64,000 nucleotides of DNA from Macrocystis pyrifera (Eukaryota > Sar > Phaeophyceae > Laminariales > Laminariaceae). The DNA is taken from the NCBI GenBank assembly GCA_031763025.1, contig JASSKH010000029.1, positions 1,054,001 to 1,118,000 on the forward strand. Direction: 5' to 3'. This document shows, one piece after another, positions 1 through 64,000 of the stretch. The notes under the pieces were generated by a model, which saw only the letters and a program-made list of their open reading frames with translations, had not been told where the DNA came from and searched no databases. The translations under genes were made by a program, and so were the position numbers. How positions within the stretch are numbered: the first letter of the stretch is position 1; each line of letters begins with the position of its first letter.

Positions 1-505
1 TTCATTTGAAAGTATATAAAAAGAAATAATCAACCAGCTGCTGATCCTCAACACCACCAGCACAGCATTTTCTCCTATTAATAAGAAAAAATGACGTAAA
101 TGTGGTGCGCAGCAATTTCTAACCAGGTACCTGGTATTCTATAAGATGAAGAGGATGAAAACCCGTCATCTGTGAGTTCGGCTGAATATTAATTGTATAT
201 TTGATACCCAATTGTGCAAGTTGAAAATACGCCTACTTTTAAAAGTGTTCTATATTTCATTTGTAGATAGGAGTTGTGCATAATTTATGACAACACATGT
301 ATTTTGTATAGGAATTACTATCGAAGTCAGGTACAACTCGAAATTTCTTGATTTATTTCGTAATCCGTGGTGGAAATGGATGGGAACAGACGACCACGAA
401 TGTTTCTTGTAGGGGAAGAGGTAAGTTACGTCCGCCGGAGGCGGTGTCACGACGGGACGGCACGATAATTTCCTACGGGAGATATTTTTTGGCACTGGGC
501 CTATA
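1..505. other. No gene seen
   Basis: This AT-rich stretch has only short chance reading frames on both strands. I see no recognisable protein, RNA or repeat unit in it. Confidence 0.5.
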
Positions 506-520
506 GGTCGGGTGGGAATC

Positions 521-619
521 TTAAAGTCGGCGCACTCTCATTGGTCAAACCCTATATATATTTACGATTTACCGAGCGAGATTAAAGTACGGGTTTTAAA
601 GTCGGCGCATGTCATTGGC
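521..619 (+). promoter_or_regulatory. Promoter-like block with duplicated CCAAT-type motif and TATA
   Basis: The string TTAAAGTCGGCGCA followed by an inverted CCAAT box (ATTGG) occurs twice, near 521-544 and 596-617. A TATATATA stretch lies at about 553-561 between them. The block sits just upstream of an AGC-rich transcribed-looking region. The pairing of ATTGG and TATA with a duplicated spacer suggests a core promoter for a plus-strand gene, but no transcription start can be fixed from sequence alone. Confidence 0.35.
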
Positions 620-699
620 CAAGCGTCCGAAATCACCCCGAAATCACTGGACTGTCACGTTTCGTGTACGAGCCGCACTTTCCTCGCGGCGCCAGCACA

Positions 700-1020
700 T
701 CATCAGCACAAGAGCAGTAGCAGCAGCAGCACAGCAGCAACAGAACAGCAGCAGCAGCAGCAGTCAGCGCTCTCCGTGCCAGGCTTCAGACGCCGTAGAG
801 GAGAAGCAGTGCCAGGAGGAGTACCAACAGCCGCCAGCAGCAGCATTCTCAAAGCAGTCGACTTCAAGGGGAAGGCCGTGCTATTATACTACAGCAGTAG
901 AGAGAAGCACCAGTGCCTGCACCAACGACAGCAAGCAGCGGTGGCGGCAGCAGCAGCAGCAACAACAACAACAGCAACAACCACATCAGGAGACCAGGCA
1001 GCAGTAGCAGCAGGGAGCAA
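700..1020 (+). repeat. AGC/CAG trinucleotide-rich tract
   Basis: Interrupted runs of AGC/CAG/ACA triplets give long Ser, Gln, Ala or Thr runs in all three plus frames, so no frame is preferred. It may be a 5' exon or untranslated leader of the gene that follows. Arrays of this type recur at 8.65, 37-38.6 and 42 kb in this window. Confidence 0.55.
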
Positions 1021-1084
1021 CCTATCAGACAGCTCGAGCTCTCCTACGAGACCAGGCTCAAGATCTACGGGGGCAACGGCTTGA

Positions 1085-2840
1085 AGCCGCCCATTCGGTT
1101 GTATTCACAGGTGAACTGCAAGTTGTATTACTCTGTTTTTATGTTGCACGCTTGACCCAGCAGCCAGAAAACAGCAAAACAACCACCAACTTAGCAATGT
1201 TATGACGGTGGTCAAGAGCAGACTTGCCTGTTTCGTCAGAACCAGTGATGCAGTTTGTCTTTCTACAACTCGACATCGCCTGTACCGGTCGTCCGTCGTC
1301 CGTCTCGCTTGTTGAACCCGTCCCCAGATGACTCCTGTACTGACCGCCCAGTGCTTCAGGAGGCAACGGAGGCAACGGGGATCAGTACATGGAGAACGAG
1401 CTGATCGTCGTGATCCAGCCGGCCCGTCTTCTCCAAAAGCTAGAGATGGAGTTCCTGCCGAGTATCGTGTTCGCCCCCCCGCCGCCGCCGAGGTTGTTCA
1501 TGCGCTTCGTAAGAGCGACCAGCCGTGTGGAAAAGGAGGAGGTTCTTGGTGTGGACGCGGGTGGGAGACGGTCGATTCGGGGAGTAAAAAGGGGCGGCCA
1601 TTGATGCACCCCCCTAGCACGGCACGCCCTTCCTCTCCCACATGCAGAGGGTTCCTTCTGGGTTCACAAAGGAGACGTTCCCTACTGCTCTCGAGAGTCG
1701 ATCAAGGTGAGCGTAGCCAACCGTGACAAGTAACATCTTGGTACGTTTTTTCCTGTGTCCCTTTTTTTTGGCAGGAGTACCTGCACTCTTTTTTTTGTCT
1801 TTGCACCAACTTGTACGGCGACCGCCTTTCTTTCTGCTCGATGGCCCCCCTGCACTGACTAGTACCACCATCAAAGCGGATACTGCGCAGGTTTTTTAAC
1901 AACTGCGGCGTAGAAGCGGCGAATACCTTGTACTTGCACCCGCTCGCCAAGTTGAAATTGATAGCATACTCGTCTCGATAACACGCCGCTATGACGGCAT
2001 GCCTGCTGGAGAAAAAAATGCCGAACAGCGCCATTCCGTTCTCCCGCTGCACGAGCGCTCGTCTCAACGACACAAAACAGGACTAAGGTTATATGACACC
2101 TCCACCTCGGTCGTTCTGTGCAAAGTGTGCCATCTCCTCGCCTCTGCGTTCCCTGAACCTGAGGACCTGGCGCCTGGTTTGTAATATATCGAGGAAAATA
2201 GAGGATACGGTCGCCGGTCAAAGCTCTATCATCGAATATGTCGGTACTGCAAAACGTAACCGCAACGCCCAGCGCCCCTCGAGTGCTACACACAGAAGTA
2301 TCCTCGTCCTTCTCGCCCTCGTCCACGCCCCTCTCCGCGAAACAGATCTCGTCTACGCCCTATCGGCGAAACAGGTGTGTCTGTACAGCATCAGCTACTC
2401 TCCGCGAGTGAAGCTCTCTGTCACGGGGAAGCTCGGACGCAGCTGGTCGGGCTGTGGGGAGGGGTCACGATCATGAGGGAAACATTACTAGGTGCTTTCG
2501 CCCGTTACGCCAGGTCGCCGCCAACACCTGTGTGATGAAAGGCCGGGCAAGCGACGAGCAAGCGTTGCACGGAACGACATGCGGTATCCACTGCCGCAGG
2601 CCAGGGCGCAGCGCCCCGAACCAGCGCCCAACCAGGAAATCGCAGCGAACGGTGACGAGGGGTTTGATGCAGCCGTAGAGGCGAGCGTGCTGCTCAGGAA
2701 GGAGGAGGGTTTCTTGAGGGAGGGGTGGGGGGGGGGGGGGTACGCCAAGACAAAACACGGCCAGAGTCTGCTCAACCTGCCTCTTTCGATGATTTAGCGT
2801 TGCGGGGCGTATATATCATCCGCAGGCGGAATCTTATAAG
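1085..2840 (+). other. Possible upstream exons and introns, unresolved
   Basis: A convincing short intron lies at 1,707-1,774. It has donor GTGAGC and a T-rich tract ending in GGCAG. An open frame from about 2,492 to 2,739 has coding-like composition (for example the peptide RYPLPQARAQRPEPAPNQE) and shares its frame with the exon at 2,841. The junction between them passes through a G run and a weak acceptor, and I could not make the phases agree. I leave this region uncalled rather than force exons. Confidence 0.3.
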
Positions 2841-3894
2841 CCACCGCTGGACGATGGTGCGGAGGCAATGGCGACTTCAACAACGAGGACCTTCCTACCG
2901 GGAACACCGCGAAAGGAGCAGGTGAGTCAACGGTTGTTTGCTGGGGCTCTAACGTGAGGATGGCATGCGTGTAAACATTCTACTTTTTTGCGTATGGTGG
3001 AGTCTGACACTTCTGATGCTAGCGAACGATATTGTGTAGCCCTTGCGTGTGACTGAGACTTCGGTTTCACTGTCCTATACGCTCATCTGGCGTGGACCGC
3101 ATAATTTTTTAACCAATTGCCAGATAATTCTGATGCCGGAGGTGGTGACGCTGCAGGTGGAACCAGAGCAGGCACCGAGTGGATCGGTCTCGCCCTTGGT
3201 CTGGACGACAAAGTCGCGGGTCTAATGCGACCAGACGACAGGGATATACAGGTGAGCGGCGGGTGTAGATGCTTGTATAACTATCGAAACGACATGTAGA
3301 GGCTTGTTCACTTCGGTGCGTGTGTTGGCAGCCTGCTCGCGGTTACGAATCGTGCTAAGGCAAGGGGAGTACTCTTGTTGGCAGGGAGATGGCTAGCTAG
3401 TTTTCTTGGAAAAATAGATAGCGGTACTAATGTAGTAATATAACTTCTATAATGTGATATGTAAACTGGGTGAAATGCGCGTACCTTTCGGATGTACAAG
3501 ATTGGCTGCTCACTAAAATCGGCGGTAACGCTTCGAAGTCGTTTTCGGGCCACAACCAGTCACCGCTGTTGCGGCTACACTATTCTTGCCTTCTGGTTGC
3601 GTCATATATTCTTAGCTACCGCCGGTATCTTTGCACCCTCTTCGTCTTTTCCACCAACAGGAAGATAGCCAGCCAACTACAAAGCTATGCTTCGGTGTCT
3701 GCGAAACGCGCATGACTCCCGATCATGAAAATCGCCGCGGGGTCGTCAGGGGGGTGATGCAGCAAGCACCGCCCAAACGTTTAAGCACTGCCGTGGCCAC
3801 GCCTCGAATGTTTACTCCCAACCCCTCAATGCGGGATTCGTTGGCGGCACCCATTGCCGCGGCCGGGACGGCGGAGGCAGGGGTGGAGATGTGA
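2841..3894 (+). CDS. Spliced gene of unknown function (three phase-consistent exons, 5' end unresolved)
   Basis: Three exons join cleanly: about 2,841-2,921, 3,124-3,251 and 3,661-3,894 (stop TGA). The donors are GTGAGT (2,922) and GTGAGC (3,252). The acceptors are TTGCCAG and the pyrimidine-rich CCACCAACAG. Codon phases match across both junctions: one base carried over at the first, none at the second. The product is Gly/Asp-rich, for example GGNGDFNNEDLPTGNTAKG, then TEWIGLALGLDDKVAGLMRP, and ends in an Ala-rich tail. I recognise no family. An alternative last exon is possible, because another coding-like frame (DPFLDEQGRIVPADPRPEKE) lies at about 3,944-4,159. The true start is probably further upstream. 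Confidence 0.55.
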
Positions 3895-6127
3895 ATCCTC
3901 GCCTTGTGGGTAGATATCGCCAGGGGGGGGGTGGGCGGAGGGAATGGCGGTCGTACACGGATGGAGAATTCCGGAAGTTGCCAGGAATGCGCACAACGCA
4001 AGGGTGGATGGTCTCAGATCGACCCTGGACCCATTTTTGGATGAGCAAGGACGTATCGTGCCTGCTGACCCTCGCCCTGAGAAGGAAAACGAACGCAGAG
4101 GAAAATCGAGTTTCCTCCTTGCAAGTTCCCATTGGTCCGTGGGTCGTACAAGGAATTTAACTATGGCTGTCGTGGTCGCAGAGGCGATTGTCTTTAGTTG
4201 CCACTGACGTTAAACATGGACTAACGTGCAGGGTTTAGTGTAGCCCTGGCTGCTGCTGAAAATACGTTTTTCGATTGAAATTGTCTACCAGGTACTTGTT
4301 AAGGAACGTCTCGGCGTTTTCCGTGTATTGCAATATGTTTTCTTGGAGAAGGCCGAGGGCGACGTAGATCTGCGTTGTATATGTCGTCTAAAATGCAGTG
4401 AACTTCGTCGTTATATCACCAGACAACTCTCCATGTATCCGTGTTAAACATAGTGGTATATTTTACGAGATACCACTTCCTTCGGACACGTTGCGGTGAG
4501 TATCTCATGTACGTGTGATCGTTCTGTGCCGTCCGAGATAAAATTCTAGAGCAGCTATTAATAGCTGCAGTCGTACATAATGTTTTTTCTTGTTTTTCGT
4601 TGCCTATATTTGTGACGGCACCCCCACAACCCTTCATCTGCATCAAATATATCTGCACTGCCAGTCTATGTGGAAAGTACCAGGTAATCCAACGTGAAAA
4701 ATCGTTTTGCAATCGGATTTTATCTCGAGCGGATATGCACTATTACTTGAAGTCGACTTTTGACGTTAAACAACAGAATCTTGCCCTCTATATACCAGAA
4801 CACAGGTAAAGGAGCCCACTGTAAAAGTAAACGACAGGAAAATAAGAAGTTTGACAGCGGTAGTACTAAAGTCAGTATAGAACGTAACTTTCCCGAATAA
4901 GAAATTCGGGCGAGACCAGCATCCCTGCTTCTTTTTTTTCCTCACTATTATCAAGCGTTTTTTAGTGTACTTCGCCCAAGAAAAACGTTTACATAGCCAA
5001 AAACGCCCGTTATAAAGATTTTGTGCAAATATCGCTGAACCTACCTAGAGGTTATTTTATTATTTTGTCAGGGGGGGGGCCAACATCGCTCAGGCTTGAA
5101 GGGTTCGTTTCTTAGGGCGAAGCTTGGAGAGGGCCAGATGGCTGTAAATCGTAGATGGTGCATTTGTGTGCGTTGTGTCTATAAATGCTGTGAGTTTTGA
5201 TAAATTCAAGATTTGTGTTGTAAACGAGTCGAATAAAATGAGAATCCCGGTACACAAGAGTTCGGTGAATCGTGTTTGGTCGTTACTTATCACGACATCC
5301 TTTCATCCTGTAGAGTTGTCAGTAGGTCGCTGATGTCGCACTTATTACGTTTAAATATTTGAGGTTGCCTACTTTGACCGCACCGCCTCTACAACACCTT
5401 ACCTTCAACAAAACACCCACCCAACCACTTCATCCGAATAGTGCCAAAGATTGAAACGTAAAAAACCGCTTGTCAATCGGACCTTATCTCGAAGAGCTAC
5501 CTACCATTACTTGAAATCGACTTATATCGCTGTGAAAGTTTTTCTGCTCTTCTGTCATGAACACCATGATGAACACAAGGGAAACAGAGTACTTGTACTG
5601 TACAGATAGGTATTTTTACACATTATATACACGAGGAGTAAAAAAGAGATAGTATACGACAATAAGAAAATTCGAGACTTCTTCGCGCGAAAAATCGATA
5701 TATAAATCTGGACCCCTACCTATGGTCGCTGAGCCTTTTTGGCGGGACGGGACGGTTATTTGCAACGAGAGAGATTTTATCGGCGGGACGGGACGGCGGG
5801 ACCATTTTGACGGCGGTGTTACCGTCCCGTCCCGCCGGTACCGCCGTTACCGTCCCGCCGAAATTGCCGTGATAAGCCTTGAAAAAATCTGTCGAAATCG
5901 TACACTTGACTACGAGTATGCGCGATATTCGGGGATTCCTCGGGACTCCTCCAGCGGTCCGCAAACTTGCGGGAAATCAACGATAAGAATACCAGAGTCA
6001 CGAATGGTGGATAGTCGATGGCAGAAACACAGTACTTAACTACGACCGAATAACGACGAATCGAATCAATACCAAATGCCGTGGTGAAAATCCCGTGGCC
6101 ATACCGTGGTTTCCACTTCGTAAGGCC
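3895..6127. other. Intergenic, with one diverged duplicated segment
   Basis: This region is mostly AT-rich with no supported gene. A diverged direct duplication of about 65 bp is visible: the segments at about 4,693-4,757 and 5,455-5,525 share CAATCGG, TTATCTCGA and ATTACTTGAA-TCGACTT in the same order. The copies are too short and too diverged to assign to an element type. Confidence 0.4.
5741..5838. repeat. GC-rich inverted repeat
   Basis: GGCGGGACGGGACGG occurs at 5,741-5,755 and again at 5,782-5,796. Its exact reverse complement lies at 5,822-5,836. The arms can form two alternative hairpins. The same CCCGTCCCGT word dominates the minisatellite at 8.03-8.51 kb. Confidence 0.6.
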
Positions 6128-7132
6128 GTTTCCTATGCGGTTCGATATTTGAGCCTCAGATTTTGACAAGATAGCATCTTCAGATGTGAACTTGGCAAAT
6201 CAAAACAACACCGGTCGTCCTCTGAGGAAAAACCAGATTTTTTAGTAACCGTGCCGAGATTCGAGCAAATCTCAAGACCAACTGCTTTTGTTGTGATCTG
6301 GCGCCGCGAAGAGACGCGCTGGGTGCGCTGCCCTGCGCGTAGGACCCAAGAGTCCGAACCAAGCCTGACAGCCTCTGCTCTGGCGGCGAAGAGACGTGGC
6401 GCGTGCGCTAGAGTCAAGCCGTGTCTTGATTTTGTGCTTCATAATGTGTCTGACTGTTGCTGCTGCTGTACAATAGTGTTGTGTCTACTTTTTAGTAACC
6501 GTGCCGAGATGCGAGGAAACTTCAAGACCACCTGCTTTTGTTGTGATATGGCGCCGCGAAGAGACGCGCTGGGGGCGCTGCCCTGCGCGTAGGACCTAAG
6601 AGTCCGAGGCAAGCCTGACGGCCTCTGCTCTGGCGGCGAAGACACGTGGCGCGTGCGCTAGAGTCAGGCTGTGTCTTGGTATTTTGTGCTTCATAAGTGT
6701 CTGACTGCTGCTGCTGCTGCTGTACAACAGTGTTGTGGCTACGAGTACGTATCCACGGAGAAGTGCGCGCCGAGTGCGCTTGTCTTGGTCTCTAGGCCCG
6801 AGCCCGCGCCAACCGACCGTAGTCTGGCCACGTAGGGACGCGCCGCCTGCCGACCGCGTGTCGGGCGCGAAGCAGCGTCGCTATACAGCTGTGTCACCAT
6901 CCAACTCATCGATCGTTCAGCTGCTGTTTGCTGTCATGGATAGCATCTTGAAATTTTCGAGAGCATGCCATTTTTCGATGACGACTTGGGTCATCGGATT
7001 TTCAAATCGAAATATTTCCGTCCGGATTTTGCATATAATTTTCGATTGCATAATAACCAGGGGCAATGATCATTCATTTTTTAGATCGAAAAACATAAAT
7101 CTGAAGTTTCGAAATCGAACCGCATAGGAAAC
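6128..7132. mobile_element. Non-autonomous element with terminal inverted repeats, about 1.0 kb
   Basis: The left end reads GTTTCCTATGCGGTTCGAT. The right end at 7,114-7,132 is its exact reverse complement over 19 bp, and weaker similarity continues inward (to a shared CAGATTT). No transposase frame is present. The interior is mainly a 250-bp tandem duplication. I see no clear target duplication (left flank AAGGCC, right flank AGTCTA), so the superfamily is unknown. A decayed DNA transposon or MITE is the simplest reading. Confidence 0.55.
6239..6738. repeat. Tandem duplication, period 250 bp
   Basis: The segments 6,239-6,488 and 6,489-6,738 are direct head-to-tail copies, roughly 93% identical by eye. 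Both begin TTTTTAGTAACCGTGCCGAGAT and end with a CTG run and a CTAC. The CTG run is longer in the second copy, which suggests expansion after duplication. Confidence 0.85.
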
Positions 7133-8029
7133 AGTCTAATAAGAAAAAAAAATCGCAATTCGACTCGGCCCAATTTGGTCCAAATTTAGTGCACTTTTGT
7201 CATTCGTTGTATATTCCTCATTCATTCGCAACTCGGATATTGTCGATTAATCGCGAATCCCGCGAGCCGCTGTATTATTAATCGCGAGGAATAGCCTGGA
7301 AAAATATGAACTCCATTTGAATTCGGTCGTATGCAACACTACTATATACAAGGCGGCGTCCGCGGTGCACTGGGGCCAGCAACGCTGACAATATCAACCG
7401 ACTTCGTTTGGTTGTAAGGCAGGATAAGTGCGTACGTACGTGGTGCCCGGGGTAAGGAAGGTTGTGGGATAGTTAGAAGCGTTGAAGGCGGAGCAAGATG
7501 GGAGCTGCTGAGACAGCATCGCGGTAGGTATCTGGCAGTGCGATGTAGGTACACACAACGGAGACCCACATTTTGATGGCTTCTCCACTCAATCGTATCT
7601 CCATGCTTTCATTTCGGCGATTCGTTTGATATTATTACGGCCTATTGTAATCGTTTGAATACCACAGGCAGGATGTTAGGAAAACGAGACAATCGTTTTT
7701 TTTTTGTATTTTATATTTTGTCTTTTACTTCTCCCAAAATTCTCCCGGAGGTAATTTTTTGAGATAAACTTTTGAAAGAAAAAACAATATTGTGAGAAGA
7801 TCATCAATAATAATAATGACTGCTGTGGTGGTAATATTTTGTTAGTATTAAATTAGATAATTGTAGGCGACCCGGGATTAACGGAATACAGCAGTAGTAC
7901 CAGGAACATATAAACCGCAGTTAAATTTATGTCGACGGCTGTTGTTGTTCTGCTTGTTTCAATAAAAAAGAGGTACACCACACGAAGCAGACCGGTATAT
8001 TTTTCGCTCTAATTAGCCGTGCCTGCAGC

Positions 8030-8510
8030 CCACGTTCCCGATCGTATTCCCGACCGTCCCCGACAGCGTTCCCCGACGGCATTTCCGTCTATGCTCCTGA
8101 CGGACGTCTCGACTAATTCCCGATGTGGAGCGATCGTTTCACGTCCTGTCTTATCCCACTAAGAAATCGCGTAAATGCTCCCGTCTCACCCCGACTACGT
8201 TCCCGACCATCCTGCCGCATTTCCGACCCGTTCACCGACAATTTCCCGTCCCGTCCCGTTGCAAACTAATTTCCGTCCCGTCTCGTCCCGGCAAAAACTG
8301 CGGTAGTAGTATAGCTTCCCGTCCTGTCTCTTCCCGTACCACCAGCAAAAAACGTCTTTCCGTCTTTTCCCGTCAACCATATAGCTTTCCACCTTCCCGT
8401 CCATTCCCAACCCGCGGCAAGCAAACGAGTTTTTTTCCTCTTCTCGTCGCTCGAGAAAACTCAAAGACAACTCCGCCTGCGGCGGGCAAACCGCTCCCGT
8501 CGCGCTCGGT
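8030..8510 (+). repeat. Degenerate TCCCG/TCCCGTCCCG minisatellite
   Basis: About 480 bases are dominated by imperfect repeats of TTCCCG and TCCCGTCCCG. The open frame here (8,125-8,541) is a by-product of that repetition. The word is the complement of the GC inverted repeat at 5.74 kb. The preceding stretch 7,133-8,029 shows no gene. Confidence 0.6.
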
Positions 8511-8648
8511 GCGGTGCCTTCGTAACCGTGCGTACCTCTAAAATATATGAGAACAAATAAATGCTCTTAAATACTGCTGTGTTGAAGTGGAATTGGCTTT
8601 TCGAATAAAACCATTCATTGCTGCCGTATAAGGTACCAGATATACATC

Positions 8649-8695
8649 AGCAGCAGCAGCAGCAGCAGCAGTGGCAGCAGTAGTAAGTAGTAGTG

Positions 8696-8735
<40 letters not shown>

Positions 8736-8736
8736 C

Positions 8737-8782
<46 letters not shown>
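8649..8782 (+). repeat. Compound (CAG)n/(GTA)n microsatellite
   Basis: A short CAG run at 8,649-8,672 is followed by an almost pure GTA/AGT run to 8,782. The long Leu, Ser and Val runs in the overlapping frames come from the repeat, not from a gene. Confidence 0.9.
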
Positions 8783-10107
8783 CCCATGCCACCATCCTTA
8801 CTGCTGTTGTACCTTTTCTTGCGTGGCCTTCTGTTGTTGCCCTTTGCTGCCTATCGGGTGAAGAAAAAAAACAAACGTGGTCTCTCAGGAAACCGTGGGG
8901 TCTCGACCCTGCACACCGTTTATTTTTGCTATAGTACTATGTGTGGAGGGCTTTGTGTCCAGCCGGAGGCGGGCGCGGAAGAAGTGCTCTACCGTGTTGT
9001 GTTATATATAGGTTCGTATTGTTCGGGCGTGAAGGGGGCGGGTTGTGCCAAGCACCCCGCTTCGCCTGTCGGGAGGGGAGGTCTCTGTTCGGCCGCCCTC
9101 GTGAGTGTTTCTTGTTTTTTTTTTTTGCATATTTTTGTGTTTCCTCTTGAACCTCACATCAAAGATAATAATAATGCCGAACAAGAGGAGACGTGCCTAG
9201 TAACATCATTCCACTCGCTGCGAGCAATGCTCGCGGCGAATCGGCGCCTAACACCTCGTTCGCACATGCACTAAGCTATCCGTCCGGGCCCTCTGTGCGA
9301 ACAACGACAACCATTTCCCAACACCCCATAATCTCGACTGCTTGCGCACAGCCAATCAATATTTCGTCACGAGGCACATCATCTTGACACTGTCTGTCCA
9401 CTATTACTGTGGCGACACAATTACTACTACTGCTGTCGTGTACACAATCACCTACCTGCTGTTCTTCTTGGTGATGGATGAAACTGCTCCATGTCTGTGT
9501 TGCCATCTTGTTGGTCACTTGAGACAGGTCCGCGTTCCATGATTACCTAACCAGGTCTAGCTGCCAGGCACCCTCGCTGCGTTGGAAACTGTTTTGCTCC
9601 AAGGACATCTCCTCGGTTGGTGCAGGCAAGAAATATTGAGCTGGTTGGCGATGTCCCTATGGGAATATACGATACCTGGTGAAAAAGAGGCAAACCGTTC
9701 GCACACGCCTGCACTTCCTTACGTTCTGTTGTGTACTTGACGAAATAGCTTAAAATTGGAATACAATTGATTCCGACAATAATTTATTGGCTTTGGGTGG
9801 GATAGTCGGGGTTTCTTTATGACGTCATTTAAAGCGTCCCATGTCACGGACAACAATCATTAACCTTTAGTACTGCAGTCCCGTTTTGGGGACAAACCGC
9901 TCTAATAGAGGGGTTACTGGAGCAAACCCCAGCAACCATCTAATTCTGACGTATAACAGATTGGGTAACCACAAAAACGTAAGTAGTAGTATAAACGCAG
10001 AGAGAGCTAGCCGTAACAACTTGTGATAGAGTACCCTGATTTATAGTATTTAGACCAACCATCAGTAGGGACCGTTAGATATTGTTCTATTAAAATTAGT
10101 TGGATCT
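8783..10107. other. No gene seen
   Basis: Short open frames exist on both strands but none has recognisable domain content or a supported start. A T11 tract lies near 9,116. Confidence 0.45.
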
Positions 10108-10320
10108 TATTCCTTTTACCGTCTGGAAGAAGATGTCTTGTATTTGTAATACCGGTGCGCAGGTTAGTATTCTTCCGTACACGTATCCCTTCTACCGTCT
10201 GGAATAAGATACATCGTAGTTGTAGTATCCGGTACGCAGGCTAGTATTCCTCGTACACGTACGTATCCCGTTTGGATTAAGATATTTGTATTCGCGGACA
10301 TTATACGCAGACTAGCATCT
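10108..10320 (+). repeat. Tandem repeat, about 78 bp, nearly three copies
   Basis: Each unit runs TACCGTCTGGA-(A)TAAGAT, then GTAGTATCCGGTACGCAG, then CTAGTATTCCTCGTACACGTA with substitutions. Copies start near 10,118, 10,194 and 10,266. Just downstream, a second shorter pair (period about 45 bp) shares ACTGTTGAAGT and CATGCACCCTT, near 10,385 and 10,432. Confidence 0.7.
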
Positions 10321-10486
10321 GAGTAGCCGAGGAGACAGAGATGTACGCACGTTTTATGTTTGTTACGCCAGGTTCTACGAGGTGTGGTACTGTTGAAGTC
10401 GAGGGTAACGCATGCACCCTTACGGGGTGTTGCACTATTGAAGTTGTGGATATAGCATGCACCCTTGCCAGTAGATTATAGCCGGT

Positions 10487-10515
10487 TGAAGCCAGATGAT
10501 ACTTCTGGCTTCAAA
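10487..10515. other. Perfect 11-bp hairpin
   Basis: TTGAAGCCAGA, a 7-base loop TGATACT, then TCTGGCTTCAA. The stem is perfect. A 13-base C run follows at about 10,528. There is no adjacent gene to which it could be assigned as a processing or termination signal. Confidence 0.6.
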
Positions 10516-10792
10516 AAGCATCTGCTCCCCCCCCCCCCCCTCCCTTCTCACTCTTCTCACATGCCCCGTTTGAGCAAGCTTCGCACCAATAAAATAAGAG
10601 AACTCCAATAAGAACTAGGTCTGAGTTTGACCAAGCACAGACACCTGTGTCACACCTCTTCTGTGGATCATCTTCCCTTGGAACCCTTACTGCTCTCCCA
10701 CATCACAAACTGCTGTGATATTATCTGTCACAGTCCTGAGGAACACGCAGCCACCTGTACCTGTGGTTAAGCATGGCCCCAACATCCCTATC

Positions 10793-11214
10793 TGTCACGG
10801 CGAGCGGGGGACATTTCACCATTTTGTATGTGAACCCGGAGTTGTAGTACCTCGGAGGGATAGCATAGAAGGGAATCGACTAAACGTGCGTGGGGCTCTG
10901 GGAGGGCTGGGTGTGTCGATCACTGGAAAGCACGGACGTGAACCAAACTGAGAACATGTGATGACCTTGTGAATCCCTGGCACGAAACGCATGCTCTGAA
11001 CGCACGGAACACTCGCCCTGAATGCTTGGAACGTTATCTGCACGCTCGTGACTCACCCACCTGACCTACCCCATCGATTTGCCATGATCTCCGGGAACCC
11101 ACACAGGTCACACCGTAGAATGAAATGCATGCTTTAATACAATGTCTCACGCAATAATAGGACAATGCACAGGTGTACAAAATCGTCATGCGCATAGGGT
11201 CGCTTCCCGTAACA
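10793..11214 (+). repeat. 5' LTR of Ty3-MT
   Basis: Starts TGTCACGGCG and ends CCCGTAACA. It is equal in length to the LTR at 51.4 kb. The copy ends exactly where the tRNA-like sequence begins, as a 5' LTR should. Confidence 0.75.
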
Positions 11215-11290
11215 TGGCTCCACCGCCAGAATCGAACCCGGGCCAGATCAGTGAAAGTCATACACCCCAACCATTGCACTACCAGCAATG
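11215..11290 (-). other. Antisense tRNA-like sequence at the primer-binding site
   Basis: Immediately after the LTR the plus strand reads TGGCTCCACCGCC. Its complement ends GGCGGTGGAGCCA, a tRNA 3' end including CCA. Unlike an ordinary short primer site, the match to a tRNA continues: on the minus strand there is a B box (GGTTCGATTC), an anticodon-loop-like CTTTCAC (as in tRNA-Glu UUC) and an A box TAGTGCAATGG. The acceptor stem does not pair, so it is not a functional tRNA gene. It is either reverse-transcribed primer tRNA or a tRNA-derived SINE head. Confidence 0.5.
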
Positions 11291-11744
11291 TCGCTTGCTG
11301 TGCTTGCATGACCGCTTCTTCCTTCGATCGCATGCTTGTTTAAAAGCCTCAATTGTGCTTGTACACATGCTCCCATCACATTATCGAAAACAATGTATGC
11401 ATATCTAATATGGACGTTCACCAACAACATTGCTTGTACCTTTCGGAGAGATTTGTACCACTTGTACAATCGCTTTTTAAGCCAAACCCGAAATGCATAC
11501 CACCGCTTCAACTACCAGGCGGTGTTGCTTGCTGTGCTTGCACGAGGGCTCCTTCCTTCGATCGCATGCTCGTTTACCAGCTTCAATTGTGCTTGTACAC
11601 ATGCTCCATCACATCATCGAAAATAATGTATGCATCTCTAACATCGACGTTCACCAACACAAGCAACAGTGTACCTTCGAAGAGATTCACACCACTTGTT
11701 GTACAACTTCATTTTCAAGTCAAACTCGTGATGCACACCGACGC
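11279..11744 (+). repeat. Tandem duplication, period 233 bp, in the Ty3-MT leader
   Basis: Copies at about 11,279-11,511 and 11,512-11,744 share CTACCAG, GCTTGCTGTGCTTGCA, CCTTCGATCGCATGCT and TGTGCTTGTACACATGCTCC in order. Their theme resembles the 316-bp duplication at 39.5-40.2 kb (TGTGCTTGTATGCAT, GTTCACCAACGAATGC). The two may be halves of one leader array split by the nested insertions. Confidence 0.75.
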
Positions 11745-11745
11745 T

Positions 11746-11841
11746 CCGTCCACATGCATACGTACGCACGCGCACCACGTCCACACGCATACGTACGCAA
11801 GCACACGAACGCCCCGCCCACATGCATACGTACGCACGCGG
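11746..11841 (+). repeat. Minisatellite, about 35 bp, three copies
   Basis: Three imperfect units contain GTCCACATGCATACGTACGC, ending against the LINE 5' end. The repeated GCATACGTACGCA is almost palindromic. Confidence 0.65.
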
Positions 11842-14725
11842 TGGTGATGAATGTAGGGTGCTCGGAGCATATGTACGGACGAGATGTTCGTAGTGATAAC
11901 GGCAAACGGCTTTTGTCGTTCGCTACCAGTTGCAAGCTAGCGCTCACCAACACATTTTTCAGCACGCGCAAGGGCGGAATATCGCATACATGCAACGGCA
12001 CCAGCCTGAATGATCATAAGCGAACCGACTACATCCTAACACGTCAAGTCCATCGACCTAGAGTACATAATGTTACAGTCGTCCTACAGCCCCCGCCACC
12101 TGCTAAGGCTGATTCAGACCGTAGATCGTGTACATCAAGGTCCGACTTAGTGGTCACTTTTCGTCTAACCGAAGATTGCTCAAACCCCCAAAACGCAAGT
12201 GATTCGACAGACAGCTTTTCTTTTCCGATAGAGAGGGTCGACACCGAATAGTCGAGAGGGTCGTTATCACTCTTAACCAACCTACCCAGCCTCGTAACAC
12301 GTCTCTGGCATTGGTTGAGGTTTTCACCACAACTGTCATGAATGCTGTTGAGGAAGAGGTGCCACCTCCACCATGCGGCCACCACCGAAACGGTTGGTGT
12401 GAGACCCTCGAAACGCTGGCCGCTTTCAAAGTAGCATGGAGAGCGAGGGAGGATGCGAGACAGCTCTTGCGTGTCTGCCCCCGAGATAGTACAGCGTGGA
12501 AGAAGTTGAGATCCGCTTGTTATAATATGGAGGAAGTGGTCGCCGCAGGAGTCAATGCGTATTTTGAAGAGTACCTCGCTGAAACCGAAAAATTCCTCGC
12601 GAAACCGAGCGACGAGGGTTCTACAAGCACCTGAAGAGTACGGTAGGGTTGCAAGGTACGAAAGCGAGGAGTGAACAGTTTATCATGGACGTTGATGGCA
12701 CGCTGTTGCGGGATCAAGCGCGAATTCGTGAAAGATGGGCGGGGCACTACCACAAACTATTGAACACGAAATCGCTGAAACTTGACCCCACGATCATCGA
12801 CCTATTGCCACCACGACCGCTGAAACTCTCCCTTGGAAATGAACCATCCATTGACGAGATGATGGAAGCAGTGAAGGGTATGTCAAACTGGAAAGCCGTT
12901 GGACCAGATGGTCTCCCAGTCGAAGTACTGAAACTTGACCACCCCGCTTCCGTGCAGAATTTTCACAGTATCCTTGTTAACGTTTGGGTAACGGGAGAAG
13001 TCCCACAGCAATGGAAAGATGCGATCATACAACCCTTCACAAAAATAAGGATAGAACTGATTGCAGCAACTACAGTGGTATTTCGCTTGTTACTCCCGCA
13101 GGCAAGGTGTTGCTGAAAACCGTTGCGTCCGGTCTAAGCAGCTACTGCGAGACCGAGCATATACTTCCTGAAGAACAGTGCGGCTTCCGCCCCGCACGGT
13201 CAACAGTCGGTACGCTGTTTGTCGTGCGCCGTTTGTAGGAGCTCGGAGGGCAGAGGAAAATCCCCCTGTACATGTGCTTCATCGACCTGCAGAAAGCGTA
13301 CGACTCTGTCGACCGAGAACTGTTGCGGGAGGTAATCACACGCCTTGGTGTACCAACCAAGATGCTCACAATCATTAGCAATTTTCAAGAAGGCATGCGG
13401 GCTCGCGTGCGTGCGGATGACGGTGAACACTCCGACTGGTTCAATATAACCCAGGGGCTGCGACAAGGCCGCGTACTATCGCCGTTACTGTTCAACGTGT
13501 TCTTCGTCGCTGCGATACACATCGTGCTGGTACGCCTCAGCAAAGACGAATGCATCGTAAGGGATTTGGTTCATCTAGAAGAGGACAGGGATGTCGGAAA
13601 AGAGGGACCGTTGGCATGCGTGCAAGGGGCAGTGTGGGGCATGTTGTATGCAGACCAGCAGGAATAGTCTCGAAGTCGGCGGAAGGCCTTGCAAGAATGA
13701 TGACAGTCGTCGTGACTGTCTTCGAAGCAATAGGTCTCACAGTATCCGAGAAGAAGACAGAGACGATGCTCCTACCAACACCGGATCAGACATTTACCAC
13801 CTCACCGCTCGCGATCGAAGCTCCAGGCCAAAAGTATAAACAGACGACCCAGGTTTTATACATAGGAGGCATAATCCACGAGAACGCTGACCTCTCCTTC
13901 GAAATCGAGCGACGAATCCGTCTGATGCGGGTATGCCTCAAACGGTACGGTCCGGAACTGTACGATAGCACGAACGCACCGCTTAGTGTGAAAGTCCGGA
14001 TGCTGAAGGCCGAGGTGATTGAGACCTTGCTGTACGGTTGCGTGACGTGGACCCTCAATGCGGACCACTTCGCCAAGCTTCGATCAGCCCACCACGAAGT
14101 CCTTCTGCGAGTCATTGGCTTCCAGCGCCGACTACGCACCGACCACACCACCCTCTCGTATGCGAAGGCGCTCAGTATAACACGATGCGAAAATATCGAA
14201 ACGACCATCCGTAAAAGGCGACTCTTCTTTGCGGAGGCTCTGGTGCGGCAACACAAGGGGCGATTGCCCAGTCGGTTGATGTTCGGGACGATCGCTGGTG
14301 GGGGGAGCCCGAAACCTGGCGGGCAGCCCAAGACTTGGCCTAGGACCATTGCTGAGGACCTTAGAGTGTTCAAAGCCACCAAGGGATCAACGGAAGACTC
14401 CCCTTTAGTCTTTGGAGTTGGGACCGCACTGTGGCCCACTGCAGCAAAACAGACGGGAAAGTGGTACGGGGGAATCCTCGAAGCAGCTGAACAGTTCATG
14501 GGCAAGTGGCACGAGGCTGAGGCAGAGCTAAGTAGACAGCGCCGTGCACCCGCTGCGGGTAGTGTTCGAGGGAATGGGGGGAGGGGTAACAGCAGGAGGA
14601 GTAGAAGGAACACCGTACAAGTGTATGGGGGCAGGGGGGGGAACAGGACCATTAGAAGGGAAACCGCGGTAGAAGAGAGTAGCATTGAGACCGCAGATAG
14701 GGTAGCAAGGTACCAGGCCGACTAA
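11841..14725 (+). pseudogene. 5'-truncated non-LTR retrotransposon (LINE): endonuclease end plus reverse transcriptase
   Basis: The element starts inside the C-terminal part of an apurinic-type endonuclease, visible as SDNGKRLLSFATSCKLALTN and KRTDYILTRQ, with later residues in the same frame. A linker follows (AWKKLRSACYNMEEVVAAGV), then RT blocks: [47 protein letters not shown] and GLRQGRVLSPLLFNVFF. The catalytic YADD is spoiled: the frame reads YAD then shifts by an indel near 13,655. A TAG at about 13,236 and further frame changes confirm decay. The C-terminal part (TEVIETLLYG-type thumb, later Arg/Gly-rich) is open to 14,725. Clade is uncertain (RTE-like or Jockey-like). Confidence 0.85.
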
Positions 14726-16339
14726 TAGGTTGGACGTTTCTTTGCTACTCGTACCGCCAACTGCTGCGGCCGTTCGGTATGTATTGGCTTGGTGCTTTGA
14801 TTGTTTTTCCATGACATAACTTTTTCCTATATTTTCCCCTAGTTATCCTTATGAAAGAAGTACTACATAGTGGGTGGGTTACGAGCGTATGTTGGCCCAT
14901 TCATTATTTCCCTTTTTACTTAGTTAGTGTTCACCGGATGAATATTATAGTTCCTTTGTTCCTTCTCGTTTCTTCCCCCTTGCACGTCCCTTTTGGCTCA
15001 TGCTCGGGGTAAGTATGTGTCTGAGCTTTGGCCTCCCATTTTATTTTTTTATTCGTGATTCTTCTACTTTTCTTTTTCTTGCTCGGTTTGGTTTCTTAGT
15101 TGCTTCTCTTTCTTTATGGTGTATTTTGGTTGCTGGCGTATGTATGTATGTTGTGTCGGCCGCACCTAGTGCGAAGGCATGGTATTGCGTAGGCCATTAA
15201 TGCAATACGGTGTGTTATCTCTGTGCCCTAGTCTGTGACCACAGAGCTCGTATCTTTCTACGGTGAAGAATCAGCACGGACACTGGGCTTGCTGCATGTC
15301 GACGAGTAGAAGAACGGTTTAATGTGAAGAACACACACACACCAATGCTTCGTCCACGTACCAGCACATATCACACTGCCGCAACGTACCTATTATAATA
15401 CCCCGTATAGATAACAGGAAAGTCATTTTCTACTTGACATTACTGTGCACTTGAAAAACTTGAAATGCCCCCGTCTTCGAACCACCAGAAAACAACGACA
15501 CGACGGACCAACAACCATCAAACGCCGGTCTTTAATTTCGTCTCCACGAATTCGGAAAATAAATAATTGTTTCGCGTATATAATTTTCTAATTTTCTTGT
15601 TATTATTATTTTTTTTTCGCTCACAACTCCAGCCCCAAAGTGTTGTCGCTGGTACCAGGTACTACTACTGCTGTATCACGCAAAGCTGACCCATATACGA
15701 CTCGAAATAAGAAATGCCTGTTCGCTTTTTCACCATCATGATTCACACGTACCAGGTATCAGGTACCTATTATCCCCTCTGCCCTTTCCTGAGCTTTGCT
15801 ATGATAAATATTATATATATATCGATCGGTAATATTAACTCCAAGACTAAAATACGCATACAAATAAAGCAACCATTTAGACCTGCAGGAATAGGTTGGT
15901 TTTTATGAAACACCAAGGCAAGTAAACAAATAAACCATTCTTCTGTTGTATTTAATTTTGCATTATTATAAATCAAATATTACATATATACTATTAATAT
16001 AAGTGATGTATATGGCAAGATCTTTAGCCGGCAGGACAAAGTCACCGCCAGAGTAAAGTACCGCCATACCAAGTTGTCCGCACACAAGATGTATTAATCG
16101 CCCCTCGATTTCACGTGAACAATTATTATTAAATAAACAAACAAAGGCATGTGTACGACGTATGTATATTTATATATATATATACAAGGCTTTCCTTCGG
16201 AGTGGGTATTCCGTCGTTTCGTCTACATATAACTGCAATTAATTGGCGACATAGCCCAAAGCCAACCAAACTAAATGTATTTATTTGTGTAAGAAACGGT
16301 GAAGGATGTAATAATCGCGTTTATTTATGAATGTAATGT
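14726..16339. other. LINE 3' tail and AT-rich spacer, no gene
   Basis: The first few hundred bases are probably LINE 3' untranslated sequence, T-rich and without a clear poly-A end. The stretch 15.5-16.3 kb is AT-rich with TATATA tracts. No protein family is recognisable in either strand. Confidence 0.4.
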
Positions 16340-16515
16340 TTTGCACTTTGCTTTCGAAGTTGTATTATATTAATGCGCAACCCCCCGCCCGGAAAGGGGG
16401 GTTGGAGAAGGGGTGACCCCCCCGGGGCTGCCCCAACGGCAACCCCGCGCTCACATCCGTACACTCGAGTCAACTCCCAACCCAACTGGCGACACAGAAC
16501 TCTCGACGCCAGCCT
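16340..16515 (-). repeat. Split direct repeat B2
   Basis: This 176-bp repeat equals 17,196-17,370 except for one extra C in the GACCCCCC run. It contains a GC-rich hairpin (CCCGCCCGG...GGGGGGTTGG) and forms the 3' end of the element on the minus strand. Confidence 0.9.
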
Positions 16516-16993
16516 ACCGAACCGCTATCAGAAAAGCCGCTTCTGACAAATAACTCGAGAAACCACACCAAGTACAAGATAACCTCACACGTGAGAAATT
16601 CGACACGCACTTGTACCAGGCATATACAATAACACAAATACATTTAAACCAACAATGCACTTCAGTGTTAATATACGGATAACCCCCTTCTCCGATACTT
16701 TCAGATTGCGCGCAGAATCCGAGCCGATGCAACACCACGTCAACGCCATGTTTACTTTATCAACTATAATAGTATGATATAAAGAAACCCCACTTGCATC
16801 GAACCATACCAAACGCCAAATAAGGCGGCTAGCCCACGCCGCCACTCGCGCAATCTACGACACCCGGTCGCACCATCAGCGAAATTACCGGGTACGTATA
16901 ACATACAGCAACAAACGCAAACGTTACTGCGACTATTTGAACTCCCCCCCACTGACTCCCTCAAAAGCACGGGCGGGTGGGTGGGAACTCAAA

Positions 16994-17195
16994 CTAGTCT
17001 CACACCTTGGACCTGCAGCTCTGCCTCTGCTTCACTGCGCTGATACGTGTAGGTTGCGGCTACGTACCAGACAAGGTGTGTCTACCAAGGGCTACGATTC
17101 ATGCTTCCGTGAATCACCGCAGTCATCTGATTGGCTTGAACTTCTTACGTACGTACAAAACTCACATTTCTCTCATTCTTCCGAGAATATTCTGC
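16994..17195 (-). repeat. Split direct repeat A2
   Basis: This 202-bp repeat equals 22,271-22,471 except for one T. It abuts B1 with no intervening base. Confidence 0.9.
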
Positions 17196-17370
17196 TTTGC
17201 ACTTTGCTTTCGAAGTTGTATTATATTAATGCGCAACCCCCCGCCCGGAAAGGGGGGTTGGAGAAGGGGTGACCCCCCGGGGCTGCCCCAACGGCAACCC
17301 CGCGCTCACATCCGTACACTCGAGTCAACTCCCAACCCAACTGGCGACACAGAACTCTCGACGCCAGCCT
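17196..17370 (-). repeat. Split direct repeat B1
   Basis: A 175-bp copy of B2, placed directly after the recombinase frame on the minus strand. A T18 tract lies between it and the recombinase stop. Confidence 0.9.
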
Positions 17371-17491
17371 CCATCACACATGGGAGTTGACCCTATTTAC
17401 TGATGTGTTCTTACTACCCCTTCCCCTCCCACTTGCAATCTCATAGGGAACGCATGTTATAACACACTTTACCATTTTTTTTTTTTTTTTT

Positions 17492-18589
17492 TTACTTCTG
17501 CCCATTCACCACTCGGAGTGAATTAACTCGCCCCCACTCAGTGCTCTGGCCCGGCTGGATCCCACCGCTAAGTCCTTCCTGGGCCATAACGTCTGCTACC
17601 CAACTGGCATCCTTTCCGTGACTGCGAACATACGCCTTGTATGCATCGGACGCCCATCGGCCCTCACGCTGCAACACCTCTGGTGTCGCCCCCCCCGCCG
17701 ACAAGTGTGTTGCGCCCCCAATCCTCAGAGAGTGCAGAGCGTACTCCTCCGCACGCACGCCCGCCAACGCAACCACTTTCCGCAAAGCTGTCGTCGCTTG
17801 CTGCTGTGTCCACATGGACCATCTGCCATTACCAACGCCGAAAGCGGCAAGGGGGGCCGACGAGGGAAGAAACAGATAACAGGACATCAATTCGATCATG
17901 AGATCGACCGCACCGCCACCTTCGCCCACGCGCAACGCCGGACCGCAACGTACGCGCGTTAGAACCGCCCCTTTTCGCAGTTGGTCCCCTTTCGACCCAC
18001 GAAACCGAACCTCTACGCGGTCCGCGGTGGACCACTGCGCAACTGTGAGCTGTATTTTTCCGCGAAAAAAGGCTACGTCGGCCCGTCGCAAACAATACGT
18101 CTCATGCACACGTGACCGAGTTTCCGCAAACATTTCCGAGGCGCGAGTCAAAAAACAAAATGAAGCGCAGAGGGCAAGCCACAAGACACGACCCCCCGTC
18201 TGCCACGTAGATATCAATTTCTCGCCCGCGATCAACATGTCCCACGAAACCGGCCTACGAACGGTTGCTTGGTTACCAGCGTCGGCATGCGAACGAGCGG
18301 CGCCTTTGAGTACATTAACCAAAACCGGATGAGTAGTGTCCAGTTCGAACCCTCGTGAAATACGATGAAAAAACTTGATCGCTGACAAATGACTCTCGAT
18401 GGTTGCCGATCGCAATTTCTTGGTGGCAAAAGCGTACGCGACGTACTCGAACAAATGCCACACGTTGGTCATGCTGTCGCCGCACCGGTCTAGGAATACA
18501 GACATGCCACACCGTACCCGAAAGTCTACCCACGCGCCAAAATGCCCCTGATAAGTGCGTTCAGACGAGGTCGCAATGGCATTTCGCAT
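17492..18589 (-). CDS. Tyrosine recombinase (integrase) of the Ngaro-type element
   Basis: This protein integrates the circular retrotransposon DNA by site-specific recombination in the nucleus. The conserved catalytic set is visible: box I Arg in FLTRASEM, box II HSLRIGGATH (His-x-x-Arg), Trp in GRWASD and the nucleophile Tyr in YKAYVR. An N-terminal SAM-like DNA-binding part reads SSERTYQGHFGAWVDFRVR. I chose the ATG at 18,589 (MRNAIAT). The frame is open further up and overlaps the end of Pol by about 60-130 bases in another frame. Length (about 365 aa) is normal for the family. All catalytic residues are intact. Confidence 0.85.
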   Translation of the reverse strand: MRNAIATSSERTYQGHFGAWVDFRVRCGMSVFLDRCGDSMTNVWHLFEYVAYAFATKKLRSATIESHLSAIKFFHRISRGFELDTTHPVLVNVLKGAARSHADAGNQATVRRPVSWDMLIAGEKLISTWQTGGRVLWLALCASFCFLTRASEMFAETRSRVHETYCLRRADVAFFRGKIQLTVAQWSTADRVEVRFRGSKGDQLRKGAVLTRVRCGPALRVGEGGGAVDLMIELMSCYLFLPSSAPLAAFGVGNGRWSMWTQQQATTALRKVVALAGVRAEEYALHSLRIGGATHLSAGGATPEVLQREGRWASDAYKAYVRSHGKDASWVADVMAQEGLSGGIQPGQSTEWGRVNSLRVVNGQK

Positions 18590-21048
18590 GAGTTCGAGGC
18601 CAACACCGAAGTACAGAGGTCTGTGCCCGCATCCCCCAGGTCCTGCTCCTGCCACGGAATATCGGGTCGAACGGCACGCAGATTAGCGAGGACGGAAGCA
18701 CAGTCCCACCGTGAGATACCATCAGCGGCCACGTTAAAAATGCCCCGTACGTGTTTTGCGTCAAAGTGCCAACCAGAGGACAGTTCGAGCACACCAAGAA
18801 GGCGCATTAATGCGCCAGATCTCGGCTCCTTGCCCCCGCGACAACGGCGCACCCACTCCACGGCTGCCTCGTTGTCGCCCCGCAATAACACACAATCCCC
18901 CATTTCGAACGGACTTTCAGCACACGCAGAGACGAGAACCCATGCAGAAACGACCATGCCCAGCAGTTCGAGGACATTAATTGATATATCGTTCTCATCT
19001 GCAACGGACTTGCTCGATCCACAAAATCGAGCCCGTTCCCCTGCGTCAAGCTCGTATCGCCAGTACACACCAGTTTCAAGACAAAACCCCCCGACAGCGG
19101 TTTTAGATGCGTCCGAAAACAGAGTACGTCTAGGGGGGCGCTCAAGCAAATGATACATCGGAGCCGACAAGGTTCCGCCGCGCGCGTCCAACCCTTCCTC
19201 AACGAACCACCTCCAAAACTCGAGGTCACCGTGGAACTCGGGTCCCAGGGCGAGACGCCGCCCGGGGTTTGCCATACGACAATCAAAATCAGCTCCGGCG
19301 GCAATGCGCGGCATACCAACCAAAGCCAACAAGCGGTTAACGAAAAAGCGCCCCGGACGAACAGCAAAGGACACATGCATGAGAAAGCCAACTAACTGTG
19401 ACACCTGCTTCGCTGAAGCGGACGCACGAGACGAGGGCCACTCCGCGAGGATATCGTGCAGCTTGAGGCGCTTATGCGACGGCAACGTAACAGTAAGCGC
19501 TTCAGTATCAATAATCCATCCCAAGACTTCGAGTCGCGTGTCCCAGTTAGTTATTTTCTTGGCTGACAAGAGGGGTGGATCGGAAACACCACGTTCGCCC
19601 AACAAGCGAAAATGGTCCGACGCCAGCGACTGTACAGCACGCAAGCAACGGCGGCCGTCCGGCCACCATTGCAACTCGACGAGAATGCCATCGTCAACGT
19701 AGTACCTCACAAAAAAATTGCTTCCGGTGAGGCCTCCTGCGCCAGGAACGGGCCCACAATCACGCGGAATAGCAACAACCTGAACTCCCCGCGGCGGGGA
19801 GAGTTCAACGTGCGAAACGGCGGCAGCCCCTTGTGGGGAAACATCTGCGCCTTGAAACGCAGTGTGGGTGTGAGCATGCTCGAGCGCAGAGGCCATCAAC
19901 CCCCAAAACCCAGGACTATTACGCCAACCAAATTGCAAGCGCAAATCCACGACAACGCGATTGCCGAAAACGTATCCAAAGGTCGATGCGCCTGCCGGAT
20001 CAACCAAAACCTGCCGAAAAGCGTCTTTAACGTCCACACGACACAGCAGGATCCGAGCGCGAATACCGTGCGTCTGTCGCAAAAACAACACCCGTAAAAG
20101 CACATCACGAAGCACGTGTCCGAGCTCGCACGATGGCGCGGAGTCAAAGTCGGTGTCACCGTTAACACTGGTTCGACCATTCCCGCGCGCAAACGTGAGA
20201 TCGTGAATAATCCTTAACTTGGGTTCGAGAACGACGCTCAGCGGTGAAATGCGAAGACCCTGGATCTCGTCTGCAAATCGCACTTCAAACACCACCGCTC
20301 GGCCGTGCACAACGTCTGCGCATATCTTATCATGGATAGCCACAGTATGCATGGCAACGCCCGGGTGATTACCATACGCGAGTTCTGTGGTCAAATCCCC
20401 CCCCCGTGCAACGCAAACAGGCGCGCCTGGCGCCAGCACACGAAGCAACAAAGAAATACGGGGAAATTTTTTGATCTCACCAAACCAGTGCTGTACGACG
20501 GCAACGTTAATATGTGAAGCAAACAATGAGGCGCCGATGGTGGACAGGAAAAGAGGAACACTGCCTTGACACCGTCGCAAGAATGAGGAGCTGAGCGAAG
20601 CGACCTGATCGAGGCTCGCTGAGCCTCGCCCAGATACTGCCTTCGCCACTACCTCCCGAGCGGCGATCCACGCATCTACCTCATCTGTGATCGCCTCCAA
20701 ACGCACGTCACCGACCGCACCCTGCACGCACACCGGGTCCACGGACCCATCACCCTGCACACACACCGTGTCACCGGGCAAATAACTCGCACGCACGCCC
20801 ATATCCCTACCTTGCTTTGGGAAGGGAACCGAACCCGGAGTCACCGCGACGCGATCTCGCCCGACACCGCCGTCGCCAGCCAGAGCACCTAAAGCGCGCC
20901 CCCGCACCCCCCCCCCCCCTCCTTCGTGGGTTGCCAGCCGAGTGCCCGCTCCGCCGCTGGCGACAAGCGCCGTCGCCGCTCCGCCACCTGCCCGCGCCGC
21001 CACCGCCCCCCCCAGTGTTGGCCCAACCGACAGGAAGGGCCCGTGTCT
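18526..21048 (-). CDS. Pol of the Ngaro-type element: reverse transcriptase and RNase H
   Basis: Pol copies element RNA to DNA in a cytoplasmic or nuclear particle. RT motifs appear in order: RIIHDLTFARG, LCRVDVKDAFRQV (motif A Asp), QFGWRNSPGFWG and VRYYVDDGILVE (YVDD, near residue 434 from 21,003). RNase H follows with LFSDASKTAVGGF, INVLELLGM, LLRGDNEAAVEW and VAADGISRW, so all four acidic positions are present. No ATG stands near the start. The frame continues from Gag and is separated from it by one TGA at 21,049-21,051, so readthrough or another recoding event probably makes Gag-Pol. A G/C-rich Gly/Ala segment links the two. Confidence 0.85.
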   Translation of the reverse strand, partial: RHGPFLSVGPTLGGAVAARAGGGAATALVASGGAGTRLATHEGGGGGVRGRALGALAGDGGVGRDRVAVTPGSVPFPKQGRDMGVRASYLPGDTVCVQGDGSVDPVCVQGAVGDVRLEAITDEVDAWIAAREVVAKAVSGRGSASLDQVASLSSSFLRRCQGSVPLFLSTIGASLFASHINVAVVQHWFGEIKKFPRISLLLRVLAPGAPVCVARGGDLTTELAYGNHPGVAMHTVAIHDKICADVVHGRAVVFEVRFADEIQGLRISPLSVVLEPKLRIIHDLTFARGNGRTSVNGDTDFDSAPSCELGHVLRDVLLRVLFLRQTHGIRARILLCRVDVKDAFRQVLVDPAGASTFGYVFGNRVVVDLRLQFGWRNSPGFWGLMASALEHAHTHTAFQGADVSPQGAAAVSHVELSPPRGVQVVAIPRDCGPVPGAGGLTGSNFFVRYYVDDGILVELQWWPDGRRCLRAVQSLASDHFRLLGERGVSDPPLLSAKKITNWDTRLEVLGWIIDTEALTVTLPSHKRLKLHDILAEWPSSRASASAKQVSQLVGFLMHVSFAVRPGRFFVNRLLALVGMPRIAAGADFDCRMANPGRRLALGPEFHGDLEFWRWFVEEGLDARGGTLSAPMYHLLERPPRRTLFSDASKTAVGGFCLETGVYWRYELDAGERARFCGSSKSVADENDISINVLELLGMVVSAWVLVSACAESPFEMGDCVLLRGDNEAAVEWVRRCRGGKEPRSGALMRLLGVLELSSGWHFDAKHVRGIFNVAADGISRWDCASVLANLRAVRPDIPWQEQDLGDAGTDLCTSVLASNSCEMPLRPRLNALIRGILARG

Positions 21049-22230
21049 TCATCCCGAACCAGAGCCGCCACCTGCCCCGGCCCCCCTACGACCCCCGCCT
21101 GGGCGGAGCACCATAGCCCGCGACCCACCAGCCTGCGCCTCCGCGCCTCCTCGCATTACCCCGGCCGGTGCCGCCGATCTCCCATCGAGGAGCGCCGTAG
21201 GAGACGAGGCGTCGGACGGGGTATTAGCGTGCACGAATTTGCAGTCGGAGAACCGACATCGACCCGTGGACGAAAACATCCTGCACAGCGGGGCGTTCTT
21301 CTTTCTGGGCGGACCCATCCTGGCGGGGGCGAGGCTTTGGCTCCGCTTGTATGCCCCATCCCGACTGTCGCGTGGACCTTGGAGACCCTCGACAAGCCTC
21401 AGAACGTCGCCCCCGGACGAGCAAAAGGAGAGCGTGCGACTGAAGGCAGGGACAGGCGGCGCGTCGAACACCGCGTCAGACTGAGGGGGCACGGTCAACG
21501 GACGAACTTGCTGGGCGAACCTCATCAGGTCGTTCACCCAAAGACGTAAGTCGTCGTTCACCATTTCGCTCATGACGGCCCTCGCCGTGGAGCTGGACAG
21601 CAAAAAGATATTGCTGAGGGTGTGACGGCGCAGACCAGCAGCCGCGGATGTAAAGGAGGTGTTGACGGGTGCCAGCCGGTCCAGGCACGCGCGGTCGTCG
21701 GCGACCTCCGCCGAGAGTCCAACTGTAAGAACCGCCATGAGAGCCTGGCGCAGGAGATCCAGGCGGTCCGCGACCATGACCAGGTGGTCAACCGGGCGAT
21801 CGGCACGTGGCCCATACAAGGCCACGTCAAAATTGCTGATGGCACGAAGCTGAGCCGCCACCGCCGCCGTAACATCGACGCTCTCCCCCACAAACGACTG
21901 GATATCCGCGGCCGACTCGCCGAGGTTCGGGGGCAAGCGTCCCCGAAGCAGCCAGTGTTTGCGAGATGACATTTTTTTCCACATGGCCGTGTCGTCGGTG
22001 AGCTGCGATTTCTGTACATGGCGCTCCCTCGCATCTCCGCTGTCCCGCACAGAAGGCTCACGGTCGGAAAAATTGTCAACAAACTGTTGGAGGAGCACTT
22101 CGTTATTGGCGATCTTGGATACGCTGCTGGTGACGGCGTCCCGAAGGCCAGCCACAGACAGGAGCACGTTGTCCAGTGTAGATTTGACACCGAGTATATC
22201 CGTGTCTATTCTGGAAAACTCGGATGCCAC
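21049..22230 (-). CDS. Gag-like protein of the Ngaro-type element with CCCH zinc finger
   Basis: The protein is about 390 aa. An N-terminal helical region (LGVKSTLDNVLLSVAGLRD) is followed by a central helical domain. Near the C-terminus is a CCCH zinc finger, CRMFSSTGRCRFSDCKFVH, spacing C-x8-C-x4-C-x3-H, likely for RNA packaging. The start is uncertain: the frame is open into repeat A1 without an ATG, and 22,230 is a GTG. The first in-frame ATG is about 85 codons inside. A Gly/Arg tail ends at a TGA, and the same frame continues as Pol. The finger has the same spacing as the one in the unrelated Ty3-MT Gag. Confidence 0.75.
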   Translation of the reverse strand: MASEFSRIDTDILGVKSTLDNVLLSVAGLRDAVTSSVSKIANNEVLLQQFVDNFSDREPSVRDSGDARERHVQKSQLTDDTAMWKKMSSRKHWLLRGRLPPNLGESAADIQSFVGESVDVTAAVAAQLRAISNFDVALYGPRADRPVDHLVMVADRLDLLRQALMAVLTVGLSAEVADDRACLDRLAPVNTSFTSAAAGLRRHTLSNIFLLSSSTARAVMSEMVNDDLRLWVNDLMRFAQQVRPLTVPPQSDAVFDAPPVPAFSRTLSFCSSGGDVLRLVEGLQGPRDSRDGAYKRSQSLAPARMGPPRKKNAPLCRMFSSTGRCRFSDCKFVHANTPSDASSPTALLDGRSAAPAGVMRGGAEAQAGGSRAMVLRPGGGRRGAGAGGGSGSG

Positions 22231-22270
22231 CTGGTTTTGCCAATGCAGAACGTCAGCCGTCGATACTGCT

Positions 22271-22471
22271 CTAGTCTCACACCTTGGACCTGCAGCTCTG
22301 CCTCTGCTTCACTGCGCTGATACGTGTAGGTTGCGGCTACGTACCAGACAAGGTGTGTCTACCAAGGGCTACGATTCATGCTTCCGTGAATCACCGCAGT
22401 CATCTGATTGGCTTGAACTTCTTACGTACGTACAAAACTCACATTCTCTCATTCTTCCGAGAATATTCTGC
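22271..22471 (-). repeat. Split direct repeat A1 (5' end of the Ngaro-type element)
   Basis: A 201-bp copy of A2 at the right-hand boundary of the element. Confidence 0.9.
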
Positions 22472-22539
22472 GAAACGTAAGACCGGGTGACGCAAGAGTA
22501 AGAATGACATTCGTCTAATAATAAGAATAACATATTTCA

Positions 22540-22564
22540 TCAGTGTGGGGAGAGAGTGGAGTAG
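22540..22564 (-). pseudogene. C-terminal end of the interrupted OTU-like frame
   Basis: On the minus strand this piece ends in CCCCACACTGA. When the younger Ty3 and one copy of its AGTAG target duplication are ignored, it continues the OTU frame at 36,363 through the catalytic-type HAKHY motif and ends at this TGA a few codons later. This supports insertion of the Ty3 inside the last codons of that frame. Confidence 0.6.
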
Positions 22565-23014
22565 TGTGATGCGGTGACGGCTCTAGGGTAGTGGTAAGGG
22601 TAGTGGCAAGGGACGCAGGTTGTTCTGGCAGCTGGAAAGCAGTGCTTCGCTTCTTCTGTTTTAGATCTTCTTATTGATGGCGAGAGCTGAGGAGGTGCTC
22701 TGGTAGAGAAGTGAGAGGTAGGGGGGCGGGACTCGACGCCCAGATATACTCGTCCCACCCCACGCCACAAGCTCTCCTAAATTCCTCTTATCTGATGTAC
22801 GCCTACAGAACTTTCCTATGGCTACCAATCGTTCTTCTGCTAATATAAGAATATCTCACTTCGTGGTCCTATCTGCGCTAAGGAACATTACTCTCGTCTA
22901 ACGGGCTATCCGCCGGGTTAATCCATTCTTTGGATTATTCTCGTATTCGTGAGACTATAAGACTGCAACGTATTATCTACATCTATAGCCCATGAGTGCT
23001 CTACTCATATCACA
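22565..23014 (-). repeat. 3' LTR of Ty3-NADAR
   Basis: 450 bp. From about 22,632 to its right end it matches the other LTR almost base for base. It contains a 47-base stretch (from about 22,581) absent from the right-hand LTR, rich in GTAGTGG/GGCAAGGG. Confidence 0.9.
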
Positions 23015-24553
23015 TTAGCCCACCCTGAATAGTCGTATATGCAGACCACAAGATGGTCGGAGGGTGATGACGAAGTTCATCCCAAACGGCCAGGAAAAAG
23101 GTGGTCGAAGATGCGGCTATTCGAAACAAAAGAAATGAGGCTATAGATCCCCCCACACCTCGTAATAAGACCCAAATACTACGACGAGGGGGTGTTCGCT
23201 GAGAACAACCACTGAAAGGGAGACTAAAGGAGAGAGAGACACAGAACTCAAAGCAGAGGCGAAAGGAAAAATCACCCAAAATGAAAACAAAGAAAGACGA
23301 ACGCAAAAGGAGACAGAAACCTAAGCGAAGGCTGAAGAAGAAAACGAAGACCGAAGTGAAGGAAAAAGAAGGACGTACAAGCGTAGTACTGGAGTCATTG
23401 TCTGGGGCCCAAGGAGGTACGAAAGGGTTGTTCGCTGAACCGGGTTGGCGAACGAGGAAACTCTAAAAAGGAGACAGCGATCACAATTCAAAAACATATA
23501 TGTGTATCCGCTAGGCGCCATGCCTTGTCTTGTGGCGAAGGCCCTAACATGGTAGACATCACGCGAGACAGAACGGACACAGCTAGAGTGCTATGAGGGC
23601 TGCGCGCACTAGTGATTACTAAAGCCGAGAGACGCAACAAACAACGCGGCGTCTCGGAGACCTGTTCGTGGTGTGAACAAAACTAGCAAACGTAGCAAGG
23701 TAGCCAACTCAACAAAACCAAACTCAAAGACGGTGGCGGCAAGAAAATCCGCAAGAAAATAGGCCTAATGCGTGCAGTTCGAAGTTGTAGATAGCGCGGG
23801 GCCCAAACACTAGCGTGTGCAACTCGGTCAACCGTCGTTTGCCAGAGGACAGAGGGGTGTGCGGAATACCGGACAAGAAAGAATGAAGAAGAAAAGGGAA
23901 ACAGAAAACGAAATACCATCGGGACCAGAAAACAGACAAAAAGCTGGACACAGGTCAGGAGAAATCGATCATGTCCGAACCGCTTATGTATGGCCGATAA
24001 CTCAACGGCCTTCCGGGGCGGCAATGCTATCGGGACCCTACTTGTCAAACATGGAAGGAACACGGGTGAGCTGGAAGCTCGATATAGTCTTAGCTCGAGG
24101 ACCGTCTGAAACACAGGTCGGCGGAAGTCGACTAAGGTCAGAGTACAGCTCAGGCTACAACACGATTTTACCTCGGCGTGATATCGCCGATAATTGGCTG
24201 TAGGCTATTGGAGTACGAACACAAATGCAAATGAAGGTATTGCTACGAGTCGGTGGCCTGAACGTAAGGAGGTTACACGGAGCCGTAGGAGATAAGAAGA
24301 AAAACAAACGGCGGGGGGGGGGGGGGGGGGGGACGATGATACTCCCAAACACACCCAAAAGGAAACATACACGGCCTCGGATCGGTAGCCAACACGGGGT
24401 CGGTCAAGCGATACCGGTGGCGGTAGATGGAAACAAACACCCAAGAAGATGACTGCTGATGACTATTGAAGACTAACCCTGAAGAACTACTCTTAAGATA
24501 TTGTAGACTAACCAGAACCAAATACCCAGAACTAACAAAAGACTAAACTAAGG
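23015..24553 (-). other. 3' non-coding region of Ty3-NADAR
   Basis: About 1.5 kb lies between the integrase stop and the LTR, unusually long for a Ty3 element. The plus strand is purine-rich (23.2-23.5 kb) and includes a 20-base G run at 24,313-24,332. A short basic open frame at 23,281 on the plus strand (KKDERKRRQKPKRR) follows from the purine bias and is not a credible gene. Confidence 0.55.
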
Positions 24554-26245
24554 CTAACCAGGGGGGGGAGTGGAAACGGTGGGGGTTCCGCGGGACACAT
24601 CAGAGTTCCGCAGCACCCCACGTGCTAGGCTCCCATTCCCATGGCGTTGAAGACACCACGATCCGTATACGGCGTTCCGTGCTGTAGTGTAGGGGGCGGG
24701 TTGGAAGTCGATCTTGATCGGGCCGGGGTCGTCCAGGAACCGGACGATGTAGGAGCTTCCCGGTGAAGGCTCCGGCGAAGTTCTCGAAGAGGCGTCAGGG
24801 GGTGAGCTGTGAGCGACCTTGCCCAGCCACCAAAGGCCGTCGCGCGCCTTGTACCATATGTGTGCTCCGGAGGGTAGGATGGTGGTGCTGAAGTTGTGGA
24901 GCCAAAGGCTGCGGGAGACCAAGGCGTAGCCTGGGGCGAGGAAGATTTGTCCTTGAGATCGGGCCAGTTCGCGGTGAGCGGCGCCGATGCGCATCTGGCG
25001 GTAGAGGCGGTTCGTCTGGCGGTGCTGGGTTGGTGATCGTGACCAGTAAAGTAGGATGTGGCGCCGGAAGTGTTGAAGGTCCAGCTCGCGTTCCCACGAG
25101 GGGCTGAGAAGTCCAGTCCAGTGAGTCTCGTACAGAACGGCGATGACCCCGCCGCGGCCGCGTACGAGTTGATGGCCAGTGATCTGCTCGACCTCGAGGC
25201 GTTCCGGTGGAGGAGTGACGTCGTCGACGGTGACGTGGTAAGGGGGGGACTTGGCGGCAGAAGCTGTGAGCACGTATGTAGTAAGGTCCGCGGGCAGATG
25301 CTTGGGGATGTCGCTGGTGTCGTCGGGGTTCCGGCAAGGTTTGCATCGTTGGACGGAGACGCGTGGCTTGGAGTCCCGTCCCGGAAGGTCCGATGGAAGG
25401 TCGAGGAAAAGTAGCTTGTCGTGAAGGGGGCGATTGTCGGGGGTGTTTGAGGCGGGCGTCGGCCCTACGGCAAGGACCTTGAAGGGGCCATTCCAGTTCA
25501 GGGAAAGCTTCGCCGTGAGGACGGTTGCGTCGGTGCCCTTTCTGACGCCTTGGCGGATGGTTGAGGCGGAATTGTAGACCCAAACCCAGCCGCCTACGGT
25601 GAAGGGGGGGGATGCTAGGAGGGCGGCCATGATGGGCGCATTGCGGCGCTGAAGACGCGAGACGGTGAGTCGGTGTAGTTCGCGGACGAGGGAATAGGCG
25701 CGTCGTTGTCGGTCGGTGGCGAGGTTGATGTAAACCAGGTGATCGCGGTCCAGGCTTTGGTGACCACCGATATTGTCGGGTTCGAAGACCGAGAGCGGGA
25801 GGCGAGGAAGGCGGCCCATGTGGATTTCGTTAGGTGCAAGCCCTGTGGCGGCGTTCACGGAATTGTTGTAGGCCGACGACACGTGTGGGAGCAGCACGTC
25901 CCAGTCGGTCTGCTGTTCGTTGCCAACCATAGAGAGCATTTGGGCCAGTACGTGGTTGACGCGCTCGACGCCGCCGTTGGTGCAGGGGTGGTAGGAGCTG
26001 GTGTTGACCTTGTGGATGCCAAGGCGTTCGTAGACGATGTTCGCTAGCTTGGAGGTGAAGTGTAGTCCGTTGCCGGAGAGAAGTGTAACCGGGCACCCCC
26101 AGAGAGGGATGTACTCGTTCAGGAAGATGTCGGCAGTGCCGGCGGCCGTGAACTGCGCCGCTGAAACGGCATACATATCGGCGCGGCGGCTGAAGCGGTC
26201 TGTGAAGAGGAGGATGTGGACGTTCCCCGCGCGGCGTGAGCGGCA
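24554..26245 (-). CDS. Integrase core, chromodomain and Tudor-like domain of Ty3-NADAR
   Basis: The frame carries integrase sequences NVHILLFTDRFSRRADMYA, VTLLSGNGLHFTSK and YHPCTNGGVERVNHV. The first catalytic Asp (VDYFGPL) lies just upstream in another frame, separated by one extra G in a GGGG run near 26,240. The second catalytic Asp is replaced by Gly (SGNG where SDNG is usual, GGC for GAC), so this copy is predicted to be integration-dead unless that base is an error. A chromodomain-like block follows (EVEQITGHQLVRGRG, THWTGLLSPSWERELDL), then a Tudor-like block (GAHIWYKARDGLWWLGKV, SYIVRFLDDPG). Such tails usually guide Ty3-type integration to marked chromatin. Confidence 0.85.
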   Translation of the reverse strand, partial: CRSRRAGNVHILLFTDRFSRRADMYAVSAAQFTAAGTADIFLNEYIPLWGCPVTLLSGNGLHFTSKLANIVYERLGIHKVNTSSYHPCTNGGVERVNHVLAQMLSMVGNEQQTDWDVLLPHVSSAYNNSVNAATGLAPNEIHMGRLPRLPLSVFEPDNIGGHQSLDRDHLVYINLATDRQRRAYSLVRELHRLTVSRLQRRNAPIMAALLASPPFTVGGWVWVYNSASTIRQGVRKGTDATVLTAKLSLNWNGPFKVLAVGPTPASNTPDNRPLHDKLLFLDLPSDLPGRDSKPRVSVQRCKPCRNPDDTSDIPKHLPADLTTYVLTASAAKSPPYHVTVDDVTPPPERLEVEQITGHQLVRGRGGVIAVLYETHWTGLLSPSWERELDLQHFRRHILLYWSRSPTQHRQTNRLYRQMRIGAAHRELARSQGQIFLAPGYALVSRSLWLHNFSTTILPSGAHIWYKARDGLWWLGKVAHSSPPDASSRTSPEPSPGSSYIVRFLDDPGPIKIDFQPAPYTTARNAVYGSWCLQRHGNGSLARGVLRNSDVSRGTPTVSTPPPG

Positions 26246-29200
26246 GGGGCCCGAAGTAGTCGACGCTGACGGTGATGCCAGGCCCGTTGGGCAAAGGAAG
26301 AGAAAGGATGGGCCAACGAATGGTGTGCTGGGAGGTCTTCCGCGCCTGGCATTGAAGGCAACGGCGGATCCACCAGCGGACGGAAGCGTCCATGCCAATC
26401 CACCAAAAGAAACGTGCCAACATGCGGACCGTTCGGGTGACTCCCAGGTGTAGAGAGGTGGTGGCGTGGCATGTGTTCAGCACCCAAGGGCGCATTAACA
26501 TTGGCACGTAGACGCGTGGGGTAGAGGGGGCGGGTGGTGGTAGGCTGTTCCCGGATGAGGTTGTGGGTGGTCGTTGGACCAGGAGGGCGGTTTCGTCGTC
26601 GGTACGGTGTAGCTTGCTTTTGGAGGCAAGAGTGAGGACGTCCGAAAGTTGTGGGCGCCGGGCCGGGGGGATGAAGTCCAGGAGGTCGTGCGGCGTGGGG
26701 CTGGGGGAGTCCAACGACAGGAAGCGGATGGTGGCGCAGCACAGGGGCTCCGCGCGTTGTTCTCGCGCCCAGTCTTTGTAGGTGTAGTGCTCGACGCAGG
26801 CGAGGAGGTAGGGGTCATCATCGGGTTCGACGACGGGCTCCGGAAGGGGCACTGACGGTGGTGTTTGCGCCGGCGGCGAGGGCGTTGTTAAAGGGGTCGG
26901 TCTTTGCGTGGTGGGCGCCGATGGCTTGGGTGGCGGTCGGCGTCCAAACCGGTAGTCGGCTGTGGGCCGAGGGGTTCCCGCGGCAGCGGCGACGCGATGG
27001 CGGGTCCGAGAAGATATCAGACCTGAAAGGGCTGGTGTCGTGGCGCCAATGGTGGGCGGCGGAGAGACGACGGACGGCATGGAAGCCGAGCCTGGAGGAG
27101 CTCCGGTGTTCACGGCGGTATTCTCGGTGCCGGCAAGCTGTCCGGTGGTGGAGTCGCTGGTCGCAATAGGCCCGATAAAGGTGTGGGTTGCGGGGGAAAG
27201 GGTGGGGTGCTCCATACGTGGTCCGAGTAGGCGAAAATCGCGGAAGTCGTCGTCAGTGAAGGGGAGCGGCTGGACGGTCGGGATGGGTCTGGAAGGGGGG
27301 GACACGAGCCCACCCAAGCCGATACCCGGGGTGGAAGGGTCGTACGGCGCGAAGCCGCAGGGGTGGATGAGGTAGATGCCGACGGTGTCGGGGCCAGTGA
27401 GGCGGTTGCGTCCGGTGCGGTCGGCGTCGGTGGCTGGTTGGGGAAGCCGGGAGAGGAAGTCGGCGTTGCCGTTGGTCGTGCCCTTCCGGTATTCCAGCGT
27501 GTAGGTGTATGCTGAAAGGAACTCGAGCCATCGCCGGACACGAGCGTTATGTTCTCCGACCTTGGCGATGTTCTCGAGCGCCTTGTGGTCCGAGTAGATC
27601 TGGAAGCGGGTGGACCATAAGTGTCCGCGGAGGCGTTTGATCGCCCACACGATGCTCCCGGCCTCGAGGTCGAGGGGTGTCCATGAACGTTCGGAGTCCA
27701 GGGTGGCACGGCTGATGAAGAGGATGGGGCGGACTGAGCCGTCGGCTTGCTCTTGCTCAAGGGTCGCTCCGAAGCCGTCGATTCTAGCGTCGCAGTAGAG
27801 GCGGAAGGGGCGGGAGTTGTCGGCGACGGCGTCCCAGTCGGGGTAGACGAGGATAGGCGGTTCGGCAAGTTCTTGGAGAATGGCGCGTACGGTGGTTTCC
27901 ATGGAGGGGGTGAAGTCGAACGTCGCGCCTTGCTTGAGTAGAGCGTTGATGGGGCGCAGACGTCGAGAAAGGTTTGGCAGGAACTTGCCGTAGTAGTTGA
28001 TGCCTCCAAGGAGTGAGCGCACTTGCTTCTTGTCGGTCGGCATGGGCATTCTGGTGAGGGCGGCGACCTTGTCGGAATTTGGGCTGTAGCCGCCAGCGGA
28101 AATGGTGTGTCCCAGGAAATCGGCGGTGGTGGCGCCAATTTTGGCCTTGGCGGGGGAGAGTTTGAGGTGGTGCTTCCGGAGGCGTGCGAAGAGGGTTCTC
28201 ATGTTGGCGACGTGGTCGGTGGGGTCGGGGTCGAAGACGATGATGTCGTCGAGGTACGCGGCGACGCGTTCCAGGCCCTTGATGACCTCGTTGATGACCT
28301 TCACGAACCAGCCCGGGGAGGCGCTGCTTCCTTGCGGCATAACAAGCCATTCGAACAGCCGGTTGGAAGTGCAAAACGCCGTCAAAGGGATGGTGTCCTC
28401 GTCGATGGTGATTTGGTGGAACGAGGAGACCAGTCGAAGAGAGAAAAGATGCGACCTTTGCCCAAGGAGTCGAGGACTTCGTCGACGCGGGGGATGGGGA
28501 GTTGCCCGAGGGAGCTGATGGCGTTGAGCTTCTTGTAGTTGATCGTAATCCGGACACCTCCATCCTTTTTGGGGATGGCCACCATAGGGCTTGAGTATGG
28601 CGACGTAGAATGTTGGATCAGGCCGGCGGCCAGGTACTGGTCTAATACCGCGTCTGCCTTCTTTGCGAGGATGGGGTTGATCCTGTAGGGGCGGGAAGTG
28701 ACCGGTGCGCTGCCCGGGGGTACGGTGATCTTGAACGGCATCAGCGAGCACGAGCCGAAGTCGGTTTTTGAGGTGGAGAAAACGTCCTGGAACTCGCAGA
28801 GGACGTCTCCCAGGTTGGTGATCACCGACGGGGTCCATCCAGAACCGTGCAGGTCGAAGTTGACGTCGCGTAGGTGTAACGGCAGACGTTCCCAGAGGTC
28901 GAGAAAGCTGTCCCGTTGGTCGGTGTTGAGGCGTGCAAGGAGTTGTGGGCACGGGGCTTTTGGTGCGGTAGGAGGGTCATCTGTCGATGGGCTCTGGTTG
29001 GCCACGGGAATGTTGTCGTGGAGGGCATGTACATCCGGAATTTGAGGGGGGTGGGGAGGGGCCAAGGAAGGGTGTCCAAGGGTGGAAAGTGGTACCTGTA
29101 CCAGTGGGGAGTAGGAGGTTCCGAGGAGGTCGCCCGGCTCGAGATCGGTAGATCCAGATAGGGGGACCGTTTGGCATCCATCGGAGACGAAAATGGCCGT

Positions 29201-29440
29201 GTCGGAGAGTGGGTTCTCGCGGGGGAGCATGTTCACCATGTAGTTCCCGGTAAATGCTGGAGCGCCTGACTGGCGCGCCAGGTTGACCTTAACGAGCTTG
29301 GGGGTGGAGGAAAGCGATATAGCTTTGTTGCCGGCGAATCGGAGGTGGTAGACGTCGTCAGTGGAACGGTCGTCGGGAATGAATGCTGAGGCTCCGTTGG
29401 GGTCATGGTGGTTCAAGGAGAGCTCACCGCGGGTTCGCCG
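26246..29440 (-). CDS. Reverse transcriptase, RNase H and integrase N-terminus of Ty3-NADAR (one frameshift)
   Basis: RT begins with PYRINPILAKKADAVLDQYL and SSPMVAIPKKDGGVRI. It loses frame at about 28,434, where FDL is broken by a missing C, and resumes as RLVSSFHQITIDEDT. The catalytic YLDD is intact (AAYLDDIIVFDPDPTD, about 28,230-28,260). RNase H shows RLYCDARIDGFGATLEQE, SWTPLDLEAGSIVWAI, IYSDHKALENI and NGNADFLSRLPQ. A Pro-rich linker leads to the integrase HHCC finger (RRCLQCQARK) at about 26.35-26.5 kb. RT and RNase H catalytic residues are all present. Confidence 0.88.
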
Positions 29441-31565
29441 GGGGGGAGGTTGGTGGGGGGGGGGTGGGCTGTTGCTGGAGCGTGGTATACGAGCGTTGCT
29501 CGAAGCACATCCAGCTGTCTCGTCCCAGAAGGATGGGGTTCTGCATGGTTCCTGCAGGAACTACGCAGGCCCATACTGCCAGGGCAGCAGTGGGGGACTG
29601 GAGGCGCATAAACTGGATTCTTAAGCGGATGGAGACGGAGGTGGAAAGGGGGGCTGAAGTGCCGAAACCTCCCCATGAACGGGGGGAACTGTGCCGTTCG
29701 CACGCATCGGTGGCTGCCTGGGAAGCCTTCAGTTGTTCCACCGCGGTTGCGGTGATAAACGACTGGGGCGAGCCGGTATCGAGCAGTGCCACGAGTTCGC
29801 GGCGCGTAGTGGCGGTGGGGCCGCTGTGCACGAGTACTTTCGTGGTGAACGACGCGTCGTCGACGGTAATGATGCCGCTTGTAAGGCATGGTCCGTGTTC
29901 CGGTATCGGCGGGCGGCGGGTAGGGAGGTGGCTGTCAGTGGCGGTGTTGATGGTGGACACTTGGGCAAAGTGGCTGCTGGGGTAGGTGTCGGGGGTAGAC
30001 GGCGGTAGGAGTGGCCCAAGTGGAGAGGTAGGCGGTTGCCATGGAGGGGTCGAGCTTGTTTCGTGGATGCCGTCGGCTGTGGGGGAGACCCGGGTGGAGT
30101 CGGTGGGGGCGGGTGTTGGCTCCGGGTCGTGAAGATGGGGAGGAAATGGAGGCTGGGCGGACCGATTGGCGCCGAGGTTTGCTCGAACGTCCATCAGTAT
30201 CCTGCCCAGCAGATTCCGACCACGCCAACGCGTCGGGTCACAGGCGTCCGGATGGTCGGCCTTGAAGCCTATGCCCCAGATGAGGTCGTGTGGGCTGGCC
30301 TCGGCGATGTGCTTGTCCCCGGTTGCTATTAGCTCCTCCCGTAGCTCCGGGTGTTGGCGGAACTTGGAGAAGTTAATGTAGAGGGCGATGGTGTAGCGGT
30401 GTCGCTCCCAGACCATTTCGTCGAAGTCGGAAACGGTTCGCCCAAGTGCTTTTTGGCGGGCTGGGTCGCGGGTCGCTTTGATGCGGCGCTCAGTTGTGAT
30501 GTCCCCGAAGAGCGCGGCCTTCTGCGCCATCATCATCTGCTCAGCGCAGTTGTATGTGACGCCATCGTGTTCGATGTCGCACAGGTACCACTGCGAAAAG
30601 ACCGAAGAGGAGTCCCAGAAGAAGTGGAAAGATGAGGCGGCCTCGGCGGTGACGTGTGCAGTTGATGGCGTCTTTTGTGTCGGGGGTGGGGGGCGACGAT
30701 AATCTTTCCTATCGCCGCCTGGCGTCGACGGAGGTAGAGTCAGCAACGATCGAGCGGTGCTGGGCGGAACCCTCGTGTTCGCGGGGGAATTGCTCGGCAA
30801 AGCCGAGGTACCGGGGCGGTCCTCGCCGGGGCTTATAAGCCGGGCGGGACGACCCTCAAGCGCCCTATCGTCCAACTTTTGGAGAACAGGGGCATACTCG
30901 CTAGGGGATGCCACACCTGGGGTCCGTGTCCACGCTTTGCGCGAAGCAGGCGAGGAGGACGGGTGAGGGGGCTCAGGGCAGACCCTGGTCGACGTTGGTC
31001 GCGAGTCTTCCGTATTCAAAACGGGACTGTCCCTCGAGCTCAGGGACAGCGGTGGTGTCAACACCGTGGCAGCTGGAAGAAGCCCGTCGTTCGCGGGTTC
31101 AACGCTGTCACAAGAAATACGCGCATGCTGGAACATGCGCGTATGGAGCGGCCTTGATGAGGCAGGCTCAGGGGGCGGTGGCCCGGTAGACGAAACAGTA
31201 GTTTCGTGTGAACCGGAACCGCTGGTAGCCGTAATCGTCGAGACGTTTCCCAGGGTAGCAATGTCTGGGGTCTCGGCAATAGTCGGCAAGCAGCGTTGCT
31301 CACCGCCAGAAGACGTCGAGTGGAGCATCCCGGTGGGGCTCGGCGTCTTGGCCTCCTCCCGCCCACACCTCAAGGCAATCACTTGGGCAAGATGATCAGT
31401 GCTTGAACAAGTGGCTGTGAAATGGGCTGGGGTAGGGGGGGGGCATTGGAGGGCAGGGGTCGGGGAGGCGTGATGCACGTGATTTACTCGTGCGTCCTGG
31501 GAGCCTCGGGTGCTCGCAGTAGATGCTGTTGGTGGAGATGCGGCAGTTGCTCCACCATCGGCTTG
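29424..31565 (-). CDS. NADAR domain fused to Ty3 aspartic protease
   Basis: After the Gag TGA the frame stays open. About 290 residues are low-complexity Ser/Thr/Pro. A NADAR domain follows (30,171-30,632): FHFFWDSSSVFSQWYLCD, DGVTYNCAEQMMMAQKA, KFRQHPELREELIATGDKHI, EASPHDLIWGIGF and RWRGRNLLGRILMDVRANL. The FSQWY, CAEQ, DxIWGIG and NLLG motifs that define the family are all kept. NADAR proteins of bacteria, phages and an oomycete are reported to remove ADP-ribose from guanine bases, and YbiA-type members act on riboflavin intermediates. A retropepsin follows (LVALLDTGSPQSFIT ... ILLGRDSWM). A stop at 29,424 sits after C runs, and RT resumes in the next frame. Confidence 0.9.
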   Translation of the reverse strand, partial: QADGGATAASPPTASTASTRGSQDARVNHVHHASPTPALQCPPPTPAHFTATCSSTDHLAQVIALRCGREEAKTPSPTGMLHSTSSGGEQRCLPTIAETPDIATLGNVSTITATSGSGSHETTVSSTGPPPPEPASSRPLHTRMFQHARISCDSVEPANDGLLPAATVLTPPLSLSSRDSPVLNTEDSRPTSTRVCPEPPHPSSSPASRKAWTRTPGVASPSEYAPVLQKLDDRALEGRPARLISPGEDRPGTSALPSNSPANTRVPPSTARSLLTLPPSTPGGDRKDYRRPPPPTQKTPSTAHVTAEAASSFHFFWDSSSVFSQWYLCDIEHDGVTYNCAEQMMMAQKAALFGDITTERRIKATRDPARQKALGRTVSDFDEMVWERHRYTIALYINFSKFRQHPELREELIATGDKHIAEASPHDLIWGIGFKADHPDACDPTRWRGRNLLGRILMDVRANLGANRSAQPPFPPHLHDPEPTPAPTDSTRVSPTADGIHETSSTPPWQPPTSPLGPLLPPSTPDTYPSSHFAQVSTINTATDSHLPTRRPPIPEHGPCLTSGIITVDDASFTTKVLVHSGPTATTRRELVALLDTGSPQSFITATAVEQLKASQAATDACERHSSPRSWGGFGTSAPLSTSVSIRLRIQFMRLQSPTAALAVWACVVPAGTMQNPILLGRDSWMCFEQRSYTTLQQQPTPPPPTSPPANPR

Positions 31566-33296
31566 TCAGTTGGTGCGGAAGGTTCCCGGCTGCCGTTGGT
31601 TCGGGTGGGTACCCGAGTTGGTGCTGCCCATCCGCATGTTCGCGGGGGCGGCAGGTGCGGAAGTATTGGTCGCAGGGGTATGCACCGTCAACGCGGAAGA
31701 CGAGGGGGCAGGCTCGATGCGTTGTTGTTGGAACTGGTGCCCTGGCGACTGTCGGTTGCCGTTGTCGTATGACCGGCCGTTGTTGTGGCGCCGGTTGTCG
31801 GAGCGTCCGTTGTTGCCGCGGTAGTTGCGGGAGTGGTTCTGGTTGGAGCGGTTACTGTTGTAGTTTCCGCTGCGGTTGTTGTTATTGTTGCCTCGACGGT
31901 TGTTGTTGTCGTAGCGGTTGGAGGTTCGCTCCAGGTTGCGCTCGTATTGCCCACGGCGGTAGGAGAGCATCCTTCGTTGCCATTGGCGGTAAGCGTGTCC
32001 ACCATCGTTCAACTGTCCGAGTGCCGGGTTCAGGATGCCGGACGTGTTGAGGAAGCCCTCGGGGCAGGTTTTCATACTGTGGTCCGTACCATTGCAGTTG
32101 AGGCAATGTCCACCGTGAGCGCGTAGGGCTTGGGCACGGGCCGAGCTCGTCAAGAGCGGTGTCAGGAGCGGTGGGGTCTGAGGGTCGAATGTGGTCGTGA
32201 CCATGTATACCTCCTCGTAGTGTCGCAGCGGCCAGTCCGCCTCGTCCTCGCAGAACGGGTCGCGCCCCTGTTCGGCCACGTTCATGACGAACGGGTTGGA
32301 GGAAGACCCCCTTGTGTTGGTACCTGGGCCACGCGGAGTTTGCTGCCGCGCTGGGGTCGGTGGAGAGGAGGAGTACGTGACGAATCCGCCGGAGGAAGTC
32401 GCGTGGAAGCGGTGCCCGTTGATTGCCGGCGTCTTGTTGGTCGCCAGCACTTCGAAAGCTGCCCACATGTCGGCAACCGAGGAGAAGGGCTGCGGGGTGG
32501 TCATGAGGCTCCCCGGATAAAGCGTGGGCATGAGGGACGGGTATTGGCTGCCCGTAGTGCCGCGTACAATCTCGATGACCATGGCATCGCTCGGCTTCAA
32601 GACCCGTTCCGTGCCTTGTGCGATGGACACACGTTCTTTAAAGGCACGGACGAAGGTCGCGAAGTCCGTCAGATTTGGGACGCCGAAGGTGTGGAGCTGC
32701 TCGAAGGCGCGGCCCTGGTCGCCGTCGTCGAAGTGGTTCGTGAGTAGACGTAGGAGCTTCTTGAATGCCGACGGTCCGGTGTTGTCGACGGTGAGCTCCT
32801 GGCGCACCTGGACGAAGAAATCGTCGATGAGGCGAGGCAGTGGCGATGTCATGACCTGGGGGGACGAGAGCGCCTTGCGGAAACACCTTTGAAGTGGAGC
32901 ATCCCATCCCACTACCCACGGAGGTGTTTCAAACGACTGCTTCTCCGAGTCGTCGCACACTATCAGGATCTCGCCGAGGACGAGTTTCACGCTGGCGAGG
33001 AGCATGCCCAGGTAGACGGCGGGTTCCACATTGTCCGGGCATGGAAACCGCACGAGCGCAGTGAACTTGCGCATATCGACCCCGGCGTAGAGGCGCCGGA
33101 CACTACGACGTTCCGCCTCCGTCATGGGCTCCGTAGTGGCTTCTGTCCTCAGGCTAAGTGCTCGTGCGGGGGGGGGCGCTGTCGTCGTCGTGGGAGTTGT
33201 CGAGGTGGAGTGGGACGGTATCGCGGCGGCGTGTCCGTCGTGGGGCGGGTGGTTGGGGGTGTCGGGAGAGTGGGTCGAGGCTCGGTTGGGTTCCAC
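31566..33296 (-). CDS. Gag capsid and zinc knuckle of Ty3-NADAR
   Basis: The capsid-like helical region (FKKLLRLLTNHFDDGDQGRA, FATFVRAFKERVSIAQG) is followed by a single zinc knuckle CLNCNGTDHSMKTC (C-x2-C-x4-H-x4-C, about 32,063-32,107) and an Asn/Arg-rich basic tail (NNRRGNNNNNRSG) suited to RNA binding. The frame ends in a TGA at 31,566-31,568 and the next codons continue without another stop into NADAR-protease. It overlaps the N-terminal Gag frame at a 9-base C run, a likely slip or sequence error. Confidence 0.85.
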   Translation of the reverse strand: MEPNRASTHSPDTPNHPPHDGHAAAIPSHSTSTTPTTTTAPPPARALSLRTEATTEPMTEAERRSVRRLYAGVDMRKFTALVRFPCPDNVEPAVYLGMLLASVKLVLGEILIVCDDSEKQSFETPPWVVGWDAPLQRCFRKALSSPQVMTSPLPRLIDDFFVQVRQELTVDNTGPSAFKKLLRLLTNHFDDGDQGRAFEQLHTFGVPNLTDFATFVRAFKERVSIAQGTERVLKPSDAMVIEIVRGTTGSQYPSLMPTLYPGSLMTTPQPFSSVADMWAAFEVLATNKTPAINGHRFHATSSGGFVTYSSSPPTPARQQTPRGPGTNTRGSSSNPFVMNVAEQGRDPFCEDEADWPLRHYEEVYMVTTTFDPQTPPLLTPLLTSSARAQALRAHGGHCLNCNGTDHSMKTCPEGFLNTSGILNPALGQLNDGGHAYRQWQRRMLSYRRGQYERNLERTSNRYDNNNRRGNNNNNRSGNYNSNRSNQNHSRNYRGNNGRSDNRRHNNGRSYDNGNRQSPGHQFQQQRIEPAPSSSALTVHTPATNTSAPAAPANMRMGSTNSGTHPNQRQPGTFRTN

Positions 33297-34183
33297 CCGT
33301 AGCCGCGGCCGGCGTTGGAGTGGAAATACCGTAGCTCGAGTAAAAGGGTGTGGGCGGCCCCGATGAACTCGGACGAGGCACCCTCGGTGGCGGCGCGGGC
33401 CAGAACGAAGGTGATCGACGGGTCGCAGTCGGGTGTGAACAGGCGCCAGACGCGGTGTGCCGCTATCGAGACATCCGAGGCTATCGGGTCGCGTGTACTC
33501 TGCATCCAGCGGAGCTTGGCGTCCAGGAAAACCCAGTCATTGGACTCGAAACCGAACGTCTGCGGTTGCCTGTGCCCAGTGGGCATGGGGGCTGGCGAGG
33601 GTTGGGTCGGAATTGGTGCCTGGGACATTGTGGTCCCAGTTTGGTTTTGGGGAGGCTGGTGGGTGGTGGTCCTAGACATCGCGGCGGACGTAAAGGGTGG
33701 GTCCGGGTGCGGAGGGAGCGGCTGCGATTGCGTTGTGGTGGTCGCGGTCACAGCTGTAGTCTCGTAGGTGGGGCCGAAAGGGTTCGAAGAAGGAGTGGGG
33801 GATGGCGGTAGCACGAGTAGGAGCTCAGCGCTCTCTTTCGCGAGAAGGAGGAGCTGCTCGTGGTGGGCTTTGAGGGCCGCACGGCGCTCACGGAGGGCCG
33901 TGGGATCGCCTTGGTAACGCCCCGGATGGAGAGCAAGGGTGGAGGCTTCCTGTGCGGAGACCTCCGGTTTTATGGTAGGCACGGCACTGGTCGTACCTGC
34001 TCCCAGTGGAGAGGATCCCGGTGTGGTGGGGTGTAGCGTGAGGTCGCTCAGAATGGTTTCGAAGCCGGGGGTGTCGTCGTCCGTGGCGCGAGAGGCCCTT
34101 GCGGCATACCTCGCCTCGCGGGGGTTGGTGGCGTCGGGGGAGTGGGCGCCGGGCATGTTGGTGGAGGAAGCTTTCTCGGCCAT
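33149..34183 (-). CDS. N-terminal part of Gag of Ty3-NADAR
   Basis: I start it at the ATG at 34,183 (MAEKASSTNMPG). It is Pro/Thr-rich with a short structured stretch near the end (FGFESNDWVFLDAKLRWMQS, AAHRVWRLFTPDCDP). It runs out of frame at the C9 tract (G9 on the plus strand, 33,168-33,176), where the capsid frame takes over. One continuous Gag is the simplest interpretation. Confidence 0.65.
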   Translation of the reverse strand: MAEKASSTNMPGAHSPDATNPREARYAARASRATDDDTPGFETILSDLTLHPTTPGSSPLGAGTTSAVPTIKPEVSAQEASTLALHPGRYQGDPTALRERRAALKAHHEQLLLLAKESAELLLVLPPSPTPSSNPFGPTYETTAVTATTTTQSQPLPPHPDPPFTSAAMSRTTTHQPPQNQTGTTMSQAPIPTQPSPAPMPTGHRQPQTFGFESNDWVFLDAKLRWMQSTRDPIASDVSIAAHRVWRLFTPDCDPSITFVLARAATEGASSEFIGAAHTLLLELRYFHSNAGRGYGWNPTEPRPTLPTPPTTRPTTDTPPRYRPTPPRQLPRRRQRPPPHEHLA

Positions 34184-35959
34184 GTTTAGGCGGGTGGAAC
34201 GCTTGTACTGGGGCGGGAAGAGGTTTGGTGGAAGATGGCATCTAACTTGGTACGTCAAACTGGGACATTTATGTCGTCAACGCTGGAAAACGTGCACGTA
34301 AAGAGCAGCAGCAAAAAAAATAAATAAAATAAAACAAAAAAAATGGAAATAATGGCCGTTGTTTGTATCCTACAGGCTGTGGGGGTGGGGCAAAAAAGTT
34401 AGCAGAAATCTGGTCAATTTCGGCAACATGCGCCCTGTTTATATAGTAAAGGCTCCGCAGGAGGTGCATCATGCCGCTTGTTCTGTACCTCGTAGTAGTG
34501 TAGAAGCAGCGTAAGGATGGGCCAATCTGAAGAGGGGTGCACATATGTACGCTGGTCCCAAAAGAGCTATTAATACTACGTGCAACCATATAAGATTCGT
34601 CTGCGAGTATATGCGTTCCTATACGATGGATGTGCGACTCCATCACATCGAGACGGGGGGACCGACCCAATTGTGCATCGTTTGCCTACCTAAATATATG
34701 GCAGGGAACGAGGGGGGGTTCACGGGAATTTTCGCTACTACATACGTAATATTATTACTACGTACTATGGTATCACTATTCACTATTTGTACCTCGCTCG
34801 TATACCAGTCTCTGTAGGCCAGTATGTGGTTTGAAATCCAGTAACCAAAGGGCATGAAAAAAAAAATAATAAAACAATATATATGGCTCTTCTCGCTATC
34901 AGGGGCTGGGGGGGGTCGCAAGTAAGGTCAGTCAATACGTACGATATACCATTGCTCGTATCAGGAAAAAATAAATAAATAAAAATAATAATAATGGCCT
35001 CTCAAGAACTCGCAGGCGAATATTCCATGCGATGGATACCAGCGGATACAATTCGCAATGATGGTCGAGCCGTTTGTACGCTGCTCACAGATGCGTATAC
35101 TAACGATGGCGTAGTAGGTCACACCACCGGCATACATATCACGTATCAAAGAATAAGGTGTCGGTACTGCTGCGTGTTTGTCCTATCAGTACGATAGCAG
35201 CTTCTTTGTAGTTGTGGTAAGGGTCAAATCCCATACAACACGAGTATAAACCGGAAGATGCGGACAAAATGTCTGTGGGCAAGAATGTGCCAGTAGTTCC
35301 ACCTACAGTAGTACTTACTACGTGCATTCCCTGTGAAAGGGCGGGCATATCGAGGCGGAGGGGTACAAAGGAAAACGCTGCTTGGTTTGCGCGATGAGCA
35401 CGAGGTCATTTTGGGGGGTCTCCAGGTGCATTCAACCACGTGGTGTCACGTATCGTGGAGGATATCGACCTCGTCATTCCACGGCGGAGACGGGGTATAG
35501 GGAGCGGAAAAACAAACCTCGATCATACTGCTAATAGCACTGTTAACAGCACCAATCAATACTTACGAACAACAGAGCTTGTTGTACGTAGTTGCACGTG
35601 CGATTTGACGGTGCCTTATAAGAGGGGAGAAGCGTCTACTCACCTATACTGGTATACTGGGGGGGGAGAAGCGTCTACTTATGCTACTAGGCAGCTTGTT
35701 ACGCTCTACACTATAAACGCACTCAGTAACGCGGGTTCGTAAAAAAAAAAAAAGAAGAAAAAACGAAAGAAAAGAGAGAGCAAGAAGAACGAAAGAGACG
35801 AGAAACAGGGAACATAAACAAAAATAAATAAATAAAAAGTTGACTTCAAAACCAGATGCCTCCCGGATAGGGATGGCTCACATGATCGTGAGAAGATCTA
35901 GAAGAAGCGCTGCAGTCCCAAGCTTGGCCAGAACATTCGTTGGATGCGACGACGTCAGA
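34184..35959 (-). other. 5' leader of Ty3-NADAR
   Basis: About 1.8 kb lies between the 5' LTR and Gag with no credible gene. A/T-rich runs at 34,312-34,345, 34,858-34,880, 34,965-34,995 and 35,738-35,840 divide it. The sequence next to the LTR (minus strand TCTGACGTCGTCGCATCC) does not begin with TGG, so the primer is not an ordinary tRNA 3' end, or the boundary has decayed. Confidence 0.55.
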
Positions 35960-36362
35960 TGTAATGCTCTGACGGCAGCTGGAAAAGCAGTGCTTCGCTT
36001 CTTCTGTTTTAGATCTTCTTATTGATGGCGAGAGCTGAGGAGGTGCTCTGGTAGAGAAGTGAGAGGTAGGGGGGCGGGACTCGACGCCCAGATATACTCG
36101 TCCCACCCCACGCCACAAGCTCTCCTAAATTCCTCTTATCTGATGTACGCCTACAGAACTTTCCTATGGCTACCAATCGTTCTTCTGCTAATATAAGAAT
36201 ATCTCACTTCGTGGTCCTATCTGCGCTAAGGAACATTACTCTCGTCTAACGGGCTATCCGCCGGGTTAATCCATTCTTTGGATTATTCTCGTATTCGTGA
36301 GACTATAAGACTGCAACGTATTATCTACATCTATAGCCCATGAGTGCTCTACTCATATCACA
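35960..36362 (-). repeat. 5' LTR of Ty3-NADAR
   Basis: 403 bp. It begins TGTAATGCTC on the plus strand and ends ATATCACA, directly followed by the AGTAG target duplicate. Confidence 0.9.
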
Positions 36363-36860
36363 AGTAGTGCTTGGCATGTGGATGATATATAACATACAGG
36401 CTGTTGTTTAAAGGAAGGTTTGGGACAGGAGAGAAAGCAGCAGTGCCGGCAACGACAACGGTTATGGAAATGTTGTGTAGTTGCTGGGCGGCCGCGATTT
36501 TGATGTAGCCAGCATAGGAGTTTGGATGAGACATAATATGTAAATAGTCTTCCAGGATGCTGTAGTAACGAGGCGGGAGGCCCAGAATGTGGATATGTTC
36601 GCTGTTGAACCCGTTGGATATGTGTAGGAAGAAATAATCGTGATTTTGGGAAATGTGGGAAACAATTTGTTTCTTTTCGTTCGTCCTGGATGGCGACAAT
36701 CTGCTTGGCGTACTGCTTCGGAATCCCGTGAAGCCCTGGAGCAGGCGAAATGGAAGGGAGTCTTTTTGCGCTTGATGATGATGTCTCCGTCTTTGATGGC
36801 GGAGTCCGTCAGGCGGCAGTTGTAGCACTTGCCACGGACCTGGTCGAAGTAAACATATAG
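36363..36860 (-). pseudogene. OTU-like cysteine protease fragment, interrupted by Ty3-NADAR
   Basis: The minus-strand frame reads KKQIVSHISQNHDYFFLHIS, SILEDYLHIMSHPNSYAGYI, KIAAAQQLHNISITVV and YVIYHPHAKHY. This matches the second half of OTU domains, where the last His (in the H-Y motif) is catalytic. The DGNC-type Cys motif is not present, so it is partial. Just upstream, in another frame, a zinc-binding stretch reads GKCYNCRLTDSAIKDGDI ... FHFAC. OTU enzymes cleave ubiquitin chains, and they also occur inside transposons such as Helitrons, so this may be element-derived. The Ty3 lies a few codons before its stop. Confidence 0.6.
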
Positions 36861-36895
36861 GGTGCGCGGGGCGGGAGTGGCGTGCAGGGAACGGC

Positions 36896-38640
36896 GGGGG
36901 GGGGGGGGGCAGAGTTCATTATTTGTACTACTCTACAGCGGCACAACAGCAGCATGTAATCGCTTGCTATACGACGGCAGCAGCAGCAGCAGCAGAAGCA
37001 GAAGCAGCAAGTACTGTACGTAATTTCATTGACGATACAGAAATATGTAGACACACAAGTGTAGTACAGTACACACACAGATCACGTCCAGCATGATGTA
37101 CGGCAACAACGCAGCAGCACCACAAAAAAATCATTGACGGTACGGAAATATGTACACAGGCACAAGTTTGAGAGTAATAGACCAGCATGATGTACGGCAA
37201 CAACGCAGCAGCGCCACAAAACGACCAGGAAACACAATTATCCGAGTGCATACAAACATTCAGTGAATATTGCGGCAGCACTAAAAGCAGAGCAGCAGCA
37301 GCAACAGCAGCAGAAGCAGCAACGGATCGCCACAGCGTTGGCAGCAGCAGCATAGCAACGATATGAAAAGAAGGGAGAAAAAAAGTATGTACCCCGAGGC
37401 CGTCCGAAAAGAATTTTTGGTACCTCACTTTAGACCCACCTCCGCATGCTGTACGGCAACAACGCAGCAGCAGCATAGCAACAATACGAAATACGAGAAA
37501 AAGTAGTACGTACGCAAAATGCAGGAGCAAAACGACCAAAATATTTTTTTTACGTATAAAAAAAAAACCGTTTAGGTACAAAAATGGCCAACAAAAACAA
37601 TAATCCGCGTTGGCAGCAGCAGCATAGCAACGATATGAAAGTAAGGAAGAAAAAAAGTATGTACCCTGGTATGCCGCAATCGCAAAACCTACGGAATTTC
37701 ATTGACGATACCGAAATATGTACACACACAAGTGCAGCATGATGTACGGCAACAACGCAGCAGCACCACAGCAGCAGCATAGCAACGATAAATATGAAAA
37801 TAACAAAGCCAAAAACGAGAAATTGCAGTACGTACGCAAAATGCAGGAGCAAAACGACAAAAATATTTTTTCACGTATCAAAAGGAACCATTTGAGTACA
37901 AAAATGACCAAGAAAAACAGTAATCCGAGTACATACGAACATTCAGTGGATATTGCGGCAGCATTAGCAGCAGCAGCAGCAGAAGCAGCCACAGCATTAG
38001 CAGCAGCAGAAGCTGCAACGAATCGCCGCAGCGTTGGCAGCAGCGTTGGCAGCGTTGGCAGCAGCATAACAACGATAGGAAAATAAGGAAGAAAAAAAGC
38101 ACGTACTCTGGTTTGCCGCCATCGCAAAACCTACGGAATTGACGATCCGAAAATATGTACGCTTCCAGCATGATGCACGGCAACAACGCAGCAACACTAC
38201 ATACAGCAGCAGCAATTGCACAGGAGCAGCAGGTGCACAGCACGGCAGCAACGCAGCAGCACTACAGCAGCAGCGAGTGTACAGGAGAAGCAGGTGCACA
38301 GCAGCAGCAGCACTCATGGCGTGGCGCTGACAGCAGCAGCAGCAGCAGCGGCAGCCGAAAACGAGCAAAAAATGAGTACGTGGGGTCACCAAAACGTGTA
38401 AACACAGAAATTGTGTGCATGCACCGAAAATGCACCACAGTAGCAGCAGCACTCACGTCGTTCGGTGCAGCGGTGACGGCAACAGCTGAATCCTCCGTTC
38501 CTTGGTTCACGTCCCGCACACCGTTGTGCATGTGCGCGTCCGCGAGCACTGTGTGTAAGAGGAGTCGACGCAACGCACGAAGGGGAAAGAACGAGCATGG
38601 ATGAGTAAAAAAAAAAAAAAAAAAACGCTTTGACGTCGGA
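36896..38640. repeat. GCA/CAG-rich imperfect repeat array
   Basis: The block repeats units such as CATGATGTACGGCAACAACG followed by GCAGCAGC and TAGCAACGATATGAAAA. Copies lie near 37,093, 37,188, 37,446, 37,738 and 38,170. A 15-base G run opens it (36,896-36,910) and an A18 run closes it (38,609). The many Ala/Cys/Leu-rich frames are by-products. It separates two coding fragments on the minus strand and could be an expanded intron. Confidence 0.7.
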
Positions 38641-38721
38641 TTGTATGCAAAAAGGCAATTGAAAACCCCAAAAAAACGTACTGGCAACATACAGCATTCA
38701 CAATAGACGTATAACACTCAC

Positions 38722-39091
38722 CACTGTCAGCAGTCTCGAGGGAGTACGAGACAGTCCCTTCCTTGATCGGGCGAGCACAGAACTCGCAGTCGGTTGCCCT
38801 GTCAGGATGATCCCGCCACCACGCACGTGAGATCCTTGCAGGTGGCGAAGGCCACGTTTTTGCCACCAGGCGCGGAGTTCTTGACCAAGTGCTGGTCCGT
38901 GCACTGGTCGCAAACAACAGCCGGCACAAGGTCGGTCTTTGTCGTTGCCGCTCTCTTGCCAGAGAGCGAGGACCACGCGCCTCTCGACGAGGGGGAAGTG
39001 AGCTTAGGGGGCGTGGAGAAGGGAGCGGCGGGGGTTGCAGCACCAGCAGGTTCGCCACCGACAGCAGCAGCTTGGCCGCCGACATCTGCAC
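38722..39091 (-). CDS. Zinc-binding coding fragment with splice donor (gene unknown)
   Basis: On the minus strand one frame carries PAVVCDQCTDQHLVKNSAPG and AFATCKDLTC. After a single-base frame change the next frame carries DHPDRATDCEFCARPIKEGT and ends at a consensus donor GTGAGT (38,716-38,721). The paired CxxC motifs suggest a treble-clef or PARP-like zinc finger. Together with the CYNC...HFAC stretch at 36.8 kb it may be one split gene whose last exon is the OTU fragment. An ATG stands at 39,091 but in a different frame from the fingers, so the start is unsettled. Confidence 0.4.
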
Positions 39092-39530
39092 CTATCTATG
39101 CCGTTCGTCGAAGGCGAGACGCCTCTTTTAGGCGCCGTGCGAAGAGCTGTCTATTGGTTGGCAGTTTGCGGAAGAAGAAAGAAGAAAGGTTGTTTGGCTG
39201 TTTGGCTGTTTCAAAGAAGAAGGGCTGTTTGCGAAGAGCTGTCTATCAGTCGGTCTGTCTGCCAAGAGCTAGCAAGTGACAACCACCTCAAAAATCGTAA
39301 TAACAGTTGTATTTATATATATTTAATTCAGTTCTTTCCTCTTACCTCGAACCACTTATGGGGCGCTTATCATACTCCGGGCGGGTCTTTTCCCCTTTAC
39401 CACAGATTATACACACAGATGACAGGTTAACGATACATGGGGGGGGGGGGGGAGCGTGACCGTGGCTAAGACTCACATACATACATAAATATATATATAT
39501 CCTTAACCCAAAGAAGAATGCAGTAATCGC
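39092..39530. other. Spacer with a G14 run
   Basis: There is no gene. It contains a short duplicated phrase GCGAAGAGCTGTCTAT (near 39,138 and 39,230), an AT-rich stretch at about 39,310 and a 14-base G run at 39,439-39,452. The junction between the nested block and the resumed Ty3-MT leader probably lies here. Confidence 0.35.
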
Positions 39531-39532
39531 AA

Positions 39533-40165
39533 CGCTGCTCCCTCTGATTACACCACCGCTCTGGGCGCTGGGTCAGGTGACCAATGGAACTAGACGTTAT
39601 GGCCCATTGGTAGACGAATTCAGGCTATATTTGGTCTCGACCCGCATGCAAGCACACTCACTCGTTGCCCGTCTGTTCGCCTATCGCCCGTTGTACTTGT
39701 ATGCATGCCTCGTCGATCATTCACCAACGAATGCATACATGCCTTCCGACGACCAAACATATTCTCGAATTCTAACACCAGCGAATTGTAACCAAAGGAA
39801 CCACGGAGACCCCACCCTAAACCTAGAGTAGAATTCACTATTTGCAGCGCTGTTGCTCCCTGACCACACCACCGCTCTGGGTGCTGGGTAGGGGCGCCAA
39901 TGGAACTAGACGTATGGCCCGCCCGTAGACGAATTCAGGTTTTATTTGGTCTCGATCCGCATGCAAGCACACTCGTCGCTCGTCTGTTCGTCTATCGCTC
40001 GCTGTGCTTGTATGCATACCTCACCGCTTATCACATGAATGCTCGTTCACCAACGAATGCATGCATGCCTTTCGACGACCAAACATATTCTCGAATTCTA
40101 ACGCCAGCGGATTGTACGGAAAGGAACCTCGGAAACCCCACTCTTGCCGAACCCACGTTTCTTAT
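39533..40165 (+). repeat. Tandem duplication, period 316 bp
   Basis: Two head-to-tail copies share CACCACCGCTCTGGG, GACGAATTCAGG, GGTCTCGA-CCGCATGCAAGC and CGACGACCAAACATATTCTC. The second copy has an extra CACCGCTTATCACATGAATG segment, which points to separate decay. Confidence 0.85.
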
Positions 40166-40357
40166 CGAATCAATGGGAACAGCCAGACTCCCCGTCAACA
40201 TAGCACAATCAACCCCGACGATAGTACCCTCGACCATTATGCCAGAACTACCTCAACCGTTATCACACCGATTTGAAATCTGACTTCTAGCGGCTACCAG
40301 ACTCTGAAACATTCCCGCTGCCCATGCGACTCCGCCACCCCAACAACACTAAATCAT

Positions 40358-40930
40358 ATGTTTAGGCACTACAACGTCATGAACTCCAACAACTCTAACA
40401 CCAACCAAACCCGCAAGACACACAAGTTTACGTCACAGACCCCCAAGTTTTGGTGCCCGGGCCTACCGTCCCTGCGAGAGGCCTCCATCCTCGACCCAGT
40501 AATCCGCCCCTCGTACAAAGTAATAATTGCTAAATCGGTTGCCTCCGCAGACCACGCACCAGACGGAGACAATCATAGTTCCCCGGACCCAGTTATGCAA
40601 CGCGGAACGCGGACGCCAAAGAACGAGAAACCTCCGCTATGCCAACCCACGGAACGTAGGGTCACTTGGGAAGACGAAGAAAGCTCTAAGGAGGAAGCCA
40701 ACCAAGGAACCCCCGCCCCCCAAGGAGCCCCCAGGAAGAAGGAAACCAACCGAGGAACCTCCAGCAACATCACCAACCGGGGTAGACAGCAAGTTCAGTT
40801 CCAAATCACCGTGGGGGGCAACACACGTACCGAGGGGGGGACAAGGAAGACAAAACGCAGGAGGAACCACTATCCTCGGCCAAGTACCAGGTTCAGCTTC
40901 TATACATGCCCACCTTTGACACGGTTTTGA
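40358..40930 (+). CDS. Hypothetical 190-aa frame in the Ty3-MT leader
   Basis: This is an ATG-started open frame of 190 codons with Asn/Lys/Glu/Pro-rich, hydrophilic content. Examples are FWCPGLPSLREASILDPVIR near the N-terminus and a charged middle with RRVTWEDEESSKEE. It lies upstream of Gag in the same orientation. It may be a first Gag-like frame of the old element or chance. No family is recognised. Confidence 0.35.
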   Translation: MFRHYNVMNSNNSNTNQTRKTHKFTSQTPKFWCPGLPSLREASILDPVIRPSYKVIIAKSVASADHAPDGDNHSSPDPVMQRGTRTPKNEKPPLCQPTERRVTWEDEESSKEEANQGTPAPQGAPRKKETNRGTSSNITNRGRQQVQFQITVGGNTRTEGGTRKTKRRRNHYPRPSTRFSFYTCPPLTRF

Positions 40931-41017
40931 TGCATATCAGCCGGGGGGGGGATGGGGCATAAGAAAGCAAGTAAAGAGGAGCCGTCGGATGTAAGATGTT
41001 CAATCGAGGATTGAAAC

Positions 41018-41545
41018 CGGAGAGGATGTTGGGTACAGGCATATCCTTATAGTGACACTCTTATCAGGAACGGGCGGTCGCTGCGAAAGAAGGAAGCGTA
41101 GCATAGCACCAAGGAACAATAGAATCGCTACGTAGCAAGGGGAGTCGGTTCCTGTAACAAGTTATATCGTATACGAGATAGTACCAGGGCATAACAGAAC
41201 CGCTGCGTGGGAAAGGGAGTCAACTCCTCTAACAGGTTAAATTGTGGACGGGAGCCAGAAAGGACGCAGGACACGGGGTCTACCCCTTGAATGGTCTTCA
41301 CTTCAGCAAGAAAGGGTGGTCACTGCGGAAGAGGGGAGCGTTAAATAGTACTATGGAATAACAGAACCGGTACGGGACAAGGGGAGCCGGCTCTTGTAAC
41401 AGGTTGTATTGTGGACGGGAACCAGAGAGGATGCTGGACACGGGGTCCCCCTTGAATGAACTTCACTTCAGCAAGAACGAGTCGCCGCTGCGAAAGAAGG
41501 GAGCGTTAAATAAAACCAAGGGACAACCGAATCACCATGGGGCTA
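41018..41545 (+). repeat. Tandem repeats, about 160-180 bp, three or more copies
   Basis: Repeating landmarks are GGACACGGGGTC, CTTCACTTCAGCAAGAA, GTCGCTGCGAAAGAAGG, GAGCGTTAAATA and GGGGAGTCGGTTCCTGTAACAGGTT, occurring near 41,030, 41,270 and 41,430 with a partial unit at 41,181. The copies sit in the leader of the old element upstream of Gag. Confidence 0.7.
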
Positions 41546-42059
41546 CCACCAGCAACTCAAGAACACTGCGTAAAAGTCTCCAGGGAAGGCCAGGGCCACA
41601 ACATCACGTGCCGCATCCTCAACCCTTTCCGCCATACAAACGACCCACACCAACCTTGTGAAATCAAGATAAATCAAGATACATACCCGAGTAGCATTTT
41701 CGCATGGAAATACAAGGCCATAAAGAGGCCACACAGGATAGACTAAAAGACACACGCCATATGAATTGCCCTCCTGGCATACCATGCACACGCAGAGCCA
41801 CGCCGTACGGGAGAATACAAAAGGGAAACATTCCTTACAACTCTAGACAGAACCACAAGAACCAACGTGAAGGAATATCCGTAATACGCTCACGCCTCTA
41901 CGAAGCTACGACACAGTAAAACGCGCGTTAAATGAAAAGCATATGACGATAAACGAAGGAGGTCCCATAGTCTAATTACGCTATGCTCGCCTAATGCCAC
42001 TGTCCCCATCCGTCTTGGACCACAAGACAAACAGGAGCCACCAGGCCCATCCAGTACCC

Positions 42060-44492
42060 ACAGGACACAACATTAACTACAACACCCCAGCAACAGCAGC
42101 CGCTACCGCCTCAGCTGCAACAACCACTGCTACCACCTCCGCTGCAGCAGCAGCAGATACCACCCCCGCCACAGCAGCAGTAGATGCCATATCGGCCGCC
42201 GCTGCTTGACCCCCAACCCCTGCAGCAGCTGCAACCGCCGCAGCCGCGCCTCCCTCAGCCCCTGCAGCCGCAAGAACCACTGCTACCACCTCCGCTGCAG
42301 CAGCAGTAGATACCACTTCAACAATCCCTGCAGCAGCTCCATCCGATACTACCACCTCCGACGCGGCAGCAGCAGATACCACTTCCACCGCCGCCGCGTC
42401 TCCCTCAGCCCCCGCAGCAGCAACAACCGCTGCTACTACCTACGCCGCAGCAACAACAGATACTACTTGCCCCACAGCAGCAGCAGACGCCACTTCCGCC
42501 GCCGCCGCGTCTCCCTTAGCCCCTGCAGCAGCAACAACCGCTGCCACTACCTACGCCGCAGCAACAACAGATCCTACCCCAGCCACAGCAGCAGCAGATG
42601 CCACCCCCCCACCATCGCTGCTCGCCCTTCAACCCCTGCAGCAGCCAGAAACCCCGCTAACGCCCCCACCACCGCCACTCGCCCCTCAATTCTTCCAACA
42701 CAGGCGGCACCGTCGCCGCTGCCACCCATACTGCAGCAACAACAACAGCCGCAGCCACTGCCACCCGTCCCTCGACAGCCCCCGCAGCCAAGTTATGCAC
42801 CGGTCACGGACCACGCCATTCCCAGATTGCGACCCTTGAAACCCCCTCCGCAACCGACCATTCCACATACATCAGCAGCTTCAAGCTTCAGCCCTTCGAC
42901 GCATCAGGCACCCTTTCGAAGGAATCATCTCGTGCCGTCGACCGCGTGGTAGAGGAAATACCGGGTGGTAAGAACAGGGCGGGCTTCAAAGGACTCGTAT
43001 TCCCAACCCGCGACACACCGATCGGTCCCCTCCGCGACCCCGTCCTCTTCGTGGATGCCATAACCACATCTTTCGCTCGTCAAGGCTCATGGACTATGCC
43101 GCCTAACATGGCCTATGTCGGACTGCCCCCACAGCCCTCGAGGGGCACTCTTACTCCCTTGAGAGTGGCGGTGCTGAAAAATATTTTACCCCGTCGCTGC
43201 AGCACGATGCTAGCCGTCGAACGCAACAAGACGATCCTAGTGCCCTATGTGGACGGATGGCAAATCCCCAAACCGGGTCACAGCCTCACAGCTCCGGAGA
43301 TCCTGCGAACCTTCGTGAAGGAGTCAACAATCTTCGGGCAATCCGCAAGCAACGCTAAGGAAATGCTGAGGATCATGACCCTCGGCAAGGGCGAAGCTTG
43401 GCTTACCGCGGGACGCCGAATAAAAGCATACACACACGAGTCGCGAGCGTACAGTCACATGCGCCGTACCTCGGGAGGAGGCGTACTACTTCCGGACCGT
43501 TAATAGGAGCACTCTCCGAGAGCAAGGTCTTCGCTTCATGGGGATCGTAGCGGTCAAGCATGCCAGGTACTTTGAGTCGTTCCTACAAGGTTTGGAGGAC
43601 AGCATCGACCAGCTTGACGAGCTACCGCTCAACCTCGGGGATTTGCTGAGTCCTCAAACGCAAGCCCGCGGGCAGTTTGCGGAAACATACTACGACAAGT
43701 TCCTCAAGAAGGTTGCCCAACGAAGCATGGACTTCCTCGAGTCCCAAGTCCCTGAGCCGAGGATCCGTAGGAAGCCCTTCGCGTGGCCCGAAGTAACCGC
43801 CGACAAAGCCGGGGGCTCCCTGATGAAGGACATATTCGGCATAGATGGCGACAATTCCGACCGCCACCAAACCATAACAGCGACCCTCCGCAACCAAACC
43901 AAACGCAAGCGTGGGGAGCCTCGAGGGTCACGCACTGGGAGCCTCGCTAGCATCGTGGATTCTGCGGTGGAGGAATCCGTAAGGAAGTGGAGCCACGACA
44001 CCAGCAGTGAAGACGCGGGCGGGGAGTGCAGCGAAGACGAAGAGGAATGCGCCGTCTTTTCCAACAAACCGGGCTCCAAACCCGGTGAACACGGGGCTCC
44101 TTTCCGGGAGAGCAAAGGCAAGCGGCGTGCTATCCGTCGCAGCCACCTCAACTGCACACACGACCTCCGCCAACACGCTGCCATCATCACACGATCGAAG
44201 AAAAGAACCCGGACCGACTGACCCGATTCCTTCCACCCTTCCCCACCAGTGGCCCGAGCCAAACGCGGACAAATCCGAAATCAAGCGAGCCCTCAAAGAG
44301 CACCGCATTTGCTTCTACTTCGCGTACGGAATGGAGTGCCCCTACAAACCCTGCCGCTACCTACATGGCCAAGCCACCCTGCCTTTTGGTTACTACCGTG
44401 TAGTTTGCCGCAACAACCCAGCGTTGGCGGCCTTCGAGGCGATGACGGACATGCACAACGCTTACGAGGTCTCCATGCCCACCTTCGAATGA
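42060..44492 (+). pseudogene. Gag of Ty3-MT, broken by frameshifts, with CCCH finger
   Basis: A low-complexity start (42.06-42.85 kb) is built of GCAGCAGC units giving Pro/Gln/Ala runs. The folded part begins near 42,860 (FKLQPFDASGTLSKESSR) and runs through RQGSWTMPPNMAYVGLP and KEMLRIMTLGKGEAWL to a stop at 43,503. Another frame continues with RYFESFLQGLEDSIDQLDEL and an acidic segment to 44,221. The third frame ends with a CCCH finger, ICFYFAYGMECPYKPCRYLH (C-x8-C-x4-C-x3-H). At least three frame changes are needed, so this copy cannot make one Gag. Confidence 0.7.
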
Positions 44493-44582
44493 GGGTACGC
44501 CCTGGAGACGATCTCTCCGGGGAACGAGCCGAAGCCTCCACCGTGGCCAACACCGCTATCGCCCACAGACTGGTCGCCTGCC

Positions 44583-45690
44583 GTGCCACGGTCGTTACAG
44601 ACACCGCTAACCACCCTGGGGCTAGCGCCATCGACATCGACCTCGCGGACAACGCTACCCTCACTTCCGGCGCCGCCTGATGCGACACCGTCACTGTCAG
44701 CTTTTCTGGTACCGACGCCATCGCCCACGCACCGGTCGCCCGCATCCCGACAGGGGTGGCCGATACCACCATCGCTACCGGATATGACTGCATTAAGGAC
44801 CAAAACCACCCAGGTGTGGGTAAACACCATCGTCTGGAACCCACAACGCGTTAGCTGCAGGACACCGGTACAAGTGCTCCTCGACACTGGAGCAGGAGGA
44901 GGCAACTACGCTTCGGAGACGTTCATCAAGACCGTCAATTCCGCGCCGATGGCTGGTAAATCCACCGTCACCTCTGCAGGAAAGGGGTCGCTGCGCGCTG
45001 CCAACCCCCGGGGAAGCAAGATACCCCGTGGGATCCTGGACTCTACCTCTCGTGTTCGCACCGGTAGATCACGTGTTCAAGGCTACAGTGAGAGTCGTCG
45101 TCGACCTCCCCTACGCAATAGTATTGGGGACAGCCTTTTTCAAAGAACACCGCAGCGTCATCAGCTTCGAACAGGGGAAAGGGTTCCGCCCAACACCTGT
45201 TTCCGGGTGGGTGCCATTTAGTAACAATCGCCCAGACACGACGCTACCTGAAGGGGAGGTGGCCACCGTATGGGAGTGCAGAGGCACGGAGCACTGCCCC
45301 AGGGAAACCGAGACGAGGTCGGACATAGAACTCTTGGCGAAAATGCTGGAAACACTGAACGGATCAAGCGAGGAGGACATGGATACGGTTGTAGGCTTCC
45401 TCCGCCACGAGACTTTCACCAGCGCGGACAAACATCAGCGACTCGCGGCAGCGACCAACGCCGCGAAACACGCCCGACTTAAGGCCACAAGGAGAGAAGA
45501 CCCTCTGGTCACGTCACATCGCGAAACCCTCCGGCGACGTCGCCTTCAACGACGCCTGGACCGCCGGGTCGTCTGGGGACGACCCCCGACGGAATCGACA
45601 AGCAACATGTGGGCCCTCAACGCAACCCCAGAGGGAAACGAGACCACAACGGAGCCCCCGGAACCAAATCTCAGGATGCCGGGGACTTAA
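44583..45690 (+). pseudogene. Aspartic protease region of Ty3-MT, frameshifted
   Basis: The protease signature is clear: VQVLLDTGAGGGNYASETFI near 44,868. After a frame change near 45,020 it continues as YAIVLGTAFFKEHRSVISF, the usual closing ILG-type motif. An acidic/basic linker follows to a stop at 45,690. The catalytic DTG is intact. Confidence 0.8.
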
Positions 45691-47882
45691 AGGAAGTCGC
45701 AACTACGTCGACCCCTCCAACCCCCACCAACAAAGAAGCTAGCCGCCAAGCAACCCCCGTTAAGGCCGTGTGGGAGGACCAAGCGACGTTGGATTGGATC
45801 ATGCGGCTAGACCAAGACGTCAGTCTTCCAGGGGGGACGAGCAGGCAAGTGAACGCACGCGTCAAGGGCCCTCAGCCACAGACACGACTGCTCGTAGTAG
45901 TCGAGCCAAGGGGGAGTTTTGACCTTGCCACGGGGGTGGACATCGGCGTCCCACGAGGCGTGCAGTTCTGGGACCCAGGCACGCCCCTCGCCTGCAAGGT
46001 GACCAACGTGGACACATCGGATCATCTTTTATTTTGGGGGACAGCCGTAGCAACCGTGTACAGCGTCAACAATTTCGATCTGCCCCGAATCCAGTCCCTC
46101 TTGGAGCTACAGCCGCAACCGCGAGAAAGGGACAAGCAAAAGCCCCAGAGTAAGGAAAGACTCACGGAGGAAGAGGAAGAATCTCCTGTAGCCAACGTCC
46201 GCGACGCCAACATCGGCCAGACCAGTCCCGCCGAGAAAGAAAGGATAGTTGACCTACTGGAGCAGTATATCGACATCTTCGCGGTTAACCCAAAATGTCG
46301 TGGACGCCTGCGAAGGACCGCCCACGATTCAGGAACTCAAGGATCCGACGTGCTCGCCATACGTCGCACACCCACGCAGATATACTCCAGAGCCGCGACA
46401 AATGATCCAAGAAGAGGTGTACAAGCTGTCTAAGGCAGGGGCGATTCGGCCGTCCCACAGCGCTTACGCTTCAGCCTGCCACAAAGTACGGAAAAGGACG
46501 GCGTAGTTCGCGTGGTGCAAGACTTCCGAGAGCTCAATGCACTTCTCAAGGAACAGAGCGGAGGACTAGGCAACCTCTCCACCATCGTCGACGAAATGGG
46601 TGGATCTAACTGCTTCACGTGTTTGGACCTGGCCTCAGGGTTTCTGCAACTCACGATCCGAGAGTCGGACCGCCACCTGACCTCGTTTCGCGATGCGGAA
46701 GGCAAGTTATGGGACTACATCCAGTGTGGATTCAGGCTCAAGACAGTACCCTCGGCGTTTGCAAACTACGTGGGCGGGCAGCTGATGCCTGTCAAGATGC
46801 AAGGGGTCAGGAATTGGCTAGGCGACATCATCATACCCACAGATACAGTGGAAGACCAGTTTACTCTTCTACGAGAAGTCTTCGACCTCATCCGCGCGAG
46901 CCACTTCTCTGTCAACCTTCTGAAGTCGGAGTTTTGCTTTCCCGCGGTGGAATGGCGCGGGATGACTATCGACTGTCACGGCACTCGACCAGCGCCTAGC
47001 AAGATCGAATTCATCACCCAACTCTCGCGACCAACAACGGTGGAGGACATCCGTGTTCTACTAGCCAACCGCGGGAATCTCCGCCAGTTCATTCCAAATT
47101 ACAGCACCGTCACGGCCCCCATCTCCGACCTCCTACGCGACCCCCGATTTCGCGGAAAACGGGCCCGGAAGATGAAGATTCCCTGGGGAGAATTCCAACA
47201 GCAAGCCAAGGACACCCTCATCAAGGCGCTGACCAACCCACCCATCCTGGCATTGCCTGACTGGAGCAAGCAGTTCCGACTCCACACGGACGCGAGTGAG
47301 ATTGGAGCAGGGGCTGTCCTCACGCCGTTTTGCGACTGCTTGGAAAAGATCCTGGTCTACGCCAGCCACAAGTGGTCAGTTGCCGACGCCAGGAAATCAG
47401 CCACGGATCGGGAATGCCTCGCGATACTCTGGGCTGTAGACAAGTTCGCGTCGTACGTTGGAGCCCAAGCCTTCACCCTTATCACGGGCTGTTCGGCGCT
47501 CACCTGGCTATTCAAAAGCCTATCGCTCTCCGCTAAATATCACCGATGGGCGTTGAGGCTAATGGAGCTAGACATGACCCTGGAGTGGCGGCCCGGGGTT
47601 CAACACCAACTCGCGGACGCGCTCTCCCGCACACCACGAGTCAAACCACACGGGGAGGGCATCGACGACTCCTTCCCGGGCGACTACAGCACCAAATCCG
47701 ATCAACTACCGCACGGACGTATCCTCGACGGGGTACCTCTGAGCACACTAGGAGCCACTCGAGAGGACGACGAAGGCCACATGGTAGCTTCCCTGGCAAC
47801 TGCACCGGTCATCTCGTCCGCCGCTTTCGCCGCCGCCGCCCTCACCACTGAGGTGGATGGAGCATATCCCGAGACGGGAAAC
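45609..47882 (+). pseudogene. Reverse transcriptase and RNase H of Ty3-MT, catalytically damaged
   Basis: RT is preceded by a beta-rich segment (LLVVVEPRGSFDLATGVDIG). RT motifs appear in two frames: PRQMIQEEVYKLSKAGAIRP, then VVQDFRELNALLKEQSGGLG, NCFTCLDLASGFLQLTI and the core motif, which reads NWLGDIIIPT where YLDD is expected. The first catalytic Asp is thus Gly and the Tyr is Trp. RNase H has HTDASEIGAGAV and TDRECLAILWAVD, but ITGCSALTWL where the third Asp (TDH) is normal. DALSR closes it. The frame ends at TAG 47,883-47,885 and reads straight on into the methyltransferase region. Confidence 0.88.
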
Positions 47883-47885
47883 TAG

Positions 47886-48850
47886 GCAGCAGTCGACATG
47901 AACACCCGGATAAACGGTACCACACCAGCAGCACTCCCTACGGTGGTAGTACTAGGTTGTGGTGGGGGGGGGACCATCCGGGCGTCTGAAGGCATTCTTG
48001 ACGTACTCGGAGCCACAGACCACGACTGGAGAGCCTTGGAATGCACCAGGCACAACGGCTTTCCCCGAGGAACACCGCTTCGACGGACCACACCAGGAAC
48101 CGCCACCTGTCGTTCCTGGATCCAACAACTGCAACCCGAAGTCTTGATCGGGCACGCGTGCCGGAACATCATCGAGGCAGGCCTACAAGAGGTCCGATAA
48201 GCGGCGAGAACTGCAGTGAGCCTTGTTCACACCTTCGTCGACTCCCCGGCCCATCTTCTGATTTTGCAATGTACATTACATCTACCAAAGTCACGAGAGT
48301 GGACCGACCTGACGCATTCCCTCCTGCAAGCGGAATGTGACTGGGAAACGGCCGAAGTTTCTGCGCTCCAGGTCGGAGTCTCGTACAACAGGAAAAGGAT
48401 CTACATTGCGTGCGCAAGGAGGACACCCAGGCTGAAGGAAAAACTGTTGAGATTGAAGACGAAGCTGGAAGTGCGAGGGAAGAACAAGAGAGGCCTCGGC
48501 GAATACCTGGGACGCGAAGGGGTATACTCTCTACATCGGGCGCCGGGTGAGCAAGCCATTTTCTCTTTCAACAACCCTATCGTCTCCCTGTCACGCGGGC
48601 ACATCCGCTGTGAAAACCCGCCGGCCAGTACCGGCCACACCCTGCGGATGAGGGCACACTCGAAGAAGCACAGGAGCTCAACCTCTCTGATTTTGCGAAG
48701 GTAGCCACAGGAGAGGAATATTTCTTGCTCCCGGCGACGGTGAGCCGGGAGGCAGCCGCCTCAATCCTCGCCGATTCGACGCCGACATTAATGATGAGGG
48801 CCATACTCGTCAGCCATTCTGACGCGGAAATGTTCACCAGTCAAAGCCCA
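47886..48850 (+). pseudogene. Cytosine-C5 DNA methyltransferase-like domain inside Ty3-MT
   Basis: It continues the RNase H frame after one TAG. Visible blocks in the family's order are: an SAM-site-like VVVLGCGGGG and WRALECTRHN; a motif IV-like QPEVLIGHACRN holding a Cys where Pro-Cys is usual; KSREWTDLTHSLLQAECDW; motif VIII AEVSALQVGVSYNRKRIYIA (RxR kept, Gln replaced); and LGEYLGREGVYSLHRAPG. After a frame change come LNLSDFAKVATGEEYFLLP and SILADSTPTLMMRAI, like motifs IX-X. A TAA at 48,198 and one frameshift break it. C5 methyltransferases transfer methyl from S-adenosylmethionine to cytosine in DNA. No RNase H or integrase domain of Ty3 explains this segment. Confidence 0.7.
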
Positions 48851-49384
48851 CACCGCCGAACAAGCAACGAACCGGAGGGGTTAATGTGCGCCGCATTTAC
48901 AGACCTCCTTGCAATCGACAACGAGGAACAATCGCACCCAGGATCACTTGCACCACCCCCAGGAAAGGACGGTGTGGGATGGCACAACCTCAGGTACAGG
49001 AACGTCCGCCCGCCATCTCACGCACTCCAGGTACCCTCATCGCCACGACCGATACCGCCACCGTCCCTGGCACCAGCGCCGTTGACGTCGAACCCGCGAA
49101 CGAAGTCCTCCTCGCCACTCCCAGCACCACCGCGGCTACGACCATGGCCGCCAGAACCGCTGGAGCATACACCATCACCCACGACTAGGACCTCGCGAGC
49201 GAAACCTTCCTCGTCATCTTCAACGCCGTCGTGGCCCACGCCCCTACCATCAGCCTTACGGAAGCCGACACCACCACCCACGACCCGGCCTCCCACATCT
49301 CCGCCCACGTCTCTGATGCAGCCACCACCCCCGTTTCCGTCGCCATCGACATCGCCTGGCCAAGCACACCCGCGCCCGCCAATC

Positions 49385-51023
49385 GTGCAAGATATGTCAC
49401 AACTCCTTCAGGACACACCGGAACTCGTGAGGAGACAGGCAGGGGACTCATTTATCGCCAGGGTCATCTCGGACCTGAAAAACGCGGAGGGGACCGACCC
49501 ATACCTGCTAGACGAGAGGTCTCCTGTAGTACTCGCTGATGACTTCACCTTCGCTGCTTACAATGCCCCGTTCTATGATACCTGGAGTAATGGCCCTGGT
49601 CCACACAACTTACGCCGACCCCGGCGTCGGACGGACGACGGAGCTGATCCAACGGAAGTTCCACTGGCCCACATACAAGCGCGACATCAGGGACTACGTG
49701 CTCTCGTGTGGGTGCAGGAGGAGGAAGAAGTCGGCAAGCCAACGAGTAGCCATGCTCCCAGCCTGCTTCCTACAACCTTGAAAGGTGTTGGAAATGGACA
49801 CCAAGGACATGGGGGAGAACTCTTCCTCGGGCAACCGATACCTTCTGCTCGTGGTGGACAGAGCCAGCAAGTTTACATTCGCTTACCCACTAAGGACCAA
49901 CGATGCCGAGAGCGAGGCAAGAAAACTGATGGACTTGCTCCTGATGTTCGGTATGCCACGCTCCATACGGAGCGACCCGGGAACGGAGTTTACGGCAGAA
50001 GTCGTACAGCACCTCTTCCGCTGGCTAAAGGTGCCCATCGATTTCGGACCGGTCGATCACGCCAGGGTCCAAGGAGCAGTGGAAAGGCGGGGGGGATGGT
50101 TTAACGAAGTCCTGGCGGAGCTGTGCAAATCCTGGCTCAAACGCTGGGACGAGTACGTGCAACCAGCACTCTGGCTGCAGCGCACAACGCCCCTTCCCCA
50201 GCTGCCGGGCAGCCCCACTCCCTTTAGGCTGTTGTTCGGCCGGGACGTGCGTTCGCAGATCGACGCGGTGACTCCTGAACTGGATGGCAGCAACCTCCTT
50301 CAACATGGAGGTCTACACAACTTTATTGCGGACCGAAAGGACGCTTGGAGAGAGGTAACGAAGGAACGTTACGCCCTCCTAAAACGACACGAGATCCGGC
50401 AACATCAACGTTCCCGCAGTAACGCGAGCATACGACGCGCTTCAGCCGGGACCAAGATCAAACCGGGTGACCTGGTGATGGTACAAGAAGCGGACTTAAC
50501 CCTCTGGCACGAGGGGGTGCACCGCAAACTCGTACACGAGAAATGGACGGGACCGTGGAAAGTTTTCGCCGTAATCACCCCCGGCCTGTGTTATCACGTC
50601 GTACTCAACGGTAGACAAGCCAGGGAAAAGCGGGCGGCGGCGTCACACATCAAGCCGTTTCACGCCAGGCCCACCGAGTTACGCCACAATATCGGCGATG
50701 AGTATGCTCGCTTTGCCTGGGACACGGAACTGAGTCTTACCGCCCCGTCGGTAACGACACCCCCCCTATACACCCTGGTGGATCACCGGGCATCAACACA
50801 AACAAGTGGGGCTTGGCGTTGGGAATACAAAGGACGTTTCCTTAATGGGATGGAATCGGACTGGACCTCGGAGGAGGATGCCCTAGACAGCTTCACGCCG
50901 ATGCAGCTAGACGTCTTTCACGCAATGTGGGAGCTGCACCACGGAGAGAAACTCGCGGTCCCAGGCCACCGACAGTCGCAACCAGGGTGGAACGCGACGC
51001 CCTCGACAGAACGCACGCCTTGA
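49385..51023 (+). pseudogene. Integrase of Ty3-MT
   Basis: A Pro/Ala/Thr-rich linker precedes it. It opens with ELVRRQAGDSFIARVISDLK, changes frame near 49,545, then shows a degenerate HHCC region (LIQRKFHWPTYKRDIRDYVL, SCGC) lacking the second His. A TGA at 49,779-49,781 stands where Trp would be usual. The core follows with LEMDTKDMGENSSSGNRYLL, FGMPRSIRSDPGTEFTAEV and ARVQGAVERRGGW, so the D, D and E positions are intact. A C-terminal SH3-like region reads IKPGDLVMVQEADLTLWHEG. Confidence 0.88.
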
Positions 51024-51217
51024 GCGACGTTTCGGTGGGCACCGTGGTGTGGAGAGAGTTCGTCGATCAAGAATGGAAAGCATACCGACACCGCGGCGTC
51101 GTCTACGACTACAAGACGCCGTACTTTCGGATCCGCCACCCCGACGGAGATTGGGAGGAAATCACGAAGACGGAAGTGAACCAGGGAATAGAGAGGGTGT
51201 CACAAAGTTTTGTCTGA
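51013..51217 (+). pseudogene. Tudor/Agenet-like C-terminal tail of Ty3-MT
   Basis: In the next frame after the integrase, SVGTVVWREFVDQEWKAYRH, RGVVYDYKTPYFRIRHPDGD and WEEITKTEVNQGI match the beta-barrel pattern of Tudor/Agenet modules. A single frameshift separates it from integrase. The 189 bases that follow up to the right LTR end in a purine tract (GTGGGGGGA), the likely plus-strand primer. Confidence 0.55.
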
Positions 51218-51406
51218 AGCTAAGGAGCCGGGGGGGACACCCAAGGGGGCGGAACCTTGAGATAGCTCGGATTCCCCTTTTTTCCTTCCAAAGACGCCTG
51301 GGAATTATATATTTTTTCTATTGCTATCTTGACGAGTATTTTTCTGCTCTTAGGGTTTACTTTTACGATTCGTTGTCTCGGTCTGAAGACATCGCACGTG
51401 GGGGGA

Positions 51407-51828
51407 TGTCACGGCAAGCAGGGGACATTTCACCATTTTGTTTGTGAACCCGGAGTTGTTGTACCTCGGAGGGATAGCATAGAAGGGGATCGACTAAATG
51501 TGCGTGGGGCTCTGGGATAGCTAGGTATGTCGATCGCTGGAAAGCACGGACTTGAACAAAACTGAGAACATGTGATGAACTTGTGAATCCCTGGCACGAA
51601 ACGCATGCTCTGAAGGCACGGAACACTCGCCCTGAATGCATGGAACGTTATCTGCACGCTCGTGAGTCACCCGCCTGACCTACCCCTCCGATTTGCTATG
51701 ATCTCCGGGAACCCACACAGGTCAGACGGTAGAATGAAATGCATGTTTTAATACAATGTCTCACGCAATACTAGGACAACGCACAGGTGTACAAAATCAT
51801 CATGCACATAGGGTCGCTTCCCGTAACA
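51407..51828 (+). repeat. 3' LTR of Ty3-MT
   Basis: 422 bp, TGTCACGGCA to CCCGTAACA, with about 28 differences from the copy at 10,793. It is directly preceded by the purine tract and followed by ATATC. Confidence 0.8.
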
Positions 51829-51991
51829 ATATCTGTGACATGTCAATATCCGGAAAGCTTGTTTCCTTGAATGTGCGCTGGTGTTCTTCGCGATAAACCG
51901 GTATTTCTGCGTATACCCGTCGTATGTACCGCAAGTTATTATCTAAAAAATTAGGTCCGTTAAATCCGGTGAGTGGTCGGAAAGGAAACAT
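51829..51991 (-). pseudogene. Coding fragment ending at the Ty3-MT insertion point (unknown family)
   Basis: The minus strand has an ATG at 51,991 and an uninterrupted frame, MFPFRPLTGFNGPNFLDNN ... RRVYAEIPVYREEHQRTF ... FPDIDMSQI, that runs exactly into the LTR. Skipping the element, the same frame stays open for about 35 more codons left of 10,792 before a TAA near 10,680. This fits an insertion into a gene, but I do not recognise the product. Confidence 0.4.
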
Positions 51992-53192
51992 CCGGACACG
52001 CCTTAAAAACTTCAAACACATATTCGATACGTATTAAATATTGCTTTGTATTTGATTATTTTCACCACGTACGTATTAATGTTCGATTTGTCATCTGACC
52101 ATCTATCTATGCAGCTCTTTTTCCAATCATACCATCCACACACAAAAGGGTAACTATTATATAAACGGGACGTCAGTTCTAAAAACGGGAACAACCTCGG
52201 GAGGTACCGTCAATCAGAACAGAATACTTGACCAAAAATGCACCTAAATGCAACATTAATAGTAGTCCGCTTTAAATTACTCCACTGGCCACGCTTCTCA
52301 ATTTTCAAGTCAAAAACACCCTAAAGTTCCTACCCCCCAGATTGCAAAACCTCCTCGACCACCGACTCCTAACCGAGTCGTTTCACCAAATCCAAATTAT
52401 AGTCTACTTTGAGTATTTTTCAAAATCAGCTATGCTTTGTCACTAATCTTGCGCTGGTGCCGTAGCTGCCGCGTATCTTCACACGCACGTATTTGTTTCA
52501 AAAAGGGCATACTCATACTGCACGAGTATAGTTATTAAGGCCACGGTGGCACGCTCAGGAATCCGATCTGGCCGGTAAACAGACGATCCCGGGTTTTTAA
52601 AGGAACGGCGTGATTATTCCGACCGGTCTATTCGCCCAAAAACAAAATACGTATCGCAAATCTACTCACGCTAGAAATCACGTAAAAACATGTTGCAACA
52701 TCATATCAATATCCCTTGTTCGGGTTATATAGTATCAGTGCGCAGAATGATTACTAAAATTGTCCTGTTGACCCGGGCAGCATCCAGGGGAGCCGCTGGC
52801 CTATATCTTTGACAAGGAATCACATATAGAATACGCGCGCTCGGTTCATCACAATACTTGTAAAATTAGGTAAAAATGGAATATATAGACGAGGCGTATT
52901 ACGCAGCTTGCAAAGTTGAGTATCAACTATTTAATCAGTCGAACTCACAGCTGACGTATTTCAAAAAATATAAATCACGTAAAAAAATATAATCGACTAG
53001 GAAATAGAGTGGGCGATTATGCACGATATACCTGGTTTGTACAGCAGTACAGCAGTACGAGAGCGAACACGATGCACGCCGTCCCCATCATACCCATAGA
53101 AACAACACACGGTGGCAAGAGATATACTCGTACTCGCACAGCGCTTTGAATCCACCAAGCAAAGAGCCACTCTATCATCAGATTTCACTACC
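51992..53192. other. AT-rich intergenic region, no gene seen
   Basis: No frame of interest and no repeat unit is recognised on either strand. Confidence 0.5.
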
Positions 53193-53480
53193 ATGGCCGA
53201 TGGACAGCAGCCACCGTCTAAGCGCAGCAAGGTTGAGGATGGTCTCCCGGCTTCTCTTTCGGGTGAAGTTGCCTCTCCTGGAGCAGCAGATACGAGGATG
53301 CAAGGTCGTCCCCAATCGACAAAGCGAACGGGCAGGGCGAGAGAAGCGTATATGGTACTCGGAGCCATGGTCAGCGTGTTCACATCCAGCAAGGATAGTG
53401 CCGATGATTGGGATACCGGCCCCAACACTCTGGAGGAGGATGTGGCGGAGGAACACAAGTGCCAAGGAACAAGCTGGTGA
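53193..53480 (+). CDS. Hypothetical 95-aa protein with a nuclear-signal-like start
   Basis: The ATG at 53,193 has a good eukaryotic context (CTACCATGG). The product starts MADGQQPPSKRSKVEDGLPA, and PSKRSKVE resembles a basic nuclear localisation signal. It ends acidic (ADDWDTGPNTLEEDVAEEHK). No domain is recognised. It could be the first exon of a longer gene, since GTGACT directly follows near the stop. Confidence 0.4.
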   Translation: MADGQQPPSKRSKVEDGLPASLSGEVASPGAADTRMQGRPQSTKRTGRAREAYMVLGAMVSVFTSSKDSADDWDTGPNTLEEDVAEEHKCQGTSW

Positions 53481-53692
53481 CTGCGTTTGTGAGACGCCGC
53501 TGCAGAAGCAGAGGAAGGATTCCCGGCCGAGTGCCGGCACTTGCGGCCGCCAGCAGGCGGACATCATCTCTGGGGTAGCTAGACATTAAGGTGCGTGGTC
53601 GATGCCTCGTCGTACGTAGGTTCCGCGGAGGGGTGGGACGGAACAATGATCACATCAGTGGTATTTGCTCCCTGTCTTGTGTGGTGTTGGTT

Positions 53693-53807
53693 CTATTACG
53701 GGGGTCCATAGTAAACAGAACCAAATATTGTCAGAAAAAATAGGTCAATATGTAGGTTTTTGTCTGCACCACAGGTGCTATTTACTATGGTCGCCCGTAA
53801 ATAATAG
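53693..53807. mobile_element. MITE-like inverted-repeat element, copy 1
   Basis: The left arm CTATTACGGGGGTCCATAGT is mirrored by the right arm (ACTATGGTCGCCCG ... ATAATAG). At 115 bp it folds into one long hairpin. Two relatives follow within 800 bp. Confidence 0.75.
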
Positions 53808-54147
53808 ATTACTTGCGACAGAGAAAAATAAATATGACTGGGGAAATGTATATTGATCGACCTTGTTCTACGCGCCTTTTCTGCCAGGCTCTTTTTGTGT
53901 AGTAGTCTATTATACCAGGAGCAGAGACATGTACGTACGCACGTACGCAAATGGCCCGAAACACAAGACACAGCCGTGTTGAAAACCGTGCTTGTACAAA
54001 CACCTTGCACGGTGTGCAACAGTAGTAGTTCATGGTCTGCGGCATATATTTGACTGACCTAACCTTCCGTTGTAAGATGCTGTGCGGGATCTGTGTATAC
54101 ATTTTTTTTAGTTGACGCAGATTTTACTAGTGTCAGTAGTAGAGGTG

Positions 54148-54260
54148 TTATTACGAGGGACCATAAAAAATAGGACCATTTTTTTTAATTCTAAACAGGT
54201 AGATACATAAATCGTTGTGTGTACCGTTGGTCCTGTTTACTATGGTCCCCCGTATAATAG
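54148..54260. mobile_element. MITE-like inverted-repeat element, copy 2
   Basis: Left arm TTATTACGAGGGACCATA, right arm TACTATGGTCCCCCGTATAA. The arms and the GTACCG(T/C) core near the right side are shared with copies 1 and 3. 113 bp. Confidence 0.75.
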
Positions 54261-54459
54261 GTTATTCAGATAGCACGCCTCGTGCCTCCCTTGTAACGAG
54301 CTGCCGCGGACGTCATCCATACCATACAAAATTCGTAACAGATCACTTCTCGTGTATGTCGATCAGGAAGTAGGAATCGATGATCTGTCCTATTGTACAG
54401 CAGTAGTGCACGCATGACACTACAAGAGGGGAACATAGTGCGCCGCAGTGTCGAGTCGG

Positions 54460-54562
54460 TACGGGGGACCATAGCAATTAGAACGAAATATTGTTTGTAC
54501 AAAGATGAAAACATATAGTTTTTTGGGCGTACCGCCGGTCCTATTTGCTATAGTCTGTGGAG
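54460..54562. mobile_element. MITE-like inverted-repeat element, copy 3
   Basis: Left arm TACGGGGGACCATAGCAATT, right arm CCGGTCCTATTTGCTATAGT. It is slightly shorter (about 103 bp) and the right terminus has decayed. Confidence 0.7.
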
Positions 54563-54853
54563 GTGGCCACACCAGAAATTCCGTAAATTCATTGATGCTG
54601 TGACCAATATGAAAATCCGCCTCTAAAGCGGTTGTTAGTAGGATGCAGCTCATCCTTCATGCGATTTGCCCAACACCTCATGGCGCTTGGCGCTTGGTGC
54701 AAGCACTGTCTGCCTGGTCGATGAAAACCCGACCCGCCCCGTACCGGCATTGTAGGGATGCGAGGGTATATGGTCATACGACTACGGCCATGCATGATAT
54801 TGAGTACCCCCCCCGTCATACGACTGCGGCCATGCATGATAATACGTGCACCC

Positions 54854-54854
<1 letters not shown>

Positions 54855-54889
<35 letters not shown>

Positions 54890-54898
54890 TCTGGCCCG
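54855..54898 (+). repeat. 44-base homopolymer C run
   Basis: C44, preceded by a duplicated phrase ACTACGGCCATGCATGAT/ACTGCGGCCATGCATGAT ending each time in a C run. Further C/G runs stand at about 55,190, 55,305, 55,708, 55,868 and 55,887. Confidence 0.9.
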
Positions 54899-54904
54899 TG
54901 TGCA

Positions 54905-55975
54905 GGACAATTTCGAGCGCCAGAAAAAGCGCGGAGGTGATGACGATGTGCCCTACATCCTCGCACGCACCGTGAGAAGTTGTTTGAAGTACAACGCGGC
55001 TGGTGGGATTTGGTGTAGGGGTGCCGGTAATCTATGCAAGCGTGGCCGGTGCTTGAAGCGCGTGATGGGGATGTTTAGTGGGGACGGCATAGGGGGTGTT
55101 CCCAAGGAGGTAGTGCTGGCGTTGCTTACGCACAAGTGAAGAATCTCATTAGGCTAGTAATATTTGTTTTTGAGGGGGTCTACCCTCGTCGCCCCCCCCC
55201 CCTCCCACAAACACTCCCGCCCGAGCACACGAAGGGTGTTCCCAATGAGGTTGCGCTGGCGTTACTTGGACAGAATTGATGAAGAAAGTGAAGGGTTTTT
55301 TTCTTGGGGGGGGGAGGGGGGGGGGCTATACCCTCGTCGCCTTTACATTTGGTACACTAGATAGCAGTGACTAAAGGACATGTAGTGTAGGAGAGAGACG
55401 GTGGCCGCAGACGGCGAAACAGCAAGGGGGTAGATGAGCAAAAGGTACCTATGAAATAGTCAAGAAAACGTAGTGAGCGCCCAACTGTTGGTAGTGGTGG
55501 CTTTATTACGCGCATGAACGGTGCTCCGTCTCGGAAGGGAGGAGTGGTCAGTGGTCCATTGATGTGAGGCAAACAGAAAATGAGTACACCCCTCCCCTCC
55601 TTCCCCCCCAGCTACCCCTCCCCCCTGGGGTTGCTTAGGCATGAGTGGTTGAGAATCGCTTTGAGCGAGCATGTTTTCTTTCTGAGGGGGGTCCATTCTC
55701 GTGCCTCCCCCCCCCCCCCGCCCCCGCCCCAAACATCCCCACCCGGCATGACGGAAGTTGTTCCCCAGGACGTCGTGCTGGTGGTTTTTAGGTAGAAGTG
55801 ATGAAGAATCTCAATACGCGTTTTAATTTGTTTTTTTCGGTGGGGTGGGGTGGAGGGTATCCTCGTCACCCCCCCCCCCCCGAATCCCCCCCCCCCCCCC
55901 ACTGGCGTTTTCGAGCACCACAAGCAGAGATGCAGCGCAAACGAAAAGGTGTTGTACTTCGTTGCGAGTACAAAT
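54905..55975 (+). CDS. Coding-like unit with diverged partial repeats (unknown family)
   Basis: After a CAG acceptor-like end, the frame to the stop at 55,137-55,139 reads DNFERQKKRGGDDDVPYILA and ends GGVPKEVVLALLTHK. The closing phrase recurs, each time with a stop soon after: GVPNEVALALLGQN (about 55,232) and EVVPQDVVLVVFR (about 55,750). The opening phrase recurs as FEHHKQRCSANEKVLYF near 55,910. Long C or G runs separate the units. It looks like an array of partial duplicates of one small gene or exon, mostly decayed. Confidence 0.4.
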
Positions 55976-56508
55976 TCCAGATCCGCTGCAGTACATTGTG
56001 TCTGAGCACATTGTGTCTTGGGTTAGGGATAAGCAGTATGTGCCTATGTTCAGTTACTGATGGGCGCAATGGAAGTGTTTGTTCTAAGATGGAGTTTGCT
56101 CGTAGAACGGATGTGCTGGCGCTTTGGTGGTATGAACGCATGCGCTATATCTTAAGTTGTTTTGTCCTTTGATATCGATGGATTTTTTTCGTGGGTGGTT
56201 GTTAGGCGGGTGAGCGAGCAGGGTCTAGTTTGGACGCCAGGGCTAAAACTTGCTGTAATTTTCCGATCGTCTGACAAGGTTTTGGTGTTTGGGATTAGCG
56301 ACAAACGCGTTCCTTCTTGTTTCCGTAGCCAAATAAAAAGGTATACGCTTAGTTATTGGCAACGGCATCCGCGAAACACGAAAACTAATCAAGTCGAAAA
56401 TTTAAATTGTTTGCAACATGTTTGCGGTGCGAGCAAAGCAAAGCGTTCATGTGTTGGTAGTACACCATGCACCCCCCCCAAGACGAGAATAATAAGTGTT
56501 TTTTTTTA
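55976..56508. other. No gene seen
   Basis: Short plus-strand frames exist (one ends at 56,172) but carry no family signature. Confidence 0.4.
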
Positions 56509-56670
56509 ATATTGATGCCGCGGGAGCGAAACGGCCTCGTCGTAATTCTTCCTGCCACGCGTGACTCCGCACAAGTTCCGAAAATACTTGCTGACGGCCT
56601 GCTCCTCGAGCCCCAGGTCACGTTCAACTTCTTCCTGCTTGCGCCAGTGACTCGGTCGTGGCTGAGCGCA
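56509..56670 (-). pseudogene. Helix-turn-helix-like fragment
   Basis: The minus-strand frame reads QPRPSHWRKQEEVERDLGL, then EEQAVSKYFRNLCGV. This has the look of a helix-turn-helix such as those preceding transposase cores. No catalytic domain follows, so it is an isolated fragment. Assignment is by pattern only. Confidence 0.3.
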
Positions 56671-57182
56671 CAACATCACAGGAAGATCCATCGCCGAAGC
56701 ATTAACCGGAACAGGCGCTGTGTGCGCGCCTGCGTATGATCCCCACAGCACAAGAAAAGGAGGTTGTGTTGTTGAACGCTACGCCGGTGTTTGCAGTATG
56801 TCACACTCACGGTTTTGGTGTTTTCTTGACAACGTCATAATGCAAATATACTTGAGGGCTATTGATAGGACCGTATTTACGTCATGTATATCCCATCCCT
56901 GACCTTGTGAGCACTGTATCGAGATCATGATGAACAGCAGCGCAAAAACGGGTGGACCTGGCGTTCTCTTGTTTTGCAACAGGTGGGCAAGATTGCACAT
57001 GCGAATAACGGTACCACAGGACCGTTTGAATGGTGGAAAACACCGTTTATAAACAGCAGTAGGTATGTACTGTCTTGTTCTTCATTGCAGGATAATGCAA
57101 TAACATGGGCATCGGGTTCATGGATCCGTCCGGAATTCAGCCAAATCTTATGGAATAGGCGTTCAGTCGAAGACGAACAAAC

Positions 57183-57697
57183 ATTGAATGGTTGCTCCCG
57201 TTACGGGTGGTTCCGTCAAGCTTTCATACCGGTAGGCTAGCCTGAGCATACTAAAAATGGTACACAAACAATTTTTCAAGGAAATACGACATTTTTTCGA
57301 GCATTCTAGGTTTAGGTCATTGGTTCAAACCGCTCCGCTACCTTGGGCTGCAATACTCAAGAGAGGCCTAAAGAATCGTCTACGTGTCGGCTACCATGTT
57401 CTATGGAGTGGGCGTTCTGTCCAACAGGCAAAACCATAGAATAATAGCTGCCCCCAATACGGGTGAATCCAACAAGCTTCGTTACCGGTAGGGGAGCCTG
57501 CACATACTTGAACTGGTACAAAAACAACATGTTTTTAACGATATAAGACGTTTTTTCTGGCATGCTAGGTTTGCGGTATTGGTCCAAACAGCCCCGCTAC
57601 GTTGGGGCGCAAGACTCAACGGAGGTCTACAGATTCGTCTAGATGTCAGCTACCTTGGTCTGCGAGACATTTGGCCAAGTATGCCAAAGCCAAAGAA
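57183..57697 (+). repeat. Tandem duplication, period about 257 bp
   Basis: Both copies contain CGGGTG, AA(G)CTT, ACCGGTAGG, AATTTTTC/ATGTTTTT, GACGTTTTTTC and CCGCTAC-TTGGG in order. The copies are strongly diverged (roughly three quarters identical), so the duplication is old. Confidence 0.65.
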
Positions 57698-58591
57698 AAC
57701 GGCGGGCCTCAAAACGGGTACATCTGGCCCTGTCTTCGCGTGGGTGGGTCCTAAGCACAATGTTACCTTACCAAACCTGCATAACCAAAAGACGAATTTC
57801 TACTGCTGTACGGCGGCTCGTGCGCCAATTCCACAGCAGGTGATAGACCATAAATCAGGGCAGCGACGGTAGTTGCCGTGGTTGGTGTTGTGTGTTTGTG
57901 TTGTGGTTGCAGCGGGAATACTTGTACAAGTACGCCTCGACAACCCTGGTCACCCCTCCGGCCCAGATTTCGAACCAAAATCAGACCTTTTGGGCCCAAA
58001 GTCGACTTATACATGCTCCTTTGCGACGTAGCGGGGGAGGAATCACCTCAAAAACAACACGGCGGTGAGGGTTAAGCCTTCTTCGGATGGTCTACGCGGT
58101 CTGTGAGACGAGCACGGGGGTAGGACGCCTGAGCCACGGGCTCAAGAGGCGGCCTAACCAGGTTTGACGGTGGCTAGAACACACCCACACCAGCTCTCGA
58201 CACGCAGCGCACCGGATACCACCAAAATTTTGCAGGCGACATGTCTCACGACCCTGGTAACTCTCTTACCTTGTGGGGCCGCCATAGATCCGCCTGCCCG
58301 AGCACCGCTGACCACGCCGATAAGCCAGATAGCGATTCGCATAGTTTCCAGAGTGTATTGTGGTTTGCCTCAAATCACCCTCAGCCATTCATTGGTTCGA
58401 AACCTGACAGTCTCGTTTTGTAACTGTAGCTTTATTTTTATTGAAATGATGTCGATTTTCACAAGCAGGGGATGCAAGGACCTGAGCGGACCTGAGCGTG
58501 CCACCGTGGCCTTAACACCACGAGTACGCGACACATACCGCGTGAGAGAAACAAATTCGAGAGTGGACGATCAAGGATCGTCCAGACATAT
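57698..58591. other. No gene seen
   Basis: Only short frames are present. A GGTTCGAAACC word at about 58,394 resembles a tRNA B box but no matching A box or cloverleaf is found. Confidence 0.4.
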
Positions 58592-58703
58592 CAGACTCAA
58601 ACAGGTGTGCGGTTCGACCGAAATGTAACGCCAAACATAAACAAATCAGACTCAAACAGGTGTGCGGTTCGACCGAAATGTAACGCCAAACATAAACAAA
58701 TCA
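58592..58703 (+). repeat. Exact 55-bp tandem duplication
   Basis: CAGACTCAAACAGGTGTGCG and what follows up to ATAAACAAAT is repeated once with no mismatch seen, at 58,592-58,646 and 58,647-58,701. It is very recent or maintained. Confidence 0.9.
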
Positions 58704-58779
58704 AACCGTACAAGTTACGCCGCTCAGTGTATTCATCGACTACCAGGCAGAGCCGGCACCGCTGGCTGCGACGCCGCTA

Positions 58780-60429
58780 TCGGCCGACCCCCCCCGCCGG
58801 TAGCCGCCTTGCGTATATTGCCGCTGCCCGTCGTGCGAGTGAGACCGACGTGGGAGAACACCCAGGTGTCACCGAAGCGGCACCTGCCGGTCTTCCCCCT
58901 CTGCCGGCATTCACCACCCCCGGCCCCGGCCGCCGTGGTGGAAAAAAGGCGAGATTGCTGGACTTCGGCATTGATAAAGCCGCCGAGGGTGACGCAGCCG
59001 GAAAGGCGGGGCCAGTACGGCCCCGGAACGGCAGGAAACGGACTCCGCCGGCGGGGGATAGGCCCAAGCGTGGCCGCAGCAGTCGAAGATACCGCGCAGG
59101 TCGAGCGTGAAGGTCGCCAGGTCTTTGGTGATCAACGCCGCCAGCCTGGCCTAGTTTGCCGAGCGATCCGCGACCGCAGAGTAATCCATAACGTGGTTGT
59201 TGAGGATCGTATCCCCCGCCCTGAAGGCTCGTCCGAGCGCCTCCAAGCGAGCGCGCATCACATTGAGATTAACGACATCTTGTGGGAGCCCGCACCACGC
59301 GATCGTATCGATCGCGTACCCCAAATTGCTCAGGTGTCATGCCAGTGGACGGTTGATGCCTGCCCCCCGCGCGGTGTGAAGGCCAGAAAGTCTAGGTCGT
59401 CCAACGCTCCAACATGCCATGGACGCCGGCCGAAATGTTGACCGTGGCTCCCACGTACCCCTGCATGGCCGTCTTCTGCATTGACGCCAGGCGGCCATCG
59501 CAGATGATCTGCCATAGCCGAGTCGTGGGGCTGGCCCACGATGCCATTGCGCGGGTGGTCATAATCTGGTTGCGTTGTCGGTCGAGGCGTAAGCGGGTTG
59601 CTGCGCTGCCGCCCCCGTAAAACGTCCGAGCCGACCTCAAGCCCACCCGGACCGGCGCGAGCCGCGTGGCCGAGTGCAATCGATGGCGCACTGTTGGCTC
59701 CTGCCCCGCCCGGGACGTAGCCGAGCCGGCGGCGTGCCCGCCCGCCCGCCTGTTCGAAGAAGGCACCGGCCACCACCGACGCCGCCCACATAGCCCCCGT
59801 AGACGAGCCCCCCCCCCCCCCTCCCTGACCCACTGCGAGCCCGCCTACCTGGCCGAATTGGGCGCGGGCGGTTTCGATACCGGCCAAAGAGCCACCGTAG
59901 CCGACTCCTTCCGCTGGGCCCACGGTGGCCCCGGTACCGCCCCAACGCACTACCGTAGCCCGCCTTCCCGGGACCACGGCGAGTGGACCTGCCTGTCCGA
60001 GAGGGGCGCCGCCCGGAGTACCGCCGTGGCAGCACGCCCGCCCCGGACCTACGGCGAGGCGGCCCTGCTCGGGGTTGGGGAGCCCACGCAGTCCCGCGCG
60101 GGGGCCCGTGGCCTCATCGACGGGTTGGCCAGCGATGTTGGGAGTCGGCGAAAGGATCCCAGCGACGGGGTTCCCGAACGGCTGTCCGGCCGGCGGTCCG
60201 AGCAGGGCGGTGCTGGGGGATTGGTCCAGCAGAAAGGCCCCGGCAGCTCCAAACCTGCTGGCGCCGCCCGCCCCCCGAGGGCCGGCCGGCGGGAGGCTTC
60301 GATAATGTCTTTTATCGATCTCTGGGGCGCCGTCTGGAGCTGGGCGACTTCGTTCGCCATCCTCTGCTTGAAGGTTGCAAAGTCGGCCAGCCACGCGAAA
60401 GCCTCCTCGTCGCCGTCGCTACCCGTCAT
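58780..60429 (-). pseudogene. Decayed Gag-like gene (unknown element)
   Basis: The minus-strand ATG at 60,429 opens MTGSDGDEEAFAWLADFATF and KQRMANEVAQLQTAP, a helical start. A long Gly/Pro/Ala-rich segment follows with frame changes. Structured pieces then return: TTRAMASWASPTTRLWQIIC, GYAIDTIAWCGLPQDVVNLN and MRARLEALGRAFRAGDTILN. After a TAG near 59,147 comes ALITKDLATFTLDLRGIFDC. The layout (helical N-terminus, low complexity, helical C-part) suggests a Gag-type or capsid-like protein. No RT is nearby. It could instead be a host protein with sequence errors in the GC-rich middle. Confidence 0.45.
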
Positions 60430-60929
60430 TGTCCCAATTCCCCTCTCCGCCGTCGTTCTCACCGGGCCTCTGCGAAATTTGGACTCGGCGAGACAGCGCA
60501 GACGCGTAACAGAATACAGTGACGGCAACAGCGAACGACGCGGACGCGGAAGAGAACACAACGACGGCGACAACGGACGCGACGACACGGCGCGGAAATG
60601 GAACGGGGCAACGCGACGGGAACGATATTAGATAGAGGCGACGGTGAGCACTACCCATGCACCGGCCTGGACAAGGGTGGGGCTTGGTTGTCCCCGTGCT
60701 GGTGTGCGCCGGCACACCATTAGTACGCGCCGGCGTTGTTTATAGCCGCGGTTGTTGACATGCACCGACATCTTCCTATCAACAGCATCCGCTATTTGGT
60801 GCTCTGCACCGCGTATCTCGTGCACCGACCGAGAGCTTTTCTTGGGGTGACAGGCGCCTGTGTCTATGGGACGAATCTATCGCTAGTGGGACGGGGGTGA
60901 CGCATGCGCCAGCATTTATTCCGGTCAAT

Positions 60930-61465
60930 CTCGACTGTAAGCCGGTGCGCCGGTCACGAGACGTAGACCGGCGCGTACTCCGCCATTGTCGACCGCCTTA
61001 ACGTGCACCGGCACGGCATCGTTGTTGTGCGTCGCGACGCGTATGTTAAGTGTCGATAGTGAGGGGCAGGGCCAAGGGTCGACGCATCGGCGCAAGCCCC
61101 AAGCCGTGCACCGGCACATAGTCCCTCACCATCGACCGCCTTCTAGTGCGCCGGCACAGCGGTGTTGTTACATACATCGTTCGTTGTGTACCGTGACGTC
61201 TATGATGTGTATCGTTAGTGAGGGACGGGCCAAGGGCCGACGCGTTGGCGCCGGCCACGAGGATTACGCCGGCGCAGAGCACCTCCCCATCGATCACCTT
61301 ACAGTGCACCGGCACGGCGTCGTTGGAACACACAGCAGTAATTGTGTCTCGCAACGTGTATGATATATATCACTATATATTTATCGTAACGTGCGTGATA
61401 GGTATCGTTAGGGAGGGGCAGAGCCAAGGGTCGACGCATCGGCGCTGGCCCCAAGCCGTGTCACC
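60930..61465 (+). repeat. Tandem repeats, about 160-190 bp, three copies
   Basis: Each unit contains GTGCACCGGCACGGCGTCGTTG, a stretch ending GTATCGTTAGTGAGGG and CCAAGGGTCGACGCATCGGCG. The GGCCAAGGG landmark occurs near 61,068, 61,228 and 61,420. A partial unit precedes at about 60,760. Confidence 0.8.
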
Positions 61466-61617
61466 CCTACAAGACGCGTATAATTCTCCAGTGATTTTCA
61501 GACACTGACCCAGTGCCATCGCAAGGACGCACTCTACGCTAGTTGTTTCGTAACGGCACAATCACCAGCTCTTTCGATCGAAGGCGTGCCCCTTCACGCT
61601 ATCAGACTGAAGACATA

Positions 61618-61734
61618 ATGTCGTCAAAGCGTATGACGGCCACTAACACTGCAACAGTCCCGGCGCCGCTCGCTTGCGCATTTCCGGAAACGGTGGAAGA
61701 AACTATGATATATCTGGATCGGTTCCATGATTAA
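61618..61734 (+). CDS. Possible 38-aa small protein
   Basis: ATG at 61,618. The product starts MSSKRMTATNTATVPAPLAC and ends ETMIYLDRFHD. Composition is protein-like but the frame is short, and no conserved feature supports it beyond that. Confidence 0.2.
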   Translation: MSSKRMTATNTATVPAPLACAFPETVEETMIYLDRFHD

Positions 61735-63612
61735 ACATGTCTGCTTAGACTATATGTCTTTTGTCACTTGCATGACAAATGTCTCTAAGGAAGACGACGA
61801 CGTAGAAAACAGGCGCACCTTAAAACAGTGGTACGATGTCTGGTAACGATTAAGTATCGTACTTGCCGGAACGCCTGTTGATATATATATTTCCATATAT
61901 TCTCGGCGCTGTTTTCCGTGTTCAGCGTGGTGGGGACTCTATAAATCTGTCAATTGATATTTTTGTTTGAGGGCGTCACGCTTTGGTTGGTGCAAACGAG
62001 TTCGAATCGTTTCGACACGGGCGTACGCAGACCGGGGTCAATGCGGAGTGAAATACGTAAGGTCGTTCAGGCCAACAACAATTAAGGGTGGTGTCTTCCT
62101 TCTTTCCTCTTTCAATTAGTAGAAGAATATTTCGCTAAATTGCGAGATGAGTCAACGGTGGTGACAAAAGTTCTGTAGAGACCGCAGTACAGCAGAATGC
62201 TTAGCCAGTGCGAAGGTGTGTCGAGCACCATCTTTAACGGATACGCGCACGAGCCAGCATTGTGCGGCCGATGTACCCCCTATACACCAGGAACTGCCCA
62301 ACATGGTTTGAACAAATTCCGTGCAAGTAATTTCGTACTGTACAACTGTATAAACACACGAAAATTAACCCTAGTAATAACACAAGGCGCACGATTTCGG
62401 GGACGCTATGAAATACGGATTGATGTATCGTGCTCAGCAGAGAGACGCTATATCATGTATTGTCACGGGCGTATTCACAACTATGTTTTCAGGTTCGCTC
62501 AGATCGTTGTTTGTTATTTACCGGCCCATACTGTGTAGTTACCATGCAGTATCACGTAGTATATGTACGAATGTGTGACAGAAAGGGGGCGTCTTGTCTA
62601 TCTCTCTACATTGCTCTAACACGGAACGTCTCAGCTGCCACTAGCGGGCGTAACGAAATGTTTCTGTTAATGAGTCAGACAACGGCCGGTAGGGCATATC
62701 TTTGATAGCGCACGTCAACGTAACCATAGATGCTAGTTGGTTTTCGGTAGTTGTGCAAGCGGAAACCTTTGCACTCCGTCGACGCTGCCCTTTGTCTGCC
62801 TTGTTACTTGATCTGTGTGTTTATCGCCCAAAATTGGTGTCTTTAGCATGAAACCTCTTCATTTTGTTCAAATCCCGACCACGTAGTGTAGAAAAAACTA
62901 TACCAACCCTGGGCTACCACCTGCGGGGGGTTCGCAAACACCACGCCAGAATACAGAGGACAACACTCGAAGCTCACGCGCTGCGGTTGAACTCAATCAA
63001 GAAGACATAGGTTTTCTCGGCCTTTCACCGCGCAAGGCCTGCATATACCCCCTTCACGGCGCTACGGTCGACACTCTTTGGCAGCCTCGCTCTTACATGT
63101 TGATGCTATAGTGATAAACGTGGTAGACGTTCGTTGCACCTATCCCTCGACAACGCCGTCTTTCGGTCGCAGTGCACCAAACCACGGCCGTCCTATGGTA
63201 TGTGCCAAGCCCCACGTAGGTGTTGCCATGGGTGCGCAATTTTGTTTCATACGCCATTTTCCCGCACCCGAAGTAGTTTCTCACCCTCTCCGTGGGCGCA
63301 GCTCAAGCGTTTAACCTGGCAAAGCTCCAGAAATCAAACGCCACGTGTATCGTGATGCTGACGAAATGATTATCAATCAAAGAGTCTGGATCTTGATGCT
63401 CACCATTAGAGCGCAGTCCTTCCAATTCTAGTGCTTCATAGATTGTGAGCTATTTTCCGAATAAGAATATTCTCCAGTCGAAACGGGCAGTGTTTGCTGA
63501 CCATATTTCGGTGTTTTCTGCGTGTCTCCATGAAGAAGTACTGAAACCGACGCTGGTTCCGTTCCTAATTTGAACATGACTGAACGCTGATACGCGAAAC
63601 ATCTATATTCTA
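61735..63612. other. No gene supported
   Basis: This is mixed-composition sequence. A GTTCAAATCCCGACC word near 62,867 resembles a tRNA T-arm, but no cloverleaf could be drawn around it. A minus-strand frame at 63,428-63,606 (RCFAYQRSVMFKLGTEPASV) may be an exon of the next entry. Confidence 0.35.
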
Positions 63613-63912
63613 GCATGCATCTACTCCATCCACGATCTGGTCACGACAACTTCTCATTTCCGTGTTGGGAACCACGAGACTCACGCACTGCAGGCGGAGC
63701 TGTCTGAACTGCATGTAGAATACGGATTCATGTTGTCGTTTTCCGACGTAGAAGAACGGAGTGGAGGATGCAATCTCGCTGCCGTCACGATGAGGCATTT
63801 GCACAGCGCCCGCGGCGTTCAAAGTGTTGTGGACGAAGCTGGCCCGATTAACGTGGACCTCATGCCATGACCGGCGTCGGTCTTGTGATCCCCTTTGAGC
63901 GAGGAAGCACAA
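63613..63912 (-). CDS. Coding-like fragment of unknown function near the window edge
   Basis: The minus-strand frame shows RRSWHEVHVNRASFVHNTLN, AAGAVQMPHRDGSEI and GKRQHESVFYMQFRQLRLQC, without low complexity. An H-x-D pattern (PHRDG) is reminiscent of 2-oxoglutarate oxygenases, but no second His or Arg motif can be placed. The beginning may lie beyond the window or in another exon. Confidence 0.3.
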
Positions 63913-64000
63913 CCACTCGTTCTCACGATACGACTGTGCCGGTTCTGCACGGACAGGCGTATTTGGGCAGAATATTTCGATCGTTCCGCGTACGAGAGTC

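Follow-up and report, generated by a model that had tools for sequence, protein, structure and literature searches.

A complete YbiA-type NADAR domain in the Pol region of a recently active Ty3/gypsy family of Macrocystis pyrifera

The NADAR-carrying element and its domain

The minus strand of the window (the whole 64,000-nucleotide stretch of the Macrocystis pyrifera genome analysed here) contains an LTR retrotransposon whose domains follow one another in the order Gag zinc knuckle, NADAR, protease motif (LLDTG), reverse transcriptase (RT), RNase H and integrase (Table 1). The order protease-RT-RNase H-integrase, together with LTRs ending in TG...CA and a target duplication, identifies the element as Ty3/gypsy. 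A first-pass annotation had described a NADAR domain between the Gag and protease of such an element, a young one with LTRs and a perfect target duplication, and both the domain order and the termini bear this out. The first ~385 nt of the two LTRs are identical except for one homopolymer indel, so the insertion looks young; the 3 mismatches among 402 aligned positions all lie beside the ~47-bp gap of the 5' LTR. The exact repeat stops short of the true LTR end, which reads ...GCATCACA in eight other copies. The duplication, CTACT on both sides, matches perfectly over 5 bp but not if only 4 bp are taken; this is slightly unusual, as the duplication is a perfect 4 bp in 8 of 8 other copies (a ninth, on C190, was left out).

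Table 1. Features of the NADAR-carrying element, in window coordinates
Feature	Position	Strand	Details
Ty3/gypsy LTR retrotransposon	22565..36362	-	13,798 bp; LTR pair, target-site duplication, pol domains; ends set against 8 other copies
5' LTR	35960..36362	-	403 bp; lacks ~47 bp near inner end
3' LTR	22565..23014	-	450 bp; TGTGATATG...CATCACA
Target-site duplication, 5' side	36363..36367	.	CTACT on minus strand
Target-site duplication, 3' side	22560..22564	.	CTACT on minus strand
First open frame, N-terminal Gag or leader ORF	33149..34258	-	369 aa; overlaps Gag ORF; no Pfam family
Gag ORF	31566..33296	-	576 aa; CX2CX4HX4C zinc knuckle; TGA at 31566-31568; no Pfam family
Gag core segment absent from 4/5 close RT-less copies	32136..33091	-	ends vary by 100-160 bases
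NADAR-protease open frame	29424..31565	-	713 aa stop to stop; same frame as Gag
NADAR domain	30174..30623	-	PF08719, profile positions 1-162 of 163
Aspartyl protease region	29499..29888	-	LLDTGSPQSF motif, residue 565; tblastn 20/20 loci; no protease match in Pfam scan
Reverse transcriptase	28101..28597	-	RVT_1 E=4.3e-21; two tblastn pieces, split over two frames
RT/RNase H segment absent from RT-less partner form	27530..28701	-	RT core and part of RNase H; 5/5 close ten-kb copies, 14/20 further
RNase H (RT_RNaseH)	27507..27821	-	E=6.5e-27
Integrase zinc-binding domain	26334..26507	-	PF17921 E=5.4e-16
Integrase core (rve)	25985..26233	-	PF00665 E=0.0045, under cut-off; tblastn 16/20 loci; frame differs from zinc domain
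Weak chromodomain-like stretch after integrase	25040..25195	-	PF00385 E=0.06, under cut-off

The protease-RT junction, the RT and the integrase are each split between frames, and the window copy is therefore not intact as read. Gag and the NADAR-protease frame share one reading frame with a TGA between them. Readthrough of this stop (TGA-C) was considered and set aside, as other copies differ (TAG in L025, TGA then TAA in L011, another frame in L012); because stops and frames between Gag and NADAR vary in this way, no translation mechanism is claimed for NADAR.

A profile search of the ORF at 29424-31478 (-) returned PF08719 with E=5.6e-48 and 163.7 bits, far above the cut-off of 35.1, over practically the whole profile, and the translation contains the FSQWY, CAEQ, DLIWGIG and NLLGRILM motifs. 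The first-pass annotation, which had called the domain full length with these four motifs kept and would have been refuted by a profile search that did not return NADAR, was thus right on this point. The catalytic residues E43, K50 and E125 are all kept, as E313, K320 and E393 of the window translation. The glutamate at the E125 position, the catalytic residue of the last strand, makes the domain YbiA-type, in agreement with its YbiA fold, and it is found in 34 of 34 and 26 of 26 stop-free host copies of two subfamilies. Of R93 and D86, the former is retained in only 9 of 16 element NADAR proteins and the latter in none of them. This Ty3/gypsy family, abundant and recently active, thus has a complete NADAR domain of the YbiA type in its Pol region, catalytic residues included.

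Two other elements lie in the window. A DIRS/Ngaro-like element at 16329-22471, which adjoins the 3' end of the NADAR element, has a tyrosine-recombinase-like ORF (PF00589 E 0.0038, under cut-off) and split direct repeats (16329-16515 = 17185-17370; 16994-17195 = 22271-22471). A second Ty3/gypsy-like element at 42000-51000 (+) carries RT, RNase H and an integrase core, and a Pfam scan of four of its ORFs gave no NADAR match.

Copies in the host genome

By searching the 537-Mb host genome with PF08719, 1264 first-look candidates were obtained, and all 150 that were scored exceeded the cut-off; 24 of these contain an internal stop. Ten-kb surroundings were taken for 20 of the 150 scored copies. 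Gag, NADAR, protease and the N-terminal RT stretch occur in this order at 20 of 20 loci, the RT/RNase H core at 15 and the integrase at 16. Other copies therefore carry the domain, and at these loci it lies within the element, so that two findings which would have refuted the first-pass annotation did not arise. The domain was recovered from 63 of 63 host sources (3 with stops), and the stop-free sequences form two subfamilies, 92-100% (34 sequences) and 46.7-51.4% (26 sequences) identical to the window domain. Eleven other copies encode a NADAR protein identical to that of the window with only 1-3 of 453 nt different, which implies that the family was recently active.

Between the subfamilies, dN is 0.47 and dS ~2.3 (saturated), with a median omega of 0.20 and a pooled pN/pS of 0.49. 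Within subfamilies, distinct substitutions gave an N/S of 1.72 against 2.55 expected (0.67, p 0.050) and, in the other subfamily, 2.13 against 2.63 (0.81, p 0.12), in copies that come from the NADAR match list and are thus biased toward conserved, good matches. The dN/dS comparison proposed in the first-pass annotation thus speaks for constraint between subfamilies, whereas within them the ratios fall only weakly below neutral. Long-term constraint on NADAR is clear and short-term constraint is weak; the latter is to be expected, because young copies acquire most of their differences once inserted.

Another finding is a partner form of the element without RT. The RT/RNase H segment marked in Table 1 is missing from all five close ten-kb copies (L020, L025-L028), four of which lack the Gag core as well; of 20 further close copies, 14 lack it and 6 have it, a smaller gap occurring in one of the 6. 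The breakpoints, 28702 and 27529, are the same within a few bases in the five copies and the 14 further ones. The RT-less copies retain NADAR, protease and integrase sequence, and of the 11 copies that encode the same NADAR protein as the window, 4 have RT and 7 do not. Elements with and without RT are thus in circulation side by side and have one NADAR in common. Since the RT segment is missing, the RT-less elements have presumably been moved by enzymes made elsewhere, and since they retain NADAR, what becomes of NADAR does not depend on reverse transcription in cis. At 28702-28869, immediately ahead of the RT breakpoint, the 7 RT-less copies that share the NADAR protein of the window have diverged from it by 8-9% (19% in one of them); set against the near-identical NADAR, this divergence gives a hint that the two forms have recombined or undergone conversion.

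A sample drawn by the RT segment, blind to NADAR, comprised 40 scored copies of 948 candidates. In 21 of the 40 (window included), the position coincides by coordinates with a listed NADAR match. When the expected place was read in the other 19, 10 had a NADAR match (4 with stops) and 9 had no full domain. Five of these 9 keep just the stretch after window position ~30217, and four of the five are 95.7-99.7% mutually identical over ~690 nt, of which ~525 nt are an insert. The insert, at the equivalent of 30217 in the RT-carrying copies L131-L134, is AT-rich and non-coding and derives from a dispersed, tandemly repeated element; it occurs at full length at 6 loci and is joined to NADAR-cut, RT-carrying copies at 4. 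A related repeat splits the element between RT stretches in L019. The NADAR-cut copies, at four or more loci, may have spread either via transposition or via segmental duplication. Because RT-carrying copies with a cut NADAR sit at several loci, a strict need for NADAR in cis is argued against, and these copies are the strongest evidence against such a need. Supply of NADAR in trans would explain them, and its dispensability would explain them too.

Relatives and published systems

The RT ORF was used as a protein query, and the best 120 of 434 relatives were considered. Among the matches listed, the best is the ENA protein P0022 (75% identity), and the best named relatives belong to Ectocarpus sp. 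CCAP 1310/34, several of them with PF08719; the best Ectocarpus protein listed, P0026, has an RT 67% identical over 39% of the query. By precomputed annotation, PF08719 is present in 17 among the best 120 of 434 relatives, and many others begin beyond the point where NADAR would lie. By Pfam, a single frame of P0143 (2088 aa) encodes NADAR, RT, RNase H and integrase, and a protease motif follows NADAR ahead of RT; in P0167, one frame spans both a zinc knuckle and NADAR. In a quick RT tree, from which the split RT of the window and Gypsy-12_Ec32 were left out, host copies of the distant subfamily join the Ectocarpus and other NADAR Pol proteins.

Two further gypsy Pol proteins carry NADAR elsewhere; each is known from one metagenome contig and could be a chimera. 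P0176 (1919 aa; ENA contig of 8569 bp) has the order RT-RNase H-integrase-Macro-NADAR, that is, two ADP-ribose-related domains, and its last residues look chromodomain-like by eye; P0187 (1552 aa; ENA contig of 8469 bp) has the order protease-RT-RNase H-NADAR-integrase. Among the mapped positions, both keep E43, K50 and E125 and depart at R79, Y84, D86 and R93, P0187 also at G78 and W133. Their RTs are far from the brown-algal NADAR lineage in the quick RT tree. A NADAR tree of 52 chosen rows, out of 85 NADAR-matching proteins and 63 host copies, also sets P0176 and P0187 apart, although approximately unbiased (AU) tests did not rule out a clade that unites the main group with P0176 or with P0187 (p 0.137, 0.227), or a clade of the main group by itself that excludes P0003 (p 0.417). 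It is the different position in Pol and the distance of the RTs, and not the NADAR tree, that point to independent capture in P0176 and P0187. Outside elements, the protein closest to most of the lineage in this tree is P0003 (664 aa, metagenome contig, NADAR-WD40; support 95/83); it may represent a cellular source or a recapture, and its placement is not secure enough to name a donor.

A NADAR domain in a brown-algal Gypsy lineage is already in print. PMC12477816 (Genome Biology 2025) describes the Ectocarpus lineage Gypsy-12_Ec32 with a YbiA-family NADAR at the N-terminal end of Pol, proposes a role in processing of the RNA intermediate, and names horizontal transfer as a possible source, non-Ectocarpus matches being almost all bacterial. 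Among the matches listed in a literature search on NADAR/YbiA with retrotransposons, it is the one report of this kind. The window element is a further member: it is likewise Ty3/gypsy with NADAR at the N-terminal end of Pol, in the window and at 20 of 20 host loci, but it belongs to another genome and its chromodomain is only a weak match (Table 1). Relative to what the accessible text of PMC12477816 covers, the RT-less partner with NADAR, the NADAR-cut copies, and P0176 and P0187 with NADAR elsewhere in Pol are new. In the same paper, Tx1 LINEs of Crassostrea gigas are reported to have NADAR domains in their ORF1, likewise a capture by a retrotransposon, but a non-LTR one in another host lineage. 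The NADAR of Phytophthora nicotianae (PDB 8bau; 34% identity) is described as cellular and without a DarT link, not as element-borne. With DarT1-NADAR systems (BC4488-type NADAR) the window domain shares the superfamily and the predicted chemistry, but it is YbiA-type, and DarT was found neither in the six scanned ORFs of the element nor, by PF14487, in the host.

Possible role of the NADAR domain

NADARs are described as taking ADP-ribose off guanine in DNA, in part as DarT-NADAR pairs (PMC11543638, PMC11125620), and as the only hydrolases that remove it from guanine in RNA (PMC11833690). Judged from the sequence, the most economical reading is that NADAR cleans the RNA or cDNA of the element, and the chance that it is a Pol-encoded hydrolase removing ADP-ribose from their guanines seems about even. 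The domain would be made as the first part of Pol, enter the particle along with RT and integrase, and be released by the neighbouring protease; such delivery is suggested by its location next to the protease at the start of Pol. It would then hydrolyse ADP-ribose on guanines of element RNA and/or cDNA, and reverse transcription and integration would thereby escape a block by the lesion. The modification might come from the host, from a rival or from damage. Some retroviruses encode a dUTPase in Pol, and NADAR may by analogy be a nucleic-acid sanitising enzyme with a comparable role. Several observations stand against a Pol-encoded hydrolase: the loss of R93 from 7 of the 16 element proteins and of D86 from all of them, the N/S ratios only weakly below neutral within subfamilies, the RT-carrying copies whose NADAR is cut by the same nested insert at 4 loci, the retention of NADAR by RT-less copies, and the lack of DarT candidates in the host.

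The first-pass annotation had proposed counter-defence, a special case of the hydrolase reading that shares its probability: the host or a rival would ADP-ribosylate guanines of the invader, and NADAR would reverse this. The part of the proposal that stood is the catalytic NADAR kept across the family. Known NADAR chemistry and the described DarT-NADAR pairs speak for counter-defence, and the macrodomain beside NADAR in P0176 suggests that ADP-ribose removal itself was selected. The DarT-like host transferases it had called for did not appear, PF14487 giving 0 candidates in an intron-ignoring search whose control matched in 1 of 14 genomes. The same kind of search returned one partial PARP match (PF00644) among 6 candidates, with a control that matched in 0 of 14 genomes, and 3 macrodomain matches among 6 candidates. 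These host searches covered the DarT, PARP and macrodomain families; no guanine-specific transferase was found among the first two, and a Pfam scan of six element ORFs returned no transferase family. With these results and the NADAR-cut copies against it, counter-defence proper appears rather doubtful.

A comparably modest probability falls to the view that NADAR is a passenger, captured long ago, competent by inheritance and largely dispensable, its retention reflecting recent bursts from few sources. The near-neutral N/S within the family, the common insert that cuts NADAR at 4 or more loci, and the 9 of 40 RT-drawn copies without a full domain at the expected place are what such a passenger would leave. 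Against it, the active-site residues are kept across two subfamilies ~50% identical, and also in elements of other records and of Ectocarpus; NADAR is present in an RT-less form that lost other genes, and it recurs in other gypsy elements. A non-hydrolytic tether, in which NADAR would bind ADP-ribose on host proteins or chromatin for the complex, is improbable: the lineage is said to carry chromatin-reader domains too (PMC12477816) and the window has its weak chromodomain-like stretch, but catalytic residues are kept beyond the binding ones, and NADAR sits at the Gag-Pol junction, away from the integrase end.

If NADAR is active, retrotransposons would carry their own enzyme for nucleic-acid de-ADP-ribosylation, and this would suggest that eukaryotic mobile elements have to withstand guanine ADP-ribosylation. 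The question is directly testable, with more than 1000 candidate copies, natural NADAR-cut and RT-less variants, and two distant metagenomic elements of the same predicted chemistry. More speculatively, and with a rather low probability, LTR retrotransposons may have captured ADP-ribose removal repeatedly, ADP-ribosylation of guanine in retroelement nucleic acid by eukaryotic cells or rival elements may be an unrecognised defence, and NADAR may in this genome act in trans between RT-carrying and RT-less partners. Three placements in Pol are seen: NADAR between Gag and protease in the window lineage, between RNase H and integrase in P0187, and, together with a macrodomain, after the integrase in P0176.
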